Shown here piece by piece: positions 1-63,659 of a DNA stretch of 63,659 nt; within the stretch, counting starts at the first letter, position 1; each line of letters starts with the position of its first letter. A program made the translations under genes and the position numbers. The notes beneath the pieces are model-generated. The model was not told the origin of the DNA. It saw nothing but the letters and a program-made list of their open reading frames with translations, and did no database searches. The DNA lies in the IMG/VR virus record IMGVR_UViG_3300045118_000327, positions 1-63,659 of that record. One strand, written 5' to 3'. The DNA comes from a virus.

Positions 1-175
1 CTGATCCAGGTGCAACTCGATCCTTCAACACCACAACAATGCGGCGCTTATCAAGACTCGAGTACACATTGGTGAGCAAGGCTTTTTTCAGTTCTTGCCT
101 TCGCATATCATGCACGCGCGCGAAAGCCCGAAATTCGGCCACCAATTGTGTGGGAACTAACGGAAGTTGACTCAT
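1..175 (-). CDS. Hypothetical protein, 3'-truncated by window edge
   Basis: Partial gene of 58 codons running off the left edge; it starts at an ATG at 175 preceded by a good ribosome site (AAGGAGA). The N-terminus reads MSQLPLVPTQLVAEFRAFAR and is then rich in Arg and Lys. About half of its bases are G or C, clearly higher than the rest of the window, so it may have a different history or sit at the edge of a different module. A GGTATAAGA promoter-like motif lies about 90 bases upstream. No family recognised. Confidence 0.6.
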   Translation of the reverse strand, partial: MSQLPLVPTQLVAEFRAFARVHDMRRQELKKALLTNVYSSLDKRRIVVVLKDRVAPGS

Positions 176-261
176 GTGAATCTCCTTAAATATTAACAAC
201 AGTTCGACTAAGATAGGAAGTCGAACACATAAGTAATAAAACCCTATCTTAAAAGTAAAAT

Positions 262-270
262 TCTTATACC
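262..270 (-). promoter_or_regulatory. GGTATAAGA promoter-like motif
   Basis: On the minus strand this reads GGTATAAGA, preceded by T (TGG-TATAAG, an extended -10 form), with TTGTTT 17 bases upstream. It lies between the end of the HAD gene and the start of the left-edge gene. The same 9-mer occurs in five other intergenic places in this window. Confidence 0.5.
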
Positions 271-275
271 ATAAA

Positions 276-758
276 TTAAAAGAAGAAACAACCTATTTTA
301 TCGGCTTTGCCAAAGTATGTAAGTATATATGCATAATCAGCAAATGTTATGCCTTCCATTGGATTTATACAAAGCATATTACTACCATACTCTTCTTTCA
401 TACAGGCATCATCCAAGATAATCCATCTTTCTGGTTGAAATGTTAGCAGTCCATAATTGACGCGATTTTTGCGCCCACGTACATCGATACCGCCAATAAC
501 CGGAGCATTTGCCCACCCATATTTCTCTAACGCAGCAACAAAATATTCAGTGTCGTATATACCGTCATGCCACCACGTACTGTGTATGAATATTTTTAAG
601 TCGCATATTTCACACACCCGCTGAAGCAATTTTACTGATGTCGGATCAAAATTAACATCTGTTGCACGACTCGGTTGTCCAATATCATGTAGATCGTGCG
701 CAATACAACCACGTGCGTTAATTAATACACCGTCAATGTCTAAAAATAATAAGTTCAT
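276..758 (-). CDS. HAD-fold phosphatase, 'Swiss Army Knife' RNA-repair family
   Basis: A 160-residue single-domain HAD protein. Seen: motif I LDIDG with D7 and D9, motif II Ser60/Thr61 in IHSTWW, a basic position at K97, and motif IV LDD (D116-D117). The D-x-D-G near the N-terminus and the ST-W-W motif are typical of the HAD domain found in multi-domain RNA-repair proteins. Known role of that family: removal of phosphate from nucleic-acid ends or nucleotides. Inference: an RNA-end phosphatase acting with the ligases and the cREC protein of this phage. It lies among small minus-strand genes. Confidence 0.75.
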   Translation of the reverse strand: MNLLFLDIDGVLINARGCIAHDLHDIGQPSRATDVNFDPTSVKLLQRVCEICDLKIFIHSTWWHDGIYDTEYFVAALEKYGWANAPVIGGIDVRGRKNRVNYGLLTFQPERWIILDDACMKEEYGSNMLCINPMEGITFADYAYILTYFGKADKIGCFFF

Positions 759-853
759 AAATACACCTTTTCCAATGTTTAAAGGTCATATGCCAATTTA
801 TTACTTTTATCACTTGTGGCATACTAGTATACCCGCTAATCATGACATCTTCT

Positions 854-1171
854 TTAATGAATATCATTTATCGCCTGACTTATCTTTGTGAAACAACGAA
901 TGAACGTCTCTAGCACTTCTTCTAACAATGTGTCTGGAGAATAAAAATTAGTTGAAATTACGGGATTTGTATAATACGAAGTTTTATAACACCAAGCACG
1001 GAAGCCATATTCAGTTTGTATAATAGTGAAATCTAAGATCTCTGCTCCAACTATTGAACAGGTAATAGAACGCAAAGCACTATGTGTCCAATCACTTTTA
1101 TAAAGGTTTATTCCTTTATAAGTCTTGGGCAATTCTACCTTGTCGTCAAATATATCACGTAGCTTTATCAT
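854..1171 (-). CDS. Hypothetical protein
   Basis: A 105-residue protein with no family recognised. Its ATG overlaps the end of the 57-residue gene upstream, and GGTGGT serves as a weak ribosome site. It has aromatic-rich stretches in the middle (WCYKTSYYTNP) and an amphipathic C-terminal helix. Confidence 0.6.
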   Translation of the reverse strand: MIKLRDIFDDKVELPKTYKGINLYKSDWTHSALRSITCSIVGAEILDFTIIQTEYGFRAWCYKTSYYTNPVISTNFYSPDTLLEEVLETFIRCFTKISQAINDIH

Positions 1172-1328
1172 TTACCACCTTTTTAGCAAAGAGCGTTTTA
1201 ATACTATCAACCATATCTGTACTTCTAATTATTTTTTTCCTATTATTCAAAATATTTATTTCGTACAGGTTTTTATGTTTTCCATGTTTCCAAAAGGCTT
1301 TCGCCTTATTACGAATTTTGCGGATCAT
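1155..1328 (-). CDS. Small basic hypothetical protein
   Basis: A 57-codon reading frame starting MIRKIRNKAKAFWKHGKHKN, very rich in Lys and Arg, ending at a TGA that overlaps the start region of the next gene. Tight packing between two genes on the same strand supports it. Function unknown; charge suggests nucleic-acid or membrane-surface contact. Confidence 0.5.
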   Translation of the reverse strand: MIRKIRNKAKAFWKHGKHKNLYEINILNNRKKIIRSTDMVDSIKTLFAKKVVNDKAT

Positions 1329-1331
1329 TCG

Positions 1332-1565
1332 TTAGCAAACCCTATAAGATTGAACTACGTTTCCTTGTAGATCTACAATATCTACCTGATCCGCGCCTTG
1401 ATCACTTATACACCCGGCATATTGTTCTTGTACAAATGCGTCGGCTTCTAGTATCGTATCAAATTCTGCCATTTCTAAAGTGCGCCAATCCTTTGTGATT
1501 AGAATGGTTTCATTATCGAATGTATCCCAATGGTATACTCCGAATTGTTTTTTATGTTTGATCAT
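1332..1565 (-). CDS. Hypothetical protein
   Basis: 77 residues, acidic, no family recognised. It overlaps the upstream gene by 14 bases, which indicates translational coupling in a small-gene operon. Confidence 0.55.
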   Translation of the reverse strand: MIKHKKQFGVYHWDTFDNETILITKDWRTLEMAEFDTILEADAFVQEQYAGCISDQGADQVDIVDLQGNVVQSYRVC

Positions 1566-1791
1566 GTATATTAAATTCTAATTCCGCTCTAACGGGTTGT
1601 AATGGTTTATTAAACGTTAACTGGTGCCAATATAACTTTGCACCAAACAATATTTTCAGGCGGTCACGCCAATTAAATTCCCAACAGCTAATAACTTCGC
1701 CATCTAATTTTTTATGTACATGCAGAGGCAGGTACTCAGGCTGGTCTTTAGCGTAAATGCAGTTACATCCTTTAAAACATATTGGTTTCAT
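1552..1791 (-). CDS. Hypothetical protein
   Basis: 79 residues. N-terminal Cys cluster (C5, C9, C11) followed by HVHK gives a possible metal site, but no family is recognised. Part of the minus-strand small-gene run. Confidence 0.55.
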   Translation of the reverse strand: MKPICFKGCNCIYAKDQPEYLPLHVHKKLDGEVISCWEFNWRDRLKILFGAKLYWHQLTFNKPLQPVRAELEFNIHDQT

Positions 1792-1825
1792 GCTAAACTA
1801 AACTCTATATAAGTATGAATGTGGT

Positions 1826-2098
1826 TCAATAACTCTTACTTTTCGCGTCATTATATTTTCCTTTTAATTTAAATTTTAATCTTTTTTGCGACGATGGTTC
1901 GCCCCGAAGAACTTCAACTTTTGTATGTGCGCTTGCATGATAGATTGTTCCGTCATATGTAGCACAAACAGAATACATGCCATCGAGATGATAAAAATTC
2001 AGTACCATTCCTTTATATATAGGTAATGCGCCTATTGGTGTCACGACATCTTCTAGGACGCGAATTCTGGCCGGACCTTTTAATTCGTATAAATACAT
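1826..2098 (-). CDS. Hypothetical protein
   Basis: 90 residues with beta-strand-like N-terminus and a Lys/Ser-rich tail. It is the first gene after the divergent promoter region at 2100-2173 and has an AAGGAGA ribosome site. The GGTATAAGA motif lies just upstream. No family recognised. Confidence 0.6.
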   Translation of the reverse strand: MYLYELKGPARIRVLEDVVTPIGALPIYKGMVLNFYHLDGMYSVCATYDGTIYHASAHTKVEVLRGEPSSQKRLKFKLKGKYNDAKSKSY

Positions 2099-2124
2099 AT
2101 AGTCTCCTTTCTATAAACTGTATA

Positions 2125-2133
2125 TCTTATACC
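2125..2133 (-). promoter_or_regulatory. GGTATAAGA promoter-like motif
   Basis: Minus-strand TGG-TATAAGA directly upstream of the gene starting at 2098. It lies back-to-back with a plus-strand promoter, so this 75-base gap is a divergent control region. Confidence 0.55.
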
Positions 2134-2139
2134 ATACTA

Positions 2140-2168
2140 TTGACATTTATATTAAATATGCGTAAATT
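2140..2168 (+). promoter_or_regulatory. Sigma70-like promoter for the head-gene cluster
   Basis: TTGACA, a 17-base spacer, then TAAATT. The -10 box ends 5 bases before the ATG at 2174, so the predicted transcript would start on or next to the start codon (leaderless). The first bases (TTGACATTTATAT) match the promoter at 16029. Confidence 0.6.
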
Positions 2169-2173
2169 TCTCT

Positions 2174-2638
2174 ATGAAATGGAGTGCATATGTTTTAATC
2201 CAAAAAGACAAAGGTTACACTCCCGAACAGATAGTGGAGGAAGCCGGCGATCCGTTGATTTCGTTACAGTATGTGAAAGACGTTATATTTCAAGATCAGA
2301 AGTGGCATCCAAAACCAAGATGGGGTCGTAGATGTCCCGGTGTTTTGCGTCGTCAACCACAGAGTTCTGAAAATAAAAAATTGTTAGAATACTATAATAC
2401 AATTGGTAAGGAAGCATTTTTTAAAGAACTGCGGGAATGTACGTACAAAGGCATGGCGCAAAAGCATGGCATTCCGCTTAGCAAGTTTGTTAATTTTGTT
2501 CGTAGATACCTCATGGGAGAAAAGAGACCCTATTGGCTTGGGAATCGTACCAATTACGAAGTTAAGCTGAGAAAAGAAGGAAAGTTAAAACGTAAACCCA
2601 AACCAGTCACTATACAAGACGTGAAAAACTTATGGTAA
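2174..2638 (+). CDS. Hypothetical DNA-binding-like protein, possible small terminase
   Basis: 154 residues, basic, with two helix-turn-helix-like stretches (residues about 17-40 and 90-115) and a Lys-rich C-terminus. First gene of the packaging/head cluster. No ribosome site precedes the ATG, in line with a leaderless start. A small-terminase role is only a guess from position and charge. Confidence 0.55.
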   Translation: MKWSAYVLIQKDKGYTPEQIVEEAGDPLISLQYVKDVIFQDQKWHPKPRWGRRCPGVLRRQPQSSENKKLLEYYNTIGKEAFFKELRECTYKGMAQKHGIPLSKFVNFVRRYLMGEKRPYWLGNRTNYEVKLRKEGKLKRKPKPVTIQDVKNLW

Positions 2639-3528
2639 AGAAAATTATACGTGTACCTGAAAAGCTTTATATACAAACATTAATCGCAGGAGGATTCAAG
2701 CCTGAGATGGTGTTGGAAGATTGTAAATTGCATAATATAGAGTTAGACTTAGCAACTTTAGCACCTATTGTAGATCAGCTCCGCGAGACTTCTGCGAATT
2801 TACAATTCGATGATATCGAGCTTGAAGATTTGCAGTTATCTCCGATGTATTATTATCGCTTTAAAAAACCAGCACCGGCTAAGACCAGTATCGACGGGTG
2901 CGAGGGAGCTTTTGAAATATTAGCAGATTCTAGATTACGAAAAATTATTACAGCACTGGCGTTATCTGGAATTAATCCCATGGATATTGAATTACTGGTA
3001 AACGGCCGCTATGAAGTGTCACACGACTCGCCTGATTTTCAAAACTTCTTAAAATATTTTGCTAACTTCGAAGAATGGGGTTATGCTGACCGAGAATTTT
3101 TTGTAGAGTCTCAGCGTGACGCTGAATTCAAAATGATTCTAAAGAAAGCAGCATTAAAGGGTGACAGACATTATTTGGTATGGAAGTTAGGTCTTGGCAC
3201 CGATCCTCATATGTCATTAGAACAAGTATTTTCTGATATGTTGTCTGATGCATATTTTACCTTTAAAGAAAATGTACGTTTACGTCCGGATGATGCGCAG
3301 AAGTTTGCACAATTAGCATTAAAGATAGCCGATCGATTAGATTCAAGCGATGCGCGCAAGAAGGAAAGTCATAACTTATTGGATGAACTTAAAATTAAAC
3401 TGGTCGTAGAAAATACTTCTGATAAAACTGAGTCCAAAATAACCGACATTAGCGAAGTTCCCGTCGAGTTGCCCAAACGTGGCACTGGTGGCACCAGTAT
3501 AGCTTTAGATAAATTAAAATTTGAATAA
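2632..3528 (+). CDS. Hypothetical protein of packaging cluster
   Basis: 298 residues, mostly helical and acidic, no family recognised. Overlaps the previous gene by 7 bases. The C-terminus is low-complexity (Glu, Lys, Gly, Thr). Position upstream of TerL is compatible with a packaging accessory role. Confidence 0.55.
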   Translation: MVKKIIRVPEKLYIQTLIAGGFKPEMVLEDCKLHNIELDLATLAPIVDQLRETSANLQFDDIELEDLQLSPMYYYRFKKPAPAKTSIDGCEGAFEILADSRLRKIITALALSGINPMDIELLVNGRYEVSHDSPDFQNFLKYFANFEEWGYADREFFVESQRDAEFKMILKKAALKGDRHYLVWKLGLGTDPHMSLEQVFSDMLSDAYFTFKENVRLRPDDAQKFAQLALKIADRLDSSDARKKESHNLLDELKIKLVVENTSDKTESKITDISEVPVELPKRGTGGTSIALDKLKFE

Positions 3529-3537
3529 ATTAATATT

Positions 3538-4242
3538 ATGGGAATACTAGATCCTCCACGACATGTTTTAAATCCATATATATTCGAAAACGAGACTGTT
3601 CGTCCTGAAGTAAAAGAATGGATATTTGATCATTTATCAACTTTCTTCCCTCTCACTAAATTATATAATGCCGTTATGCAGGGTAGTAATGTGACATTGC
3701 AGTATAGCGATGATTCCGATATTGATGTACAAATTATGTCTACCAAGGAAGAAGAGTTTGATAAGTGGCATCCTTTATTTAAAGAATTTAATCGGCAGGA
3801 AGTATTACTGCCGGGCACTAACCACCCACTACAATTTTTCTTTATTGAATATATACCCCCAGATAAAATTACCCGCGGGTGGGAGCGATCACTAGGCGCT
3901 TATGATCTTATGACTGATCGTTGGTTAAAACGCCCCACACCATATGATAAAATAAAAGACCCTGAAGTCGAGTACGCAAGTGAAATTGCGTATGTTAAAA
4001 TGATGATGATTATGATCGAAAGTGAAATTGATAGTGTGCGTACGGCCATCCGAAATAAAGACTATGATAAGGCGCTCACATCGCTTAAAACCTTGCAAAG
4101 GTTTTTTAAACGTATAGACGAAGATTCTAAGGACGCATATAGATGGGGTGCAGGCACTCCTAATAAAGAAGAAGATCACGTAATATTTAAACTTCTATCA
4201 CGCGGACCGTACGGCAAATTACTGAAAGACCTGGTTGGATGA
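3538..4242 (+). CDS. Nucleotidyltransferase-fold protein
   Basis: 234 residues. Residues 49-63 carry the nucleotidyltransferase signature: G49-S50, then D61-x-D63 within DSDIDVQIM, the metal-binding pair of the Pol-beta-like superfamily. A helical C-terminal half follows. Families with this fold transfer nucleotides or nucleoside monophosphates to RNA, proteins or small molecules; the substrate cannot be told here. It sits between two hypothetical genes in the head cluster and overlaps the next gene by 4 bases. Confidence 0.7.
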   Translation: MGILDPPRHVLNPYIFENETVRPEVKEWIFDHLSTFFPLTKLYNAVMQGSNVTLQYSDDSDIDVQIMSTKEEEFDKWHPLFKEFNRQEVLLPGTNHPLQFFFIEYIPPDKITRGWERSLGAYDLMTDRWLKRPTPYDKIKDPEVEYASEIAYVKMMMIMIESEIDSVRTAIRNKDYDKALTSLKTLQRFFKRIDEDSKDAYRWGAGTPNKEEDHVIFKLLSRGPYGKLLKDLVG

Positions 4243-4463
4243 TAATACCGATTACATCGCAAAGCGAATTAAATAAATATTATCAATATCACGGAGGTGG
4301 TTGGCACGAAATGCCAAAATATCCAGCTCGAACATTCACTGGTTCAGCAATAACTGCTACACGGTTTAAGGCATTTACAAAAATACAATTACGAGCAGCT
4401 ATGTTAGCACGAAATTTGTTTTTACGCACAGGTAATATTCAAACATTATTGGTGAAGGTATGA
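4239..4463 (+). CDS. Hypothetical protein
   Basis: 74 residues, basic, with a Gly-rich N-terminus (YHGGGWHEMP). ATGA-type overlaps on both sides point to translational coupling. Function unknown. Confidence 0.55.
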   Translation: MIIPITSQSELNKYYQYHGGGWHEMPKYPARTFTGSAITATRFKAFTKIQLRAAMLARNLFLRTGNIQTLLVKV

Positions 4464-5194
4464 ATAAATACATTCTTCCAGCAGCAGCAGCTGGTTTTTT
4501 AATAGGTGCTGGGTTTGGTTACGCCAACAGAGATAAGATCAAACAACACGTCGGCTATGCTGGATATTTGCTTCCACATAAATGGTACACGGGAAAAGCT
4601 ATGCTCGAGATGAATTTGCCGTTAGTGCAGGCTATAACACATGACAGTACTAAATTTCGTCCATCCGAGTGGTCTGCTTATTCTGCATGGTTCAATGGAC
4701 CAGAAGGATTACAAGGGGCCAAGGATCCTAAGTTATATATGCAATGGCGTGATGTAGTACAACAACATTATCATCGAAATCCTCATCATTGGCGGGCATT
4801 ACATAAACATCCAAAGGATGTACCGACAAAATACAAATTAGAGGCCATAGCAGATTGGTATGGAGTGAATCGGGCCAAAGGACTTACTAATAAATCCTTT
4901 AAGGATTGGTTTGAAGAACGTAAAAATAGATTTCCTATAGACAAAGGTACAATTATGGACGCAGAACAAAGATTAAAAATAGCGGCTAAAAAAGAAAATA
5001 AATATACATCACTTGAATATACAATTGCCTCAGGTGACCCCTTAGTAAAAGCTTTGACCAGAAATATGGCGGTAGATAAACAAAAAGCTGTGTGGAAACG
5101 ATATGCGCAGATTGTGTTGCGTAATCGTAATTATGGGCGATCAGCTAAAGTGCCTGGCGAATATATAAAAAACAAGGAAAGCACCCATGTTTGA
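4460..5194 (+). CDS. DUF5662-family protein with N-terminal membrane segment
   Basis: 244 residues. Residues 5-21 are a small-residue hydrophobic segment (Ala/Gly-rich). Then come the conserved elements of DUF5662: HDSTKF at 61-66, NPHHW at 107-111 and an E-A-I-A-D-W motif around 128-133. The His/Asp-rich pattern resembles a metal-dependent hydrolase, but the family's activity is not established. Phage copies are usually soluble; the membrane anchor is an addition here. Confidence 0.7.
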   Translation: MNKYILPAAAAGFLIGAGFGYANRDKIKQHVGYAGYLLPHKWYTGKAMLEMNLPLVQAITHDSTKFRPSEWSAYSAWFNGPEGLQGAKDPKLYMQWRDVVQQHYHRNPHHWRALHKHPKDVPTKYKLEAIADWYGVNRAKGLTNKSFKDWFEERKNRFPIDKGTIMDAEQRLKIAAKKENKYTSLEYTIASGDPLVKALTRNMAVDKQKAVWKRYAQIVLRNRNYGRSAKVPGEYIKNKESTHV

Positions 5195-5558
5195 CGAAAT
5201 AAAAAAATATATCGGTAAAAAATGGACGCTAATAATTTCATTCATTGCCTTTGGATTTATTGTAGCAACGACGTATACAAATTTTTTAGTAACTCCCGAA
5301 GTAATGGCACAAGAAGTTAAACGATTAGAACTTAAACTTGATACAAATATAGCATCGTTAAAAATAGCTAATGGTGACCTCGAAGTTTCGTTACTGAAAA
5401 AAGAGAAAAATGAATTGTTGGATTTAATCGACTCAGGCAAGGCAAAGCAACGTCATCGCGAACGTTTAGAGGAAGTTAAGAAACGTATTGACTTTTTAGA
5501 AGCAACTAAAGTGCAACTAAACAAGATTCTCGAAGGAAGTAATGATAAAGCAAAGTAA
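5187..5558 (+). CDS. Membrane-anchored coiled-coil protein
   Basis: 123 residues. One membrane span (about residues 11-33) is followed by a long charged coiled coil (residues 45-120). The layout recalls spanin inner-membrane subunits or phage membrane tethers, but there is no cognate lipoprotein next to it, so function is open. Confidence 0.6.
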   Translation: MFDEIKKYIGKKWTLIISFIAFGFIVATTYTNFLVTPEVMAQEVKRLELKLDTNIASLKIANGDLEVSLLKKEKNELLDLIDSGKAKQRHRERLEEVKKRIDFLEATKVQLNKILEGSNDKAK

Positions 5559-5691
5559 CGCTCCATATAAAGGCGGAAGTAAGAAAAATACTCGTCAAGG
5601 AGCTGGTACATTTACAAAAATAGGTCGGCATAAAGGCAGTATTTGTAAATATCGGGGACAGGGTGGAAGACGCAAATCAGTTAAACATTAA
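5542..5691 (+). CDS. Small basic Gly-rich protein
   Basis: 49 codons starting MIKQSNAPYKGGSKKNTRQG, very rich in Lys, Arg, Gly. It overlaps the end of the upstream gene by 17 bases and has a ribosome site (GAAGGAAG) inside it. The next frame begins before it ends. Function unknown. Confidence 0.55.
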   Translation: MIKQSNAPYKGGSKKNTRQGAGTFTKIGRHKGSICKYRGQGGRRKSVKH

Positions 5692-6172
5692 TAAAGACGC
5701 CGGTCTTAAATCTAAGGCCATTACTTTAGGATTAGCGGCAGCACTAGCTGCCAATCCGGCAAAAGCGCAGTTTACCAAGAAATTATTTGCGCCAATAGTT
5801 GAGAAACTCATGGGTTCACATAAAATACCTGAACTCATGAATACATTTTCATCCAAATCAGGCGTTCGCTGGATTTCTAAAGAACATCCGTTATATGCAG
5901 GATTCATGGACGAACTGAAATCAAGTATGAATGACACCACATTAAAATTCAAAGATCTTGCTGTAGACACAGCTGAGGCCGGTAAAGAGTTCCACATTAA
6001 TGTTTTTGGCACCGATGAGAAAGGTAATATCACTCATAGATTATTTCGAAGAGAACCGGCAATAAAACGTTATCCACATCTGATAAATCGCGAGCAATGG
6101 GTTGATGAAATCGCTGACGCTGACGCAAGAAAATTTATAGATACACGTACTAAATCATTGGCAAGGAGATAA
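5663..6172 (+). CDS. Hypothetical protein with signal-like N-terminus
   Basis: 169 residues from a GTG start that overlaps the previous gene. Residues 16-36 form a Lys-preceded Ala/Leu-rich stretch ending in AKAQ, similar to a signal peptide. The rest is soluble and charged. Could be a virion protein with a hydrophobic helix instead of a secreted one. No family recognised. Confidence 0.5.
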   Translation: MEDANQLNINKDAGLKSKAITLGLAAALAANPAKAQFTKKLFAPIVEKLMGSHKIPELMNTFSSKSGVRWISKEHPLYAGFMDELKSSMNDTTLKFKDLAVDTAEAGKEFHINVFGTDEKGNITHRLFRREPAIKRYPHLINREQWVDEIADADARKFIDTRTKSLARR

Positions 6173-6173
6173 T

Positions 6174-6449
6174 ATGACAAAAGCAGAGATTGTAATGGAG
6201 AAATTAGCGTTAAGTTCAGAATTATATGAGCGTGCTTTTTTAAAGGCTCAGCGAATAGGTAATAAACGGCAGATGCGGCTTTTTCGTAAAGCACAAGATA
6301 AAGCGTTGGACCGCGAGATTAAAACATTATTAGGCCCTGATTTTGTAAAACGACAAGGTGAAAATAAAGTCCGACAAAAAAAGCTATATGGCACAGACGG
6401 TGTGTCAGAATGGAATAGTGTTGGCGGTACGTTTATAAATAGAAAATAA
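6174..6449 (+). CDS. Hypothetical protein upstream of TerL
   Basis: 91 residues, basic, helical. It has a clear AAGGAGA ribosome site and ends 2 bases before the terminase start. Small basic proteins at this position can be terminase small subunits; there is no sequence proof. Confidence 0.55.
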   Translation: MTKAEIVMEKLALSSELYERAFLKAQRIGNKRQMRLFRKAQDKALDREIKTLLGPDFVKRQGENKVRQKKLYGTDGVSEWNSVGGTFINRK

Positions 6450-6451
6450 TT

Positions 6452-9112
6452 ATGTTACAATTTAAATTATCAGACTTCGTACAAAAGTTTTTTTATCTTA
6501 ATAATGAACCATTCAGTTTGGATGACTATCCACACATGAAATTGATTTATGATATTGATCCAATGAAGTTGTGTTTACATACGAGTCGCCAAGTCGCTAA
6601 ATCTACCACGCTGTCAAATTTCATGTTAGCTAAATGTATTTTAATGCCATATGTTAGCAACAGGCATAAGGGTGGATTTAAAATTTTGGCAGTATCGCCC
6701 ACTGTTGAACAGGTACGCGTATTTTCATATGATCGTGTTGATACTGTTATAGAACAAAGCCCGATATTTAAAAAATATTTTGTAAGTAGTTCCACAATTC
6801 AAAACGTATTCCAAAAACGTTTCCTTAATGGTAGTGTTATTTATTTACGTTATGGATCTGCAACTGCCGATCGTATTCGTGGTATATCTGCTGACATGAA
6901 TTGTTTTGATGCAAATACAGAAATTCTCACCGAGAATGGTTGGAAATTATTTAAAAATCTTCTCGACGATGAAAGAGTTGCTACAGTAAATGACAAAACG
7001 GGAATGGTAGAATATCATTTACCCGATATGTATATCCAAAAAGCATATCAAGGTAAACTAGTTAAATTTACGCAGCGCAGTTTTAATCTTTGCGTGACCC
7101 CTGATCATATAATGAACGTATCACAGGAATTAAGTACTGGTTACTATCAGAATCCAAAAGTTAAAGGCTGGTTTAATATAAAAGCACAACAGTTAGCAGG
7201 AAAAAATTTTAAATTAGGTGTTAGGGGAAATTGGGAGTCAGCCAATCCCGTCGATTTTAAATTACCTGAACAAATTGTTGCAAATAAGTTAGACGGATCT
7301 CCGTATAAATATCCCAAAAAGATACCCAGTTTTTCAGCGCCATTGAAAATTTTCATGCAATTTATGGGGTGGTTTTTAGCTGAGGGGTATATATCTCCTG
7401 CGGGACAAATACGTATAATACAAAACGAAGGTGCATACTCAGACGAAATTCGACATTGCTTAACAGCAATGGGAGTTAAATGGGGCGTTGTTGCCAGACA
7501 TAATAAAAATGCTGTATGTAATACATTTTACTTTGCAAACGCTGCTTTATCTAGATACTTATATGCTTTGGGCACCTCGCATGATAAATATATACCTAGG
7601 GAATTATTAAATTACATACAATATCTACCGGACCTTTTAAATGCCTTATATAAAGGAGATGCCATGCATGTACAAGACTTCGGTCATAACGGGGGACAGT
7701 TAGTTACAGCATCAATCGAGTTAGCAAATACAGTACAGGAGGCATGGCTTCGCTTGGGGTATCTTTGTAGTATTAGAAGTCGAAAACCAGCATATAACGG
7801 AACAATTTTATATAACGTCGGACGCTATAAAAAAGACAGCATAATATTTTGGAACGGATATACAAATAATTCGCGCATCGAATATATAGATTACATTGGA
7901 CCAGTTTATTGTGTCGGCGTAAAGAATCACTTGATTTTTGTAAGAGATGCGATAGAAAAGTTACCTATAGTGTGTCATCAGTGTCTGGACGAAATCCAAG
8001 ATATTCCCGATGATAACATCGATGTCATTGAACAAACAATGGCGCGATCATTTTACAAACATTCGATATATGCAGGAACTCCAAAACATATTATCGGGCC
8101 ATTAGCAAATCGATGGCGTCAGACTACTAGAAATGAATGGATTGCAAAATGCCAGCATTGTGAGAAACAAAACTTTCTTGACGAAGAAAACATTCAACCA
8201 TGGGGGCTTGCTTGTAGATATTGCAAAATGTCTCTAGACGCGCGCAACGGACAATGGGTGCGTACAAATCCCGAATCAGACAAATCTATTCATGATGGAT
8301 CGTACTTGTTTGAGGGGTTTAGAGTTAGTGTTTTAATGTTTGCCCACGCGCCTTGGGTAAATTGGCAGACGGATGTTTATATACCATTTCAAACAAAATC
8401 CAAAGGCGTATTTTTTAACGAGTATCTAGGGCTACCATATGATGCCGGTGTCGCTCCAGTAACCGAAGAGGAAATTAAAGCATGTTGCACTGGTGGGCCA
8501 ATGATTCAGGAACCAGATCGTCGCACCAGAGATTATCCCACGTTTATGGGAATGGACTGGGGGCCAATTAACAGCGAAATGTCAAAAACGTTGATGACAA
8601 TTTCGCAACGTCGCGGTGATGTTACAGAAATAATCTACCTACATAAGTATGAAGGTAAAGAAGCTGATTATGCTTATCTACATGAGCATATACCGGCAGA
8701 ATATTACAGATGGGGCTGTGCATTAATAGGAGCTGATGCCGGTTTTGGTGAGGCAGTGAATGCTGAAGTACGAAATCGTATAAATGATAAAACCAGATTA
8801 ATAGCATTTCAACATGTGCCGAATCAAAAACAACGTGGTCAGTTCAATGGGCATATTCAGGCATATACCTTATCTCGCAACACCGTGATGACTGATTTAT
8901 TTACTAAGATAAAACAGCGGAAGATCGTTTTCCCGCAATGGAGTGACTTTCAATATTATGCGAAAGATATACTGGCTATTGCGATTGAATATAACGAAGA
9001 AAAGAACACGTACAGATATATTAAGTCTGCCGCCGACGACACCTTCCATAGCATTTTGTATGGAGACCTGGCTGCAGAATTATATTACCGTGCCTCTGCA
9101 TTTAATAATTAA
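6452..9112 (+). CDS. Terminase large subunit (packaging ATPase/nuclease) with intein
   Basis: 886-residue precursor. Extein part (526 residues) is the DNA-packaging motor: a Walker A-like SRQVAKST at 45-52, Walker B with acidic pair at LDEIQDI (512-518), and a C-terminal RNase-H-like nuclease whose acidic positions sit in GMDWG and GADAGFG. The ATPase sits at the portal and cuts the DNA concatemer. Residues 151-510 are an intein placed directly before the Cys of the Walker B strand, so the motor is inactive until protein splicing occurs. A putative CxxC pair (CQHCEK...CRYC) follows residue 560, a zinc-ribbon-like insert between ATPase and nuclease. Confidence 0.9.
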   Translation: MLQFKLSDFVQKFFYLNNEPFSLDDYPHMKLIYDIDPMKLCLHTSRQVAKSTTLSNFMLAKCILMPYVSNRHKGGFKILAVSPTVEQVRVFSYDRVDTVIEQSPIFKKYFVSSSTIQNVFQKRFLNGSVIYLRYGSATADRIRGISADMNCFDANTEILTENGWKLFKNLLDDERVATVNDKTGMVEYHLPDMYIQKAYQGKLVKFTQRSFNLCVTPDHIMNVSQELSTGYYQNPKVKGWFNIKAQQLAGKNFKLGVRGNWESANPVDFKLPEQIVANKLDGSPYKYPKKIPSFSAPLKIFMQFMGWFLAEGYISPAGQIRIIQNEGAYSDEIRHCLTAMGVKWGVVARHNKNAVCNTFYFANAALSRYLYALGTSHDKYIPRELLNYIQYLPDLLNALYKGDAMHVQDFGHNGGQLVTASIELANTVQEAWLRLGYLCSIRSRKPAYNGTILYNVGRYKKDSIIFWNGYTNNSRIEYIDYIGPVYCVGVKNHLIFVRDAIEKLPIVCHQCLDEIQDIPDDNIDVIEQTMARSFYKHSIYAGTPKHIIGPLANRWRQTTRNEWIAKCQHCEKQNFLDEENIQPWGLACRYCKMSLDARNGQWVRTNPESDKSIHDGSYLFEGFRVSVLMFAHAPWVNWQTDVYIPFQTKSKGVFFNEYLGLPYDAGVAPVTEEEIKACCTGGPMIQEPDRRTRDYPTFMGMDWGPINSEMSKTLMTISQRRGDVTEIIYLHKYEGKEADYAYLHEHIPAEYYRWGCALIGADAGFGEAVNAEVRNRINDKTRLIAFQHVPNQKQRGQFNGHIQAYTLSRNTVMTDLFTKIKQRKIVFPQWSDFQYYAKDILAIAIEYNEEKNTYRYIKSAADDTFHSILYGDLAAELYYRASAFNN
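6902..7981 (+). mobile_element. Intein with LAGLIDADG homing endonuclease domain in TerL
   Basis: Residues 151-510 of TerL. It begins with Cys in CFDANTEILTENGW (splicing block A), has block B TPDHIM, two LAGLIDADG-like motifs (about residues 302-314, GWFLAEGYIS, and 392-405, LLNALYKGDA), block F VYCVGVKNHLIFV, and ends IVCHQ followed by Cys as the +1 residue. The last residue is Gln instead of the usual Asn, a known but rare variant. Removing it joins ISADMN to CLDEIQDIP and restores a normal Walker B motif. Confidence 0.9.
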
Positions 9113-9123
9113 TAAAGAACTAT

Positions 9124-9501
9124 ATGAAGACACCTATTAAACGTTTTTCAAGGCTTACCGATACTTCCGGCAACGCGGTAAATGAAAGATTAACTAAACT
9201 TTATCTAAACACAAAAAGGACCGAAGCGCATCAACCATTAGCTACTCCTAAAACAGTGCTAGAGTCAGCTAAACAAATAGCTAACGTATTTCACAACTTA
9301 AACCCCGAAGAACGGGAAGTAGCAAAAAAAGTGGTATTTTCATACGCAGGTGTCGAAAAAATAGGTAGTAATAATCGTACTACTCCTGGCTGTATTAATG
9401 CTATTGGTATGAAACGCACTGCTCCCGGGTTTAAAGGTATAAATGCAAGCAAGATCGCTGCATTCAAAACAGAATTACTTAAGGTCTTGACTGAGAGTTA
9501 A
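9124..9501 (+). CDS. Hypothetical protein
   Basis: 125 residues, basic. The C-terminus holds AAFKTELLKVL, a variant of a short motif seen in many proteins of this cluster. Its 3' end contains the -35 box of the next promoter. No family recognised. Confidence 0.55.
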   Translation: MKTPIKRFSRLTDTSGNAVNERLTKLYLNTKRTEAHQPLATPKTVLESAKQIANVFHNLNPEEREVAKKVVFSYAGVEKIGSNNRTTPGCINAIGMKRTAPGFKGINASKIAAFKTELLKVLTES

Positions 9502-9515
9502 GATTTTTGTATAAT
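9487..9515 (+). promoter_or_regulatory. Sigma70-like promoter
   Basis: TTGACT, 17-base spacer, TATAAT: near-consensus. It is followed by a TAGGAGAA ribosome site and the ATG at 9538, so it probably drives the head morphogenesis genes from 9538 on. Confidence 0.8.
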
Positions 9516-9537
9516 CTACTATAGGAGAATCAATTAC

Positions 9538-10485
9538 ATGGTATCAAGTTATGAATTAGAACTCTTTGCTAAACAAGCAGCAACAGAGTACCTGAAAGAC
9601 GGAAAGTCGCTAAATGAGTCGATCATAAAAATTGCGGCGGATAATGGATTAAATCAAGCACAAGTAGCTAGGGTAATCGAAGCTGCCAACACCGATGTGT
9701 ATATGAATTTATTTAACAAGAGTGATGAGAAATATATACAATTTGATACTGCAGATCCAATAGCTATTCAGGCCGCAACTACATCGACAAAGACGGCCGA
9801 AACTAAAAATTATAATATCGATTATTACGAAGCTCCAGAATACGAAGTTCCTGAGTTTGCACCTATTTTTGAAAAGGTCGCAGAAACTCAGCCGCAAGAA
9901 GCTGCAGATGCTAAGTTAAAAGACTATTGGCGTTTTAAGGCAGCTGAAGCAACTATATTGGGAATGATTACTGATGGTCAATTATTGTTTGCAAAGGAAG
10001 CGTGCGTTCTGGAAGACATGATAAAACAAGCAGTACTTGGTGGCACAAGTTATAACGATATTAGTGCGGCACTTAGTATAAATAATGACCCGATATTTGT
10101 TGAAACGTTAAAGGAAGTGGAAACCAGGTTAACTTCCAATATGCCGATTGGATCTATGACAAAAACAGCGGATGTGGCTTATACACATCCGGTAAACACA
10201 CGCCATCCTTTGTTTCAACAATCGTTATTGTTAATAAAGATTGCTAATGAGTATAAAACACTGCAAGATAAACTTGCACAACTATACGAAGAATGGGAAC
10301 TTTATAAACTTGGTGGAGTAATTGGTGAGACAGTGAAAAAAGTTTTAAAGCACCCAGCAGTATTTGGTACTGGTCTAGCTGTTGGTACTGGAATAGGCGC
10401 ATTAGCACTTCCAGTTGTGGCTAAGGAAACAATAAAACGAGAAAATAGCCCGTTACACAATATTCCAGTAAACTATCGAGGATAA
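9538..10485 (+). CDS. Hypothetical head-cluster protein with hydrophobic segment
   Basis: 315 residues, first gene after a strong promoter. N-terminal helical region starts with ELELFAKQAA, a relaxed version of the cluster's recurring motif. Residues about 280-303 form a Gly/Ala/Leu hydrophobic stretch. An internal or inner-membrane-contacting virion protein is possible; no family recognised. Confidence 0.55.
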   Translation: MVSSYELELFAKQAATEYLKDGKSLNESIIKIAADNGLNQAQVARVIEAANTDVYMNLFNKSDEKYIQFDTADPIAIQAATTSTKTAETKNYNIDYYEAPEYEVPEFAPIFEKVAETQPQEAADAKLKDYWRFKAAEATILGMITDGQLLFAKEACVLEDMIKQAVLGGTSYNDISAALSINNDPIFVETLKEVETRLTSNMPIGSMTKTADVAYTHPVNTRHPLFQQSLLLIKIANEYKTLQDKLAQLYEEWELYKLGGVIGETVKKVLKHPAVFGTGLAVGTGIGALALPVVAKETIKRENSPLHNIPVNYRG

Positions 10486-10486
10486 T

Positions 10487-11059
10487 ATGTCAGCACTAGG
10501 AAAATTTATTGAATTATATAAAGCCGGAAAAATTCGCCCAAGCACAATGGCGAAGGCAGCTGCATTTAAAGAGGAACTAGAAAAAGTTGCGACACCAGAC
10601 ATATCGACCTTTTTACGTTATCTGGCCACTGGATTGGCAGTAAGTACTGGACTAGGATTAGCAGCAGGTGCGGCAAAGATTGGTATAGGACTTTATGAAA
10701 AAAGTGTTATTGAATCTCAAAAAGATACCCTCTTTAAAGAAGTATTAAAACTACATCCTGATTTAACCAGTAATAAAGAACGTGCCAAATTATATTTTGA
10801 AGCATTGATACACTTTTCACCGGCTGTTGCACAGAACCCACTTACCGCTGGTGCATACATTCGACAAGCACTGCAATATGATCATGTTGCAGGAGGTCCA
10901 TTACCGGCAAGTGTTGGTGAACTAACACAGATACAAAAACAAACTATGGAAGCAAAAAAGAATGCACCACCATCAATACTAGGTTCAGTATTAAGCGGTT
11001 TGACTGAGGCACCGAGTAAATCAGTGCCAAGTTTTATGACGTATCATGATTTTCAATAA
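10487..11059 (+). CDS. Hypothetical head-cluster protein with hydrophobic segment
   Basis: 190 residues. Carries AAAFKEELEKVA at about 24-35 (recurring motif), then a Gly/Ala/Leu hydrophobic segment at about 45-70. It ends in a proline-rich tail. Similar design to the gene before it: motif plus membrane-like helix. Confidence 0.55.
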   Translation: MSALGKFIELYKAGKIRPSTMAKAAAFKEELEKVATPDISTFLRYLATGLAVSTGLGLAAGAAKIGIGLYEKSVIESQKDTLFKEVLKLHPDLTSNKERAKLYFEALIHFSPAVAQNPLTAGAYIRQALQYDHVAGGPLPASVGELTQIQKQTMEAKKNAPPSILGSVLSGLTEAPSKSVPSFMTYHDFQ

Positions 11060-11062
11060 CCT

Positions 11063-12829
11063 ATGATAAAATTTACAAGTTTTGATTTACATAACGATTC
11101 CGGAACTTTTATTCAATTCTGGTCAGACTCGTTAACGAAGACTGCTGAATATTCACAAGAACTCCGTGATCGTGTAAAAGGGCTCGAAAAGAAAGCAAGC
11201 AAGACGTATGTGCTTGTTAACGCAATGGGATCTGGCGAATTCTGGGGTCCAAATCGCAATGGCGATTATTTCCCCGACTTGTCGTTATGTCGTGATCACA
11301 AGACATTTGAAAAACTTGGGCACGCATACAAGCATCATGTGAACAAAGATCCCTTGAAAAGTTTTGGTCAGGTAAAGATCGCGGTATTCAATCCCGATAT
11401 GCATCGTGTCGAACTAGTGCTTGAGCTTGACAATGAACGGGCAAAAGAAATTCTTGATCGTATAGAAAAAGGCGAATATCCAGCAGTGTCTATGGGGGTA
11501 AAAGTTCCCTTTGACACATGCAGTATATGTAAGAAAAAAAGCAAGCGCGTGTCTGACTATTGTGATCATTTAAAAAATCAAATGGGCATTACATTACCAG
11601 ACGGTCAAAAAATTTACGCTATAAATGATACTGATTTGAAATTTTTTGATATTAGTTTTGTACGAATTCCAGCCGATCGTACCGCTAGTGTACTTAGTAA
11701 AATTGCATCTGTACAAGCTGAAATTCCATCAGCAGTAATAGCGCAACAGTTCTTCAAAGAATCAGGTGTAAAAGAATCAGCTATAAATAAATTGGTTGAT
11801 GGTACAATAGCGGCTGTTGATGCGGATCCGAAGCGTTTAATATACGCATCACAACAACCGATGCCTAAAGAAGAATTAAAAGAAGTAGTAGCAAAATATG
11901 CATCTAATGAAATTCTTTCGACTATGTTGGGTATGCGTATAGTTCCGACTCCGACAGAATTTCAATACATTATTCTATCAAAGGGCGGGCAAGAAAAATT
12001 AGCCGAGTCGTGTTACGACTCTAACATATCATTAATGGATATGGATGAAGATCCTGAATTTCCAAATGATATATCACTTCAAAACTTTAATGACGAACTA
12101 GCCCAAAAAATTGCTCATTGGGCACCAGGTATGTCATTAACAGTTCCTCATGTTATAAAACGTGTTTTGATAAAACGGGCCGAACTCACTACAGAGTCAT
12201 CGCCCGTAGCAATTACTATTAATCCAGGAGTTCATGCCCCAACCTTGAAACGTCCGGCGGAATCTACTTTTGCTCCTATAAAAAATCCGTTGATGCCGTT
12301 ATTGGGTTTGGGCGCATTGTATATTGGTTACAATGCCTTGATGGATAAGATTGGGCTGACTGGAAAAACTCTTGCGGAAACGGGAAACTTTGAAAAATTT
12401 CTCCTATCAAAACCATGGCTTATTCCTATCGTGTTGGGTGCGGCAGCAGCCGGCACTGTTGGAATCCAAGATCTTATGTTTAATAAGACCGCGGCTATCA
12501 TACGTCCACATTTTTTGAAACGTTTGCTTATGGCTGTGCCAGCATCGTATATCTATGCTGGATCACAAGAAGCAAAACTTCAGAAAGGTGAGCCGATAAC
12601 TGAATTTGGAGACTTCGTACGACGTCATCCATTTCTAGCTGGCGCGGGCGGCACATTTACCCTAGGCCAGCTTCACAAGATAATGAAAATGCCCCCTATC
12701 GGGGTCATGGCAAAAACATCCGAATACTCTTTGGATGCAATAGATCGTCTTATCTTGGGATTGAAGCCAGACAAACTAGAAAAATTTTACAACGACGTTA
12801 TAGATTACATCCCTATTGACATTAAGTAA
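11063..12829 (+). CDS. Prohead (capsid maturation) protease with C-terminal extension
   Basis: 588 residues. Residues 45-215 are the protease: a conserved GEFWGPNRNGDYFP block, catalytic His candidates H87/H91/H92 in GHAYKHHVNKDP, and Ser143 in PAVSMGVKVPFD, the layout of HK97/assemblin-type prohead proteases. Cys153, Cys156, Cys167 and His169 form a zinc-knuckle-like insert. The remaining 350 residues contain two hydrophobic segments (about 410-430 and 450-470) and have no recognised domain. The N-terminus (SDSLTKTAE) carries the cluster's recurring motif. It lies upstream of scaffold-like and capsid genes, as expected. Confidence 0.75.
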   Translation: MIKFTSFDLHNDSGTFIQFWSDSLTKTAEYSQELRDRVKGLEKKASKTYVLVNAMGSGEFWGPNRNGDYFPDLSLCRDHKTFEKLGHAYKHHVNKDPLKSFGQVKIAVFNPDMHRVELVLELDNERAKEILDRIEKGEYPAVSMGVKVPFDTCSICKKKSKRVSDYCDHLKNQMGITLPDGQKIYAINDTDLKFFDISFVRIPADRTASVLSKIASVQAEIPSAVIAQQFFKESGVKESAINKLVDGTIAAVDADPKRLIYASQQPMPKEELKEVVAKYASNEILSTMLGMRIVPTPTEFQYIILSKGGQEKLAESCYDSNISLMDMDEDPEFPNDISLQNFNDELAQKIAHWAPGMSLTVPHVIKRVLIKRAELTTESSPVAITINPGVHAPTLKRPAESTFAPIKNPLMPLLGLGALYIGYNALMDKIGLTGKTLAETGNFEKFLLSKPWLIPIVLGAAAAGTVGIQDLMFNKTAAIIRPHFLKRLLMAVPASYIYAGSQEAKLQKGEPITEFGDFVRRHPFLAGAGGTFTLGQLHKIMKMPPIGVMAKTSEYSLDAIDRLILGLKPDKLEKFYNDVIDYIPIDIK

Positions 12830-12844
12830 ATTTTTCGTTAATAT
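12816..12844 (+). promoter_or_regulatory. Sigma70-like promoter
   Basis: TTGACA, 17-base spacer, TAATAT, beginning inside the last codons of the protease gene. It is followed by TTAGGAGAA and the ATG at 12877, so capsid-proximal genes have their own promoter. Confidence 0.7.
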
Positions 12845-12876
12845 TTAACACAATTTAATTAGGAGAACTTTCTACT

Positions 12877-13443
12877 ATGCCTATCGATTTACAAGAAATC
12901 ATCAATCGCATCACTTTAGAAAAGAATGCGCAAGAAGCAGTTCCTGAACCAGTACCAGCAGCAACAGAGCCAGCACCAGTAGTTGCGGAGCCGGCACCAG
13001 TTGTACCGGCGGCAACACCAGCACCAGTACCGGCACCAGCTGTAACAGAACCAACTTTAGAAGAACAACAGAAAGTTGCAGCAGAGATGGACGAAGCAGG
13101 CCGAGTAATGGCACGTGCATTTCACGATGAACTGTATAAATTGGCAGTCGGCGCACATGGATATGTTGAAACCAAAGCCGAAGATCCAGCCAGTCCAGCG
13201 CAAATTTCTTTGAAACCAGAGAGACAAGAAAATGCGATGAAAGCAGTTTCTATTATTCAGCAACTAACTGCGGGTGAAAGACTAAAAGGACCCGAGGGCT
13301 ACATCCAAGTAAATGGTCAACCAACAGTACCAACCGCACCTGAATTGCCAGTTGAAGAACATCCAACTGCATATGATCAATCAAAGAATGCAAGTGCAAA
13401 AATTATCACGGCCGTTTATAACAAGTTTTTCGGAGGTAACTAA
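12877..13443 (+). CDS. Pro/Ala-rich head protein (scaffold-like)
   Basis: 188 residues. Residues 18-60 are a Pro/Ala/Val/Glu low-complexity linker. After it comes EEQQKVAAEMDEAGRVMARA then FHDELYKLA, which is repeated almost unchanged in the next gene. Position between protease and capsid protein suits a scaffold or internal head protein processed by the protease; this is inference. Confidence 0.6.
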   Translation: MPIDLQEIINRITLEKNAQEAVPEPVPAATEPAPVVAEPAPVVPAATPAPVPAPAVTEPTLEEQQKVAAEMDEAGRVMARAFHDELYKLAVGAHGYVETKAEDPASPAQISLKPERQENAMKAVSIIQQLTAGERLKGPEGYIQVNGQPTVPTAPELPVEEHPTAYDQSKNASAKIITAVYNKFFGGN

Positions 13444-13444
13444 T

Positions 13445-13744
13445 ATGGGTTTACTTCAAGTTCACGAACAGATGCTGAAAGAAGCAGCAGAAAAAGAACA
13501 ACAGACAAAATTAGCCGAAGAGCGCGTACGTATTATTGAGAAATACGCATCTGCTGCTAAAGATCTTATGGTCCAGAATTATCCAAAGGATCATACTGAC
13601 GAAGATGTTGCGCAATTAACTGAACTCATGATCAACCATGATTTACAGGTTGAGGAAGAGCAACAGAAGGTTGCCGAACTCGAAGAAGCAGGTCGCATCA
13701 TGGCACGTGCTTTTGTTGAGGAAGTAACAAAAGAAGGTAAGTAA
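13445..13744 (+). CDS. Small head protein, paralogue of preceding gene
   Basis: 99 residues from the ATG at 13445, chosen because of the GGAGG ribosome site 7 bases upstream; a longer frame upstream only overlaps the previous gene. Its C-terminus EEQQKVAELEEAGRIMARAF matches residues in the middle of the upstream protein, so the two share a duplicated segment. Helical, charged; function unknown. Confidence 0.65.
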   Translation: MGLLQVHEQMLKEAAEKEQQTKLAEERVRIIEKYASAAKDLMVQNYPKDHTDEDVAQLTELMINHDLQVEEEQQKVAELEEAGRIMARAFVEEVTKEGK

Positions 13745-13746
13745 TC

Positions 13747-14121
13747 ATGCTTTCTGTAGAAAATCAAGAAGCCGTTATAGTAAAGGCCTTTTTTCAGGAA
13801 TTTGAAAAAACAGCTGGACCTAAATGGAATTTATTTAAAACTCGAGTATTCGGTACGATAGCGGATGTTGCCGCTGCAAAGCAACAAAAAGTAAAAGGTA
13901 AAGTACAAACTTTTATAAATGAAGTGCAAAAGGAATTAAATGAGACACCAACTTTTGTACAAAGAAGCAAGGTTATCGAGGAACAAGAGAAGAAAAATAA
14001 AAATCTATTAGGTACTGCAGCTGCTCTTGGTTTGGGTGCAGCGGGTTTTGGTTATTATCAATACAAGAGGGATTTAAATGATAGACTTGCAACAAATTAT
14101 CCGCAAGTCAGCCGAGGCTAA
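13747..14121 (+). CDS. Hypothetical head-cluster protein with membrane-like segment
   Basis: 124 residues. N-terminus carries VKAFFQEFEKTA (recurring motif). Residues about 92-110 are Gly/Ala/Leu-rich and hydrophobic, followed by Tyr and basic residues. Overlaps the next gene by 44 bases. Confidence 0.55.
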   Translation: MLSVENQEAVIVKAFFQEFEKTAGPKWNLFKTRVFGTIADVAAAKQQKVKGKVQTFINEVQKELNETPTFVQRSKVIEEQEKKNKNLLGTAAALGLGAAGFGYYQYKRDLNDRLATNYPQVSRG

Positions 14122-14284
14122 ACCTCAACCTCTTGCCTCTACACCAGACGAAGATGTAGAGAAACTAGCAGAAGCTTTGGAAGCATTTGCTGAAGAAGAC
14201 ACGCTGCTAGACAAGTTAGCAGAATTAGCAGTTGTAGCCGATTATTTAGAAGGAAAGTATAATGGTCGACAAACAACTACTTAA
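14078..14284 (+). CDS. Small acidic head-cluster protein
   Basis: 68 residues, acidic and helical. Starts inside the 3' end of the upstream gene with an AGAGGG ribosome site. Function unknown. Confidence 0.55.
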   Translation: MIDLQQIIRKSAEAKPQPLASTPDEDVEKLAEALEAFAEEDTLLDKLAELAVVADYLEGKYNGRQTTT

Positions 14285-14594
14285 AACTGCAGCGAACACT
14301 TTACGTACTTTAAGTCGTGAACGTAATGAAGCGATTCAAAAACTTGCACGATATGAAAAGGCGGAGGAGCTGATTCGAAAGTTGTTGACTACTCAGGAAT
14401 TTGAAGCAAGTGATGTTTTGCAAAAGGTTTCTGAGTTCAAGCAAATGGCTCTGGAAGAGTTGGAGACAGCGATAAAAGCGCTTGACATGATAAAAGGCGG
14501 TACATTAAAGTTAGGATCGCTTACTGAAACACCAGCTCCCGGAGGTCAAATAGACAATCTAACTTATTATTTATTATATGGAGACAGTAATTAA
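14262..14594 (+). CDS. Coiled-coil hypothetical protein
   Basis: 110 residues, predicted helical/coiled coil over residues 5-75. Overlaps the upstream gene by 23 bases. Possibly a scaffold-type protein; no family recognised. Confidence 0.55.
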   Translation: MVDKQLLKTAANTLRTLSRERNEAIQKLARYEKAEELIRKLLTTQEFEASDVLQKVSEFKQMALEELETAIKALDMIKGGTLKLGSLTETPAPGGQIDNLTYYLLYGDSN

Positions 14595-14596
14595 CT

Positions 14597-15040
14597 ATGT
14601 TTAAAATATTCAGCGATATTTCGTTAGTTCTTAGAAAAGAATTAACATTATCACAATCAGGCGCTGGTCAAGTGTTATCTTCGGGTGTTCAGGGATCATG
14701 GGTTACACTAAACGCTAGTAATGAAGCGACCCTGACACAAGCTGCCACAGGATTAGCATGGCCTATTTGGAACGAATCATATCGAACCGGCTTAGTAGGC
14801 TGGACACCAGATGTGGTTAACACCAAAAAAGTGACTGTCATTGTTGGTAAAGTATTTGCAACGACAGATCAATATTTATCAACTCCAAGTTTAGGTGATC
14901 CTCTAAAGACTGGCGCGGGTGGAAAACTTGCAACAGCAACTTTAGGAACAGATCACATTGTGGCTTTTTGCGTGAAAGCCCCGTATTCACTCACGTACCT
15001 CGGAACAACGTATACCGTTATCGATATTCAGACTGTCTAA
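14597..15040 (+). CDS. Putative head decoration/stabilisation protein
   Basis: 147 residues, strand-rich, Thr/Ser/Gly-rich with many hydroxyl residues, directly upstream of the major capsid protein. Size, composition and position match capsid decoration proteins of tailed phages, though no family signature is certain. Confidence 0.55.
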   Translation: MFKIFSDISLVLRKELTLSQSGAGQVLSSGVQGSWVTLNASNEATLTQAATGLAWPIWNESYRTGLVGWTPDVVNTKKVTVIVGKVFATTDQYLSTPSLGDPLKTGAGGKLATATLGTDHIVAFCVKAPYSLTYLGTTYTVIDIQTV

Positions 15041-15052
15041 GGAGATTAGAAA

Positions 15053-15967
15053 ATGGAAAGTGTAAACACTAAAGCATTGAACGAAATTTTCGTTAACCGC
15101 CTTGATACTGAATTAGAGAAGGTGGCACAAGAGGTTGGTCAGTATATTCGTACCAAATTGCGTGAGAACGCATTTTCTCGCAAAATTATTAACCCACAAT
15201 ATGTAACTAAGGCTGATTTACAGCGTACTACATTACACGAGCAATTAGTTAAAATCGTTGACATCGAACCGGATGCAGGTGCAATGATGATTACTCTACG
15301 CGGACAACCAGACGTTCAATACGTTGAAGGCGACCGTGCAGAGGTTTCTTTCTTTGGTATTAGTTCGAAAGAATTCCAAAAGGTTGAAGAAGAGCTATTA
15401 GCATATGAAATGCCAATAACTGAACTAGTTGAACGTAATGCAGTAAAAGAGATCATGAAGATTGAAGATACAGCATTCATGACTGCAGTAGCAGCAGCAG
15501 TTGCAGCTTCGAGTAAGACGGTAACGTACACAACCACAACTTCAGGAATTATGGAGTTGAACATGTTCACAAAACTATTCAACAAGATGGAAGATTCCAC
15601 AACTGGAACAAATCCATTGGTAGTTGATGTAGTGTTAATGAACCAAGCAGATTACAATAAACTAGCTACACTACCTGCAACGACAGTAGGTTCGCCGGCT
15701 GCAAGTGAAGTGTATATTAACGGTTTTAAATACGCAACAATTTTGGGCAAAAAGTTCGTAACGACAATTAAGGGCGATTTGGTTCCAGAAGGCACAATGT
15801 ATGCGTTCGCACCTCAGGAATTTATGGGTAAATTCTATGTCCTAAACGATGTTAAATTCTGGATAGAGAAGAAACGTAACCTGATTAAGTGGTCCGCATA
15901 TGAGACCATTGGTATGGCTATTATCAACAACAAGGCAGTTGCAAAATTAACTTGGTCAAATGCATAA
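15053..15967 (+). CDS. Major capsid protein (HK97 fold)
   Basis: 304 residues. Preceded by AAGGAGA and followed by a strong terminator, as expected for a very abundant protein. The N-terminal arm (residues 1-30, including LDTELEKVA) is helical; then come strand-rich segments and a Lys-rich C-terminal region. The overall arrangement resembles HK97-type capsid proteins of myoviruses. The N-terminal arm shares the cluster's short motif and could be removed by the prohead protease. Confidence 0.8.
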   Translation: MESVNTKALNEIFVNRLDTELEKVAQEVGQYIRTKLRENAFSRKIINPQYVTKADLQRTTLHEQLVKIVDIEPDAGAMMITLRGQPDVQYVEGDRAEVSFFGISSKEFQKVEEELLAYEMPITELVERNAVKEIMKIEDTAFMTAVAAAVAASSKTVTYTTTTSGIMELNMFTKLFNKMEDSTTGTNPLVVDVVLMNQADYNKLATLPATTVGSPAASEVYINGFKYATILGKKFVTTIKGDLVPEGTMYAFAPQEFMGKFYVLNDVKFWIEKKRNLIKWSAYETIGMAIINNKAVAKLTWSNA

Positions 15968-15994
15968 CATTTGGTAAAAGCGGTACATTATTTT

Positions 15995-16023
15995 AAAGGC
16001 CAACAGATTTGTTGGCCTTTTTT
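15995..16023 (+). terminator. Rho-independent terminator after capsid gene
   Basis: AAGGCCAAC, loop AGATTT, GTTGGCCTT followed by a run of T: a classic intrinsic terminator 30 bases after the capsid stop codon. Confidence 0.85.
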
Positions 16024-16028
16024 ATTAG

Positions 16029-16057
16029 TTGACATTTATATAATTTTTTAGTATATT
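16029..16057 (+). promoter_or_regulatory. Sigma70-like promoter
   Basis: TTGACA, 17-base spacer ending TTTTTTAG, TATATT. Followed by ATAGGAGAA and the ATG at 16071. It restarts transcription straight after the terminator. Confidence 0.8.
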
Positions 16058-16070
16058 AATAGGAGAACAA

Positions 16071-16451
16071 ATGCAAGATATTAAAAATATCGATGATTTT
16101 ACTATTGGTGACACGTATTCTTTAACCCGCACGTTGAGTACAGTGCCTGGCAGCCATATTGTAACAGATGCTTTCTGGACCGTTAAATCTGATGTTGATC
16201 TTCCTGATGTAGATGCTGTATTTTCAATTCATATAACAAGGTATACGACAGCCTCGGGTATAGGTGAGGTTACAAATAACGCTGACGGTTCAGCACAATT
16301 ACAATTTATTGCAGAGCCCACTGTGTCGCTATTAATGGATGGAGCCAGTGTATATTATTATGATATACATATCAACTTAGACTCCGGCGAAAAGTATATG
16401 GTGGAGAATGGCAAGTTATTTACCAATAGGATTGTTCGTCGTACACATTAA
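16071..16451 (+). CDS. Hypothetical virion protein, beta-rich
   Basis: 126 residues, strand-rich, acidic; resembles an immunoglobulin-like or head/neck accessory domain in composition only. First gene after the post-capsid promoter. Confidence 0.55.
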   Translation: MQDIKNIDDFTIGDTYSLTRTLSTVPGSHIVTDAFWTVKSDVDLPDVDAVFSIHITRYTTASGIGEVTNNADGSAQLQFIAEPTVSLLMDGASVYYYDIHINLDSGEKYMVENGKLFTNRIVRRTH

Positions 16452-16459
16452 GAGGCACT

Positions 16460-16936
16460 ATGGCATATACAACTTACGAAGAAGCTGCAAAAGCATTAAG
16501 ACGCTATCTGAACGATCAGCCACAACTCAACGAATTAGACGAAGATTTTGAATCCACTGATGATGAGTTAGCTGATTTTATAAAACAATCTTTAAACACC
16601 ATCAACATGGAATTTTCACCAATTACTTATTGGACTATCGCAGATGTGGTAGTTGAACCAGGTGAGAATGGCTATATGCCTTGGAGTACAGTTAGATTAG
16701 GAGCTATATTAGAATTACTGACCGCAAAGGGAATCAGCTCGGCTAGAAATATGCTGGCTTTTTCTGATGCTGGTGGAGTACAAATAAGCCATCACGATAA
16801 ATGGGGACGTTATATTAATTATTATAATGTAATGAGACCAAAATTTGAGAAAGCAGTGGAGACTGCAAAAATTCGCTTTAATGTTAATCAAGCTTATGGC
16901 GGTTTTAGTTCTCCATTTTCTTTTGACGTATATTAA
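16460..16936 (+). CDS. Putative head-completion/neck protein
   Basis: 158 residues, helical N-terminus with an acidic patch, then a mixed region. Position right after the capsid genes and before the next neck-like gene suits a head-tail connector protein. No signature seen. Confidence 0.5.
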   Translation: MAYTTYEEAAKALRRYLNDQPQLNELDEDFESTDDELADFIKQSLNTINMEFSPITYWTIADVVVEPGENGYMPWSTVRLGAILELLTAKGISSARNMLAFSDAGGVQISHHDKWGRYINYYNVMRPKFEKAVETAKIRFNVNQAYGGFSSPFSFDVY

Positions 16937-17718
16937 TGATAAAGATTCTTGATACCGCATTGGCGCAAGTGTCGCCGTCGTTTATAACTGTTAGTTGGAC
17001 ATTGGAACCAACAACTGAAAGTTTCTTAGATTATCATATTGATATTTATAGAAGCGAATTACCTTCCCTGCAAGCAGCGGATTATGATTTAGTTGCGTCA
17101 GGTATTTCTCCGTATTATCATGGATCGTATAATGATATAACCATTTCTGGTCTAACTACAAAGTACGCCACATACAATTATAAAATAGCCGTAATAAATA
17201 ATACTACTGAAGAGACTGTTTATTCTTTGCCAAAGGGTCTTTCAGTAACATCCGACAACGATGCTAGGTATATTATTAAACATCGTGAATTGGTGCTTAA
17301 TCGATTAAGTGGTGCAGATTTTATATTATTAAAACGCAAGACTTTTGGAACTTTTTGCACCGCATGTTATGATGAGACTTTGCAGCGTCAATCTGACTCT
17401 AAATGCACAGTTTGCTTTGATACCAAGTATACTGGAGGTTATTATCTTCCACACAGGTTCAGAGCTCAAATGAATAATAATCCTCCCAGACATGTGTTAA
17501 CAACATATGGTGACTGGCAGGATAGTGATGCTATAATAACGATGAGTAACACCCCTGTTTTAAGTCCCACCGATATAATCGTCGATAGATTAGGTGTCAG
17601 ATGGCGTGTAGTAACTATAAAAACAGTTAATAAAGCAATGTTTTTGATATCACAGCAGGCACAAGTTAGACAGGTAGAAATTGACAATATCGTATATTCT
17701 TTTCCTATTTCTTGGTAA
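16936..17718 (+). CDS. FN3-like and zinc-ribbon structural protein
   Basis: 260 residues. Residues 10-100 look like a fibronectin type III domain (FITVSW strand, then YDLVASGI and a YNYKIAVIN strand). Residues about 140-160 hold two CxxC pairs (CTAC...CTVC), a zinc-ribbon candidate. A strand-rich C-terminus follows. Probably a neck or tail-completion protein by position. Confidence 0.6.
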   Translation: MIKILDTALAQVSPSFITVSWTLEPTTESFLDYHIDIYRSELPSLQAADYDLVASGISPYYHGSYNDITISGLTTKYATYNYKIAVINNTTEETVYSLPKGLSVTSDNDARYIIKHRELVLNRLSGADFILLKRKTFGTFCTACYDETLQRQSDSKCTVCFDTKYTGGYYLPHRFRAQMNNNPPRHVLTTYGDWQDSDAIITMSNTPVLSPTDIIVDRLGVRWRVVTIKTVNKAMFLISQQAQVRQVEIDNIVYSFPISW

Positions 17719-17727
17719 AGTAAAAAA

Positions 17728-17755
17728 AGTTTTAGGTCCTTTCGGACCCAAAACT
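17728..17755. terminator. Bidirectional terminator
   Basis: AGTTTTAGGTCC, loop TTTC, GGACCCAAAACT: an inverted repeat with A/T tracts on both sides, between converging genes, so it can end transcripts from both strands. Confidence 0.75.
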
Positions 17756-17948
17756 AATTTGACCCAAAGGCTACATTTAGATTTTCATCATAAAATACAG
17801 GACGTACTTGTCCACCATCTGTTCTTGTTAGTCTTGGATCGCGCAAGTTCGCAAGTGTTATTGTATCTTCACTAGGTAAAACCTTATACGACTGTAGTGC
17901 TTTTATATGAAAATTAGAAAACTTTTTCTTTCTACGACGTTTAGCCAT
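17754..17948 (-). CDS. Small hypothetical protein, basic N-terminus
   Basis: 64 residues starting MAKRRRKKKF. An isolated minus-strand gene inside plus-strand clusters, with an AGGAGA ribosome site and a GGTATAAGA motif upstream. It ends in TAG, a rare stop in this window. Function unknown. Confidence 0.6.
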   Translation of the reverse strand: MAKRRRKKKFSNFHIKALQSYKVLPSEDTITLANLRDPRLTRTDGGQVRPVFYDENLNVAFGSN

Positions 17949-17969
17949 AGTTCTCCTTTTTTAGAGTTT

Positions 17970-17998
17970 TTGTTTGAAGAAAGCTTCTAAATTATAAC
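17970..17998 (+). promoter_or_regulatory. Sigma70-like promoter
   Basis: TTGTTT, 17-base spacer, TATAAC, upstream of the gene at 18019. It faces away from the minus-strand motif at 18001. Confidence 0.5.
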
Positions 17999-18000
17999 TA

Positions 18001-18009
18001 TCTTATACC
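18001..18009 (-). promoter_or_regulatory. GGTATAAGA promoter-like motif
   Basis: Minus-strand CGG-TATAAGA about 50 bases upstream of the isolated gene 17754-17948. Confidence 0.5.
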
Positions 18010-18018
18010 GGAAAAAAC

Positions 18019-18426
18019 ATGTTAAAGTCTGCATTATTTACAATAAAACAAGACGAATTATTATCAAAAGATAAGCCACTTGAATTCATTTCAACATCTA
18101 TACTACATGCTTTTAAACAAGTCAATCCAAAAATCACAAAAGAATTAATAACAGTTTTTACCCAATTAAAAGGTGATTCAATGTCTTTTTGGGGCGAAGT
18201 AGATGAACGCCCATTACTAAAAGAAGATATATTGCAAACAGTGGCCAACGCTGTGGATCATATTGGTCCAAATGGTGAAGGGCTCAAAGCACAAATTACG
18301 AAGACTGGTACTGAAGTGTGTATAGTAATAGGTTTTGTTTATAAAGAAATTACACCTGAATTGTTGGAAAAAGAAAATCCACAACACCATAAAAATGTAC
18401 AAAGATGGATGGAGATAGGCACATAA
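18019..18426 (+). CDS. Hypothetical protein
   Basis: 135 residues, no family recognised. A GGAAAAAA stretch serves as weak ribosome site. It overlaps the HNH gene that follows by 22 bases. Confidence 0.55.
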   Translation: MLKSALFTIKQDELLSKDKPLEFISTSILHAFKQVNPKITKELITVFTQLKGDSMSFWGEVDERPLLKEDILQTVANAVDHIGPNGEGLKAQITKTGTEVCIVIGFVYKEITPELLEKENPQHHKNVQRWMEIGT

Positions 18427-18689
18427 AGCGCACTAAAATATTTACATCTGTGCTCGAGAAAGTTAAAAGTGACAATATAAACAAATACGGAGTATTGACA
18501 TGCGAAATATGCAAACAGCAAATAGAACACGAGATATACCATTTTGATCATATAATACCAGTATCACGGTATTCCAAAAAACGTACTCCCTTTCGTATGA
18601 ATGGTGTTCGTAATTTACAAATTACGTGTGAGCGATGCAATTTAAAGAAAAGTAATAAAATAAAGAAAGTGAAATTTAAGACATTATGA
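18405..18689 (+). CDS. HNH endonuclease
   Basis: 94 residues. Shows CEIC and CERC zinc pairs around the catalytic core FDHIIPVSR and a conserved N (NLQ): a compact HNH/betabetaalpha-Me nuclease. Free-standing HNH genes are common mobile passengers in large phages; it could also act in packaging. It lies at the entry of the sugar island. Confidence 0.8.
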   Translation: MDGDRHIKRTKIFTSVLEKVKSDNINKYGVLTCEICKQQIEHEIYHFDHIIPVSRYSKKRTPFRMNGVRNLQITCERCNLKKSNKIKKVKFKTL

Positions 18690-19528
18690 AGATATTTGAA
18701 TTTCGTAGAAATGAATGGGGTATAGCTTTTAAACGCATTTCAGATGCGTTGCATAGGTATGCGCCTGATTGGGTCGAATGGACCAACTATGAAAATTGTG
18801 ACATTATGATTGTTCATGTAGTTGGAGGCGGAGAAATTCCTGCATTAGAGATGCCTAAACCGAAAGTGGTGATTCAACATTGTTATTTTACCGCCAGTGC
18901 GCATGAAATAGATTACGCAAAATATTGGGCACAATCTATTATGGCCGTTTCATTTCATGACTTACGTAAATATACTGATAAAGATATCCCTTATTATGGT
19001 ATGCCATGGGGTGCAGACGATAATGTTTTTTGTCGCACAAATACGGGTAATCGTGCCATTAAAGTAATTGCTACGGGGCATATCGCTGAAACTGAGGCCA
19101 TAGATAAAGTATATGAAGCAGTCAAACAATTAAAACAAACTTTATATCATACCGGACAAAATTTTGGATGGGACAAACGATTCTACAGATACTTAGATTA
19201 TATGCCAGATAATGAGTTCGCTGAGGTACTTAATGGCACACAATATATATCAGCGTTACGTTTTATTGAAGGCTTCGAATTAATGGCAATTGAAGGCTTG
19301 TTTTGCGGGGCACGCCCGATTATACCAGATGATCCAACTTATGATTGGTATCGGGAACATGCATATACAATAGTCAAGGACAAAGATATAGTAGAACAAT
19401 TAGTTGAAATTCTAAAAGATACCCCGCGACCAATGGATGAAAATGAACGCTTAGTGATTGTAAATAAATTTAAATGGTCTCATTTAATTGGAGACTTTTT
19501 TACCACTTTAAAACAAAGGATAAATTAA
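18686..19528 (+). CDS. Glycosyltransferase, GT-B fold
   Basis: 280 residues. The C-terminal Rossmann half has the conserved acidic motif in RFIEGFELMAIEGLFCGARP, the donor-binding region of GT4-like enzymes. The N-terminal half is short. Overlaps its neighbours (ATGA and TAATG), marking a translationally coupled operon. Likely transfers an activated sugar to an unknown acceptor. Confidence 0.7.
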   Translation: MKIFEFRRNEWGIAFKRISDALHRYAPDWVEWTNYENCDIMIVHVVGGGEIPALEMPKPKVVIQHCYFTASAHEIDYAKYWAQSIMAVSFHDLRKYTDKDIPYYGMPWGADDNVFCRTNTGNRAIKVIATGHIAETEAIDKVYEAVKQLKQTLYHTGQNFGWDKRFYRYLDYMPDNEFAEVLNGTQYISALRFIEGFELMAIEGLFCGARPIIPDDPTYDWYREHAYTIVKDKDIVEQLVEILKDTPRPMDENERLVIVNKFKWSHLIGDFFTTLKQRIN

Positions 19529-19959
19529 TGGAGGCTCAAACACGTTACTATGTACCTACTTTTGCCGAACTTATAGATCGTCTTAGTATAGTTATCTTGA
19601 AGTCAATATTCGCATCTGAGAATTCTGCAGCATACGAAGAAGAACAAAAACTTATCATGGCCGATATCAATATGTTATTAACTACAACACCGTCAGTTAG
19701 TGCTGATATGATTCGTGCTATATTAATAGTTATGCTAACCAATAGGTATATATGGGAGAACGAAAGCAAGGCGCGTGCTGGTGGTTCAGAACAAGATAAA
19801 CTTTTAAAATTGACGCACTCGATAAATGGTGTACGTAATACAGCTAAGAATGTTATTTCGCGTGAACGCGGAGAGCGTGTAGACTTAAAAATAGATGCGC
19901 TGGCTGCAGGGTTAATTCAGGAGTTCGGTAATTGGAATATATTTAAAGGCGACAAATGA
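19528..19959 (+). CDS. Hypothetical protein of sugar island
   Basis: 143 residues from the ATG at 19528, chosen because of the TAATG overlap with the upstream stop and the AAAGGA site. Helical throughout (AELIDRLSIVILKS, then RYIWENESKARAG). Similar small proteins occur beside glycosyltransferases in phage and bacterial sugar clusters, function unknown. Confidence 0.6.
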   Translation: MEAQTRYYVPTFAELIDRLSIVILKSIFASENSAAYEEEQKLIMADINMLLTTTPSVSADMIRAILIVMLTNRYIWENESKARAGGSEQDKLLKLTHSINGVRNTAKNVISRERGERVDLKIDALAAGLIQEFGNWNIFKGDK

Positions 19960-20804
19960 AATTAACTGCCGTCGCAACTTGTAGAAATGATGGTTATCGG
20001 GGTGATTTACATTTACGAGTACCATTTAGTATTAATGCATTGACCGCCACATTCGATGAAGTAATTTATGTTGATTGGAATTCACCGTCAGGTATAGACT
20101 TGATAACAGCGCTTGGAGATGCCATAAATAAAACAGGTAAATTACGAGTATTAAAAGTAAATAAGGCACAAACAGATCAAGTCACAAAGAACGATCCTGG
20201 TGCGCCGGCAAGTTGTGGGTTACTAGGTAATAATATGGCAATACGTAGGTCCACAGGAGACTGGATATTAATAACATCATTAGATTCGATTGTACCCGAT
20301 CGAGCATCATTTGAAAAATTAACCGCAGACCCAAAAATAGGTTGGGTCATTTCTAGGCATGATGTAGATTTTGCGGAATTAAAACAATTTAATGCTAAAG
20401 ATATAGAAGTTGTTCAAAGGTATTTTAGGGAAAATCTACCAAGATATGGTGGGCACGGTTTTAGTGGGGCCTGCGCTGGTGATGTGTGGTCTATCCTTGA
20501 TTGTTGTGGTGATTTTCAGTTTTTTCATAAAGACGTTTTATTTGAAATACGTGGTTATGAAGAAGAATATTTTTATAAAGGGTACACTGATAGTAATTTA
20601 AATAAGAAAGCTATTCTCGCAGGATATCCCGTAAAACCATGTTTTGATATCGCTACCATGCATATGAGTCATCCGGGATATGGTTTCGGTGGAACCGGCT
20701 CACGAATAAATGACATCTACGGTTGTTTAATAAATGCAGGTGCTACCAAGAACGCCGCCACATGGGGCGCGTCTCCATTTACATTAGAAGAATTTACTGT
20801 ATGA
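19956..20804 (+). CDS. Glycosyltransferase, GT-A (family 2-like)
   Basis: 282 residues. N-terminal nucleotide-binding region (AVATCRNDGY, then VDWNSP), a central TSLDSIVPD as DxD-like metal site, and GDFQFFHKDVLFEIRGYEEE typical of GT2 acceptor loops. Linked by ATGA overlap to the radical SAM gene. Confidence 0.7.
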   Translation: MKLTAVATCRNDGYRGDLHLRVPFSINALTATFDEVIYVDWNSPSGIDLITALGDAINKTGKLRVLKVNKAQTDQVTKNDPGAPASCGLLGNNMAIRRSTGDWILITSLDSIVPDRASFEKLTADPKIGWVISRHDVDFAELKQFNAKDIEVVQRYFRENLPRYGGHGFSGACAGDVWSILDCCGDFQFFHKDVLFEIRGYEEEYFYKGYTDSNLNKKAILAGYPVKPCFDIATMHMSHPGYGFGGTGSRINDIYGCLINAGATKNAATWGASPFTLEEFTV

Positions 20805-22162
20805 AAATTTTGTTCTGTATATATGAATTGGATTATGCTGATCATATAGCGATAGCGCACTTATCCGCTATTGCTAAAAAACGTGATCATCAGACATTTT
20901 TCTGTGCTTTAACAGATTATCCAACTGTTTTGAATTCATATAAACCGGACATTGTAGCTTATTCTTTAAATGTTTATGGATATAAAGAAATGATTGATGC
21001 ACATAAATTAGCGAAAACAAAACACAATTTTTTATCTATAGCTGGTGGGCCTCAGATTACTTTTGCACCGCAAGATTTCGAAAACACGGCCATCGACGCT
21101 TTCTGTGTTGGCGAGGGAGATCTTGTATTTGATGACTTTCTTAAATGTGTAGAAAATAATGAATCCTACGACAATGTTTTAAATATAATAACAAAAGAAA
21201 AGATAAATCCTATACGACCACTCATTAGTGACTTAAATATTTTGCCCGAAGCGGACAGGGATTTGGTGTTGAATAATTCCTTCTTAAAGAATACTCCTAA
21301 AAAAACCTTTTACGCTACAAGGGGATGCCCGTTCTTTTGTCATTATTGTGCAAATAGCGCGTATCGTGCTTTGTATAAAGGGAAGGGTAAATCTGCTAGA
21401 CGGTTTTCACCAGATCGAATTATTGATGAAATACAACGTGTTCGTAAAAATTATCGCACAGAGTTCATAAAATTCGGGGACGATCTTTTCGCATTAAAAG
21501 CAGATAGTTGGCTTGATGCGTTTACCCGTAGATATAAGAAGGAAGTAGATTTGCCGTTCAATTGCTATTTACGCATTGACCACGTAGATAAAGATTTACT
21601 TGCTATGTTGAAGTCCGCCAATTGCTACTCCGTTCATCTATCCGTTGACAGTATGTCAGAACATGTGCGCGAAGCAGTATTGGGACGACATATGCAAAAG
21701 ATCGATGTAACGAAAACAGCGCGTATGATCGCAGATACAGGAATACGCACGTGGGTTAATTTTATGTTGGCGGCTCCTGAATCTACGGTGAAAGATGATA
21801 TGGATATCATTGATTTTGGTTATAAAGGTAAGGTTACATATTTGGCCTGTTCAACTACAGTACCAATGAATGGTACCAAACTTTATGAATATAGTTTACA
21901 AAAAGGTATTCTTGATCCAACATATGTAGGAGATATGACAGACTGTTCAAAGAAATCCCCGTACAAGTCTTTTTCTGAACGTGAAAAAGAAATACGCTAT
22001 AATATTTTCTTACTTGGAAGTTTTGCGGCTAAATTACCTAATCCATTACGCGCGTGTATGAAATTACTTATACGCTATATAAAACCTAATAAATTATTTA
22101 TATTTGTCAGAGATAAGTATTACAAGTATAGTATAGAAAACAGAATTTTTAAATTAGCATAA
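20801..22162 (+). CDS. Radical SAM enzyme with B12-binding-like domain
   Basis: 453 residues from the ATG at 20801 (ATGA overlap with the upstream gene). Residues 1-130 form a Rossmann domain like the cobalamin-binding domain of B12-radical SAM proteins (IVAYSLNVYGYK, then AGGPQITFAP and VGEGD). Residues 172-186 hold the iron-sulfur motif C176-x3-C180-x2-C183. The rest is a TIM-barrel-like radical SAM core. Family reactions include methylation at unreactive carbons and ring rearrangements. In this context the substrate is probably a nucleotide sugar or glycan. Confidence 0.8.
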   Translation: MKILFCIYELDYADHIAIAHLSAIAKKRDHQTFFCALTDYPTVLNSYKPDIVAYSLNVYGYKEMIDAHKLAKTKHNFLSIAGGPQITFAPQDFENTAIDAFCVGEGDLVFDDFLKCVENNESYDNVLNIITKEKINPIRPLISDLNILPEADRDLVLNNSFLKNTPKKTFYATRGCPFFCHYCANSAYRALYKGKGKSARRFSPDRIIDEIQRVRKNYRTEFIKFGDDLFALKADSWLDAFTRRYKKEVDLPFNCYLRIDHVDKDLLAMLKSANCYSVHLSVDSMSEHVREAVLGRHMQKIDVTKTARMIADTGIRTWVNFMLAAPESTVKDDMDIIDFGYKGKVTYLACSTTVPMNGTKLYEYSLQKGILDPTYVGDMTDCSKKSPYKSFSEREKEIRYNIFLLGSFAAKLPNPLRACMKLLIRYIKPNKLFIFVRDKYYKYSIENRIFKLA

Positions 22163-22164
22163 TT

Positions 22165-22818
22165 ATGGAATTATTTAGAGAAAAACAAAGAGAAATAACT
22201 ATTACAAAACAAGAGCTCATTGATTTTGAAAGTGATGTCGCTGCTCGATGGGAACAAGGGCAAATAAAAGCTCCTGTTCACCTGTCTTTTAATAATGAGG
22301 ATTATTTGATCGAATTATTTCAATTTATTCATCCAGATGACTGGGTGTTTACAACTTGGCGAAATCATTATCATGCATTATTACACGGAGTTCCCAAAGA
22401 TGAGTTATTAAATAAAATATTGGCAGGCCAAAGCATATCATTTCAATCTCCACAACATCATCTTTATACGTCAGCTATCGTTGGTGGTATACTACCTATT
22501 GCAGTTGGTGCGGCGGCTGGACTGAAACTAAATCTTAACACAACTCGCATGGTGTGGTGCTTTGTTGGTGATATGGCCAGTGAAAGTGGTATCTTTTACG
22601 AAGCAGTGAAGTATTCGGTACGTAATGATCTTCCTATTCATTTTGTTATAGAAGATAATGGATTAAGCACAAATACGCCAACACAGGAAGCATGGGGTAA
22701 ATTACGATCGGCCGAATTATTTGTAGATATTGAATCCCCCGAAAAATATATATCATATTTTAGTTATAAACGTGAACGCTATCCGCATGTAGGGATAGGG
22801 AAATGGATACATTTCTAA
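22165..22818 (+). CDS. Thiamine-diphosphate enzyme, E1-alpha-like subunit
   Basis: 217 residues, shorter than the usual 320 or more. It has the ThDP-binding motif GDMASESG followed 27 residues later by EDNGLS (GDx...N type) and the upstream H-H-L-Y/AIVGG region of pyruvate or branched-chain 2-oxoacid dehydrogenase E1-alpha chains. Needs the next gene as partner, since E1 active sites form between alpha and beta chains. In sugar clusters such enzymes can add two-carbon units to keto-sugars. Confidence 0.75.
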   Translation: MELFREKQREITITKQELIDFESDVAARWEQGQIKAPVHLSFNNEDYLIELFQFIHPDDWVFTTWRNHYHALLHGVPKDELLNKILAGQSISFQSPQHHLYTSAIVGGILPIAVGAAAGLKLNLNTTRMVWCFVGDMASESGIFYEAVKYSVRNDLPIHFVIEDNGLSTNTPTQEAWGKLRSAELFVDIESPEKYISYFSYKRERYPHVGIGKWIHF

Positions 22819-23363
22819 TGGACTATTTTGATGAATTAAAGCGAGCAATGAAGTATTTGGGCGAACAATCAAATACAAAGTTTATCGGACAATCAGTGGT
22901 GTGGGACGGTCATGCCTTATTTAAAAGTTTAGTAGATGTGCCAATGGAAAAACGTATTGAATTACCAGTATTCGAAGATTTCCAGATGGGGCTTAGTATT
23001 GGTATGGCCTTGGAAGGAATAGTTCCAATCAGTATTTATCCAAGAGCCGACTTTTTAATCATAGCTGCGAATCAAATAACTAACCATTTGGCAAATATAC
23101 GTAAAGTATCCGAAGGCGGGTATAAACCTAAAATTATAATACGAACTAGCGTCGGCGCTATCGAGCCGCTATATCCTGGTCCTCAACATTGTCAGGATCA
23201 TACTGAGGCATTGAAGTTATTATGTCGCGGAGAAATTGAGGTTGTCCAATTAAAAAGTAAGTATGATATATTATATGCTTATTATATTGCATATACCCGA
23301 GAAGATGGTAAGTCTACAATATTAATTGAATACGGTGATCTATATCATAAGGTGGAGGCATGA
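22803..23363 (+). CDS. Thiamine-diphosphate enzyme, E1-beta-like subunit
   Basis: 186 residues: only the pyrimidine-binding domain of E1-beta, without the usual C-terminal domain. The ThDP-activating glutamate is the E of LPVFEDFQMG, followed by SIGMALEG. Overlaps the alpha gene; an alternative start at 22818 gives a TAATG overlap as seen elsewhere in this operon. Together with the upstream gene it makes a minimal heteromeric ThDP enzyme. Confidence 0.7.
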   Translation: MDTFLMDYFDELKRAMKYLGEQSNTKFIGQSVVWDGHALFKSLVDVPMEKRIELPVFEDFQMGLSIGMALEGIVPISIYPRADFLIIAANQITNHLANIRKVSEGGYKPKIIIRTSVGAIEPLYPGPQHCQDHTEALKLLCRGEIEVVQLKSKYDILYAYYIAYTREDGKSTILIEYGDLYHKVEA

Positions 23364-24073
23364 TCGAGGTAAGTATTTTTGGTGCGGCAATACGTACTAA
23401 TATTTGGCTTGAGTTATACGAGAATTTTCGCAAGGCAGGCGTTTCCTTTGAAATGATATTTGCTGGTCCTAACATACCATCATATACTTTACCCGATAAT
23501 TTTAAACACATTCATACGTCGGTTAAACCCGCACAGGCAATTGAGATTACCAGACGAGCCTGCACCGGTCGATTTATAATGAATACGGCTGATGATATGT
23601 GTTATCCTGACGATATGTTAGCTAGATTTGTAGACGCGTGGGAAAAAGCACCGAATAAAAAAACAATGTTTTCGGGTAGATATGCCTCCGCAGATCTTAT
23701 AAGTATTGAGAGTATACAACATTACAATATGAATGTTATGACTAGTCCGTTAGTGCCCTTAAATGGATTCTTATCTAGAGAAACATCGGATGAAATCGGA
23801 GGGCTTGATACTAATTTTATAGGATTATATTGGGACCTGGATCGAGCATTACGTCTTTATGAATTAGGCGGACTTGTGCAAATTTTGTGGGATATCGCTG
23901 CATATGAAACACAGCCACATCAATTGTTAAATAATTATGGTGCGGCAGATCGTATGTATTTAAATTTTCTTTATGGGGAATATGGGAAACAGAAAAGAAA
24001 GAAACCAGTAGATCATTATAAGGATAATGATCTATTAACAATATCACAGGGGCAAAAAGGAAGCTGGACATGA
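23360..24073 (+). CDS. Glycosyltransferase, GT-A (family 2-like)
   Basis: 237 residues. NTADDMCYPDDML contains the DDM metal-binding triad typical of GT2 enzymes, preceded by the nucleotide-binding strand. C-terminal part is helical with aromatic residues. Coupled by ATGA overlaps to both neighbours. Confidence 0.7.
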   Translation: MIEVSIFGAAIRTNIWLELYENFRKAGVSFEMIFAGPNIPSYTLPDNFKHIHTSVKPAQAIEITRRACTGRFIMNTADDMCYPDDMLARFVDAWEKAPNKKTMFSGRYASADLISIESIQHYNMNVMTSPLVPLNGFLSRETSDEIGGLDTNFIGLYWDLDRALRLYELGGLVQILWDIAAYETQPHQLLNNYGAADRMYLNFLYGEYGKQKRKKPVDHYKDNDLLTISQGQKGSWT

Positions 24074-25023
24074 AAAAAATATTAGTTTGTGGTTGCACAG
24101 GATTTATGGGGTATAATATTTCGTATTATTTTAGACACGATTACGAAGTAGTGGGCGTTGCTCATACTAAAGCAAATTGTCCTGATAATATAAAATTATT
24201 ATCGTGCGATCTAACAACGCAAAAAGGCGTAGATCATGTGATGAGTTATGGCCCATATGATGTAATAATTCAAGCAGCCGCAACAACATCTGGATCGAAA
24301 GATATAACAACAAAACCTTACATACATGTAACTGACAATGCTGTAATGAACTCATTGTTATTACGTGCGGCTTATGAACACAGTGTACCGCAGTTTATAT
24401 TCCTGAGTTGTGGGGTGATGTATCAACCTGGGGACACGCCGAGAAAAGAAACGGACTATGATGAATCGGATAAAATAGTACCGGCTTATTTTGGTGTCGG
24501 GTGGACTAAGGTATATATCGAAAAAATGTGTGAATTTTATTCAAGATTAGGTCGTACTAAACATATGGTTATACGACATTCGAATACTTTTGGACCACAA
24601 GATAAATATGATTATGAGCACTCACATGTATTCGGCGCCACGGTTAGAAAAGTAATGGATGCGGAGTACGGAGACACGATTACGGTGTGGGGTAATGGCA
24701 CTGATACAGCACGCGATTTGATCTATGTCGACGATGTAGTACATTTTATTGATTTGGCTATTAACTTACAACATAAACCATACGATTTAGTGAATGTGTC
24801 TTATGGCAAAGCTATAACTGTAAAAGAAATGGTTGAAAGTATTATAGTGCAATCAGGCAAGGATTTAAAAATAACATATGACACTTCTAAACCCGCGATT
24901 CCAACTATTCTAGCGTTAGATAATAATAAAGCATTAGTTGACTATGGATGGAAGCCGCTACATACATTTTCACAGGGTATTTTTAAAACAATGAAATGGT
25001 ATGGATCTGAATTTAAAGGCTAA
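24070..25023 (+). CDS. NAD-dependent epimerase/dehydratase (extended SDR)
   Basis: 317 residues. GCTGFMG at about 8-14 binds NAD(P). The S-C-G active-site strand follows (FLSCGVMY). The usual YxxxK is not exact: the lysine sits in GWTK, with Tyr three residues further upstream than normal, so the catalytic tyrosine assignment is unsure. The C-terminus is a nucleotide-sugar-binding domain. Probably acts on a keto-deoxy sugar nucleotide. Confidence 0.75.
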   Translation: MKKILVCGCTGFMGYNISYYFRHDYEVVGVAHTKANCPDNIKLLSCDLTTQKGVDHVMSYGPYDVIIQAAATTSGSKDITTKPYIHVTDNAVMNSLLLRAAYEHSVPQFIFLSCGVMYQPGDTPRKETDYDESDKIVPAYFGVGWTKVYIEKMCEFYSRLGRTKHMVIRHSNTFGPQDKYDYEHSHVFGATVRKVMDAEYGDTITVWGNGTDTARDLIYVDDVVHFIDLAINLQHKPYDLVNVSYGKAITVKEMVESIIVQSGKDLKITYDTSKPAIPTILALDNNKALVDYGWKPLHTFSQGIFKTMKWYGSEFKG

Positions 25024-25780
25024 ACAATTACGTAAGAAAATGTTTGAGACTGCGGTAAGGGCTGGTCGCGGTCATCTTGGCGGTGCGTTGTCATGCATGG
25101 ACATATTAGTGTCGTTATATTATGGCGATATTGTTACAAATGATACTAAATTTATTTTAAGTAAAGGCCATTCTGGGATTGCTTTATATACTGTACTTGC
25201 GGAACGTAACATTATATCTAACACCGAATTACATACATTCTGCAAAAATGGTAGTTTGTTATCAGAGCATCCTAACAATCATATTCCTGGAATCATAACT
25301 ATAACAGGATCGTTAGGTAATGGACTTGGTATTGGCGCAGGAATAGCTTTTGCCAAAAAACTTAATAATACTCCGGACAATGTTTTTGTATTAATGGGAG
25401 ATGGCGAGTGCAATGAGGGGTCAGTGTGGGAAGCCGTACGTTTTGCAGCTGTTCATGCCCTAACAAATTTACGAGTCATTGTTGATTGCAATGGATTTCA
25501 GTCCACCGATGCTGTGGATAAAAACACCACATATAGACAGTTAATGAAAATATGGTCGGCATTTGGATGGATGTCGTATGTTGTGGATGGACACAATATT
25601 TTGCATTTGATAGAAGCCTATAAAAATGCATCTATAGTAACACCGACAGTTTATATAGCTCGTACAGTAAAAGGTAAAGGAATATCCTTTATGGAGAATA
25701 ATGTAACAAGTCACCACGGATTACCAAATAAGGGTGATACAATTTCTGCATTGGAGGAATTATCATATGGACTTGCGTGA
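25001..25780 (+). CDS. Transketolase-like N-terminal subunit
   Basis: 259 residues. Shows GRGHLGGALS, KGHSG, ITGSLGNGLGIGAG and the ThDP motif GDGECNEGSVWEA...VDCNGFQ: the pyrophosphate-binding half of transketolase. The gene is split from its pyrimidine half, as in archaeal and some bacterial two-subunit transketolases. Overlaps both neighbours. Confidence 0.85.
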   Translation: MDLNLKAKQLRKKMFETAVRAGRGHLGGALSCMDILVSLYYGDIVTNDTKFILSKGHSGIALYTVLAERNIISNTELHTFCKNGSLLSEHPNNHIPGIITITGSLGNGLGIGAGIAFAKKLNNTPDNVFVLMGDGECNEGSVWEAVRFAAVHALTNLRVIVDCNGFQSTDAVDKNTTYRQLMKIWSAFGWMSYVVDGHNILHLIEAYKNASIVTPTVYIARTVKGKGISFMENNVTSHHGLPNKGDTISALEELSYGLA

Positions 25781-26645
25781 TGCTATTTTTAATGAATTAA
25801 TATTATTGGCAGATACATCTAAAGATGTATTTATATTATCAGCCGACATGGGTGCTACCGAATTAGACAAATTTAAAGCAAAATATCCAAAACAATTTGT
25901 CAATGTTGGTATATCAGAACAGAATCTCATAAACGTTGCTGCCGGCATGGCAATGGAAGGTAAGAGAATATATGTATACACTATTGCCGCATTTCTTATT
26001 CAACGTGCCTTAGAACAGATAAAAGTAAATCTATGTGCTATGAAGTTACCTGTTACGTTAATAGGCATCGGTGGTGGGATGAGTTATAGTTATGATGGAT
26101 TAACACATCATATACCACAAGACATAGGAATCTTGAATACATTACCTAATATTGAAATTTTTGTACCTTTTGATGAAAGTAGTATGAGGAATTCGGTACA
26201 TATTCTCAAGAACTCAACGACACCTCGGTATATTCGACTTGACAAAGGAATTTATCCAGACTTACCAGCAATAACTTCCAATAATTATGTTCATGTTTTG
26301 AGGCAAGGAAGAACTCGGGCCGTTTTAACTTATGGCACTTTAACGCACGAAGCATTGGATACTTTTCCGGAGGCTGGATGCATTTGTGTAGAGCGATTAA
26401 AACCATTAGATGAGGGTGAATTTCTGAAAGCCATAAAACCATATCAAGAATTAATAGTATATGAGGAACATTCAAAAATAGGTGGATTAGCCTCTATTGT
26501 AGCATCGCTTTTATTACAACATGGGTTGGACAAGAAATTAAATGTTTATGCGTTTGAAGATGAATATTGTAATATAGCGGGAGATCGTATTTATATCAAT
26601 AATAAATTTTTAAAGAAAGTGGAGAGTAATAATGTCGTGGACTGA
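25767..26645 (+). CDS. Transketolase-like C-terminal subunit
   Basis: 292 residues from the ATG at 25767, chosen for the GGAGG site 10 bases upstream. It contains the pyrimidine-binding domain with activating glutamate in VGISEQNLINVAAGMA and a C-terminal Rossmann domain. Forms the second half of a transketolase with the preceding gene. Two separate ThDP enzymes in one phage sugar island is unusual. Confidence 0.85.
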   Translation: MDLRDAIFNELILLADTSKDVFILSADMGATELDKFKAKYPKQFVNVGISEQNLINVAAGMAMEGKRIYVYTIAAFLIQRALEQIKVNLCAMKLPVTLIGIGGGMSYSYDGLTHHIPQDIGILNTLPNIEIFVPFDESSMRNSVHILKNSTTPRYIRLDKGIYPDLPAITSNNYVHVLRQGRTRAVLTYGTLTHEALDTFPEAGCICVERLKPLDEGEFLKAIKPYQELIVYEEHSKIGGLASIVASLLLQHGLDKKLNVYAFEDEYCNIAGDRIYINNKFLKKVESNNVVD

Positions 26646-27336
26646 TCATGGTGCCGTGAATACAATTAAGGGGTTAGCAAGGGAATTTAAAGTAGAAACA
26701 TATATAGAAACAGGCACATTTCGAGGACAAGGAATACAAATAGCGGCGCGTTATTTTAAACACGCTTATTCATGTGAAATCATTGAGGATTTTTATACTG
26801 ATGTTGTGTTAAGAACTATAAATAAACATAATATAAAAATTTTCCACATGGATAGTTCAAAATTCTTAAAATATATATCTACAACATTAAATGAACCGCT
26901 CATTTATTATTTGGATGCTCATTTTTACGATCCCAGTCTACCTAAAGAATTACGTTTTGTTGTAAAACAAGAATTAGCATCAATGGCCCCATCCAATAAC
27001 TGTATCATTATAATACATGATTTTGATACTAGAAACGGATTAGGCCATATTACATATGACGGCATACCTTTGGATTTTGAGATAGTGCGTGATAACCTTT
27101 TGAAGATAAATCCGCGATTTTCTTTTTATACCAATTATAAAGAAGCCTGCGATATAGTAACCGAGAAAGACTTCATAGATGGTAAAATGGATCCGTTGTT
27201 GCTTGACGATGAAATGAGAGATACGTTAAAATTCATATGGTCAGCCCCACAGAAAACTTATCGTGGGCTATTGTACTGTATACCTAGAGATGTAAATGCA
27301 TCTAAATATCATTTAAGAAAGGTGAATTGGAGATGA
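26632..27336 (+). CDS. SAM-dependent methyltransferase-like protein
   Basis: 234 residues. ETGTFRGQGIQIAA is a class I methyltransferase motif I, CEIIED motif II-like, and YYLDAHFYD the acidic post-motif. Close in layout to sugar O-methyltransferases of the macrocin type. Overlaps both neighbours by 4-14 bases. Likely methylates a sugar hydroxyl made in this island. Confidence 0.7.
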   Translation: MSWTDHGAVNTIKGLAREFKVETYIETGTFRGQGIQIAARYFKHAYSCEIIEDFYTDVVLRTINKHNIKIFHMDSSKFLKYISTTLNEPLIYYLDAHFYDPSLPKELRFVVKQELASMAPSNNCIIIIHDFDTRNGLGHITYDGIPLDFEIVRDNLLKINPRFSFYTNYKEACDIVTEKDFIDGKMDPLLLDDEMRDTLKFIWSAPQKTYRGLLYCIPRDVNASKYHLRKVNWR

Positions 27337-28058
27337 ATGTACTAATAACTGGCGGAACGCATGGTATCGGATGGGCCATCGCTAACAGATTTGCTATCGA
27401 CGACCGTAACGAACATATTTATATAGCTGCTCGACATGTAGATGATTTAGCTCATTCCTATGTATATGAAGGTATACAAGCCGATTTTACGAACACAGTA
27501 GATATAGGAAAAGTTGCTGAACAGATAAAGAATCTACATATCGACATTCTTATAAATAATGTAGGAGGTGGAGGGCGTTGGGGTACAGATGATGTTTTAA
27601 CAACTCCCGAAGAATCTTGGGATGGTGTGATATTAAAAAATTATGAAACGGCACGACAGTTAACCCTGGCCGCGTTGCCGTGGATGAAACAAAATAATTT
27701 TGGCCGCGTTGTTACTATTTCGTCCATCTATGGTAAGGAATCCGGAGGACGTCCGTGGTTCACTGTAGCAAAAGCAGCTGAGATTGCGTTAATGAAATCG
27801 TTAGCGATACGAAAAGAACTGGTTCGACATAATATTACATTTAATACGGTATGTCCTGGTGCGATAGCAATTCCTGGGACGGGATGGGATAAATTAACGC
27901 CGGAAGAAAGAAGTACATTCGAGGAAACATTACCGTTAGGGCGTATGGGAACGCCGGAAGAAGTTGCCGCTTTGGTTTGCTTCTTATGTTCGGAAGAGGC
28001 GAGTTTAATAAATGGAGCATGTATAACCGCAGATGGCGGAGAAAGCAGGAGTTTTTAA
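27333..28058 (+). CDS. Short-chain dehydrogenase (SDR), Tyr-to-Phe at active site
   Basis: 241 residues from the ATG at 27333 (ATGA overlap, AAGGTG ribosome site). Classical SDR features: TGGTHGIG cofactor loop, NNVGG, the Ser in SSIYG, and lysine K147. But the residue four before it, normally the catalytic Tyr, is Phe143 (codon TTC). All other SDR parts are intact, including the C-terminal ITADGGESRSF. Either catalysis is lost, or another residue replaces the tyrosine. Confidence 0.75.
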   Translation: MNVLITGGTHGIGWAIANRFAIDDRNEHIYIAARHVDDLAHSYVYEGIQADFTNTVDIGKVAEQIKNLHIDILINNVGGGGRWGTDDVLTTPEESWDGVILKNYETARQLTLAALPWMKQNNFGRVVTISSIYGKESGGRPWFTVAKAAEIALMKSLAIRKELVRHNITFNTVCPGAIAIPGTGWDKLTPEERSTFEETLPLGRMGTPEEVAALVCFLCSEEASLINGACITADGGESRSF

Positions 28059-29056
28059 TGTTGAGACAATCAGAATACGATGAATTTAGAGGAAAGAAAG
28101 TTTTGGTAATAGGCGGCACAGGATTAATAGGTCGTCCTGTTGTTGATATTTTAGTTAACGCCGGCGCCATCGTTACTGTGGTATCATTAGACGATCTTCA
28201 GCCAAATCGATTAGCAGAATATGTATATTTGGATCTACGATATTTCAATGCCGCAGAGTTTATAACTAAAGGAATGGATTATGTATTTCATTTGGCGGGT
28301 ATCAAAGGATCGATTGAAGTTACAAAAACGAAACCAGCTAGTTTTTTTGTGCCCTTGTTACAATTTAATACAAACATACTTGAAGCATGTCGTATTAATA
28401 ACGTAAAAAAAGTCGCCTTCACTAGTTCTATTGGCGCATACGAAAGTGCTGAAATATTTCACGAAGACGGTATAACGCAAGGGCTACCGATGGATATGTA
28501 TCCAGGTTGGGCAAAGCGCATGGCTGAGTTACAAATACAGGCTTATAAAGAACAATACGGTATTAAAAATTTTGTCGTATTGCGTCCTTGTAATGTCTAT
28601 GGTCCTGGAGATAACTTCGATCCAAATAATGCAATGGTTGTGCCTTCGTTGATGTATCGTATTGCTTCGGGCGAGAACCCTGTAAAAATATGGGGGGATG
28701 GTTCAGCAATTCGTGACTTTGCTTATAATGTAGATGTAGCTGAGGGTATTATACAAGCAATGCATTATATGCCAGATGTAAATTATATTAATTTGGGCAG
28801 TGGCAAGGATTATACAATAAAAAATTTAGTTGATACACTACATGAGTTTATTGATTTCAATCATGAATGGGATACAACAAAATCAAACGGATTTCCAAAA
28901 CGCGTTATGGATATAACGAAAGCGCGTATGTTAATAAACTTTGAACCTATCACTACATTACGCGATGGATTAGAACATACGTGGAAATGGTTTTTAGCAA
29001 ACAAAGAAGAGTATTTAAAGAGAAAGAATTATTTTAATGAAGATAATAGACACTAA
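28058..29056 (+). CDS. NAD-dependent epimerase/reductase, GDP-fucose-synthase-like
   Basis: 332 residues from the ATG at 28058 (TAATG overlap). NAD(P) loop GGTGLIG, active-site SSIGAY, lysine in PGWAKRMAE, then NVYGPGD and IRDFAYNVDVAEGI, which are conserved in GDP-4-keto-6-deoxy-sugar epimerase/reductases. Would act after the GDP-mannose dehydratase encoded two genes downstream. Confidence 0.8.
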   Translation: MLRQSEYDEFRGKKVLVIGGTGLIGRPVVDILVNAGAIVTVVSLDDLQPNRLAEYVYLDLRYFNAAEFITKGMDYVFHLAGIKGSIEVTKTKPASFFVPLLQFNTNILEACRINNVKKVAFTSSIGAYESAEIFHEDGITQGLPMDMYPGWAKRMAELQIQAYKEQYGIKNFVVLRPCNVYGPGDNFDPNNAMVVPSLMYRIASGENPVKIWGDGSAIRDFAYNVDVAEGIIQAMHYMPDVNYINLGSGKDYTIKNLVDTLHEFIDFNHEWDTTKSNGFPKRVMDITKARMLINFEPITTLRDGLEHTWKWFLANKEEYLKRKNYFNEDNRH

Positions 29057-29546
29057 ATTTGAAAAAGCAAAATTAATTATACCAGAGGTATTCTATGATT
29101 TTCGTGGCGAATACTTAGAGACCTTCAACAAAGAGAACTACAAAGCATTAAATGTACCAGATGAATTTATACAAGATGATATTTCAATTTCATACAAGCA
29201 TGTCCTTCGAGGATTCCACGGTGATTTTAAAACATGGAAATTGGTACAATGTGTGTACGGCAGTATATACGTTGTTATTATTGATAATAACAAAGAGTCT
29301 AAAACATATTATCAATGGCAAGCATTTACACTAAATGACAAAAATCGTTATCAGTTATTAGTGCCGCCAGGATTCGGCAATAGTCTGCTAGCTATGACGG
29401 ACATTATCGTGTATAGTTATAAGCAGACTACATATTATGAACGTGCGTCGCAGTTTACTATAGCTCCATTTAATCCTTATCTAGGAATTTACTGGCCGAT
29501 AGCAAAAGAGAACATTATTATATCAGAAAGGGATAGAAATGCCTAA
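29037..29546 (+). CDS. RmlC-like 4-keto-6-deoxy-sugar 3,5-epimerase
   Basis: 169 residues, cupin fold. DFRGEYLETF, FIQDDISISYKHVLRGFHGD with catalytic His61, the Lys of TWKLV, and VPPGFGNSLLA match the RmlC family. It would epimerise carbon 3 and/or 5 of a nucleotide-linked 4-keto-6-deoxy sugar. Overlaps both neighbours. Confidence 0.85.
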   Translation: MKIIDTKFEKAKLIIPEVFYDFRGEYLETFNKENYKALNVPDEFIQDDISISYKHVLRGFHGDFKTWKLVQCVYGSIYVVIIDNNKESKTYYQWQAFTLNDKNRYQLLVPPGFGNSLLAMTDIIVYSYKQTTYYERASQFTIAPFNPYLGIYWPIAKENIIISERDRNA

Positions 29547-30564
29547 TTATCTTATAACCGGTGCCACTGGATTTGTTGGTTCACATATGATTGATTATTT
29601 ATTAGCTAATACTGATGGCATGATTTACGCTTCTAGACGTTGGCGCAGTCGTGACGAGAATATAGTACATTTGTACGGTAATCCGCGAGTCAATTTCATA
29701 GAGGCGGATCTGATGGATCGTGGCAGTCTAAGTTTGTTATTGCGAAAAGCAAAACCAGATATTATTTGGCATTTTGCCGCCCAGAGTTTTCCTGAAACGA
29801 GTTTTATTTATCCGATACATACTTTACAAACAAATATCATTGGAACTGCCAATTTATTAGATGAAATACATCTTGCGGTATTAGATGGCCGTATAGATCC
29901 GATTATAGTAAGTGTTAGTTCCAGCGAAGTATATGGTATGCCGGATCCTTCAGAAGTGCCTATAAAAGAAACTAACCCAATTAGAGCGGCAAATCCATAT
30001 AGTATATCAAAAGTCGGACACGATCTGATGTCACAGTATTATCATAAAGCATTTGGATTAAAAATAATAACTACCAGGATGTTTAGTCACGAAGGTGCAC
30101 GCCGGGGAAGGAAATTTGCATTATCTAGTTTTGCATATCAAATTGTACAAGGCGAAATGCAGTATAGACAAGATATAAATAATCGCTCTTATGGAAATTC
30201 AAAATATATAATTCGTGTGGGAAATCTTAATTCTGTGCGCACTTATGCTCATATAGACGATGCTGTACATGCTTATTGGTTAGCCGCCAATAAATGTACA
30301 GTCGGCGAAGTTTATAATATAGGTGGCAATCACACATGTACTGTCGGTGAAGCATTAAATGATTTAATATCTAAAAGTTATATACAACCAACTGATTTCA
30401 AAATAGAAATAGATTTAGCATTAATCAGGCCTACTGATATTACACTACAAATACCCGATTGTACTAAATTTATGCAAGCTACTGGATGGAAACCAACAAA
30501 AGGTCTTGATGATATAAATAAGGATCTTTTAATTTATTGGAGAAACGTATTGCGCCGGTCGTAA
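29539..30564 (+). CDS. GDP-mannose 4,6-dehydratase-like enzyme
   Basis: 341 residues. TGATGFVGSH, SSSEVYG, YSISK (YxxxK), and TRMFSHEGARRG strongly match GDP-mannose 4,6-dehydratase, which makes GDP-4-keto-6-deoxymannose. This is the entry step for GDP-fucose, GDP-rhamnose, GDP-perosamine or branched sugars; the rest of the island supplies epimerase, reductase, methyl and two-carbon-transfer functions. Confidence 0.85.
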   Translation: MPNYLITGATGFVGSHMIDYLLANTDGMIYASRRWRSRDENIVHLYGNPRVNFIEADLMDRGSLSLLLRKAKPDIIWHFAAQSFPETSFIYPIHTLQTNIIGTANLLDEIHLAVLDGRIDPIIVSVSSSEVYGMPDPSEVPIKETNPIRAANPYSISKVGHDLMSQYYHKAFGLKIITTRMFSHEGARRGRKFALSSFAYQIVQGEMQYRQDINNRSYGNSKYIIRVGNLNSVRTYAHIDDAVHAYWLAANKCTVGEVYNIGGNHTCTVGEALNDLISKSYIQPTDFKIEIDLALIRPTDITLQIPDCTKFMQATGWKPTKGLDDINKDLLIYWRNVLRRS

Positions 30565-30578
30565 TTTTTTAGTATTAT
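30550..30578 (+). promoter_or_regulatory. Sigma70-like promoter
   Basis: TTGCGC, 17-base spacer ending TTTTTTAG, TATTAT. The -10 box ends 5 bases before the ATG at 30584, the same spacing as at 2174, so a leaderless transcript is predicted. It overlaps the 3' end of the dehydratase gene. Confidence 0.65.
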
Positions 30579-30583
30579 TAGAT

Positions 30584-32617
30584 ATGATAGTACATAGAAA
30601 AGACGGTTGGCACGTATTGTCCGAAAAAGGCAAGAATTTGGGCGGGCCGTATTCATCACGTTCAGCGGCTGTACATAGACTTCAACAGGTTGAATATTTT
30701 AAGCATAAAGGAAAAGCAGGTGCTTTAGGTATTCCTGATCGGGACGTAAAAACACGTCCACGCGAATTCTCTACACCAGAAAATTGGCACTTTAATGTGC
30801 AACAGCATAAAGCGCATAAGGCTGGAGAACATTTCGATTTACGACTTGTTGATCCACGTACCGGAATTGCACATAGTTGGGCCGCTCGTAACTTACCTAA
30901 GTTTCCAGGCGAAAAAGTTCTTGCTGTGCATCAACCTGATCATACTGCAGAGTACTCGGCATGGTCTGGTGAAATCAAATCAGGTTACGGCGCTGGAACA
31001 GTAAAGTTATTCTCAGCGGATAAGGTTGAAGTTACTAAAAGTACACCTGATCATGTATCTTTTAATGTGTATAAGTCTAATGGCGACACTGAAAAATATA
31101 CTTTAATACATACTGGTGGGGATGATTGGCTGTTTATGAACTCTACACCTACGCGAGATACTCGACCAGAAGTTAACATTTCGAAACCTAAATTTCAAAG
31201 TATAAAGCCTGAATCCATCGATGTAACAAAGTCGACCGAGATATTAGCACCGAAGTATGATGGAGCAATGAATGCGTTTTTGCTTAGACGTGGAATGCCT
31301 ATTGAAATATACTCTTATCGTCCAAGCAAGAAAGGACCTGCAAAGTTAATTAATCATACGTTTCGTACTGGACTTCATACTGCAATAGTTCCGGAGAGTA
31401 TGCCAGGCAAAACAGTATTATTAGGAGAACTATTTGCAAAAGATAGAACATCTGGTAATGTTTTATCATCAAGAGACACTGCAGCTAGATTATTGTCAAA
31501 TGTATGGCGTTCAAGAGAACTCCAAGAAAACGCGCCGCTTGATCATGTAGTTTTTGATGTGGTTCGTTATCAAGGTAAAGATGTAAGTAGTCATCCATAT
31601 AGTGAAAAACTCGAGATACTAAAAAATATTTCAAAAGAAATACCAGAATTAAAAATGCCGCCGCTAGCGACGACTATAAATGAAAAACAAGTATTACTAG
31701 ATGAAATACGTTCTGGCAACCATCCGTTAACACAAGAGGGCGTTGTAGTATATGATTTAAATAAGTCGGTACCATTGAAGGCAAAATTATTCAAAGATTA
31801 TGATGTACGTATAATGTCGGTATTTCCGGGGGAAGGAAAATATAAAAATAAAGCTGCTGGTGGATTTACTTATTCATACAATGGTAAAGAGGAAATTGGT
31901 CGGGTTGGTAGTGGATTCACAGATCAAATGAGAAAAGAAATGTTTGAACTTCCAAATAAATATGTAGGACAGGTAGCGCGTGTGCTGGCGCAGGAGAAAT
32001 TACCAAGTGGTGCACTTCGTATGCCTGTATACAAAGACATTAGAAGTGAAACTTGGCCAAGACGCAAACAAGCTGCATTACTTGAACCGTTTCACAAAAA
32101 AGCACCGGATCCAAAAATACATAAAGGTTTAAAGACTGTTCAGACAGCTACATTAAACGATACATCTGCACCAATGCCTGTATTAGGAGATTCTATGAGT
32201 AATTATCATCCAGCATTTACTAAGACTGGATTAATTAAACTGAAATTTAAACCAACAAGACCAGATGCGCAATTAAACATAGCCAGATTAAAGGAAATGC
32301 GTATACCGCCGGACGATCCACAACAAATGCAAACCGAAGATAGTATACCGATTCTGGGTGATAATTTGGCAAATATGCCAAAGACGGGCGGAATAGATTG
32401 GAAACATATGACAAAAGAATATTTGTTACCATCATTGGTTGCTGGCCCTGTAATTGGTACTGCGGTAACTGCAGCCACCTCATCGAAAAATGAGTTTAAT
32501 AAAAATATTGGAAAAGGAATAGCCACTGGTATAGGTATCGACCTAGCCACTGGATTAAGTATGGGATTATGGAATCAACGGAAGAATCTGAAGAAACTAT
32601 TCAAGACAAAACTATAA
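30584..32617 (+). CDS. 3'-phosphoesterase / ATP-dependent ligase fusion
   Basis: 677 residues. Residues 60-195 resemble the LigD 3'-phosphoesterase domain (H75, H83, D85, R87 in QQHKAHKAGEHFDLRL). Residues 215-500 form an ATP-dependent polynucleotide ligase: K224 in KYDG as adenylated lysine, LLGELFA, EGVVVYDL and KLFKDYDV as further nucleotidyltransferase motifs, then an OB-fold-like part. The last 170 residues are new: two copies of a P-[VI]-LGD motif (around 534 and 588) and a Gly/Ala hydrophobic segment near the end. The gene lies among virion genes, so the protein may travel in the particle. Confidence 0.8.
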   Translation: MIVHRKDGWHVLSEKGKNLGGPYSSRSAAVHRLQQVEYFKHKGKAGALGIPDRDVKTRPREFSTPENWHFNVQQHKAHKAGEHFDLRLVDPRTGIAHSWAARNLPKFPGEKVLAVHQPDHTAEYSAWSGEIKSGYGAGTVKLFSADKVEVTKSTPDHVSFNVYKSNGDTEKYTLIHTGGDDWLFMNSTPTRDTRPEVNISKPKFQSIKPESIDVTKSTEILAPKYDGAMNAFLLRRGMPIEIYSYRPSKKGPAKLINHTFRTGLHTAIVPESMPGKTVLLGELFAKDRTSGNVLSSRDTAARLLSNVWRSRELQENAPLDHVVFDVVRYQGKDVSSHPYSEKLEILKNISKEIPELKMPPLATTINEKQVLLDEIRSGNHPLTQEGVVVYDLNKSVPLKAKLFKDYDVRIMSVFPGEGKYKNKAAGGFTYSYNGKEEIGRVGSGFTDQMRKEMFELPNKYVGQVARVLAQEKLPSGALRMPVYKDIRSETWPRRKQAALLEPFHKKAPDPKIHKGLKTVQTATLNDTSAPMPVLGDSMSNYHPAFTKTGLIKLKFKPTRPDAQLNIARLKEMRIPPDDPQQMQTEDSIPILGDNLANMPKTGGIDWKHMTKEYLLPSLVAGPVIGTAVTAATSSKNEFNKNIGKGIATGIGIDLATGLSMGLWNQRKNLKKLFKTKL

Positions 32618-32784
32618 AAATTAATATCGTAGGCATCAAACGCATGAAATCTACACATGTGTGGAGATTGGAATTAGATATATACGAGGAAGATAGTCCA
32701 AAAGTGAAAGCGTTAGTTGATCAAGTGGATAAGGATTTTCATATGCTTTTAGTGCCTATTGACAATCAGCAGAATAATACGTAA
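32569..32784 (+). CDS. Small acidic hypothetical protein
   Basis: 71 residues, acidic. Starts inside the 3' end of the ligase gene. Function unknown. Confidence 0.55.
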   Translation: MESTEESEETIQDKTIKINIVGIKRMKSTHVWRLELDIYEEDSPKVKALVDQVDKDFHMLLVPIDNQQNNT

Positions 32785-32787
32785 TAT

Positions 32788-32955
32788 ATGAATATTAAAG
32801 TGCGATTGGAGCCAAAAGTACATCAAACTGATGTGCAATTGGCCCAAAAAATGCGAAAAGAAGCAGAGGATAAAATAAAACCGAAGAAAGAAAAATCTTT
32901 GGAAGAGTTGTTGTTTGGAGAGGAAAAGATAGATGAGTCTATCTCTAAACATTAA
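32788..32955 (+). CDS. Small charged hypothetical protein
   Basis: 55 codons, Lys/Glu-rich, starting MNIKVRLEPKVHQ. It fills the gap between two same-strand genes and overlaps the next one by 23 bases. Function unknown. Confidence 0.5.
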   Translation: MNIKVRLEPKVHQTDVQLAQKMRKEAEDKIKPKKEKSLEELLFGEEKIDESISKH

Positions 32956-33760
32956 ACGTACATTTTTATCTTTTGCGCAACATTATTTTAGGGACGTGCC
33001 AAATAAGTATACTTGGAACGTAAATCCTAAATTAACAGGTATTTTCATAGGCGATAAATTTTCGGCTGTAGCCGGCACCAATGAAAAGTATCCAGCAATA
33101 ATATTAACCGAAAATACTAAACGTTGGGCACGCACTTCCATCGATCAACGCGAGGCGTTTCCTGGTCTTGGCATTGATAACAAAACAAAAGTTAGATCCG
33201 ATTTGGTAGTTGGATCTGTGACTTATCAATGTATCTCGCCTAATGGTATTGAGGCAAATTTAGTTGCAGATGTTCTTTTTAATGCCTTAGTAGCTTACAA
33301 AGATGATTTTCGAAAGAATGAAATTCATCAATTGTTAGATATACAAATGGGCGAAGAATCGTTAATTCGATTAGATGTAATTGGTCGCGCAGTAGTAGTT
33401 CCAGTCACAGTATATTATTCGAAACAAAGTGTCATAGCTACTGTAGCGGGTAATTACGATATAAGAATTTATACAGGCGGGTTTGGCACTGCTTACTTAC
33501 AATCGATCATCGGATATGATGAAGTTGCAGATTATGCAACGTATACTGTATCTGGCCAATATATTTGGTTCACACGTCCATTAGTATCAGGGTTAACAGT
33601 TTATGCAAGATTTTTAGATGGTATTACATTACAAGAAAAAACGGAAGAGTTAGGCCCAGGTAATGGTATAGATAGGTTGTTTACATTAAGCGGTGCACCA
33701 TATATGTATGATACATTATTGCATTACATTGAATTCACTACAACCACAGAAATTACATGA
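32933..33760 (+). CDS. Putative tail completion/neck protein
   Basis: 275 residues, strand-rich, with a C-terminal segment resembling phage structural beta-domains (GPGNGIDRLFTLSG). It lies two genes before the tail sheath, the usual place for tail-terminator or neck proteins. No sure signature. Confidence 0.5.
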   Translation: MSLSLNIKRTFLSFAQHYFRDVPNKYTWNVNPKLTGIFIGDKFSAVAGTNEKYPAIILTENTKRWARTSIDQREAFPGLGIDNKTKVRSDLVVGSVTYQCISPNGIEANLVADVLFNALVAYKDDFRKNEIHQLLDIQMGEESLIRLDVIGRAVVVPVTVYYSKQSVIATVAGNYDIRIYTGGFGTAYLQSIIGYDEVADYATYTVSGQYIWFTRPLVSGLTVYARFLDGITLQEKTEELGPGNGIDRLFTLSGAPYMYDTLLHYIEFTTTTEIT

Positions 33761-34647
33761 TAAAAGAAGCAAATCCTTTAGCAGCACTTTTTGGTAAGAT
33801 AGCCCCCAGATTAATAAATCTGAGTTCAAAGGCAATTAATCCTATTACTGCAAAAGCGGTTGGTTCCACCGCCGGAGCTTTGGGTGGTGGAATACTTGGC
33901 GCTAGTCAGGCGCCTGAAGGGGAAAAATCAAAAGGGTTTCTAGTAGGAGCGACCGCAGGCGGGCTAGCCGGATATTTTGGCGGGAAAACATATGCAGGAT
34001 TTGGTGCAGGTGGCGCGGATTCGGCAAGAATATTGGGGTTAGGTAATAATCTAAAGCAATTAGCAACCGAAGGCGGTACAATAAAGGATAGTGTTCGTGG
34101 AGCAGCAAAATATATTTCTCAAAATTGGGCAACTCCGGAACATTTAAGACCAATACCAACTAAAAAAATAGATGGTCCTCTAAATAGACCGATGTTATCA
34201 TTTACGAAAAAAGCTCCGATACAACAAATGAGTGTCCCACAAGGATCTGCGGTTACACGCGCAATTGGTAATGCATTTCGTGGTGGAATGGCCATTGCAG
34301 ATCCGGCGACTGCCGCTGAATTGGGAATAAAAGGAAATGTCGCAACACGTACAATGAAAGTTTTAGGACGTGAAGCAAATGAGTCCATGCATTATATAAA
34401 AGATGGTTATCGTTATCGCCGTTCGTTGTTAGGTAAAGCGCTTGGTGCCGGGATGGGATCAGGCATAGGTTTTGGTGTACTCGAGGGTGCGACGACTACA
34501 AATCCGGATGGAAGTCCAGCACCATTACATAAAAAATTATTTAAAGGCACCTCTACAGCATTAGGCTGGGGACTAGCTAGTCCAATCATGGGTGCGAAGA
34601 TGCTAGCATATGATGTACCAAAAACATTAATTAATCCAGAAAGTTAA
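33757..34647 (+). CDS. Gly/Ala-rich virion-cluster protein
   Basis: 296 residues. Residues 30-90 are Gly/Ala-rich and hydrophobic, with glycine-zipper-like spacing (GGGILG, GGLAGYFGG); a second such region is near 225-245. The N-terminus KEANPLAALFGKIA is a relaxed version of the cluster's motif. Possibly a membrane-interacting virion protein. Confidence 0.5.
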   Translation: MIKEANPLAALFGKIAPRLINLSSKAINPITAKAVGSTAGALGGGILGASQAPEGEKSKGFLVGATAGGLAGYFGGKTYAGFGAGGADSARILGLGNNLKQLATEGGTIKDSVRGAAKYISQNWATPEHLRPIPTKKIDGPLNRPMLSFTKKAPIQQMSVPQGSAVTRAIGNAFRGGMAIADPATAAELGIKGNVATRTMKVLGREANESMHYIKDGYRYRRSLLGKALGAGMGSGIGFGVLEGATTTNPDGSPAPLHKKLFKGTSTALGWGLASPIMGAKMLAYDVPKTLINPES

Positions 34648-34652
34648 CTATT

Positions 34653-36296
34653 ATGGCATATAATCCGCCTCAAGTAGAGGTAAATCAAATTCAAAAGACA
34701 GTTTCTCCAACACTAATTCAGCCAGATTTAGTACCGGCTGTTATTGGCCCAGCGTACCATGTAGAAGCATTAGATTCAACCAAAGACAGTGATTATGCTG
34801 TATTTGATGGCTCACAGACAACTTATACATTGCATGGTTTTGAAGCAGGAATGGCTTTAGATTCGACGTCAGTCTATGTTGATCTAGTTATGAAAGCTAC
34901 TGGTACAGTGACCAATCCAGTGGGATCTCGTCTTATTATAGCAAGTGGACTGACGATAGATGCGAATGCCGGCACAGTGACCGTTCCGGCTAATGCTGAT
35001 TGGAATGGCGCCTCTGTGTTTATCGGTTATCGCGCATTACGTTCAGATCTGATGTCGGTAGAATTATATGAATCTTTACAAGCCGTTGTAGATGAAATGA
35101 CAGATGTATCGGCGCTGAATCCGTTGGGATTTGCGTTGGTCGAGACTTTGAATAACGGTAACGCAGCTACATATGCATACGGAACTGTTGTTGACGATTT
35201 TGCATCTATTACTTGTAATGTGTCAGGTATTGCAACTGCCTCAGCAAGTCACACGTTGGCTATGACAGATTTAGAAGCAAAAGAAGTGTACGCGTTAGCG
35301 CCATTAACTTATGATACAGCAATTATTGCAAATTATAAAACACATGTAAACGCTATGTCGTTATCGACAGCTAAGAAAGAGCGAATAGTGTTTGGTGGGC
35401 CTAAGATTCCTTGGGGTGCATCAAAAGCAGCTACTGCGACCGCTTATTCTGCAATGTCGGCCGGCGTAGGCGCAAAACGCGTTATTTACGTTTTCCCTGA
35501 TGTAGCATTTATAAGAGAACTAAGACATATCTCAACATTGAGACCCCAGTATATTAGTGATTTATATACGAGCGGTTATAGTGTAACTGTAAATGCATAC
35601 ATCGATCAATTAGTAACATTTAGTGCCACCAATTCACAAACAGCTTACCGAAATTACACAGTTCGTCCAGTTGCTGGACTTGGTGTAGAAATAACTGAAG
35701 CACTATGGTTGGCATTAAGAGCGCATGCTATGGAAACTGGTGATGTGTTCTTTTATGCTTATGTACCAGTACCTATTTCAGTAATAGGTGTGCCAGCAGT
35801 AGCAGGCATGATTGCGGGAAATACACCACAACAACCAATGACGAACCTTTCGTTAGCAAACATTAATTCACTAAAATATAGTTCCGATTATTTCACTGAA
35901 GCACAATTAAATACAATCGCACAAGGCGGAACTTATATTTTGAAGCAATCAAAACTCACGTCTCCTATCGTATGTCGTCATCAGTTATCGACCGACATGA
36001 GTTCGATAGAAAAACGTGAAGTAAGTATTACAAAAACTGTAGATTATACAGCGAAATTTGTACGTAGTGCCGTAGAGCCATTTATTGGTAGATATGTAAT
36101 TAATCGTGCTACATTAGATATGATTACAATCGCGATAAAGGGCGCCGGTAGCTTGTTAATACGTGATGGAATTTTGAATGATTTTGTTGTAGCATCTGTT
36201 GCACAGGATACTGTAAGCAGGGATACTGTGTTGGTAAGTATAACAATATTACCACCATATCCAGTAAATTATATTAAGATCGATTTGATATTCTAA
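34653..36296 (+). CDS. Contractile tail sheath protein
   Basis: 547 residues. N-terminal handshake arm MAYNPPQVEV, a variable middle, and the conserved sheath C-terminus (GRYVINRATLD, then PPYPVNYIKI). This identifies a contractile tail, so the phage is a myovirus. The next gene is the tube protein, the standard order. Confidence 0.85.
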   Translation: MAYNPPQVEVNQIQKTVSPTLIQPDLVPAVIGPAYHVEALDSTKDSDYAVFDGSQTTYTLHGFEAGMALDSTSVYVDLVMKATGTVTNPVGSRLIIASGLTIDANAGTVTVPANADWNGASVFIGYRALRSDLMSVELYESLQAVVDEMTDVSALNPLGFALVETLNNGNAATYAYGTVVDDFASITCNVSGIATASASHTLAMTDLEAKEVYALAPLTYDTAIIANYKTHVNAMSLSTAKKERIVFGGPKIPWGASKAATATAYSAMSAGVGAKRVIYVFPDVAFIRELRHISTLRPQYISDLYTSGYSVTVNAYIDQLVTFSATNSQTAYRNYTVRPVAGLGVEITEALWLALRAHAMETGDVFFYAYVPVPISVIGVPAVAGMIAGNTPQQPMTNLSLANINSLKYSSDYFTEAQLNTIAQGGTYILKQSKLTSPIVCRHQLSTDMSSIEKREVSITKTVDYTAKFVRSAVEPFIGRYVINRATLDMITIAIKGAGSLLIRDGILNDFVVASVAQDTVSRDTVLVSITILPPYPVNYIKIDLIF

Positions 36297-36310
36297 GGAG
36301 ATAAATTATC

Positions 36311-36982
36311 ATGGCAGTAGAAACAACGTCAACCGTTGCACAATGGGAGTTTAAAACGAAGCATGCACAACAGCAGGATATTTTATTACCTGATGGAAAA
36401 CTCAATAATTTTATTTCTGCAGAATCTATAGTACTTGCCGCAGGTCCGGCAGTCTTTAGTGGGAACGTAACCGACTTAGTTCCAATCGGGCTTACTGACT
36501 CAGCGTCTATACAGCAGAATAAAAATATTATTCAATTATTTGAATTAGGGTCACGTGTACCTTACTTGTTACCAGGTCGAACCTATGCACAAATACAATT
36601 GAATAGAGTAGTATTCAATGGAAATTCGTTGTTGGGAGCTATAACTGATAAATCAACTGCAGTTACTCCAACAACTAGAGACGATGCACCTGGATTTGAA
36701 CAAGCATATAATGCATCGGATCCATCAGTTGAAACAGGCGGTAAATTCTATATGAACTTAGCATCATCATTCTTTAATACACCTTTTGGATTGGCCATTT
36801 TGTATCAAAGCAGCGACACTGTTACACAAATTGCTGAAGGTGCCGGTCCATGGGTCGCAGCTTTTTATGCAGAGAATTGCATGATTCAAAGTCATCAAAT
36901 GACAATACAAGGACAACAATATATTGTTATGGAAAGTGCATTAGTACGCTGTACAAAAATTATACCTATAGAATTACCTTAA
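36311..36982 (+). CDS. Tail tube protein
   Basis: 223 residues directly after the sheath with an AAGGAGA site. Strand-rich, with N-terminal segment and C-terminal ESALVRCTKIIPIELP typical of the sheath-tube pairs of large myoviruses. Forms the inner tube for DNA passage. Last gene of the plus-strand cluster; baseplate and tape-measure genes must lie elsewhere. Confidence 0.75.
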   Translation: MAVETTSTVAQWEFKTKHAQQQDILLPDGKLNNFISAESIVLAAGPAVFSGNVTDLVPIGLTDSASIQQNKNIIQLFELGSRVPYLLPGRTYAQIQLNRVVFNGNSLLGAITDKSTAVTPTTRDDAPGFEQAYNASDPSVETGGKFYMNLASSFFNTPFGLAILYQSSDTVTQIAEGAGPWVAAFYAENCMIQSHQMTIQGQQYIVMESALVRCTKIIPIELP

Positions 36983-36994
36983 TTAGGTAAAAAA

Positions 36995-37028
36995 AATAAA
37001 CCCCGATAGTTATCTACCGGGGTTTATT
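36995..37028. terminator. Bidirectional terminator
   Basis: AATAAACCCCG and CGGGGTTTATT form an 11-base-pair perfect stem between the converging tail-tube and dNTP-hydrolase genes. Confidence 0.85.
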
Positions 37029-37030
37029 GT

Positions 37031-37408
37031 TTATACTTTAGGTCTTTTACTATGTCCGATGTCATCAAGTTCTACAGGCAGTTCTCCATTGTTGATACGT
37101 TCCAATGTATGTAAATATGCGAACATATTCCAACTTACTGCACTAACATGATCCTCGTCAGTTTGTCCCTCCATGACACATATTAAGTGTCTGAAAGCAC
37201 TATCTAGATAACGGCCTAATGGCTGACCTTTTTCCCAGTTACGATCACCATATTTTACAGCACCGTTTTCGTAATGTCTTGCTAATCTACGCAGAGGTAT
37301 TGTGGGTATTAGATCAAAACGTCCTTTACCTTCACGAGTATCTCTCCGTGAGCCAGTGACAAACTCTTCCCGTACTCCGTTGTCTTTTACTGAATTAAAT
37401 TCTTGCAT
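37031..37408 (-). CDS. dATP/dGTP diphosphohydrolase-family protein
   Basis: 125 residues. GKGRFDLIP, GAVKYGDRNWEKGQP, SAFRHL and DEDHVSAVSWNMFA match the phage family annotated as dATP/dGTP diphosphohydrolase (all-alpha NTP-pyrophosphatase-like, metal site in the EGQTDEDH part). Family proteins act in shaping the nucleotide pool during phage replication. It is the last gene of the DNA-polymerase operon. Confidence 0.7.
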   Translation of the reverse strand: MQEFNSVKDNGVREEFVTGSRRDTREGKGRFDLIPTIPLRRLARHYENGAVKYGDRNWEKGQPLGRYLDSAFRHLICVMEGQTDEDHVSAVSWNMFAYLHTLERINNGELPVELDDIGHSKRPKV

Positions 37409-37701
37409 TAATTTTTATAGAAAAATTTTGATATATTTTCGATGTCTTTTGCTATATAAGCCAGACTGGTACTTGAATACCGATCGTTCAACTTATTCAG
37501 CTCCGCTGGTATAGAACTTAATGCACCAGTCAATACGCGAAAGCTATCTGTTAAGTCACATAATGCCATTCCTTGCGCATATTTTGTTGCTATATTGTAA
37601 CGCTCATATTCTGTTAATTTAGTACCTTCTGTCAGTTCTAATCCCTTCATGAAATAATATTGAAATCCATTCATTATTTCTTCCAATAGGGGGCTATGCA
37701 T
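37408..37701 (-). CDS. Hypothetical protein
   Basis: 97 residues, helical, overlapping the 3' end of the polymerase gene by 28 bases. Unknown function. Confidence 0.55.
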   Translation of the reverse strand: MHSPLLEEIMNGFQYYFMKGLELTEGTKLTEYERYNIATKYAQGMALCDLTDSFRVLTGALSSIPAELNKLNDRYSSTSLAYIAKDIENISKFFYKN

Positions 37702-39743
37702 GATTCAACTTTTATTTTTACGTTTTTTACGTAAAGCTCACCTGCTTCTAACATGCATTTTCGAAGCATAGCTTCGGCTTCTTCAGCCTGAGATTTTTTC
37801 ACGTTTAGTATAATCTCATCATGAATTGTGCAAATAATCTTTGCAGTTGATTTACTTTTTTTTATTTCTTCGCGTATGTGTGTAAGAGCAATTTTTGTTA
37901 TACTAGCATTTCCCGACTGCATCGGAAAATTCATTGTCATATTACGCACGCGAGCGCGCTCTTTATTGGAATCGAAATCGAATCCTTCTAGCCAGCGCAA
38001 TCTATTATCATATGGCGAACGCACACATCTATTAGTTATGCACTTCGCAACATATGCGTCAAAGAAGTTTTTGACGTTTGGGAAACTAGCCCAATAACTA
38101 TTAATTATTTGTCGGGCCTCCGCAAAAGGTATTTTTGCTTCTCTCGCGAGTTTTTGTGCCCCCATTCCATATGAAATTCCGAAATTAAGCGATTTTACAA
38201 TTTTGCGTAATTCAAGATTTTCACCTGGGTCGTCGGGCCCATTAGTACCTTTTAGTCGTATAGGTTTTCCCATAACTACGGAACCAATTTCGCAGTGCAT
38301 ATCTAAATTCTTTTCAAAAATTTCCATCCATTTAGGTTCTTTTGAAAGGTCTGCGAGAATTCGCAATTCCATATTTGAGTAGTCAGCATCTACTAACAAA
38401 TCTTCGTCCGTGTGAGCAACAAATGCTTCACGGTATAGCGATGTATCTTTTACAGGTATATTTTGTAAGTTCATTTTGTTCGAGGTAATGCGTTAAATTA
38501 CCTCCGGAATATTTTCCAGCTATATATTACTATATAGATCAGACTATTTCATCACAAATGTGAGGTGTATTTCGCGATACTTATCGCTACGTCTTTCGAC
38601 TAGTCGTTACACGTTTCTTAAGTCGGTGTTTAGATTTCCACAAAGATAAAACAATCTTCTTAAGTTTAGCTCGAGATTGGCTCTTTGAGCGTTTCCTCGA
38701 ATTAGCACCTTTTTGTTTAATTTTCATTAAACCCCCAATATTTTAGGGTTTTTACTGCTATACCTGCCGGTATCAGTTTCGGCTTGATTAAATTCAGTAT
38801 GTATTAATCCAGTTAGTTCGTGTATATTTTTTAAAAACGCTTCACCATAAGTAGTTACACGTTTTTCCATTCCACGATAATATAACAACGCATCGATAAT
38901 GGGATGACTAATTTCTTTCAATTCCCCTTCACGAGTCGTTGTGATATTTTTGTCGACAGCCGTTTGTAGCACGTTAAGTAACTGTTTTGGGCTGTTATAA
39001 TTAATAATAGGTCTTCCAAAAATGTCATTTTCGATATACGGTATCAGCATTTTATCTAACTTATCTAAGGCAACAGTTCTTTCACGTTTTGCCACAGCTT
39101 CAGCTGCTAGCCATTTGGTACGGTCTATTTTCATACCATTTAATTCCATATCACCAGTAGCCATAATAACACCCATCTCAGTATTTATAACCTGTTGCAA
39201 ATTATCTCTAATTATAAGTTTTTGTTGGGCGTCCATTATTGCTGCCAAATGCTTTATATCACCTGCCGCATATTCAACTTGTGGGGTACTTATTGCATCC
39301 CCGTAAGACATATTTTGAAACGTCTGGCGTACTGTTTTATTTAACAAAACACCGGTATATTTTTCACTTACTACATCTAATCCGAACCCGGACATTTTTC
39401 GCCCTTTTTGTAACAATTGTTCGGCTAACATAGTATCAAATATATTTTCTGTTTCTATACCCAGGTCTCTTTTTAGGAATTTATAATCAAATTTTGCGTT
39501 ATGCATTATTTTCGTTATGCTTTGACTCTCAAAGAAGGGGCGTAATAACTGGATGCTATCATGTAAACGTGCGACATCAAAGACATATTGTTGATACATA
39601 TTTCCCATTTGTATTAACAATATTTTATCACGTATGGCATCAATGCCTGTAGTCTCTGTATCTACGTTTATTACTTTCAAAGTCTTTAGAAAAGTTAATG
39701 CCTCATCGAATTCTTTCCCTGTGGTTTTTATAAAATGTACCAT
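37674..39743 (-). CDS. Family A DNA polymerase, interrupted by a group I intron
   Basis: Two exons, 39743-38745 (333 codons) and 38471-37674 (265 codons), give a 598-residue polymerase after removal of 38472-38744. Exon 1 has the 3'-5' exonuclease (D28-x-E30 in NVDTETTG, HNAKFDY, and AAGDIKHLA) and the thumb. The exon junction restores SSKNP-NLQNIP, a hallmark of family A. Exon 2 holds motif A (DADYSNMELRILA), motif B (RKIVKSLNFGISYG) and motif C (IHDEI). Without splicing, exon 1 ends at a stop a few codons into the intron. It is the replicative polymerase candidate of this phage. Confidence 0.9.
38472..38744 (-). mobile_element. Group I intron in DNA polymerase gene
   Basis: 273 nt. P1: exon end AACCCU pairs with the internal guide GGGGGUU, with U-G at the splice site; the intron ends in G (AAAATG). 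Near its 3' half lie ACGACTAGTCGAAAGACG and GAAATAGTCTG, which resemble the R and S core elements of T4-type introns. It is a compact intron with no endonuclease; a 46-codon, Lys/Arg-rich frame (38587-38727) starts within it but may be chance. Splicing is exact at a codon boundary. Confidence 0.85.
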
Positions 39744-40544
39744 TTAATCTTTCAGATTCTCGAGTTTTCGTCTACGGTTTAATCTACGTAGATCTTTTAT
39801 AGCTTTGTTTCTTAATTGTCTTATACGTTCTCTGGTAAGACCTAGTTTTTCACCTATTTCTTCCAGTGTATAAGTTCGTTGTGCATCGAAACCATAATAC
39901 ATTTTTAATATAGTACGTTCTCGTGTAGGAATCAATGCCAACACATGACGTATTTCTTGTTTCAATGCATCTTTTAATAAAGCCGCATCAGGAGATTCGC
40001 CGTCTGGATTAGGTAGCAAATCAATAAGCATAGTACCCTCATCTATGATGGTATGGTAACTTACACTTGATTGACGCACAAGATCTTCGGCTTCCAATCC
40101 CAACTCTGCCAATACTTCACCCGAAGACACCTCTCTATTCAACTCCTGTTCCATCTGCATTATCGCTTTATTGTATTGTTGTAATATACCAATTCGATTG
40201 GCTGGCAACCGAATTTGTCTATTGTGTTCAGCTAAAGCAAATAATATAGATTGTCTGATCCACCATGCGGCATAAGTCAGGAATTTAGTACCTTGATCTG
40301 GATCGAAGCGATCAATAGCTTTTAAAATACCTAAATTTCCTTCGGCAATTAGATCTTCTAACGGTATTCCTTGTCCTACATATTGACGAGCCACTGAAAT
40401 GACGAATTTCAGATTGGACGCAACGAGATGATGCTGCGCTTTTTTATCTCCCTGTTGTGCACTCAGCACCATCTCTGTTTGTTTATCTGCGTCTAATACC
40501 CCATATTTTGAAACATCTTTAAAATAGGTATTTAATGCGTTCAT
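39744..40544 (-). CDS. Sigma70-family RNA polymerase sigma factor
   Basis: 266 residues with regions 2, 3 and 4 but no region 1.1, like short primary-type sigma factors. Region 2: DLIAEGNLGILKAIDRFD and YAAWWIRQSI; region 4: TLEEIGEKLGLTRERIRQLR helix-turn-helix. Stop and the polymerase start are adjacent. It probably directs RNA polymerase to phage promoters; the GGTATAAGA motif is an attractive candidate target. Confidence 0.9.
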   Translation of the reverse strand: MNALNTYFKDVSKYGVLDADKQTEMVLSAQQGDKKAQHHLVASNLKFVISVARQYVGQGIPLEDLIAEGNLGILKAIDRFDPDQGTKFLTYAAWWIRQSILFALAEHNRQIRLPANRIGILQQYNKAIMQMEQELNREVSSGEVLAELGLEAEDLVRQSSVSYHTIIDEGTMLIDLLPNPDGESPDAALLKDALKQEIRHVLALIPTRERTILKMYYGFDAQRTYTLEEIGEKLGLTRERIRQLRNKAIKDLRRLNRRRKLENLKD

Positions 40545-40546
40545 AT

Positions 40547-41194
40547 TTAATATTTGTTATTGTACAACCACGCTCCTATGACCTTTGGAGCAAAATTATA
40601 TGTTTCTCGGTTTGTAAATTCTATATGCCAAAAATTCTTAGTTTGAAATATTTTGGCATGTGTTGCAACACCGGTTTCGCCTCCATTATAAGCGAATAGT
40701 ACCGCCGCAACATCTCCACTATATAGGGAATCCAAAAAAATCAGATATTTTATAGCGCATTGTGTAGCTTTTGCTGGCTCATACATATCATTTGGTTTAT
40801 ACCCATATCGTTTTGCAGTGTTAGGCATTATTTGCCATAATCCCATGGCGCCACGATGCGAAATGGCAGAGGGTTTCCACAGACTTTCTACATCAGGTAT
40901 TTCTGCGTAGATTTCTGCACGTTCCCTAGGAATCTTACTATTAGCGAGCATATTAGTTATAGCCGTAAAATAAAATTCCCTGCTCTTTCTAGTTTCCAAG
41001 GATCTGGTCTGTACAACTTCATAATAATGTTTCCATTGTTGTACCCGTGTATTTTTTGAATACATATCTATAAACGTATTCTTTTGTACACCTTTTATAT
41101 CTGTTGTTGTATTCGATGTTGATACAAATATCACTAATGCTGTTACCAAAATACATGCACAGATAATTAAAATTATTTTAAGTCTAGTTGCCAT
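40547..41194 (-). CDS. Membrane-anchored lytic transglycosylase (SLT domain)
   Basis: 215 residues. Residues 6-25 are a membrane anchor or signal. SLT fold from about 85: catalytic Glu103 in DVESLW, GAMGLWQIMP (115-124), and AYNGG (168-172). Cleaves the glycan strand of peptidoglycan; likely the endolysin-type or exported cell-wall enzyme of the phage. AGGAGA ribosome site upstream. Confidence 0.85.
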   Translation of the reverse strand: MATRLKIILIICACILVTALVIFVSTSNTTTDIKGVQKNTFIDMYSKNTRVQQWKHYYEVVQTRSLETRKSREFYFTAITNMLANSKIPRERAEIYAEIPDVESLWKPSAISHRGAMGLWQIMPNTAKRYGYKPNDMYEPAKATQCAIKYLIFLDSLYSGDVAAVLFAYNGGETGVATHAKIFQTKNFWHIEFTNRETYNFAPKVIGAWLYNNKY

Positions 41195-41345
41195 TTTCTC
41201 CTCTTATATATAAACTTTATATAATATGACTTGGCGAACTAAATTAGTCCGCCAAGCGTTATAACCTAATAGGTGTGAAAATTTTTTTTGTTGGCGGCAA
41301 CCCAACAAATATATTCAACTTGTTCCAATTATATAAAGGATTTCC
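41195..41345. other. Intergenic region with inverted repeats
   Basis: Contains a perfect 11-pair hairpin (41230-41256, CTTGGCGAACT / AGTCCGCCAAG with one G-U on the minus-strand RNA) and a second 7-pair hairpin around 41287-41310 next to an A/T tract. Probably an operon boundary between the E1-like gene and the transglycosylase; which element terminates is unclear. Confidence 0.45.
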
Positions 41346-41951
41346 TTAAAATCGTCTCACAAAGGAAGCGGTATTTTGCTCTCCGCGGACCACATTAAGG
41401 AGGTATTGAGCCCCGATATTAGCAACTATACGATTACCCAGTTGTACAATACCGGCTGATAGTTCGAAAGCTAATTGACAGCTTCCCGAACCCGAATCTT
41501 CTGCCGAACCTAAGGTGTTTTTAAGTTCAGCTAAAGTATTTTTCGGATTTTTTGCGAAGACTGCTATTGATTTTCCTTCTGATCTTAGATCTATCCATTG
41601 CTTATCAGTATGCTCATCCATGTATTCAAATAACATCGCCCGGAACTCCCGATTATCTACACCACAGATAACAAAGTCGTAAGGATCGAACTCTTTTTTT
41701 GTATTTATATATTTTTTCTTAAATGCCATGCCATAACGCTTACCCAGTACTTCGGCTTTATTTTCCAATTGATCTTCAAATTGAAAATTTTGATAAGGTA
41801 AATTTTTCTTTTCTACCTCATCACCATCAAATACGGTAAATTCCCAAAATAACGGTATTTGTTCTTTCGTGATCAAATCCGCTATTAGCTGTATAAGCCA
41901 AGAATTTATACCTCCGGCCCCAGCTATCATAACGTTTACACGCTTTGGCAT
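41346..41951 (-). CDS. E1/ThiF-like ubiquitin-activating-type adenylyltransferase
   Basis: 201 residues. Rossmann ATP loop GAGGINS (11-17), acidic D42-x-D44 in VFDGDEV, N50 and Q54 (NLPYQNF), K65, and CGVDNREFR with D99. These are the core positions of E1/MoeB/ThiF enzymes, which adenylate the C-terminal glycine of a ubiquitin-like protein. C158 (SGSGSCQLAF) is the best candidate catalytic cysteine. The usual Arg before the Gln of the NLNRQ motif is Tyr here. The final helix (QLGNRIVANIGAQYL) resembles ThiF proteins of the PRTRC gene clusters. The gene begins at the base after the stop codon of a small protein ending in Gly-Gly. Confidence 0.85.
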   Translation of the reverse strand: MPKRVNVMIAGAGGINSWLIQLIADLITKEQIPLFWEFTVFDGDEVEKKNLPYQNFQFEDQLENKAEVLGKRYGMAFKKKYINTKKEFDPYDFVICGVDNREFRAMLFEYMDEHTDKQWIDLRSEGKSIAVFAKNPKNTLAELKNTLGSAEDSGSGSCQLAFELSAGIVQLGNRIVANIGAQYLLNVVRGEQNTASFVRRF

Positions 41952-42161
41952 TTAACCGCCTAATGTTGTATGAGTAAGTGTTATTATTTGTGCTTGCTGC
42001 AATTGTTCCAATGTTACTGTTTTTGCATTTACTTCCTGTCCATCCAAAAACAGCCAACGATGGTTACGCTCTACTATTGTTTGTATATCTTTAAGAGCTT
42101 CTTCATCGTTCTTTTCACGGATATCCATACCCGTTGATGTTATAAGTTGATATTTTATCAT
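41952..42161 (-). CDS. Ubiquitin-like protein ending in Gly-Gly
   Basis: 69 residues: strand (IKYQLITSTG), helix (EEALKDIQTIVERN), strands (RWLFLDGQEV, then AQIITLTHTTLGG). The order fits a beta-grasp fold, and the last residues TLGG end exactly at the stop codon, as in mature ubiquitin, ThiS and MoaD. Directly followed by an E1-like gene and coupled (ATGA) to the large gene before it. Inference: it is activated by that E1 at its terminal glycine for conjugation or sulfur transfer. Confidence 0.75.
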   Translation of the reverse strand: MIKYQLITSTGMDIREKNDEEALKDIQTIVERNHRWLFLDGQEVNAKTVTLEQLQQAQIITLTHTTLGG

Positions 42162-44101
42162 TTAGTTTGTAAAGTTGTAATTTCATTAGCCAATCTAGAA
42201 TCATTTGCTAACGCAAACATTCTATTAACTAATCGTGCGATATTTGCATGCTCATTTTGTCCTTTGTCAACCATGCATAAATATTTCCCACTTGGATATT
42301 CAAAAACTCTTATTGTAGAAGTCTCTACAATATATTCTCTTAATTTACCTTTAACAGTGTAACCACTGACGACCCGCCCGTTGTCTAGTAAAGCATCTTC
42401 CATTTTTTGACAGTTAAATAAAGCAATAGTCTGTGAAAGCATTTCTTGTTCTTTAGTGCGTTCCTCAGCCCATACCTTACGCCCAGTCTCGATAATATAT
42501 TTGATGTCGGATCCAGTAATTCCTACTATATCCGGATCTACTAATATATCAATTATTCGACTCATTGAGGTTACACCGATCAAATTGAGCAGCTTGTTGG
42601 AGTCTTTTACCACATATTTTGATTTGTCTCCAAATGAGATATAATTTCTATTTTTATCTCTTTCCAATCCAATTTTGAAGTCAACGGTTTCCCCAGTTAT
42701 TTCGTCGAGTGCTTGTAATATTATACCGGCTGCTATCGCGCGATGATATCTTAGTGAACACTTACTAACGCTTTCCAGGTAGTTATCGTAGTCCTCATCT
42801 TTATTGTAACATAGCGCTCTCGGTAATACGTCGACAAGTTCGTCTTTATTTATGCGGTAGTCATTTATATAGTTGGTGACCATTGTGGTTCCGGCTGAAT
42901 TTACCTTTTTACGAACTTCCAAAGTAACATTAATGTTCCCAATCTGCATTTTCACTCTGCCGGAATTTTGTGCTTCCGTAATTACTGTTTTGCAGAATGC
43001 AGTAAATATATTCTCAAAATTGAACGAATCATCCCGAAGATTGCGTATAAAGTTACCAAGGAGATATTTAACTTTCACATTATTACTTTTTATTATATGA
43101 GATTCATATTCAATAGAATGCGCTTTAAATGTTACGTCATTAAACGTGAACTCTCCACCAGTTTCTAATTCAGCTATCTTATCAGTGAGTTTCTTTTGTA
43201 TTCCGGCTTGTGCCTTTTCTACTACCGCATCTTCTATTTTCTTTCGTTCATCACGCTTTGCTATCATAGTTAGAGTGGAATTTTCAATTACAATATGTTC
43301 ATGGCCACGTATATATTTATTTAATGCTTCTTCTTCGGGAAATTCAGGATCGGGGCCAATATAGAATACCTTAGGTTGGCCAGTCTTCTCATTCTCATTA
43401 CTACAATACCTATCAGGGTCAGTCCAATTATATGAAGCATTATCCGGTTTTGTAATATAGAATTTTATGGAGTAACCAATCATAGTTGTTCTACAGCCAT
43501 GATTTACTTCTGCATATAAAGCTATTCTGGTATCATCCATTAATTGTATAACGTCTACAATATAATGAATGTAGTCAGGCAATTTTTCATATTTATTAGG
43601 ATCATTAAATAATGATGGTTTATATTGATCTAGTTTATTACAAAGCCAATATAGAGTTTCTATTTTTATTTGTGTCAAAGCAAAGTTACTAAGAAATGAC
43701 GGTAAGTCATTATCTAGAATGTGTTGTTTTAGATCGTCTAGGGTCGAAAACTCTTTTGCTTGTTGTTCTTTATTTCCAATGTCCCCGATAATATTAATAT
43801 ATTTTATATCTTCCTGCTTTGGTACGAATTTTAAATAATATCGCGCATTGCGTAATTTAAATAATTTATATCCAAATTTTTTAGCAGTTGCGTCCGGTAG
43901 TTCAAGATATAAGGCATCATCATACCCGTTAAAACGTAATACCAAATCCTTATTATTTGGTCCGGAGTTATAAATATATGTAAGATTTGAGCCTTTAAAC
44001 ATTGTGAATAAAGCGTCAAATAAATCACGCTCTATTTCTGTTATATTAAGGCCATAAATGTCGTTATAAATCTGTAGGTTTTTTATTAATATTTTACTCA
44101 T
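42158..44101 (-). CDS. Large protein of the Ubl/E1 cassette, unknown family
   Basis: 647 residues, the first gene of the three-gene cassette. No family recognised. Visible features: acidic and Lys-rich regions, a strand-rich middle (about 290-420), Cys-containing stretches (around 430-470, SKCSLRYHRA), and a compact C-terminal domain (about 560-640) with TIRVFEYPSGKYLCMVDKG. It could be the conjugation target, an E2/E3-like partner, or a particle protein; the sequence does not decide. It starts 8 bases after a tRNA-Ser gene. Confidence 0.65.
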   Translation of the reverse strand: MSKILIKNLQIYNDIYGLNITEIERDLFDALFTMFKGSNLTYIYNSGPNNKDLVLRFNGYDDALYLELPDATAKKFGYKLFKLRNARYYLKFVPKQEDIKYINIIGDIGNKEQQAKEFSTLDDLKQHILDNDLPSFLSNFALTQIKIETLYWLCNKLDQYKPSLFNDPNKYEKLPDYIHYIVDVIQLMDDTRIALYAEVNHGCRTTMIGYSIKFYITKPDNASYNWTDPDRYCSNENEKTGQPKVFYIGPDPEFPEEEALNKYIRGHEHIVIENSTLTMIAKRDERKKIEDAVVEKAQAGIQKKLTDKIAELETGGEFTFNDVTFKAHSIEYESHIIKSNNVKVKYLLGNFIRNLRDDSFNFENIFTAFCKTVITEAQNSGRVKMQIGNINVTLEVRKKVNSAGTTMVTNYINDYRINKDELVDVLPRALCYNKDEDYDNYLESVSKCSLRYHRAIAAGIILQALDEITGETVDFKIGLERDKNRNYISFGDKSKYVVKDSNKLLNLIGVTSMSRIIDILVDPDIVGITGSDIKYIIETGRKVWAEERTKEQEMLSQTIALFNCQKMEDALLDNGRVVSGYTVKGKLREYIVETSTIRVFEYPSGKYLCMVDKGQNEHANIARLVNRMFALANDSRLANEITTLQTK

Positions 44102-44109
44102 AATGCTTG

Positions 44110-44200
44110 CGGAGAGTACAGGATTCGAACCTGTGGCCAGTCTTTCGACTGGCGACGGTTTAGCAAACCGTTAGTTTAAACCGGACTCACTCAACTCTCC
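44110..44200 (-). tRNA. tRNA-Ser(GCU)
   Basis: 91-nt class II tRNA. Acceptor GGAGAG/CTCTCC,  anticodon loop TTTGCTAAA gives GCU, long variable arm (GCCAGTC-GAAA-GACTGGC), T-loop GTTCGAATC. The 3' end is G then CA, not CCA, so CCA must be added. Confidence 0.9.
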
Positions 44201-44629
44201 TTATTGATAATCCTTTGTTTGTATAATACCAAATTTATGGAAATATCGCAATGGTCTCCATTTATGGCCATTAACATAAAATCCCCATTTATGATAAGGT
44301 CGTCCACATAGTAATAATGTCCATGCACCACCTTTTGGTATATCCAGATAATGCTTTTTTAACGCAGTAGATTTCCAAATTGAAAAGGCTTTTACATTGA
44401 AACTACCTTCTGGTGTGACATTAGTATAATGACCTTTTAATACTATCGATATGAAATTACATGCATGATCATGAAAGAATCTCCTGTCATCAGATTTCAT
44501 CCAATGGTGTAATCGTACAGAATATCCAAATATTAATAATGTCCATCTATGTAAATATGGACAGTCAGGATATCCTAATTTTTCTTTCCATCTTATTTGG
44601 AATAAACGAAATTTTCGGTAGGGTTTCAT
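44201..44629 (-). CDS. Cupin-like protein
   Basis: 142 residues. HHWMKSDDRRFFHDHACNF and later GRPYHKWGF give a set of His residues (HDH, H) in a strand-rich cupin/double-stranded beta-helix layout seen in small phage proteins. Metal-dependent sugar or small-molecule enzyme activity is possible; substrate unknown. Confidence 0.6.
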   Translation of the reverse strand: MKPYRKFRLFQIRWKEKLGYPDCPYLHRWTLLIFGYSVRLHHWMKSDDRRFFHDHACNFISIVLKGHYTNVTPEGSFNVKAFSIWKSTALKKHYLDIPKGGAWTLLLCGRPYHKWGFYVNGHKWRPLRYFHKFGIIQTKDYQ

Positions 44630-44630
44630 T

Positions 44631-44706
44631 GTCCACGGAACAGGACTCGAACCATGTAGTCTCTGACAGGTAATGCCAGTATCTTGCCAATTAAACGATC
44701 CGTGGA
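44631..44706 (-). tRNA. tRNA-like gene, best read as tRNA-Val(UAC)
   Basis: 76 nt. Acceptor TCCACGG/CCGTGGA is perfect, anticodon stem CTGGC/GTCAG with loop ATTACCT gives UAC. The T-arm has one bulged T (ACA-T-GG pairs with CCTGT), and positions 32, 37 and 38 are atypical. It may be a weak or decaying tRNA. No CCA is encoded. Confidence 0.55.
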
Positions 44707-44814
44707 TACGACGTTTTTAACAGTCAAGCTGCAGGAAACGTCGACAACCCGGAGGGATTACTCCCCGCCGCCACCTAGTTTTAATAAACTAGGAAACAAC
44801 AAATTCTTATACCA
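44707..44814 (-). promoter_or_regulatory. GGTATAAGA motif and structured leader of tRNA unit
   Basis: Minus-strand TGG-TATAAGA at 44805-44813, then a hairpin CCTAGTTT-ATT-AAAACTAGG and a GC-rich hairpin (CGGGGAGTAATCCCTCCG) before the tRNA at 44706. The motif sits where transcription of the tRNA unit would begin. Confidence 0.45.
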
Positions 44815-45444
44815 TTACTTTATTTTGTGCAACAAAAAATGCTTCCAATCCGCATGTCGTACTTCACGAATCAAAGAACTTATAGCAACAGGCCTGGGCT
44901 TGGCAGGTTGTTTTATTAACTTTAAACCTACTTCTTTATTTAATCTATTACCTTTTTTAAAGTTAATATCTTTATGTGTTAATACCATATTGTCCCAAGT
45001 ATGTTTACCACCTTTCGATACTGGCACAACATGATCTATCGACATCTCAGCGGGAGCGAGTTTCCTTCCGGTGTATTGATCAGTAAATTCATCTCGTTCT
45101 TGGATCTGACGTGTGGTAGGATAAGTACCATATGCAATAATAGGCATGGCGTCAAAATGTCTTGCTATAAGAACCGTTGGTGCCCGCACAGTAATACTTG
45201 GTGAATGCAGTGGTATGTCCCATGGTCGTACGGGTAATTGTATCCAATTATCCCATGTAACAGGATTCATACTTATAGGCTTATCGAGATCTGGTTGACC
45301 TTCAACAAGTTCATATTGAATGTCAAGTGCATAACAGTTTATGTCAGCACATAAATCTACAACAGCCTTAGCGATCGTAGAAAATCCTACGGGCATCCAA
45401 GATCTATTTAACTTTAATACTAAAATTTTGTCCATTATTGACAT
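44815..45444 (-). CDS. HNH endonuclease
   Basis: 209 residues. The C-terminal half has IDHVVPVSKGGKHTWDN and NFKKGNRL, the DH...N...K core of a common HNH family without zinc cysteines. N-terminal half starts LVLKLNRSWMPVGF, also typical of that family. Probably a mobile or regulatory nuclease within the tRNA region. Confidence 0.8.
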   Translation of the reverse strand: MSIMDKILVLKLNRSWMPVGFSTIAKAVVDLCADINCYALDIQYELVEGQPDLDKPISMNPVTWDNWIQLPVRPWDIPLHSPSITVRAPTVLIARHFDAMPIIAYGTYPTTRQIQERDEFTDQYTGRKLAPAEMSIDHVVPVSKGGKHTWDNMVLTHKDINFKKGNRLNKEVGLKLIKQPAKPRPVAISSLIREVRHADWKHFLLHKIK

Positions 45445-45460
45445 ATGATTTCTCCTTTCG

Positions 45461-45542
45461 TAGAGGTAGAGGGACTTGAACCCTCAAGGCTTTCGCGGCA
45501 GATTATGATTCTGCTGGGATGCCCAGTTACCCACATACCTCT
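45461..45542 (-). tRNA. tRNA(CAU) with long variable arm (Met or Ile2 identity)
   Basis: 82 nt: acceptor AGAGGTA/TACCTCT, three-base-pair D stem, anticodon stem GCAGA/TCTGC, loop ATCATAA (anticodon CAU), a 12-nt variable region CGCGAAAGCCTT, T-loop TTCAAGT. A CAU anticodon with a class II-like variable region is unusual. The identity could be Met, or Ile if C34 becomes lysidine. Discriminator A, no CCA. Confidence 0.7.
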
Positions 45543-45556
45543 AATAAATATATAAA

Positions 45557-46195
45557 CTATAGATTGTAAGTAACAATAACACTGCTTTCTTCGGCAGTTG
45601 GATTAACATAATATGTAACAACAAGTTTTTTATATTGATGGCTCATTCCAACATTTATAACATGCAATCCTTTTTCAGTATTATAGAAAAAGGCTTTTCC
45701 TATGGCGGCACCTATAAAGAAGGATAATTGGCCGGATTCGGCAGGTAATCGGATAATTCGGTTGATTTGTAAGTATTTGCTGTGTGTAGTGTCGTTGTAA
45801 ACATTACCTGTCGCCATAAATTCAAACCCCGCATAATTGTACCTTCCTCCGATTTCAATAAAATGTGCGCCCAGATTTTTATTGGCAAAGTTCCCATATT
45901 TATTGGCGGGATACGGATAGTAATAGTCGCAAAGCCAAATTGACCCGTCATTGACCAAACTCCAAGCGAATGTAACAGTATTTTCGGAGAAGCGTTCAGA
46001 TATACTTGCATCTGCGGTAATATTGGCGATAAAGTTTTTGGTAGAATATTCAAGATAGCCTCCAATTGTAGGTGTTGCACACAGCTGTATACCTTTTATT
46101 ACATACTGTGATTTGAAACAAGCACCAGAATTAAATTGCGCTTGTCCGATAGATATAAATAACAATAAAAATAAAAAAATAAATATGCGTTTCAT
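45557..46195 (-). CDS. Secreted outer-membrane-like beta-barrel protein
   Basis: 212 residues. Residues 1-20 are a signal peptide ending GQAQF. The mature part has alternating hydrophobic strands with many Tyr, Asn and Thr, and ends in an aliphatic-aromatic strand (VIVTYNL), as outer-membrane barrels do. No exact family. Phage-encoded envelope proteins can change receptors or block superinfection. It ends in TAG. Confidence 0.55.
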   Translation of the reverse strand: MKRIFIFLFLLLFISIGQAQFNSGACFKSQYVIKGIQLCATPTIGGYLEYSTKNFIANITADASISERFSENTVTFAWSLVNDGSIWLCDYYYPYPANKYGNFANKNLGAHFIEIGGRYNYAGFEFMATGNVYNDTTHSKYLQINRIIRLPAESGQLSFFIGAAIGKAFFYNTEKGLHVINVGMSHQYKKLVVTYYVNPTAEESSVIVTYNL

Positions 46196-46231
46196 ATTGT
46201 TCCTTATATAATGATTATTGTTCGCTATTTA

Positions 46232-47026
46232 TTAAAGTGTTTTAAATTGTTCTTTTATCATCTTCGCAAATGACGTGAATACTGGCGAAGATGATAAATC
46301 TGTTTGCCAGGCCAACCCATTTTCTACAAGATCATAAGTATGTTTAATATAAGCTCCTGGTATTGCTTTGTTGTTTTCATCACGATCGCGCCCCATTAAC
46401 CACAGAATATCGGAGACTTTAATAGCTGCCCGATGATCGTGTGTGATTACTATAATGGTATTTAATTCATGTAGGTTTGCGACTTCGGTTATTAATGTAC
46501 AGATTTCATCTATCATTAAAGGATCAAGTCCAGAAAAGGGTTCATCCATCAATAAAAAATGTTCGCTACATAGTAATTGTTGTATGATGGCTATTCGTTG
46601 CCGCTGTCCTCCAGATAACTGTGATGGGTATAAATGTGTCTGTGCTTTTAAATCAAACCGCTCCAGAAATATACGTGCTTTTTCAGGAGTATCCTTTCTA
46701 TTTCGCCCAGCCAACAGTAAATTGGAAATAACTGTGCGATGTGCGAAGAGAGGATAGTTCTGAGCTACGACGCCAACACTGCCGGGGGTTACTTCTATAT
46801 TTTTCTCAGTGATACGAACTGTTCCTGTCGTGGGCTTCTGCAGACCAGATAGTATACGAAATAGTTGAGTTTTGCCTATTCCTGATGGGCCCAATAATCC
46901 TACAACTTGCCCATGTCCGACGTTATTTTTAATTTCGCCGTTTACATTTTTGAGAATCTGTCGATTGCCGTATGTTAAAGAAACGTTTTCTATACGAAGC
47001 AAAGTTTCTTTTGTTATCCGTTTCAT
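46232..47026 (-). CDS. ABC transporter ATPase, NitT/TauT type
   Basis: 264 residues from the ATG at 47026 (ATGA overlap with the permease stop, which decides the start). Walker A GPSGIGKT (46-53), signature LSGGQ (137-141), Walker B LLMDEP (158-163), switch His196. It is the energy unit for the permease encoded immediately before it; the pair belongs to the nitrate/taurine/aliphatic-sulfonate importer class. The five genes run as one operon from 51376. Confidence 0.85.
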   Translation of the reverse strand: MKRITKETLLRIENVSLTYGNRQILKNVNGEIKNNVGHGQVVGLLGPSGIGKTQLFRILSGLQKPTTGTVRITEKNIEVTPGSVGVVAQNYPLFAHRTVISNLLLAGRNRKDTPEKARIFLERFDLKAQTHLYPSQLSGGQRQRIAIIQQLLCSEHFLLMDEPFSGLDPLMIDEICTLITEVANLHELNTIIVITHDHRAAIKVSDILWLMGRDRDENNKAIPGAYIKHTYDLVENGLAWQTDLSSSPVFTSFAKMIKEQFKTL

Positions 47027-47808
47027 GTTCTTTCCCTCGTAATAAATGCGTATGGACAAATAGTTTTATTTAGAGCACCGATAGCATAATCAATAAATAA
47101 ACCTAATACAAAGATAGTTATTTGAATAGCAAAAATATCTGCTAATTCAAAATGTTTGTTACTATCAAGTAAAAATTTACCTACACCGCCCTCGGATCTA
47201 GCAACTCCTTCAACCATAGTAAGCATCATCCATCCCATAGCAAAGTTTTGTTGTAATACCTCGATTGCATCGCTAGCGCGCCCCAAAACAATGATTTCAA
47301 ATACTGCGCGCCATTCGTTCATTTGTAATGTACGTGCATAGTCGAACTCACTTTTTGGAATTGCTTCTATAACCGCCATCATTGAAGTGACGAAAAACAC
47401 GGACATACCAAATACTTCCAACATCAATTTAAGTTGGTGCCCACCACTAGCGATTAACGTAAATAAAAATGTAAAACCAACTAGTCCTAAAAAACGACCT
47501 TTTGTCACAAACATTGCTATAGGTCTGAAAAAAGGCATTACTGTTGCATATGTCAATCCTAATGAAACGATCAATGTAATACCTATCGCTTGCAAACATA
47601 AAATAAAACTTGTGATAAGTTCTTGCCCGAAACCATTGTACCATATCTTGCTAAAGCTAGCTAAAACTTCTAATGGTTTAGGAACCACGTATGAGGGCCA
47701 AATCCACCATACTGCAACAGCTATGGCAAGTTGAATTGCTGCCATAGAAGTCATAATTGATTTGGACATAACCTTGTTTGGTGAAAACATTTCCAATGTA
47801 AGGTTCAT
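47023..47808 (-). CDS. ABC transporter permease, NitT/TauT type
   Basis: 261 residues with about six membrane spans. The coupling (EAA-like) loop is in the YARTLQMNEWRAVFEIIVLG segment, which contacts the ATPase. Lies between the substrate-binding/OmpA gene and the ATPase gene. Confidence 0.8.
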   Translation of the reverse strand: MNLTLEMFSPNKVMSKSIMTSMAAIQLAIAVAVWWIWPSYVVPKPLEVLASFSKIWYNGFGQELITSFILCLQAIGITLIVSLGLTYATVMPFFRPIAMFVTKGRFLGLVGFTFLFTLIASGGHQLKLMLEVFGMSVFFVTSMMAVIEAIPKSEFDYARTLQMNEWRAVFEIIVLGRASDAIEVLQQNFAMGWMMLTMVEGVARSEGGVGKFLLDSNKHFELADIFAIQITIFVLGLFIDYAIGALNKTICPYAFITRERT

Positions 47809-47826
47809 TTTATTCCTTGAATTAGA

Positions 47827-47853
47827 GCAACCGCCAGGATTACTGACGGTTGC
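47827..47853 (-). promoter_or_regulatory. Intercistronic stem-loop after substrate-binding gene
   Basis: GCAACCGTCAG, loop TAATC, CTGGCGGTTGC: 11 base pairs with one G-U in the minus-strand RNA, without a T run. Such stem-loops after binding-protein genes commonly protect the upstream RNA and lower expression of the permease. Confidence 0.55.
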
Positions 47854-47877
47854 CCGAAATTTTTGATTACTTGTGAA

Positions 47878-49668
47878 TTACTCTGTGCCAGTTACTATTT
47901 CGACACGTCTGTTTTTGGCACGTCCTGTCTCTGTATCATTGTCAGCCACTGGCCGGGTTTGACCGTGTGCAACAATATTTAATCGACCTTCCGGGAATAA
48001 ATCTTGGTATTTCCCTTCAAGCCAATACTGTACAGCTTGTGCGCGATCTGCCGATAAACGCATATTTCCTTCAGGAGTACCAGTATTATCAGTATGTCCA
48101 TGAATTACAGCTTTCAATGACAAGCTGACCGCAAGCTCATCTTTTAATGCTTCGAGAGTGTTCTCTTGGCCTGCACGTATAGCTGATCTACCGATTTCGA
48201 ATTGAATACTATATTTACGTTTGCCGACAACTTCTTTTAAGGTACTTCCCTTTTTGAACGTAAAACGATCTGCCGTAGAGGTATTTGTGTTGGTTTCTTT
48301 TGCAACAGCTAATACATACGAACCATCGATAGCGATTTCTGGCGCTGGTACGCTTGGTACAAGTTTTGGATATTGCTGAATTACAACATTACCAAATGCG
48401 ACGTAGGTAGATTTAAATAATCCCGAAGGACCAAACAAAAGTACCATATCTGCAATATTGTTTGGTTTTGAACCGCCTAATTGCACTACTGAACCGTGTT
48501 TATTTAGTTCTTCTGTACCATCATGATATCGTAACCAGTATTCAGCATCCTTCTCCTTATATACACTGGCCGAGATTTCTGCTGCGCGTTGTTTTGCGGC
48601 ATCGTATCTTTTTATTTGATCTCCGGCTTCGCCAATAGCTCGAAGCATTCCTTCAACCATTTTACGATTGTCTTTGCACCACACATCGATCCCAATAATA
48701 GCATTTGGCATTTGCCCCGCATATTCACGTGTGCTTACGATATTTATGATATCTTGGTCGCATTGTTCGACGACATTCACATCACCAGGAGTCCAAGTAA
48801 CTGTACCTTGAACTTTGATACGTTGTGTTTTTCCAGTTTTCTTGCCATTAATAACTACTGGACGATCTTCTTCATATCCCGCAATTAATTTAGCTGGCGC
48901 ATCTAAAAAGTCATTAGCAGCAACCCAATTTACAGCATTAGGATCGTAAGTGGTTTCATCAGGATTATTTGGAATGCCGTTGTCACCAGTATATTTCATT
49001 GCAATATTCCAGTCGCCATCTCGTAGATAACCGGATATGACACAACCGCGCATAGACCCAGGATTCTTTTTCCACTCCGGTGGCCCCATCAATTTATCTT
49101 CACCATAAGAATAACCGGCTGAACCTATGACTTTAGCACGATATTCAGTGCCGAGTTTTTCTAGTACTGGATTGAGTGCGGCTATAAATTGTGCAGCACC
49201 ATCTCCCATTACAGCAACAAATGCAGGTTTTTCTGATGGATATGGATTTCCGTCTTTGAGCTCAGTTGCAAATGCCACTAGGTCTGCCTTCATTTTTTCA
49301 CAATCATCTTGTCGCTCTAGTGTAATATTAACCCCGTACTTTTCCATAAGCGACCCCGATGTGGTAACAATACCACCATTGGCAAGCATCAGAGAAAACT
49401 GTGAATTCCAGGCCATTATTTCATACTTGAAAGTTGTGTTTGTAGCAGGTGCTGGGTCTGCCGACGGAAGCGGAAGTTCCGCTGCAATACTTTTTGTATT
49501 TGCAATATTTCCCAGATTTACCCTTTTTGCTACAACTGCCTTGGCGGGTTCTTTGCCGGGAATATATTGGTTAAGAGGTCCAAAAAATAACAAATAGAAT
49601 AATGTTCCAACTATTGCCATAATAATAAGCAGCCTTCCGGCTGGGCGTATTCCGGTTCCTTCGTTCAT
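47878..49668 (-). CDS. Substrate-binding protein fused to OmpA peptidoglycan-binding domain
   Basis: 596 residues. Membrane anchor at 13-29, then a substrate-binding-protein fold over about 70-430 (ABC importer type II), a linker, and an OmpA-like domain from about 490 (HGHTDNTGTPEGNMRLSADR, then HGQTRPVADNDT and NRRVEI) that binds peptidoglycan. Sits directly upstream of the permease gene and so probably feeds it. A binding protein tethered to both membrane and cell wall is a rare design, here in a phage. Confidence 0.8.
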   Translation of the reverse strand: MNEGTGIRPAGRLLIIMAIVGTLFYLLFFGPLNQYIPGKEPAKAVVAKRVNLGNIANTKSIAAELPLPSADPAPATNTTFKYEIMAWNSQFSLMLANGGIVTTSGSLMEKYGVNITLERQDDCEKMKADLVAFATELKDGNPYPSEKPAFVAVMGDGAAQFIAALNPVLEKLGTEYRAKVIGSAGYSYGEDKLMGPPEWKKNPGSMRGCVISGYLRDGDWNIAMKYTGDNGIPNNPDETTYDPNAVNWVAANDFLDAPAKLIAGYEEDRPVVINGKKTGKTQRIKVQGTVTWTPGDVNVVEQCDQDIINIVSTREYAGQMPNAIIGIDVWCKDNRKMVEGMLRAIGEAGDQIKRYDAAKQRAAEISASVYKEKDAEYWLRYHDGTEELNKHGSVVQLGGSKPNNIADMVLLFGPSGLFKSTYVAFGNVVIQQYPKLVPSVPAPEIAIDGSYVLAVAKETNTNTSTADRFTFKKGSTLKEVVGKRKYSIQFEIGRSAIRAGQENTLEALKDELAVSLSLKAVIHGHTDNTGTPEGNMRLSADRAQAVQYWLEGKYQDLFPEGRLNIVAHGQTRPVADNDTETGRAKNRRVEIVTGTE

Positions 49669-50708
49669 GATCGATTCTTTCGTAAATATTTGGATGTTGT
49701 GGTTGATTGTGATTTTGATTCTATTGGCACTTGTTGCGCCGAGGGTAATTCGTTTAACAAAGGAGCGAGTTCTTCATTACCGACAAGTAATGCTTTTGTG
49801 TCGCCTAGCAACAAACTATCTACTTTGCTTTCCCATAATTCAAGTTCCTTTAATGTGTCTGCTTCAAAGGCCATATTAGCTAGATCAACACCCTCAATAA
49901 ATGGAGTTGCAACTTCCATGAATTGATCGATTTCTCCAAGTTTCTGCCCATAATCATTGAGTAGATTTTCAACTGTTTGATCATATAGCTTTTTATCATC
50001 AGATGCATCGCGAATAAAGGACATTGCCGCAGTCATGGCTTTGTGACCAGTGGTTACTGCCGCGGTTTGTCGCTCGAGAGTATCTACATTTTGTTTGATG
50101 TCTTCATACATAAATTCAGAGACTTCTCGCATCTTGTTCAACATACGCATCAAACTCTCCAGCTTTGTGTAGAGCTGCTGTAACGTGATGTTTGATTCTT
50201 TCAACCTTCCAGCACTACGTGCATTTAATACTAATGCCGCTTTTTTACCAGAAGTTTTTGCCGCCTTTGCCATCGAAATAGACCGCTGACGATCTCTCTC
50301 GTTGGTGTCAATGGTGACTTTTAATTGCCCCATCTGACCTCGGAGATTCTTTATTTGTTTTTCAATTAAGACAAGTTTATCAGCTAATTTATCTACATAA
50401 TTTTTTAATATACCGATCGGATCAATAGTAATGAAAATCCCAGTGACCCAACGCATAATAAGTTTAAATGAACCAAAAAATAAGGTCCAAAATCGCTTAC
50501 TTGTTAAGATCGTACCTACAATAACTACAGTCATAAAAAGAAACGCTGCCGTTAATGTATTTTCTAACAAACCAATAATAAATGGTAATGCTAGATTTAG
50601 TCCGTATAAAGCTGCCGCCGCTAATGCTACTGCGACAATCATACCAAATGTGCCCTCTTTGCGTTGCCAGAATGACTTCGCGAGACCATCAGATAATCCT
50701 GGTGTCAT
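49665..50708 (-). CDS. Membrane protein with long coiled coil
   Basis: 347 residues. Three hydrophobic spans between 20 and 100, then a long coiled coil (about 110-260) and a short tail. ATGA overlaps on both sides. Probably an envelope scaffold for the neighbouring transporter; function unknown. Confidence 0.6.
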   Translation of the reverse strand: MTPGLSDGLAKSFWQRKEGTFGMIVAVALAAAALYGLNLALPFIIGLLENTLTAAFLFMTVVIVGTILTSKRFWTLFFGSFKLIMRWVTGIFITIDPIGILKNYVDKLADKLVLIEKQIKNLRGQMGQLKVTIDTNERDRQRSISMAKAAKTSGKKAALVLNARSAGRLKESNITLQQLYTKLESLMRMLNKMREVSEFMYEDIKQNVDTLERQTAAVTTGHKAMTAAMSFIRDASDDKKLYDQTVENLLNDYGQKLGEIDQFMEVATPFIEGVDLANMAFEADTLKELELWESKVDSLLLGDTKALLVGNEELAPLLNELPSAQQVPIESKSQSTTTSKYLRKNRS

Positions 50709-51376
50709 TAACGTGCCTTTCTCTTTTGCGTTGAAGTTGTTTGTGTTGCTAGATATGTTTTTATTTTTGTTTCTTGCTCTCTAATTGCAGTACGTACCGA
50801 ATCGAGCGTAGCAGTAAATACATCTTTTTGCGCAGACAATTGTTGCTCCTCTTGTGCGGCACCAACCAATAAATCATTAGCTTGTACTTTTAGCTTCTCG
50901 ATTTGATCATTTAATTCTGCAATGGTATCATCGATCTTTGCCGCTTGATGTCTTTTTGTATCAATACCTTTTTGCGATTCGGACAATTCAGCATCAAATT
51001 GCTCCGATGCCGCATCTACAGCACTGAATTTTGCGGTAATAGCATTTAATAAAATTTCTACACTTGCTTTTCCTTGTTTTTGCAAAGCAATAAAAGCAGA
51101 TTTAAATCTAGCAGACTCATCGGCAATAGCTTCCGATAATGACTCGACAAGACCATAAAAATCCGACAGGACTGATGGCGTTGCTTTATCAACATCTGCA
51201 ACTATTTGTTGCAGAATTTCTTCATCAACTGTCTGACGTCCAGGCTTAATACTTTTTTGTGCGGGCGTTGCCATTTTTTCGGGCGTGGCCAGCTGCTCAT
51301 CAGCAGAAGGGGTTTCTTGCCCAGAATCTGGAGCAAAATTCCAGAACGGGGATAGCGCCTTCTTTAGTACATTCAT
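50708..51376 (-). CDS. Coiled-coil protein, first gene of the transporter operon
   Basis: 222 residues, acidic N-terminus rich in Pro/Thr/Ala, then a continuous coiled coil of about 150 residues, recalling PspA- or TelA-like partners only in shape. AGGAGA ribosome site. Its 5' leader contains a pseudoknot-like structure. Confidence 0.55.
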   Translation of the reverse strand: MNVLKKALSPFWNFAPDSGQETPSADEQLATPEKMATPAQKSIKPGRQTVDEEILQQIVADVDKATPSVLSDFYGLVESLSEAIADESARFKSAFIALQKQGKASVEILLNAITAKFSAVDAASEQFDAELSESQKGIDTKRHQAAKIDDTIAELNDQIEKLKVQANDLLVGAAQEEQQLSAQKDVFTATLDSVRTAIREQETKIKTYLATQTTSTQKRKAR

Positions 51377-51411
51377 TATATCTCCTGATATAAAGTTTTT
51401 TGTAATCGTGG

Positions 51412-51486
51412 CGGAGCCATATATAATGCAAAAGTCCTATCAAATGGCTCCGGTGCTCATTGAGCGGAATTGTTTATGACAGGACT
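51412..51486 (-). promoter_or_regulatory. Pseudoknot in leader of transporter operon
   Basis: AGTCCT (51481-51486) pairs with AGGACT (51433-51438), and CGGAGCCAT (51444-51452) pairs with ATGGCTCCG (51412-51420). The two helices cross, giving an H-type pseudoknot or two alternative folds, 36-110 bases upstream of the operon's first ATG. Could be a riboswitch-like control or the 3' end of the large RNA. Confidence 0.5.
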
Positions 51487-51880
51487 GATAATCTCCCCAT
51501 ATTTATTAGGCGTCGAGAGAATAATACGCCGTCCGGATAAAAATTTATCCCTCTGGCAGGACTCAAACCTGCAGCATTACTTTTAGTCTACTGACAGTCA
51601 GTTCCGTTTGTAAGCGTTCGACAGGGAGTAGTAAAGATCCCATTCTAATTTTCAATTGAATATTCAGCCGCTACGCAACTAAACGTTCGTCGCATGACAA
51701 TTGGTTTAATCGCTTCATCCTAGTTATTCTTCCAATACACTTGCTCTGAACTTGACCATAAAGAACAGTCTATACTGGTAACTCGATGCTGTCACCTACT
51801 AATTCAATCTAGTGACTTAGTAATGTATATTAATACGTAACAAATATACATCTCTTTTCATTTCACCACAGAGGAATAAG

Positions 51881-51954
51881 TGTCTGCGACGGGGAACGAC
51901 CCCGTGTAACTAGTTTTAGAGACTAGTGCTTATTTCGTTCTCGGCCACGCAGAC
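51881..51954 (-). tRNA. Amber suppressor tRNA (anticodon CUA)
   Basis: 74 nt. Acceptor GTCTGCG/CGCAGAC perfect, anticodon stem CTAGT/ACTAG perfect with loop CTCTAAA (CUA), T-stem ACGGG/CCCGT. The D arm is weak and lacks a clear GG. The CUA anticodon reads the UAG stop. It is embedded in the large structured RNA region. TAG is used as stop by only a few genes here (17754, 45557, 52946, 53488). Confidence 0.7.
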
Positions 51955-52239
51955 AATAGTTAATTTCGATCGAGCTTACCTTTTGGATCGACCCTGGGTC
52001 TAACCCATAATTAGACAGGCTCACCTACGACGGGTAAGTATGCGTAGGACTCCCCTGTTCCAGGGGCTTTCGCAATTAACCTAAATCATTCTGGAATGCA
52101 GTTCTGGCGAACAGTACTATGATTGTTCATAGCTAACCAATAAGGTTAATGGGCAACACGCCAGCCCAAAGGAGGTTAACGAGGCTATGGATCCCCGGCC
52201 CATTTGGTGGTTTTAACTGCATAGTTTCATTTTTTACTG

Positions 52240-52539
52240 TCACAATAATTTTACATTTTTAAATATATTACCATCGCTCAATACAGCGACGGCAGTTGCC
52301 TGATTCATTAAATCAGGTTCTCTAAATAAAGCATACGGAATACCTCTGACAATTAATTTGTCACGCCATTCTATAAGCTTATCCTCATTCTTTATCCGCA
52401 AATATATAAGTGTAGTATTACACCATATACCTGGGAATTCTAACATAAATTTTGCTACTGCATGTCCAGCTTGAACTCCAGCGTATGTAAGATTTAAGTC
52501 TTCACGCACTAACACATACAGTCTGTTCAACTGTTTCAT
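52240..52539 (-). CDS. Peptidyl-tRNA hydrolase, Pth2 family
   Basis: 99 residues from the ATG at 52539 (GTGGAG site just upstream; the longer frame overlaps the neighbour). RLYVLVREDLN, GVQAGHAVAKF with the family's Gln-x-x-H, and IPYALFREPDL match the archaeal/eukaryotic-type Pth2 fold. Releases peptides stuck on tRNA, recycling tRNAs during phage growth. Confidence 0.75.
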   Translation of the reverse strand: MKQLNRLYVLVREDLNLTYAGVQAGHAVAKFMLEFPGIWCNTTLIYLRIKNEDKLIEWRDKLIVRGIPYALFREPDLMNQATAVAVLSDGNIFKNVKLL

Positions 52540-52852
52540 ACTGCTCCACAAGTTTTTTGATGTAATTTTCATCGGGTTCGTTACCTTGTCTTGGTCTTTC
52601 GATTTGTTCACGTTTTTTACCACGTTGTAAAGACATAAATATGTGTTTATGTCTATACTCATAGTGAGCTCTCCAAGGACTTATATTTAATTCCTTAAAT
52701 TGCTTTTCTAATTGTTCTGGTATTTCTTTTGGTTTCTTTTTGCCACCGGCATTTTGTGATTGGTAGGCACGTGAATTATAGTTGTCGTAATGAAGAAATT
52801 GAGCTAAGATTTTAAGCTCGGATTTTAGTTGATTGTATTGTTCTTTTGTCAT
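52502..52852 (-). CDS. Hypothetical protein
   Basis: 116 residues, basic, helical, with a Lys-rich centre. Overlaps the hydrolase gene by 38 bases. No family recognised. Confidence 0.55.
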   Translation of the reverse strand: MTKEQYNQLKSELKILAQFLHYDNYNSRAYQSQNAGGKKKPKEIPEQLEKQFKELNISPWRAHYEYRHKHIFMSLQRGKKREQIERPRQGNEPDENYIKKLVEQYETVEQTVCVSA

Positions 52853-52945
52853 TGTAAACTCCAGTTTTAGTAAAAATATATAGCGACTTATTGTCGCGGT
52901 TATTAATATTATAAACTGGTGAGTTTACGAGGTATTGATATAGCC

Positions 52946-53116
52946 CTATTTCATATCTTGTTCCTTTAATTGTCCGCCATCACACATAGTGAGTGTTGGA
53001 TCATGTAAATAAATCTCTGGCTTTGTTTTTAATGATTTATGTTTACGATGTGCTTGAACAGCCAGATCAATAAGCACTGAAACAATTATAGTGAAAATAA
53101 CGAATAACGCAGTCAT
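52946..53116 (-). CDS. Small membrane protein
   Basis: 56 codons. One N-terminal membrane span (MTALFVIFTIIVSVLIDLAV) and a short charged tail with one Cys. AAGGAAA ribosome site. Ends in TAG. Confidence 0.55.
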   Translation of the reverse strand: MTALFVIFTIIVSVLIDLAVQAHRKHKSLKTKPEIYLHDPTLTMCDGGQLKEQDMK

Positions 53117-53194
53117 TTATTTTCCTTAAAAATAGATCGGCAATGTTGTGAGACTGAGTGCGTCCATTGCGCTTTCTCCCAAATTTTTTCTTGG

Positions 53195-53246
53195 CGGGAG
53201 AAATAGAAGTCGAATCTATGATAACAATCTCGATCCGGCCGATTTG
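53195..53246 (-). pseudogene. tRNA remnant
   Basis: 3' half of a tRNA: T-arm ATAGA-TTCGACT-TCTAT and a GTT anticodon-like stretch, but no 5' half or D arm. It directly follows the tRNA-Met gene. Probably a decayed tRNA (Asn-like). Next to it is an inverted repeat TTTCTCCC/GGGAGAAA. Confidence 0.35.
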
Positions 53247-53321
53247 TAGCGGGGACAGGACTTGAACCTGCATGCAGAGCTTATGAGACTCTCGTGGGGA
53301 CCATTTCCAACGTACCCCGCA
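53247..53321 (-). tRNA. tRNA-Met(CAU)
   Basis: 75 nt. Acceptor GCGGGG/CCCCGC with an unpaired 1-72 (T/T), anticodon stem AGAGT/GCTCT, loop CTCATAA as in elongator tRNA-Met, T-loop TTCAAGT. Lacks the three G-C pairs of initiator anticodon stems. No CCA encoded. Confidence 0.8.
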
Positions 53322-53434
53322 GTCTTGGTACGTTTTCCTTTATTTATTTTGAACGGAGGAAGTATAACGTACTACGAAAAGAAACCTCCTTGGTGGACTC
53401 GCGGGGCAGTAACTCTAAAATTTTCATTTTAGAC

Positions 53435-53463
53435 TTGACTATTCCCTTATCTTTTAGTATATT
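53435..53463 (+). promoter_or_regulatory. Sigma70-like promoter of the homing endonuclease gene
   Basis: TTGACT, 17-base spacer ending TTTTAG, TATATT. Runs opposite to the tmRNA and its intron, so the nuclease has its own transcript. Confidence 0.8.
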
Positions 53464-53487
53464 TTGGATATAGGAGAAAAGATTACC

Positions 53488-53910
53488 ATGTCCAAAAAGA
53501 CTACGAAGATAGAAAGCATTTATAGTTGGACCGCCGGCATCGTCGATGGTGAGGGTTCAGTTACATTAACACATAATCACTCCGGAGAGTACAGATCACC
53601 TGTGTTATCTGTAGCTAATACGTGTTTAGAAATTTTATTACCGTTACAACGATATTTTGGCGGAATTATTTGTAATCATGGCCGTCAAAAGCGAAATTAC
53701 ATGATTGCATATAGTTGGAAAATAACTCGTGCTGATGCAATAGACGTAATGCATAAATTATTGCCTTATATTAGACATCCAAAGAAATCACGTCGGATGA
53801 AATTCATTATAAGATATTATGCTAAATTGACTGTTCGCAACGGTAAATACACCAAAGAACAAATACGACGAAAAAAACAATTTGAAAAAGAATTTTTCCA
53901 ACTATCCTAG
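53488..53910 (+). CDS. LAGLIDADG homing endonuclease (single motif)
   Basis: 140 residues from the ATG at 53488 (TAGGAG site). One LAGLIDADG motif WTAGIVDGEGSV near the N-terminus, the rest basic. One motif means it works as a homodimer. It lies antisense inside the tmRNA intron and likely spreads that intron by cutting intron-less tmRNA genes. Ends in TAG. Confidence 0.85.
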   Translation: MSKKTTKIESIYSWTAGIVDGEGSVTLTHNHSGEYRSPVLSVANTCLEILLPLQRYFGGIICNHGRQKRNYMIAYSWKITRADAIDVMHKLLPYIRHPKKSRRMKFIIRYYAKLTVRNGKYTKEQIRRKKQFEKEFFQLS

Positions 53911-54395
53911 TAACTCATAGTTTTTATACTTTAGAGTTCTATAAGTCGATAGCGAGCTGTTAAATTTCTTTACATACCCGACGGTGTTACCTCGCTATTA
54001 GCAGGGGTTTCGCCGTTTGAGCTTTCTTTTGTCATATATATTTCTATATAAGCGACCTAATACTAAGTCGAACCCCGGTCTTGCATGGATTTAATAAAAA
54101 TTCATTCACATAGTTAGTTGTATTTTTAGTCGGTCGTCTGCTACAACTACATACTTAGGACTTACTTGTATTCGGACAAGTGGCCTACATCCCCGTTTAT
54201 CGCACTCATAGCAATTGGGGCCTTGCTATCGAGTTCTCTTGTCAGCGATTAGGCCATTACGGCTACAGGTACTTCGACTAGTGCCAAAGCCTGTTCAAAA
54301 GTCATGTCAGATTTTTCTTCTGCACTTATTGTTTAAACGGATTTTACGTCATCGGTTCACTGACGCTATGCATTTATACTACATCTCATTCAATC

Positions 54396-54445
54396 GATTC
54401 CTGTCGAGCCCAAATTAATATACTAAATTAATACATTAAACGCAA
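54396..54445 (-). promoter_or_regulatory. Sigma70-like promoter of tmRNA
   Basis: Minus strand TTGCGT, 17-base spacer ending ATTTAG, TATATT, then AATTT and the GGG that begins the tmRNA. The mature 5' end calibrates the start point to 6 bases after the -10 box. Confidence 0.8.
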
Positions 54446-54473
54446 GTGCGGTAGAGTCGCCTCTGCCACATAA

Positions 54474-54482
54474 TCTTATACC
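54474..54482 (-). promoter_or_regulatory. GGTATAAGA promoter-like motif
   Basis: Overlaps the stop codon of the gene 54476-54808, upstream of the tmRNA promoter. A 7-pair hairpin (GGCAGAG-GCGA-CTCTACC, one mismatch) follows. Confidence 0.45.
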
Positions 54483-54808
54483 GGAATTTCTTCTATTTCA
54501 ACATCATTTAAAAAGTCAAATGTTGAACTTGGATCATTCGAAGGATCTCGAACATATCCACATAATTTTTCATATAGTTTATCACTAGAGGATAATATAC
54601 GAATCTTCACATATTCCTGTTTATTGCTCCAAGTAGTGATTTTTATTATATCTTTCGCATGTAAGTAAAAAGGATCAGTGTGAAATGTCTCTTGAAATCC
54701 ACGCGTCTGCATTTTCTTTCGACTATCACTATCAAGACCCACTAATTCTATTTCAATATCTCGCATAATACGATAAGGTATGTTTTCTTTTGGTATGTGG
54801 AATTTCAT
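54476..54808 (-). CDS. Hypothetical protein
   Basis: 110 residues, no family recognised; strand and helix mixture, acidic C-terminus. It follows the tRNA-Thr(CGU) gene by 4 bases. Confidence 0.55.
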   Translation of the reverse strand: MKFHIPKENIPYRIMRDIEIELVGLDSDSRKKMQTRGFQETFHTDPFYLHAKDIIKITTWSNKQEYVKIRILSSSDKLYEKLCGYVRDPSNDPSSTFDFLNDVEIEEIPV

Positions 54809-54812
54809 AACG

Positions 54813-54885
54813 AGCCAACTAAGAGAGTCGAACTCTTGACCTTTGCTTTACGAAAGCACTGCTCCACCAATTGAGCTAAGCTGGC
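54813..54885 (-). tRNA. tRNA-Thr(CGU)
   Basis: 73 nt. Acceptor GCCAGCT/AGTTGGC, anticodon loop TTCGTAA (CGU), T-stem AAGAG/CTCTT. No CCA encoded. The 27-43 pair is a G/A mismatch. Confidence 0.9.
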
Positions 54886-54907
54886 TATACAATTGTATAT
54901 TTTTCTG

Positions 54908-54979
54908 AGCCGACTGAGGGATTTGAACCCCCGACCTGAGCATTACAGGTGCCCTGCTCTACCGCTGAGCTAAGCCGGC
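54908..54979 (-). tRNA. tRNA-Thr(UGU)
   Basis: 72 nt. Acceptor GCCGGCT/AGTCGGC, anticodon stem GGGCA/TGCTC, loop CCTGTAA (UGU). No CCA encoded. Confidence 0.95.
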
Positions 54980-54983
54980 ACAC

Positions 54984-55206
54984 ATAGTCACGGATTTCCG
55001 ATGTCACCGTGAAAAGGTTTTCTCCTCCCTATTGGCCTGTCAATTGTAATTATAACCATTATCTAATTACAGCCTAACTGGACTCAGGTATGCATTGCAT
55101 TTAGGGCTTTGACCGCGACCCCAGATTCCGTGTATATCTGGGCGTTATGGAGTGACTCTACGCTACGAGAAATTTTCCAGTTCGTCTATACTCGTATTCT
55201 ATGTAT
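54984..55206 (-). other. Intergenic region with RNA-like structure
   Basis: About 220 nt without a gene. The minus-strand RNA has GTAATTA/TAATTAC, TCACGG/CCGTGA and CCAGAT...ATCTGG stems. A small RNA or degraded tRNA is possible; nothing assigned. Confidence 0.35.
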
Positions 55207-55210
55207 TGTA

Positions 55211-55498
55211 TTATATAATTAACTCTGAAAGTAATTCCTGCAATAATTTTACGATAAGATCTTGTTGACTAATACGATCTTGTAGTATATTTTGTATTTT
55301 TGAAGTATTTATACCTTTATTGCATCCCATATCCAATATAGCTTCCTTCGGCAATTGTTGCCGAATTGACTCGGTTTTTTCTGCGATCGTGTTAATTATT
55401 GCCTGTGTTTCATCTTGTAATGTCTGCAGTTTATACAAACTACCTTCCATTATGTTTGTAGCCTTTGCTTCGCCGCAGGATTGTTTAGTGTTTATCAT
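55211..55498 (-). CDS. Hypothetical helical protein
   Basis: 95 residues, mostly coiled coil, no family recognised. Its ATG overlaps the stop of the preceding small gene. Confidence 0.55.
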   Translation of the reverse strand: MINTKQSCGEAKATNIMEGSLYKLQTLQDETQAIINTIAEKTESIRQQLPKEAILDMGCNKGINTSKIQNILQDRISQQDLIVKLLQELLSELII

Positions 55499-55658
55499 AT
55501 ACTAATTCCATTTCTCTTATTATTGTTGTATCACCATTTTCCCATCTTACTTGTACATAAGTATAATTATCACGGTCTTCAGAAGCATAACGCATAACAA
55601 TGCCTTTCTGACCGTCTAATATATCTACAACCTTATCACCACGTTTAAAATTATACAT
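55497..55658 (-). CDS. Small SH3/KOW-like protein
   Basis: 53 codons, starting MYNFKRGDKVVDILDGQKGI, strand-rich with the spacing of a small SH3-like barrel (GDKV...G.I...VQVRWENGD). Coupled to the next gene by ATGA. Function unknown. Confidence 0.55.
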
Positions 55659-55737
55659 GAAGCAAAAGGTAGGTTTTGAATCTACTATTTAGCGGATGTA
55701 CTCCGCTGTCTTATTCATATTAGACGATCTTTTGCAA

Positions 55738-56025
55738 TTACCAAAATACGTTTATTAAATAATTTCCTGGCGCCAGTACACCGAGTTTTACCAAATACAT
55801 TAATATATAACGCGTATATCGATCTTCTCCTAATAGGATTTTACGCTCAATATCTAAATATGACTTGTCATCTTTAGGCATTTCAACATTAAAAGTATAT
55901 GCTGCATAATTATTTGCTTCATGACAGGCCACAAATTCGTAATCACCTTTAAACGCTGGAATATGTTTATTAACTAATTTATCAAATTCCATGTAGTCCA
56001 TTTCATAATATAAAATTTGTTTCAT
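55738..56025 (-). CDS. Hypothetical protein directly after a tRNA
   Basis: 95 residues from the ATG at 56025, which lies only 3 bases after the tRNA-Gln(CUG) gene; the longer frame would run into the tRNA. No separate ribosome site. No family recognised. Confidence 0.55.
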   Translation of the reverse strand: MKQILYYEMDYMEFDKLVNKHIPAFKGDYEFVACHEANNYAAYTFNVEMPKDDKSYLDIERKILLGEDRYTRYILMYLVKLGVLAPGNYLINVFW

Positions 56026-56028
56026 ACG

Positions 56029-56101
56029 CTGGGATGAAAGGACTCGAACCTTTATCATTCAGTTCCAGAGACTGACGTTCCACCAATTGAACTACATCCC
56101 A
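56029..56101 (-). tRNA. tRNA-Gln(CUG)
   Basis: 73 nt. Acceptor TGGGATG/CATCCCA, anticodon stem TCAGT/ACTGA, loop CTCTGGA (CUG). Discriminator G, no CCA. Confidence 0.95.
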
Positions 56102-56108
56102 AAAAATG

Positions 56109-56182
56109 CAGAGCTACAGAGATTCGAACTCCGATTCCAAGATCCAAAGTCTTGTGTACTAAACCAATTGTACGATAGCTCT
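56109..56182 (-). tRNA. tRNA-Gln(UUG)
   Basis: 74 nt. Acceptor AGAGCTA/TAGCTCT, anticodon stem CAAGA/TCTTG, loop CTTTGGA (UUG). Discriminator G, no CCA. Confidence 0.95.
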
Positions 56183-56186
56183 ATAA

Positions 56187-56753
56187 TTATAGATACAGCT
56201 TACGTTCGATTATATATTCACGCACCGAATCAACTACTAATCCTTTTATTGTCAAATGATTTTTTATTCGATTACGAATATCCGTTGAACTCACTTGTAT
56301 GTAGGGCATAGGTAGCGACCGAAACTTATGTGCCATCAGAGGTGCAGTACTTCGTTCAGCCACTAAAATATGTTCGTGCCCGATAATCTCTACAAGTTCA
56401 TTAGGGTCCTTCCAACGGTAAAAATCTAATAATGAATCACCACCTAACAGCAAATATAAATCATCTTCTGGATAATGATCTTTAAATAATTTTACAGTGT
56501 CTATAGTATATGATACCTTATCACGGCAAATCTCTGTTGTATCACAATAAGTACTTTCGCATTCGAACGCCGTTAATCGTGTCATAGCGACTATATGATG
56601 AGCTTCTGTATGTTTATGATCCTTTAATGGAGAAAGCGCATTAGGCACCATAGCTATACTATCCAAATGATATAATTCCTGAGCACTTCTACACAACCAT
56701 AAATGTCCAGCGTGCGGCGGATCAAAACTGCCACCAAATATTCCTAGTTTCAT
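56187..56753 (-). CDS. nadD: Nicotinate-nucleotide adenylyltransferase
   Basis: 188 residues. GGSFDPPHAGH (7-17) is the nucleotidyl-transferase HxGH signature, and SSTDIRNRI near 155 the ISSTxIR motif, both as in NadD. Converts nicotinate mononucleotide and ATP to nicotinate adenine dinucleotide for NAD synthesis. Phage NAD-salvage genes can counter NAD-depleting defences or support metabolism. Overlaps the CCA-adding enzyme gene. Confidence 0.85.
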   Translation of the reverse strand: MKLGIFGGSFDPPHAGHLWLCRSAQELYHLDSIAMVPNALSPLKDHKHTEAHHIVAMTRLTAFECESTYCDTTEICRDKVSYTIDTVKLFKDHYPEDDLYLLLGGDSLLDFYRWKDPNELVEIIGHEHILVAERSTAPLMAHKFRSLPMPYIQVSSTDIRNRIKNHLTIKGLVVDSVREYIIERKLYL

Positions 56754-57463
56754 GGGCGTGCTCGTAAAGTTGGTTCAAGCCACAAAGGTTTGTCATCAGA
56801 AAGTAATACGTCGCGCATTGATGGGTATCGATCAAACAATTCAAAAGTTCGTGTTGTACTTGTTTTGAACATTTTAAACAATTCGTCTTTTTTACGTTCC
56901 CAAGAAATACGATTATTCAATTTGTTTAATAACTCACGATTACCAAAACATGCTTCTACTGATAAGTCGATCTGCATTTTTTTGGTTACGGCAAATCTTA
57001 ACGCGCGTAGCATGCGTAAAGCATCTTCATTGAAGCGATCTTCGGGCTTACCAACACATTTAATGAGATTATTTTGTATGTCAATCAACCCACCATGCGG
57101 GTCAATAAAAGGACGCTTTGGATCTTGCATGTCGATCGCAATAGCATTCATTGTGAAATCACGTCTGGCTAGATCGTCATACAATGTGCCCAACTCAACA
57201 GTATCAGGTCTACGACCGTCTGAATAGTTACCATCCTTTCGACATAACACAAAATCAGCATCACCAAAACCATCTATATGAGCACGGATAGTGAAGTATT
57301 CTGGGGTCTCGAGATATATTTTGCCTTTGGCAAGAATATAATTTCTCATTTCTTCCCAAGAAACTGCTACTACTGCATAATCAATATCTTTTGACTTAAC
57401 GCGTAATATTAAATCTCTAACACTACCACCAACTTGAAATATTCTGATCATTTGTTGTGCCAT
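56750..57463 (-). CDS. CCA tRNA nucleotidyltransferase (polyA polymerase family)
   Basis: 237 residues, shorter than the usual 400. GGSVRDLIL (12-20) and D26-x-D28 form the catalytic head; RRDFTMNAIA, DPHGGLIDI and RFNEDALRMLRALRFA are the class II CCA-adding/PAP signatures. The C-terminal body is cut short. Would complete the CCA end of the phage tRNAs, none of which encode it. Confidence 0.85.
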   Translation of the reverse strand: MAQQMIRIFQVGGSVRDLILRVKSKDIDYAVVAVSWEEMRNYILAKGKIYLETPEYFTIRAHIDGFGDADFVLCRKDGNYSDGRRPDTVELGTLYDDLARRDFTMNAIAIDMQDPKRPFIDPHGGLIDIQNNLIKCVGKPEDRFNEDALRMLRALRFAVTKKMQIDLSVEACFGNRELLNKLNNRISWERKKDELFKMFKTSTTRTFELFDRYPSMRDVLLSDDKPLWLEPTLRARP

Positions 57464-57987
57464 GCATAAGTTAAACAGATAGCAAAATCTTTATTAGGTA
57501 ATTCAATCGTACAAAGTACTAGTGTATGGGAACCATCGCTGGGAAGTGTTGCAGACGTATAACCATGCCCTATAAATGATAATTCTACAAGGTTTGGAAT
57601 AAGTAATTTCTTAACATCGCCGCCATTCATACTGAGATGAAATTCGGTGTCTAATTGATAATCCGTTAATAAGTCTTTATAATTGTTTTTATTAAATGTT
57701 GCCACTGCTATCGGTAATGTACCGAAATACGTATTTTCAGTCCAAGGACAAGTATACATTGAAGCCTGTTTTAATTTATCCAGAAAATCTTTTGGGATAT
57801 TCATTTTGGCCAATGCGTTAAACGCGGATGTTGAAATTATCATTGTTGGTATAATATCTAGTTTCAACACCTCTGGTGTGAGTTCCTTTATATCCAAACC
57901 AACTGCAAATATAAAATCACTGTAATCCCGAATATCGTTGATAGATGTTTCTATTTCACGTTGAAATAACAATCTTTTGCTTTCCAT
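57448..57987 (-). CDS. Hypothetical protein
   Basis: 179 residues, no family recognised. Overlaps the CCA-adding enzyme gene by 16 bases. C-terminal part is strand-rich with FIGHGYTS and ATLPSDGSH. Confidence 0.55.
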   Translation of the reverse strand: MESKRLLFQREIETSINDIRDYSDFIFAVGLDIKELTPEVLKLDIIPTMIISTSAFNALAKMNIPKDFLDKLKQASMYTCPWTENTYFGTLPIAVATFNKNNYKDLLTDYQLDTEFHLSMNGGDVKKLLIPNLVELSFIGHGYTSATLPSDGSHTLVLCTIELPNKDFAICLTYAWHNK

Positions 57988-58016
57988 AATATACCTTTTT
58001 ATTTAGTTTATGATTG

Positions 58017-58098
58017 TGCGCAAAAAGGGACTCGAACCCTTATGGATTTCTCCGCCACCCCCTCAAGATGGTGTGTCTGCCAGTTCCACCATTTGCGC
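58017..58098 (-). tRNA. tRNA-Leu(GAG)
   Basis: 82 nt, class II. Acceptor GCGCAAA/TTTGCGC, anticodon stem CCATC/GGTGG, loop TTGAGGG (GAG). Discriminator A, no CCA. Confidence 0.9.
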
Positions 58099-58105
58099 TT
58101 TTATT

Positions 58106-58318
58106 TTAAGGTTGCAGTTTAACTTCTATGCTATCCATCCACAAATTCATATTATGAAATACTACTAAATATGAAGTATAAATATTTAATGTACCATTTT
58201 TGTCGGTGCCCGTTTCTGTTTGTATTGCAATCACTTTTGCAGATTCTTCGTCCTGGAATTTTGGATTTATCGCCCGACAATTTATTGGTTTATGAAATGT
58301 AGCCAACAATGTACTCAT
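58106..58318 (-). CDS. Hypothetical protein
   Basis: 70 residues, strand-rich, no family recognised. ATGA overlap with the upstream gene. Confidence 0.55.
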   Translation of the reverse strand: MSTLLATFHKPINCRAINPKFQDEESAKVIAIQTETGTDKNGTLNIYTSYLVVFHNMNLWMDSIEVKLQP

Positions 58319-58560
58319 TTTACATGCTGTCCTTTTAAAACAGTTATTAGTAGCTTTTCTGTATCTTTCCGATTTCGTACTTTATCAAAAACTCGTCCTA
58401 ATATGTCTTTAGGTGTAACTACTACACAATAATCTTCTGATACGAGTGCATGTTGTTCTTTAGTTATAACTTTATTTTCTAATAGATTGTTAACAAGCAC
58501 TTCCTTTACTTGGTTTGCAAACTCAGTCATGTTTTCTGTCGTCATGCTGTATATGTTCAT
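58315..58560 (-). CDS. Hypothetical protein
   Basis: 81 residues, no family recognised. Part of a coupled run 58837 to 58106. An internal start at 58545 is also possible. Confidence 0.55.
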   Translation of the reverse strand: MNIYSMTTENMTEFANQVKEVLVNNLLENKVITKEQHALVSEDYCVVVTPKDILGRVFDKVRNRKDTEKLLITVLKGQHVK

Positions 58561-58837
58561 TTTTTATCTCCATTAATTTTACGTCATAATCAAACGACAA
58601 TATTAAATATTGTTTTAGCTTTTTCAAAAAGTCGGCGTCTTTTGGTGATGCATTAATAGTTATCAATTTAGTTTTCGTGACGAATCTTCTTTTATGTAGA
58701 CCATGTTTAATAGTCTCTTCCAACGCAATTCTTAAATTATTAGTATATGCAAATACTACACGTAATACATTATTTTCCGAGGCTACTATTGCCACTATAC
58801 CATTTGTTTTAGTTTTTATAATAAGATATTGTCTCAT
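58523..58837 (-). CDS. Hypothetical protein directly after a tRNA
   Basis: 104 residues. The ATG begins 2 bases after the last base of tRNA-Ser(CGA), with no space for a separate ribosome site. Function unknown. Confidence 0.55.
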   Translation of the reverse strand: MRQYLIIKTKTNGIVAIVASENNVLRVVFAYTNNLRIALEETIKHGLHKRRFVTKTKLITINASPKDADFLKKLKQYLILSFDYDVKLMEIKNEHIQHDDRKHD

Positions 58838-58838
58838 G

Positions 58839-58927
58839 CGGAAAGTAGGAGATTCGAACTCCTATGGCGCACTACACGCCTACTGGTTTTCGAGACCAGG
58901 CCCCGCACCAATGAGGTCAGACTTTCC
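58839..58927 (-). tRNA. tRNA-Ser(CGA)
   Basis: 89 nt, class II. Acceptor GGAAAGT/ACTTTCC, anticodon stem CTGGT/ACCAG, loop CTCGAAA (CGA). Discriminator G, no CCA. Confidence 0.95.
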
Positions 58928-58931
58928 TATG

Positions 58932-59018
58932 CGGAGAGTTAGGGATTCGAACCCCAGACGGACATAATGCCGCGCGCAATTTTCAAGATTGGTTCCTCGA
59001 CCAAACCGGACACTCTCC
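58932..59018 (-). tRNA. tRNA-Ser(UGA)
   Basis: 87 nt, class II. Acceptor GGAGAGT/ACTCTCC, anticodon loop CTTGAAA (UGA), long variable arm. Discriminator G, no CCA. Confidence 0.95.
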
Positions 59019-59042
59019 AAGAAAGCCAATTATTTGGCTTTC
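59019..59042 (-). terminator. Hairpin after the small gene
   Basis: GAAAGCCAA-ATAA-TTGGCTTTC: 9-pair hairpin overlapping the stop codon of the 50-residue gene, just before the tRNA-Ser genes. No clear T run, so it may be an RNA-processing or partial terminator element. Confidence 0.45.
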
Positions 59043-59182
59043 AATAGTTGATACACTTTTCTTGTGCAAGTGGGTTTCATTACTAATGGAACTGATTTTT
59101 TATCGTAATATTCTACCCAAGGCGCATCTTTTGTTATTTTATAGGCTTTCTTACGCAAAGCCTTAGCTCGTTTTCCATTCAT
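59030..59182 (-). CDS. Small basic protein
   Basis: 50 codons, starting MNGKRAKALRKKAYKITKDA, Lys-rich. ATGA overlap with the ligase gene. Similar small basic proteins occur in many large phages; function unknown. Confidence 0.55.
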   Translation of the reverse strand: MNGKRAKALRKKAYKITKDAPWVEYYDKKSVPLVMKPTCTRKVYQLLKAK

Positions 59183-60393
59183 TCTTCAACCACGCATTCT
59201 GTGTGTATTTTATCTGGTCGTAGTCGCTGAATTATTCCAAACTGTAATTTTCCAGAATCTTGAATATCCTGATATTCAGCTTCGATTACAAAGTTCTTTT
59301 TTACTTTACCAGAATTTAGATCCTTTGTAAGTTGTGCTAGTTCATCGTGAGTTAGTTTACCAGGGCCGACATATCCACGATCGATAATGGTGCCTTTGGA
59401 GTCGTATTGTGCCACAGCAAACTTCGCATAAAAATTGGCGTGTTTTCCGGATTTTCCCTTAAGCCATTCTGTGACAAAAAAGTCATCAGTTTTGAGAAAT
59501 TTGTATTTATAACTTCCCGCTCGATGTGCTTCTCCATCCATTGTATAAGAGATATATGATTTCTCACCTGGCACACGAAGGACAAAACCCTCCCAATTTT
59601 CTTCTTCGGCAAATTGAAGTAGCTCCTTCCAATCTGTGTATATGGGGGGCACGTTGATATTGATAGATTTGAGTAATTCGAATCGTTTAGTATATTCTCT
59701 ATTTCCGACAAAATCTCCTTTGAAGAATAGGACATCGAAGGGGATACAGTTGAATTGTCCATCTTTTGATAACTCGTTATAACGCGATATAGCCTCCGCA
59801 GCATCATCTTTACGAACAACCTGCGCTACATGTCTAGGCGATTCACGTTTTGTTGTGTTGTTATAATATATAAATTCGGTTAATAAAAACGTTTCACTTG
59901 GTAGTATAGCCAATAATTTTTTTATAGGCGGTAACTGTATTAATACGTCTGTACGATCTTCCATACGACGTGAAAATACTTTTTCGGTAGTTTTGCCTTT
60001 AACCAAGAATAAGCAATGCCCATCGAATTTTCTTTGTCCATACGTATTTTTACCATCAATAATTGATTGTGGTGTTTTAGATATAGGTTTATTAGGACAA
60101 AATGCTTCTGGTATATTATCCAGATCAATAACAGTTTGCACTATTGATGAGGTAACTGAAGGCATCTTTGTATCGTAACCTTCTTTTTTCTTAATTACGA
60201 TCTTGGCTTCCATCTCTGCCAATGCCTGCTCTGCAGGTGTAGTTTCATTAGCTTTACCGATATTCATTCCCACACATACCTTCACAGTTTCTTGCTGTTT
60301 ACCGTTTAATTGCCCCCAACGAGTATAGAATTTTTCTTTTACAGTCCAGAATTCTAATACTTTAATTTTTCCTGTTTTGCTTTTTTGGTACAA
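59179..60393 (-). CDS. WGR-domain ATP-dependent DNA ligase
   Basis: 404 residues. Residues 1-65 are a WGR-type nucleic-acid-binding domain (WGQ at 26-28). The ligase follows: adenylation Lys122 in KFDG, FLLTEF, WEGFVLRV, and YKYKFLKTDD as the later motifs, then an OB fold. Joins DNA or nicked duplex ends during phage replication and repair. Second ligase in this window. Confidence 0.85.
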   Translation of the reverse strand: MYQKSKTGKIKVLEFWTVKEKFYTRWGQLNGKQQETVKVCVGMNIGKANETTPAEQALAEMEAKIVIKKKEGYDTKMPSVTSSIVQTVIDLDNIPEAFCPNKPISKTPQSIIDGKNTYGQRKFDGHCLFLVKGKTTEKVFSRRMEDRTDVLIQLPPIKKLLAILPSETFLLTEFIYYNNTTKRESPRHVAQVVRKDDAAEAISRYNELSKDGQFNCIPFDVLFFKGDFVGNREYTKRFELLKSININVPPIYTDWKELLQFAEEENWEGFVLRVPGEKSYISYTMDGEAHRAGSYKYKFLKTDDFFVTEWLKGKSGKHANFYAKFAVAQYDSKGTIIDRGYVGPGKLTHDELAQLTKDLNSGKVKKNFVIEAEYQDIQDSGKLQFGIIQRLRPDKIHTECVVEE

Positions 60394-60395
60394 AG

Positions 60396-60578
60396 TTAAT
60401 TTTTTAATCCGAGCACCTTATTAGTTAGATTTGTCATACAAATTGAACAAATATTACAATAAACAGGTATATAAGCATCATTAGTGCAAAGTACAAATTT
60501 TTCATTTTTTATTATCTTTGCTTGACATTTATGACAATGTCTGGTATTATCTGCTTTTTCTACTGTTATTTTTCTCAT
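60396..60578 (-). CDS. Small zinc-ribbon protein
   Basis: 60 residues. HCHKCQ near residue 14 and CNICSICM near 41 give two CxxC pairs, a zinc ribbon. Possibly a regulator or nucleic-acid-binding accessory. Confidence 0.65.
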   Translation of the reverse strand: MRKITVEKADNTRHCHKCQAKIIKNEKFVLCTNDAYIPVYCNICSICMTNLTNKVLGLKN

Positions 60579-60931
60579 TCTTTAATTCCCAAATTAGTAT
60601 GTAATTTGCTTTTTACGGCGGCCATTGAATTGAGTAACTGTGTTAATAATAATTTTCGGTAATCTTCTAAATCCATTTCTAGCGCCAACGCCCTCAGTTT
60701 AACATGTATGGCGTCCGGTTTAATAGCAAGTTCTATATCTTTGGACAACGTCCTTAACAATTCTACACATTTGTCTGTTGTAGCATTGTGTATAAAATTT
60801 TCTATATCTGTTATATGTTGTTCCATAGGTTTGATTGTGAAAGTGAGAGTTGAGTAATCGTCAAAGAATAATTTTTTTATAGCAGCGGTAGTAATAACTG
60901 CTAATTCTATTTGTTCATATGCCTTAAACAT
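60575..60931 (-). CDS. Hypothetical helical protein directly after a tRNA
   Basis: 118 residues, helical. ATG starts 2 bases after the last base of tRNA-Arg(UCG); the GGGGGT of the tRNA's acceptor stem could serve as ribosome site. Function unknown. Confidence 0.55.
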   Translation of the reverse strand: MFKAYEQIELAVITTAAIKKLFFDDYSTLTFTIKPMEQHITDIENFIHNATTDKCVELLRTLSKDIELAIKPDAIHVKLRALALEMDLEDYRKLLLTQLLNSMAAVKSKLHTNLGIKE

Positions 60932-60932
60932 G

Positions 60933-61006
60933 TACCCCCAGCAGGACTCGAACCCGCACTATTCGCGTCCGAAGCGCGACGTTTTATCCAATTAGACTAT
61001 AGGGGT
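60933..61006 (-). tRNA. tRNA-Arg(UCG)
   Basis: 74 nt. Acceptor ACCCCTA/TGGGGGT, anticodon stem TCGCG/CGCGA, loop CTTCGGA (UCG). Discriminator A, no CCA. Confidence 0.95.
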
Positions 61007-61013
61007 ATAATTA

Positions 61014-61022
61014 TCTTATACC
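61014..61022 (-). promoter_or_regulatory. GGTATAAGA promoter-like motif
   Basis: Minus-strand TTGG-TATAAGA upstream of tRNA-Arg(UCG), overlapping the stop codon of the membrane protein gene. Confidence 0.5.
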
Positions 61023-61579
61023 AAACTTATTATAGCAATAACTAATATCCAAGCAATAATTCCACCTTTATATAATTCAACGGTATCACCAACCTCTCCG
61101 CCGAAAAATTTCATCCAATAACTAGGTATTTTTAACTTTCCGATTTGGCGCGTTCTTGGTAACCAAGGCATATATTTTGGTAAACGAAATCCTAGAATGT
61201 GAATAACTTCTCGAGAGCGCCACCAACTTTCCGGTAATTTTATCCAACGAGAAAACAAAAAGAACATTAAGTCTTCAACCCCCGCATAGAATAAAAATAC
61301 CGTACATAGAAACATTACAAGCGATACAAATGTATAACCACTCCAGAATATTAACATTAATGCGACTTCAGCAAACCAAAATATAAATTGGCCCACAGAT
61401 ATATTCTCTGATGCAGTGTTTTTTAGTATTAATGTATCTTCTTCAACGTCGGGAGGTAAAAACGGTAATGTATCCATTATTGCTTCCCAATATAATAATT
61501 CTTTTTTAGCCATTTGCCACAAGTCAAAAAGTGAAATAGCTATAAACTGTAGTATTTGAAATAGTAATTGTGCTATCAT
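61016..61579 (-). CDS. Membrane protein
   Basis: 187 residues with three to four hydrophobic spans (about 1-20, 60-100, 165-185). The ATG lies 3 bases after tRNA-Arg(ACG), whose acceptor end contains AGGAG, so the tRNA itself carries the ribosome site. Function unknown. Confidence 0.6.
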   Translation of the reverse strand: MIAQLLFQILQFIAISLFDLWQMAKKELLYWEAIMDTLPFLPPDVEEDTLILKNTASENISVGQFIFWFAEVALMLIFWSGYTFVSLVMFLCTVFLFYAGVEDLMFFLFSRWIKLPESWWRSREVIHILGFRLPKYMPWLPRTRQIGKLKIPSYWMKFFGGEVGDTVELYKGGIIAWILVIAIISLV

Positions 61580-61581
61580 AG

Positions 61582-61655
61582 TACTCCTAATAGGACTTGA
61601 ACCTACAACCTCTTCGTTCGTAGCGAAGCGCTCTATCCAATTGAGCTATAGGAGC
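61582..61655 (-). tRNA. tRNA-Arg(ACG)
   Basis: 74 nt. Acceptor GCTCCTA/TAGGAGT, anticodon stem CTTCG/CGAAG, loop CTACGAA (ACG, to be read as ICG after deamination). Discriminator A, no CCA. Confidence 0.95.
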
Positions 61656-61658
61656 ATG

Positions 61659-61733
61659 TACCCTCGATGGGAGTCGAACCCACACACAAGTCCTTAGGAG
61701 GGACTGACTCTATTCCATTTAAGTTACGAGGGT
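61659..61733 (-). tRNA. tRNA-Arg(CCU)
   Basis: 75 nt. Acceptor ACCCTCG/CGAGGGT, anticodon stem AGTCC/GGACT, loop CTCCTAA (CCU). No CCA encoded. Its 5' end overlaps the end of the upstream protein gene. Confidence 0.95.
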
Positions 61734-62177
61734 GGAGGTGTTACATCGTGGACTACATTTTGGGCATGGGCAACTTATACCGTGTACACAGGGAGTCCCA
61801 TCTAGTTTCATACCAGTACCATGACATTCTGTACATTGGTCGTGCATGCATGGCTGCCAATGTGTATGTTTTTGAATATTTTCCAAATGTTGTTTTTGGA
61901 TTCGTCTTAAGTTTTCTTCGTATTGTTCTTTATTCATATCGATCCTTAGTTGTAGTAGGGATCCTAGCCAATCCCCCACACAGGCGGGAATTAATAGCCA
62001 AGGGTCACTTACATATGATATAACAATTACCGCGCCAAGCAAATATAATACTGAACCGGAGCTTGCCGCTTGTAGTTGTTTTTTTAAAGTTTGCGCATGT
62101 GCTGTGCGTCGTATATAATATGAATATAAAAAGCCGAGCACAAATGCTGCGAGAAATACATATATTATTTGAACCAT
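61719..62177 (-). CDS. Membrane protein with DnaJ-like zinc finger
   Basis: 152 residues from the ATG at 62177, chosen because it lies 3 bases after tRNA-Gly; the longer frame would overlap the tRNA. Two membrane spans (about 4-22, 42-62), then CMHDQCTECHGTGMKLDGTP and CPCPKC resembling the Cys-rich zinc repeats of DnaJ. Its end overlaps tRNA-Arg(CCU) by 15 bases. Confidence 0.6.
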   Translation of the reverse strand: MVQIIYVFLAAFVLGFLYSYYIRRTAHAQTLKKQLQAASSGSVLYLLGAVIVISYVSDPWLLIPACVGDWLGSLLQLRIDMNKEQYEENLRRIQKQHLENIQKHTHWQPCMHDQCTECHGTGMKLDGTPCVHGISCPCPKCSPRCNTSTLVT

Positions 62178-62179
62178 AG

Positions 62180-62253
62180 AGCGGTTGATGGGATTCGAAC
62201 CCACGAGATTCTGCATGGCAAGCAGACGCACTAGGCCTCTATGCGACAACCGC
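62180..62253 (-). tRNA. tRNA-Gly(GCC)
   Basis: 74 nt. Acceptor GCGGTTG/CAACCGC, anticodon stem TCTGC/GCAGA, loop TTGCCAT (GCC). Discriminator T, no CCA. Confidence 0.95.
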
Positions 62254-62260
62254 CTAATTA

Positions 62261-62617
62261 TTACTTTTCTATCATAAAGATTCCGATAAGATCGAAAGCG
62301 TTATTTACGAAAAATTCATGACAGATAGGTTTTTCAAAAGTATCAAGTATCTTTTTAAAGTTACTCTCCAGCTCAGCCAAACTGTTGGTTGATATATTTC
62401 CGATAGTATGTTGAATTATTTCTATCGATGTGGGATCGTCTTCTTCTCTGTATCCCAAACTGATAATTAGTTGATCAAGGGGTTCTACATATTCCACACC
62501 TAAGCTATGTGCCGAAATATTTTGAGTAGCTGCAAATTCAGTTACTTCTTTTAATATTTTTTCCGGGCTGTCAGAATTACTTTTAAATAATTTGATCTTA
62601 TTAAAATATGTTTTCAT
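62261..62617 (-). CDS. Hypothetical protein
   Basis: 118 residues, acidic, no family recognised. Confidence 0.55.
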   Translation of the reverse strand: MKTYFNKIKLFKSNSDSPEKILKEVTEFAATQNISAHSLGVEYVEPLDQLIISLGYREEDDPTSIEIIQHTIGNISTNSLAELESNFKKILDTFEKPICHEFFVNNAFDLIGIFMIEK

Positions 62618-62646
62618 ATATGTGATCCTTTATAAAAGTTGAAAAT

Positions 62647-62994
62647 TTAGTGAGATTGTCCATCTATAACTGGAAACAAATCAAATATACGCATACCATG
62701 TGATTCGAAAGGTATATTAAAATCTTTACAAGCAAGTCGTATTCGTTCTACTCCAAGTGGATTCCACGAAATACAACAAACTTTTTGTATTGACTTACCT
62801 GCTTTGCCATATTCGGTTATTAAATGAGAACCATCATGACAACTATCTCCAAGATCATGATCCATGTAAATAATGTCATATACATTTTTCTGAATTAATT
62901 TCAACGCATCTTCAAATGTTGTGGCTACATGAATATTGGTGCGGTTTAAATCAAACCACTCCGGTTGTTTTTCATCATCAACAAATAAAATCAT
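62647..62994 (-). CDS. Receiver-like (cREC) cyclic-phosphate-processing protein
   Basis: 115 residues from the ATG at 62994 (alternative start 63018). ILFVDDEKQP (D6-D7) and MDHDLGD (D45, H46, D47) are the marks of the cREC group of receiver-like domains, which differ from ordinary response regulators by the D-H-D-L-G. In comparative studies cREC domains go with RNA-repair enzymes and process cyclic-phosphate ends. Pairs well with the HAD and ligase proteins here. Confidence 0.7.
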   Translation of the reverse strand: MILFVDDEKQPEWFDLNRTNIHVATTFEDALKLIQKNVYDIIYMDHDLGDSCHDGSHLITEYGKAGKSIQKVCCISWNPLGVERIRLACKDFNIPFESHGMRIFDLFPVIDGQSH

Positions 62995-63481
62995 TTTTTC
63001 GTATAACCCATGGATCACTCCCTGGATAAGCCCAATAGGGATTTGCTTGTTTTGATGCGTGGTTTGTATCAGTTAATACTACTTCATCCATAAATTGATC
63101 CTTTAGTTTATACAAACGCTTTTCCAACCCATTAATCATCTGTGAAGGATGCTCATGATAATGTACGGAGTTTTCATCCCAATTAGGATGAAATCTTTTA
63201 ATGTCACTATATATAATATATGCTCGTAATGGAGCAGGATTCACTAATTGACATTTTAAAGCCCATTCATAATTAAGTTGTAAAATATAAATACCGACTG
63301 AGGCCGCCTTATCAGAAAATTCCATTGAAATATTTATTTGACCGATTTGGTGCGCCTTATGCGCAGGTTGTTCAGGATAATTATATCCGCAACACGACCA
63401 AAGTGTTTTGATACCTAATAAGTTTAAATAAGCAATGGTTTTTACCAATGGTAAATCGATATCGTCTTTTAAGTTTGACAA
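62978..63481 (-). CDS. Hypothetical protein
   Basis: 167 residues, no family recognised. N-terminal LWSCCGYNYPEQPAH; this N-terminus resembles small phage proteins of unknown function. Overlaps the cREC gene by 17 bases. Confidence 0.55.
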   Translation of the reverse strand: MSNLKDDIDLPLVKTIAYLNLLGIKTLWSCCGYNYPEQPAHKAHQIGQINISMEFSDKAASVGIYILQLNYEWALKCQLVNPAPLRAYIIYSDIKRFHPNWDENSVHYHEHPSQMINGLEKRLYKLKDQFMDEVVLTDTNHASKQANPYWAYPGSDPWVIRKNDFIC

Positions 63482-63657
63482 ATTTGTACTCCTAGTTCGT
63501 CTCTAAGTAAAAAGTTCTTTGCAGTTATTAACTCATTGGGCACAGAATATTTATTTTGTAAATATTCCCGTTCTAGCATTTTATATCTATGCAATAGTTC
63601 CATAGCATCGCTATGACGTTTTCGCGCGTCCTTTATTGAAGACAGAGAATCTTGCAC
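63469..63657 (-). CDS. Hypothetical protein, 5' end at window edge
   Basis: At least 62 residues; the first in-window start is a GTG two bases from the window end, so the gene may continue outside. Helical and charged. Confidence 0.45.
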   Translation of the reverse strand: MQDSLSSIKDARKRHSDAMELLHRYKMLEREYLQNKYSVPNELITAKNFLLRDELGVQICQT

Positions 63658-63659
63658 AA

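Follow-up and report, generated by a model that had tools for sequence, protein, structure and literature searches.

The three-gene cassette of the window, the complete 63.7-kb stretch analysed here (a linear IMG/VR fragment, IMGVR_UViG_3300045118_000327, positions 1-63,659), encodes a ubiquitin-like protein (Ubl), an E1/ThiF-like adenylating enzyme and a large partner protein, termed BIG. The components, their conserved catalytic residues and their co-conservation are shown by sequence and by structural models, and the same set, usually accompanied by a matching JAB peptidase, is found again in dozens of other viruses. The reading favored here, with a probability of about 0.58, is that of a virus-encoded system for Ubl activation and conjugation, in which BIG serves either as thioester acceptor/ligase or as the main target. 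This activity is inferred: no biochemistry is available, no target is known, and the record is only a fragment.

The window originates from a large tailed phage with a contractile tail. Its structural genes include a terminase with an intein-like insert, a major head protein and a tail sheath, and it further encodes a sigma-70 factor, a polA-like polymerase, recognized by motifs and synteny, and 14 tRNA genes. The cassette is read from position 44101 to 41346 on the minus strand, giving proteins of 647, 69 and 201 aa. The TGA of the BIG gene (42158..44101, −) overlaps the start of the Ubl gene (41952..42161, −) as ATGA (42161-42158). The Ubl ends in ...THTTLGG followed by TAA, and the ATG of the E1 gene (41346..41951, −) is the very next base (41951). 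The three genes, their coordinates, the ATGA coupling and the GG-stop-ATG junction given in the preliminary description thus hold exactly, all on the minus strand. The cassette lies by the sigma factor and polA, outside the tail operon; the sigma-70 gene (39744..40544, −) is its downstream neighbor, as it is in the related loci L086, L033, L111 and L113.

In most relatives the module comprises four genes, encoding the large protein, the Ubl, a JAB/JAMM peptidase and the E1, in this order in the window-type loci L033, L034, L111, L113 and L130-L149. The earlier description as a three-gene cassette is corrected in this respect: a JAB gene lies between those of the Ubl and the E1 in most relatives. 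A second group (TFB-type) has, as observed in L018, a GroEL-like gene and a gene for a TFIIB-like Zn-ribbon protein, from which archaeal hosts are inferred as probable; its genes follow the order Ubl, "mid", E1, JAB with looser spacing, "mid" being a shorter protein of about 370-490 aa. The Pfam Prok-JAB model scores above cut-off for the peptidases of L033, L034, L111 and L117, and in the second group the identification rests on the JAMM motif HTHP...SxxD. Neither the window-type nor the TFB-type loci yielded an E2-like PRTRC_B protein, which leaves BIG/"mid" as the sole constant extra partner. Usable relatives came from alignment-based patterns; single-protein scans of viral contigs with the E1, BIG, polA and sigma sequences gave none.

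For the 69-residue protein, a beta-grasp fold had been proposed and set as a test, and it is borne out by the AlphaFold2 model built with 29 aligned homologues (order E-E-H-E-E-H-E, pLDDT 87), in which the GG tail is free of secondary structure. The best Foldseek matches are mostly SUMO, Get5, ubiquitin, NEDD8 and ISG15, with probabilities up to 0.99; the E-values get no better than about 0.01, which is no surprise for a protein so small and diverged. The PDB profile search with the family gives few matches, all weak, one of them being ThiS (E 0.09), which aligns through to its C-terminus. Only G11, G68 and G69 are invariant in the 29 aligned Ubls, the last two being encoded at 41955..41960 (−). 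Because the first nine seeds had been picked partly for their GG ending, the profile was rebuilt without the C-terminus. All 41 ORFs matched by this stripped profile carry GG within their last 11 residues, against a background of 54/2407 among other ORFs of Ubl size, and the same holds for 45/45 matches in later-added loci, some of whose contigs overlap the earlier set. Conservation of the terminal GG is thus beyond chance and extends to every homologue found, so that the outcome named beforehand as a refutation, homologues without it, was not seen. A profile built on window-type Ubls only recovers nearly all TFB-type ones, with E-values of 1e-6 to 1e-11. Both the beta-grasp order and the exposed C-terminal (G)G expected of a ubiquitin-like modifier are present, and the protein is likely to be one; this assignment rests on the model, and covalent attachment to a target is inferred.

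The E1 is recognized by Pfam ThiF (PF00899) with 39.4 bits against a cut-off of 28.1, over residues 4-194. It carries GAGG (11-14), D42, D44, E47, N50, Q54, K65, D99, N100 and C158, which vary little or not at all in an alignment of 95 E1s. Apart from gaps, G11, G13, G14, D42, D44, N50, K65, D99 and C158 are invariant even when E. coli MoeB and ThiF are included. The cysteine of the SGSCQ motif, C158 (codon at 41478..41480, −), is present in 94 of the 95 sequences, the remaining one having a gap there. The ATP loop, acidic residues, lysine, D99 and candidate cysteine noted at first reading are thereby confirmed. The Arg finger (NLxRQ) is the one superfamily feature that is not met, its position being occupied by Y53 (41793..41795, −). 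This substitution had also been pointed out, but the alignment corrects it from an oddity to a clade trait: of 36 viral E1s of window type or TFB type, 35 have Tyr, whereas 52 of 55 PRTRC-type rows have Arg. Conversely, R123 (41583..41585, −) is present in 38/38 viral-clade E1s, including those of crAss001 and FpV4, and is replaced by Gly in 52/55 PRTRC-type rows. In the E1 tree, a branch with SH-aLRT 92 (not starred) separates the window-type, TFB-type and crAss/Flavobacterium-phage enzymes from the PRTRC E1s of bacteria and phages. Since the loss of the Arg finger characterizes the clade, superfamily membership rests on the profile score and the other residues (GxGG, D, K, D(N)). On these grounds the protein is a genuine member of the ThiF superfamily with ATP site and transfer cysteine intact. 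Tyr53 represents a lineage signature of the viral E1 clade and not damage; that R123 stands in for the lost Arg finger is conceivable, and is an inference.

The third protein, BIG, matches no family above cut-off in Pfam, PHROGs or NCBIfam, and neither a PDB sequence match nor a Foldseek fold match in the PDB was obtained. Its model has a mean pLDDT of 69.7; confidence is low throughout the N-terminal half, and residues 320-640 mostly score 80-92. The family comprises 24 distinct proteins, found beside the Ubl and/or the E1, with a divergent N-terminal half and a conserved C-terminal domain. Four residues are invariant in all of them: C609, D228, G459 and Y581. The first of these (YPSGKYLCMVDK, codon at 42275..42277, −), conserved in 10/10 and then 24/24 members, lies in the C-terminal domain, residues 530-647, within YPxGxYxC[MI]VDK...ALxNDS and is retained across proteins at about 20% identity. 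The "mid" proteins of the second group are homologous to BIG according to hhalign (94-95%, with controls at ≤0.3% except for one 28-column match at 43%), and the matching Cys (ICID) is present in 28/28 and 46/46 sequences. Foldseek searches against viral models returned three unnamed proteins of 416-452 aa, the size of the "mid" family, with probability 1.0. The large protein, proposed earlier as a partner, thus holds as a constant companion in the relatives, and the HMM search suggested for its family remained blank.

An E2 should show an invariant Cys in the partner protein and an E2 fold around it. The first property is met (C609 24/24, "mid" 46/46). The second is not, as the Foldseek search against the PDB gave no match and hhalign to PRTRC_B only 0.1%. 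The likeness between GxYLCMVD...ALANDS and the motif GxICLD...LLxDP was considered as an indication that BIG is an E2, and was rejected: the fold search and the hhalign comparisons with PRTRC_B and crAss gp78 (two gp78 sequences only) were all blank. A relation of the BIG C-terminus to DUF7737 was likewise set aside, with E-values of 0.008-0.014 in two of ten, below cut-off, and the Cys absent from the one DUF7737 sequence examined. C609 is regarded as the likely thioester acceptor, which is an inference made in the absence of the E2 fold. It could be objected that BIG is a substrate and not an enzyme, modified directly by E1 and Ubl, with C609 playing a structural role. The strict gene neighborhood, the lack of any E2 and the combination of a divergent N-terminal half with a conserved C-terminal domain would agree with this; however, a single invariant Cys at about 20% identity points more to a catalytic residue than to a target modified on lysines, which makes the substrate-only explanation improbable.

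The window copy departs from most of its relatives in having no JAB gene, as first noted and now confirmed both by Pfam and by profiles built on the relatives' JABs. Pfam likewise detects no JAB anywhere in the records of L017, L041 and L118, and the profiles detect none in the sequences flanking the L205 and L152 cassettes; in L152 the junction is also like that of the window, with the E1 ATG directly after the Ubl GG-stop. The Ubls of relatives carry 0-9 residues after GG, and that of the window already ends at GG without a tail. The JAB-less Ubls all end exactly at GG, and where post-GG residues occur (L033, with NAN after IGG, and most of the second group) a JAB is present wherever the flank is complete. 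These rows are related, so that the pattern is suggestive only and does not count independent events. The closest relative, L086, whose E1 shares 51% identity with that of the window, has the same four-gene order followed by sigma-70 and polA, as in the window, and its JAB is interrupted by an in-frame TAA. Amber recoding of this split gene was considered and discarded, the stop being TAA and not TAG. The L086 contig also has a gene resembling the window's 36311-36982; it is filed under a Methanomassiliicoccaceae MAG, and, being a phage contig with a bacterial sigma-70 and a polA-like gene, is probably mis-binned. Taken together, the window module is best described as a reduced form from which JAB has probably been lost. 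The missing JAB and its TAA-cut counterpart in L086 could also be read as decay, with the rest of the cassette on its way out. This is very unlikely, considering that the E1 residues, the GG and C609 are all intact and that the JAB-less form recurs in L017, L041, L118, L205 and L152, the last repeating the GG-stop-ATG junction.

In the conjugation reading, Gly69 of the Ubl would be adenylated by the E1 and the Ubl then carried as a thioester on C158. It would subsequently be passed on to Cys609 of BIG, acting as an E2/E3 equivalent or being itself the chief acceptor, and BIG may attach it to proteins of the virus or of the host in the course of infection. In the relatives, JAB would trim the tails after GG and reverse the modification; in the window, with JAB lost, the Ubl would be made ready to use and the modification would be one-way, unless reversal is provided by a host enzyme or by one encoded outside the fragment. 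Several observations weigh against this reading: BIG has no E2-like fold match and no PRTRC_B or crAss gp78 profile match, its model is good only in the C-terminal half, and without JAB the strongest sign of conjugation is gone for this copy. A bolder version, namely that BIG/"mid" are Ubl-conjugating enzymes of a new class distinct from E2s, with a fold of their own and an invariant catalytic Cys, is held more tentatively and falls short of an even chance; the same reserve applies to its extension, a complete E2-independent pathway formed with the viral E1 and Ubl in large bacterial phages and in TFB-bearing, probably archaeal, viruses.

The main alternative is a sulfur carrier system, in which the acyl-adenylate of the Ubl is converted to a thiocarboxylate, as in ThiS, MoaD or TtuB, and BIG uses the sulfur, e.g., for RNA or cofactor thiolation. 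Consistent with it are the weak ThiS profile match of the Ubl family, the alignment of C158 with the Cys conserved in E. coli ThiF, the 14 tRNA genes of the virus and the fact that the window form, having no JAB, can do without deconjugation. Against it, most relatives have JAB peptidases and tailed pro-Ubls, and the nearest cellular E1s belong to PRTRC, a predicted conjugation cluster. Moreover, neither a rhodanese (PF00581) nor a PP-loop ATPase (PF01171) was found in the window, which is a fragment, with ThiG and MoaE outside the search. As a general explanation sulfur transfer is unlikely, yet it remains possible, above all for the JAB-less form. The choice between conjugation and sulfur transfer, left open in the preliminary description, is not settled by sequence, with the relatives' JABs and tailed pro-Ubls favoring conjugation and deconjugation. 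The mass spectrometry of Gly-Gly remnants proposed there would fail with trypsin, because the last Lys/Arg of the Ubl is K47 and a 22-residue remnant would be left. Overall, that interpretation is supported, with the corrections given above.

Several known systems are comparable to the viral module. Iyer et al. in 2006 (PMC1779556) described operons of bacteria that combine E1, E2, JAB and Ubl genes, as well as the TAPI-JAB pair of lambda. PRTRC clusters of plasmids and phages (TIGR03735-TIGR03738; cf. operon type 6d, PMC1779556) have in common with the viral module a Ubl with C-terminal Gly, a ThiF-type E1 and a JAB. The window, in contrast, lacks the E2-like PRTRC_B, a PRTRC_C match and JAB, contains BIG instead of the PRTRC proteins, and has an E1 of a separate clade that lost the Arg finger and gained R123. 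PRTRC_ThiF, the top NCBIfam model for the E1, reaches 45.3 bits, far under its cut-off of 144.75, and PRTRC membership is not met; tblastn of the E1 in phages and plasmids retrieves PRTRC-type and crAss-type E1s at 24-46% identity. A Bacillus phage, KLEB27-3, encodes near its PRTRC_B, PRTRC_A and E1 genes a polyubiquitin-like precursor, gp199 (OM634661; L016:1931-2638), in which a PRTRC_C-like Ubl repeat of 57 aa with VKG at its end occurs four times in tandem, in near-identical copies. The crAss001 gp76-gp79 and Flavobacterium FpV4 ThiF clusters are, as here, virus-borne combinations of E1, JAB and a small-domain protein, and their E1s are sister to the window clade and share R123. They differ in the long C-terminal extension of the Ubl-like domain, in the Gly (Tyr in the window) at the Arg-finger position and in gp78, two sequences of which show no homology to BIG. 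The Ubl-looking N-terminal domains of crAss001 gp79 (L004:2241-2918) and of the FpV4 protein (L008:1610-2479) head JAB-E1 clusters and are blank in Pfam; that of FpV4 ends in KSGG before the extension.

CBASS Cap2/Cap3, which carry out Ubl-type conjugation of cGAS (PMC10097602), likewise place a prokaryotic E1 and a JAB around a reversible modification. Cap2, however, is an E1-E2 fusion attaching cGAS, whereas the window has its own Ubl and a single-domain E1 of 201 aa, with ThiF over residues 4-194 and no E2 domain. In the tail assembly of lambda and T1 (TAPI-TAPK, PMC1779556), a phage Ubl-like protein likewise has a JAB partner, but no E1 is described, and the genes lie in a tail operon, not by a sigma factor and polA. 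ThiF was noted as prevalent in archaeal viruses in the RaFAH host-prediction paper (PMC8276007), whose sections on ThiF, JAB and ubiquitin describe no Ubl, JAB or large partner. No earlier description of the module was found in the open-access literature searched, which leaves out most subscription papers and preprints. Since the module would work like the known cassettes but fails the PRTRC, E2 and Cap2 tests, it is called a variant and not a member.

The Ubl systems known from prokaryotes are mainly defense cassettes of bacteria or cassettes on plasmids. Here, two very different viral groups carry a Ubl with invariant GG, an E1 and usually a JAB, and the place of the E2 is taken by an unnamed partner. 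If the module does conjugate, Ubl transfer would have a minimal, testable route that needs no E2, and one would have to ask which proteins, of the virus or of the host, receive the tag. With Tyr for the Arg finger and an invariant Arg newly gained, the E1 clade provides a natural experiment in E1 chemistry.

Other features of the window deserve mention. A group I intron (Rfam RF00028, 69 bits) at 38520-38754 (−) splits the polA-like gene between NP and NLQNIP. A tRNA with a CTA anticodon lies at 51880-51954 (−), and the stop codons of the 65 listed genes are TAA in 47, TGA in 17 and TAG in one, so that amber reassignment or avoidance is possible. The terminase large subunit (6452-9112, +) has an apparent intein, with the terminase match at 511-877; its residues 138-270 match a thymidylate synthase family, probably via a shared intein. 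An envelope cluster unusual for a phage, at 46232-51376 (−), encodes an ABC-transporter ATPase, a permease-like protein and a protein in which a long N-terminal part accompanies an OmpA domain. Between the structural genes, a long block at 18686-30564 (+) contains genes for sugar-nucleotide epimerases together with TPP-enzyme-like, radical SAM and glycosyltransferase-like genes.
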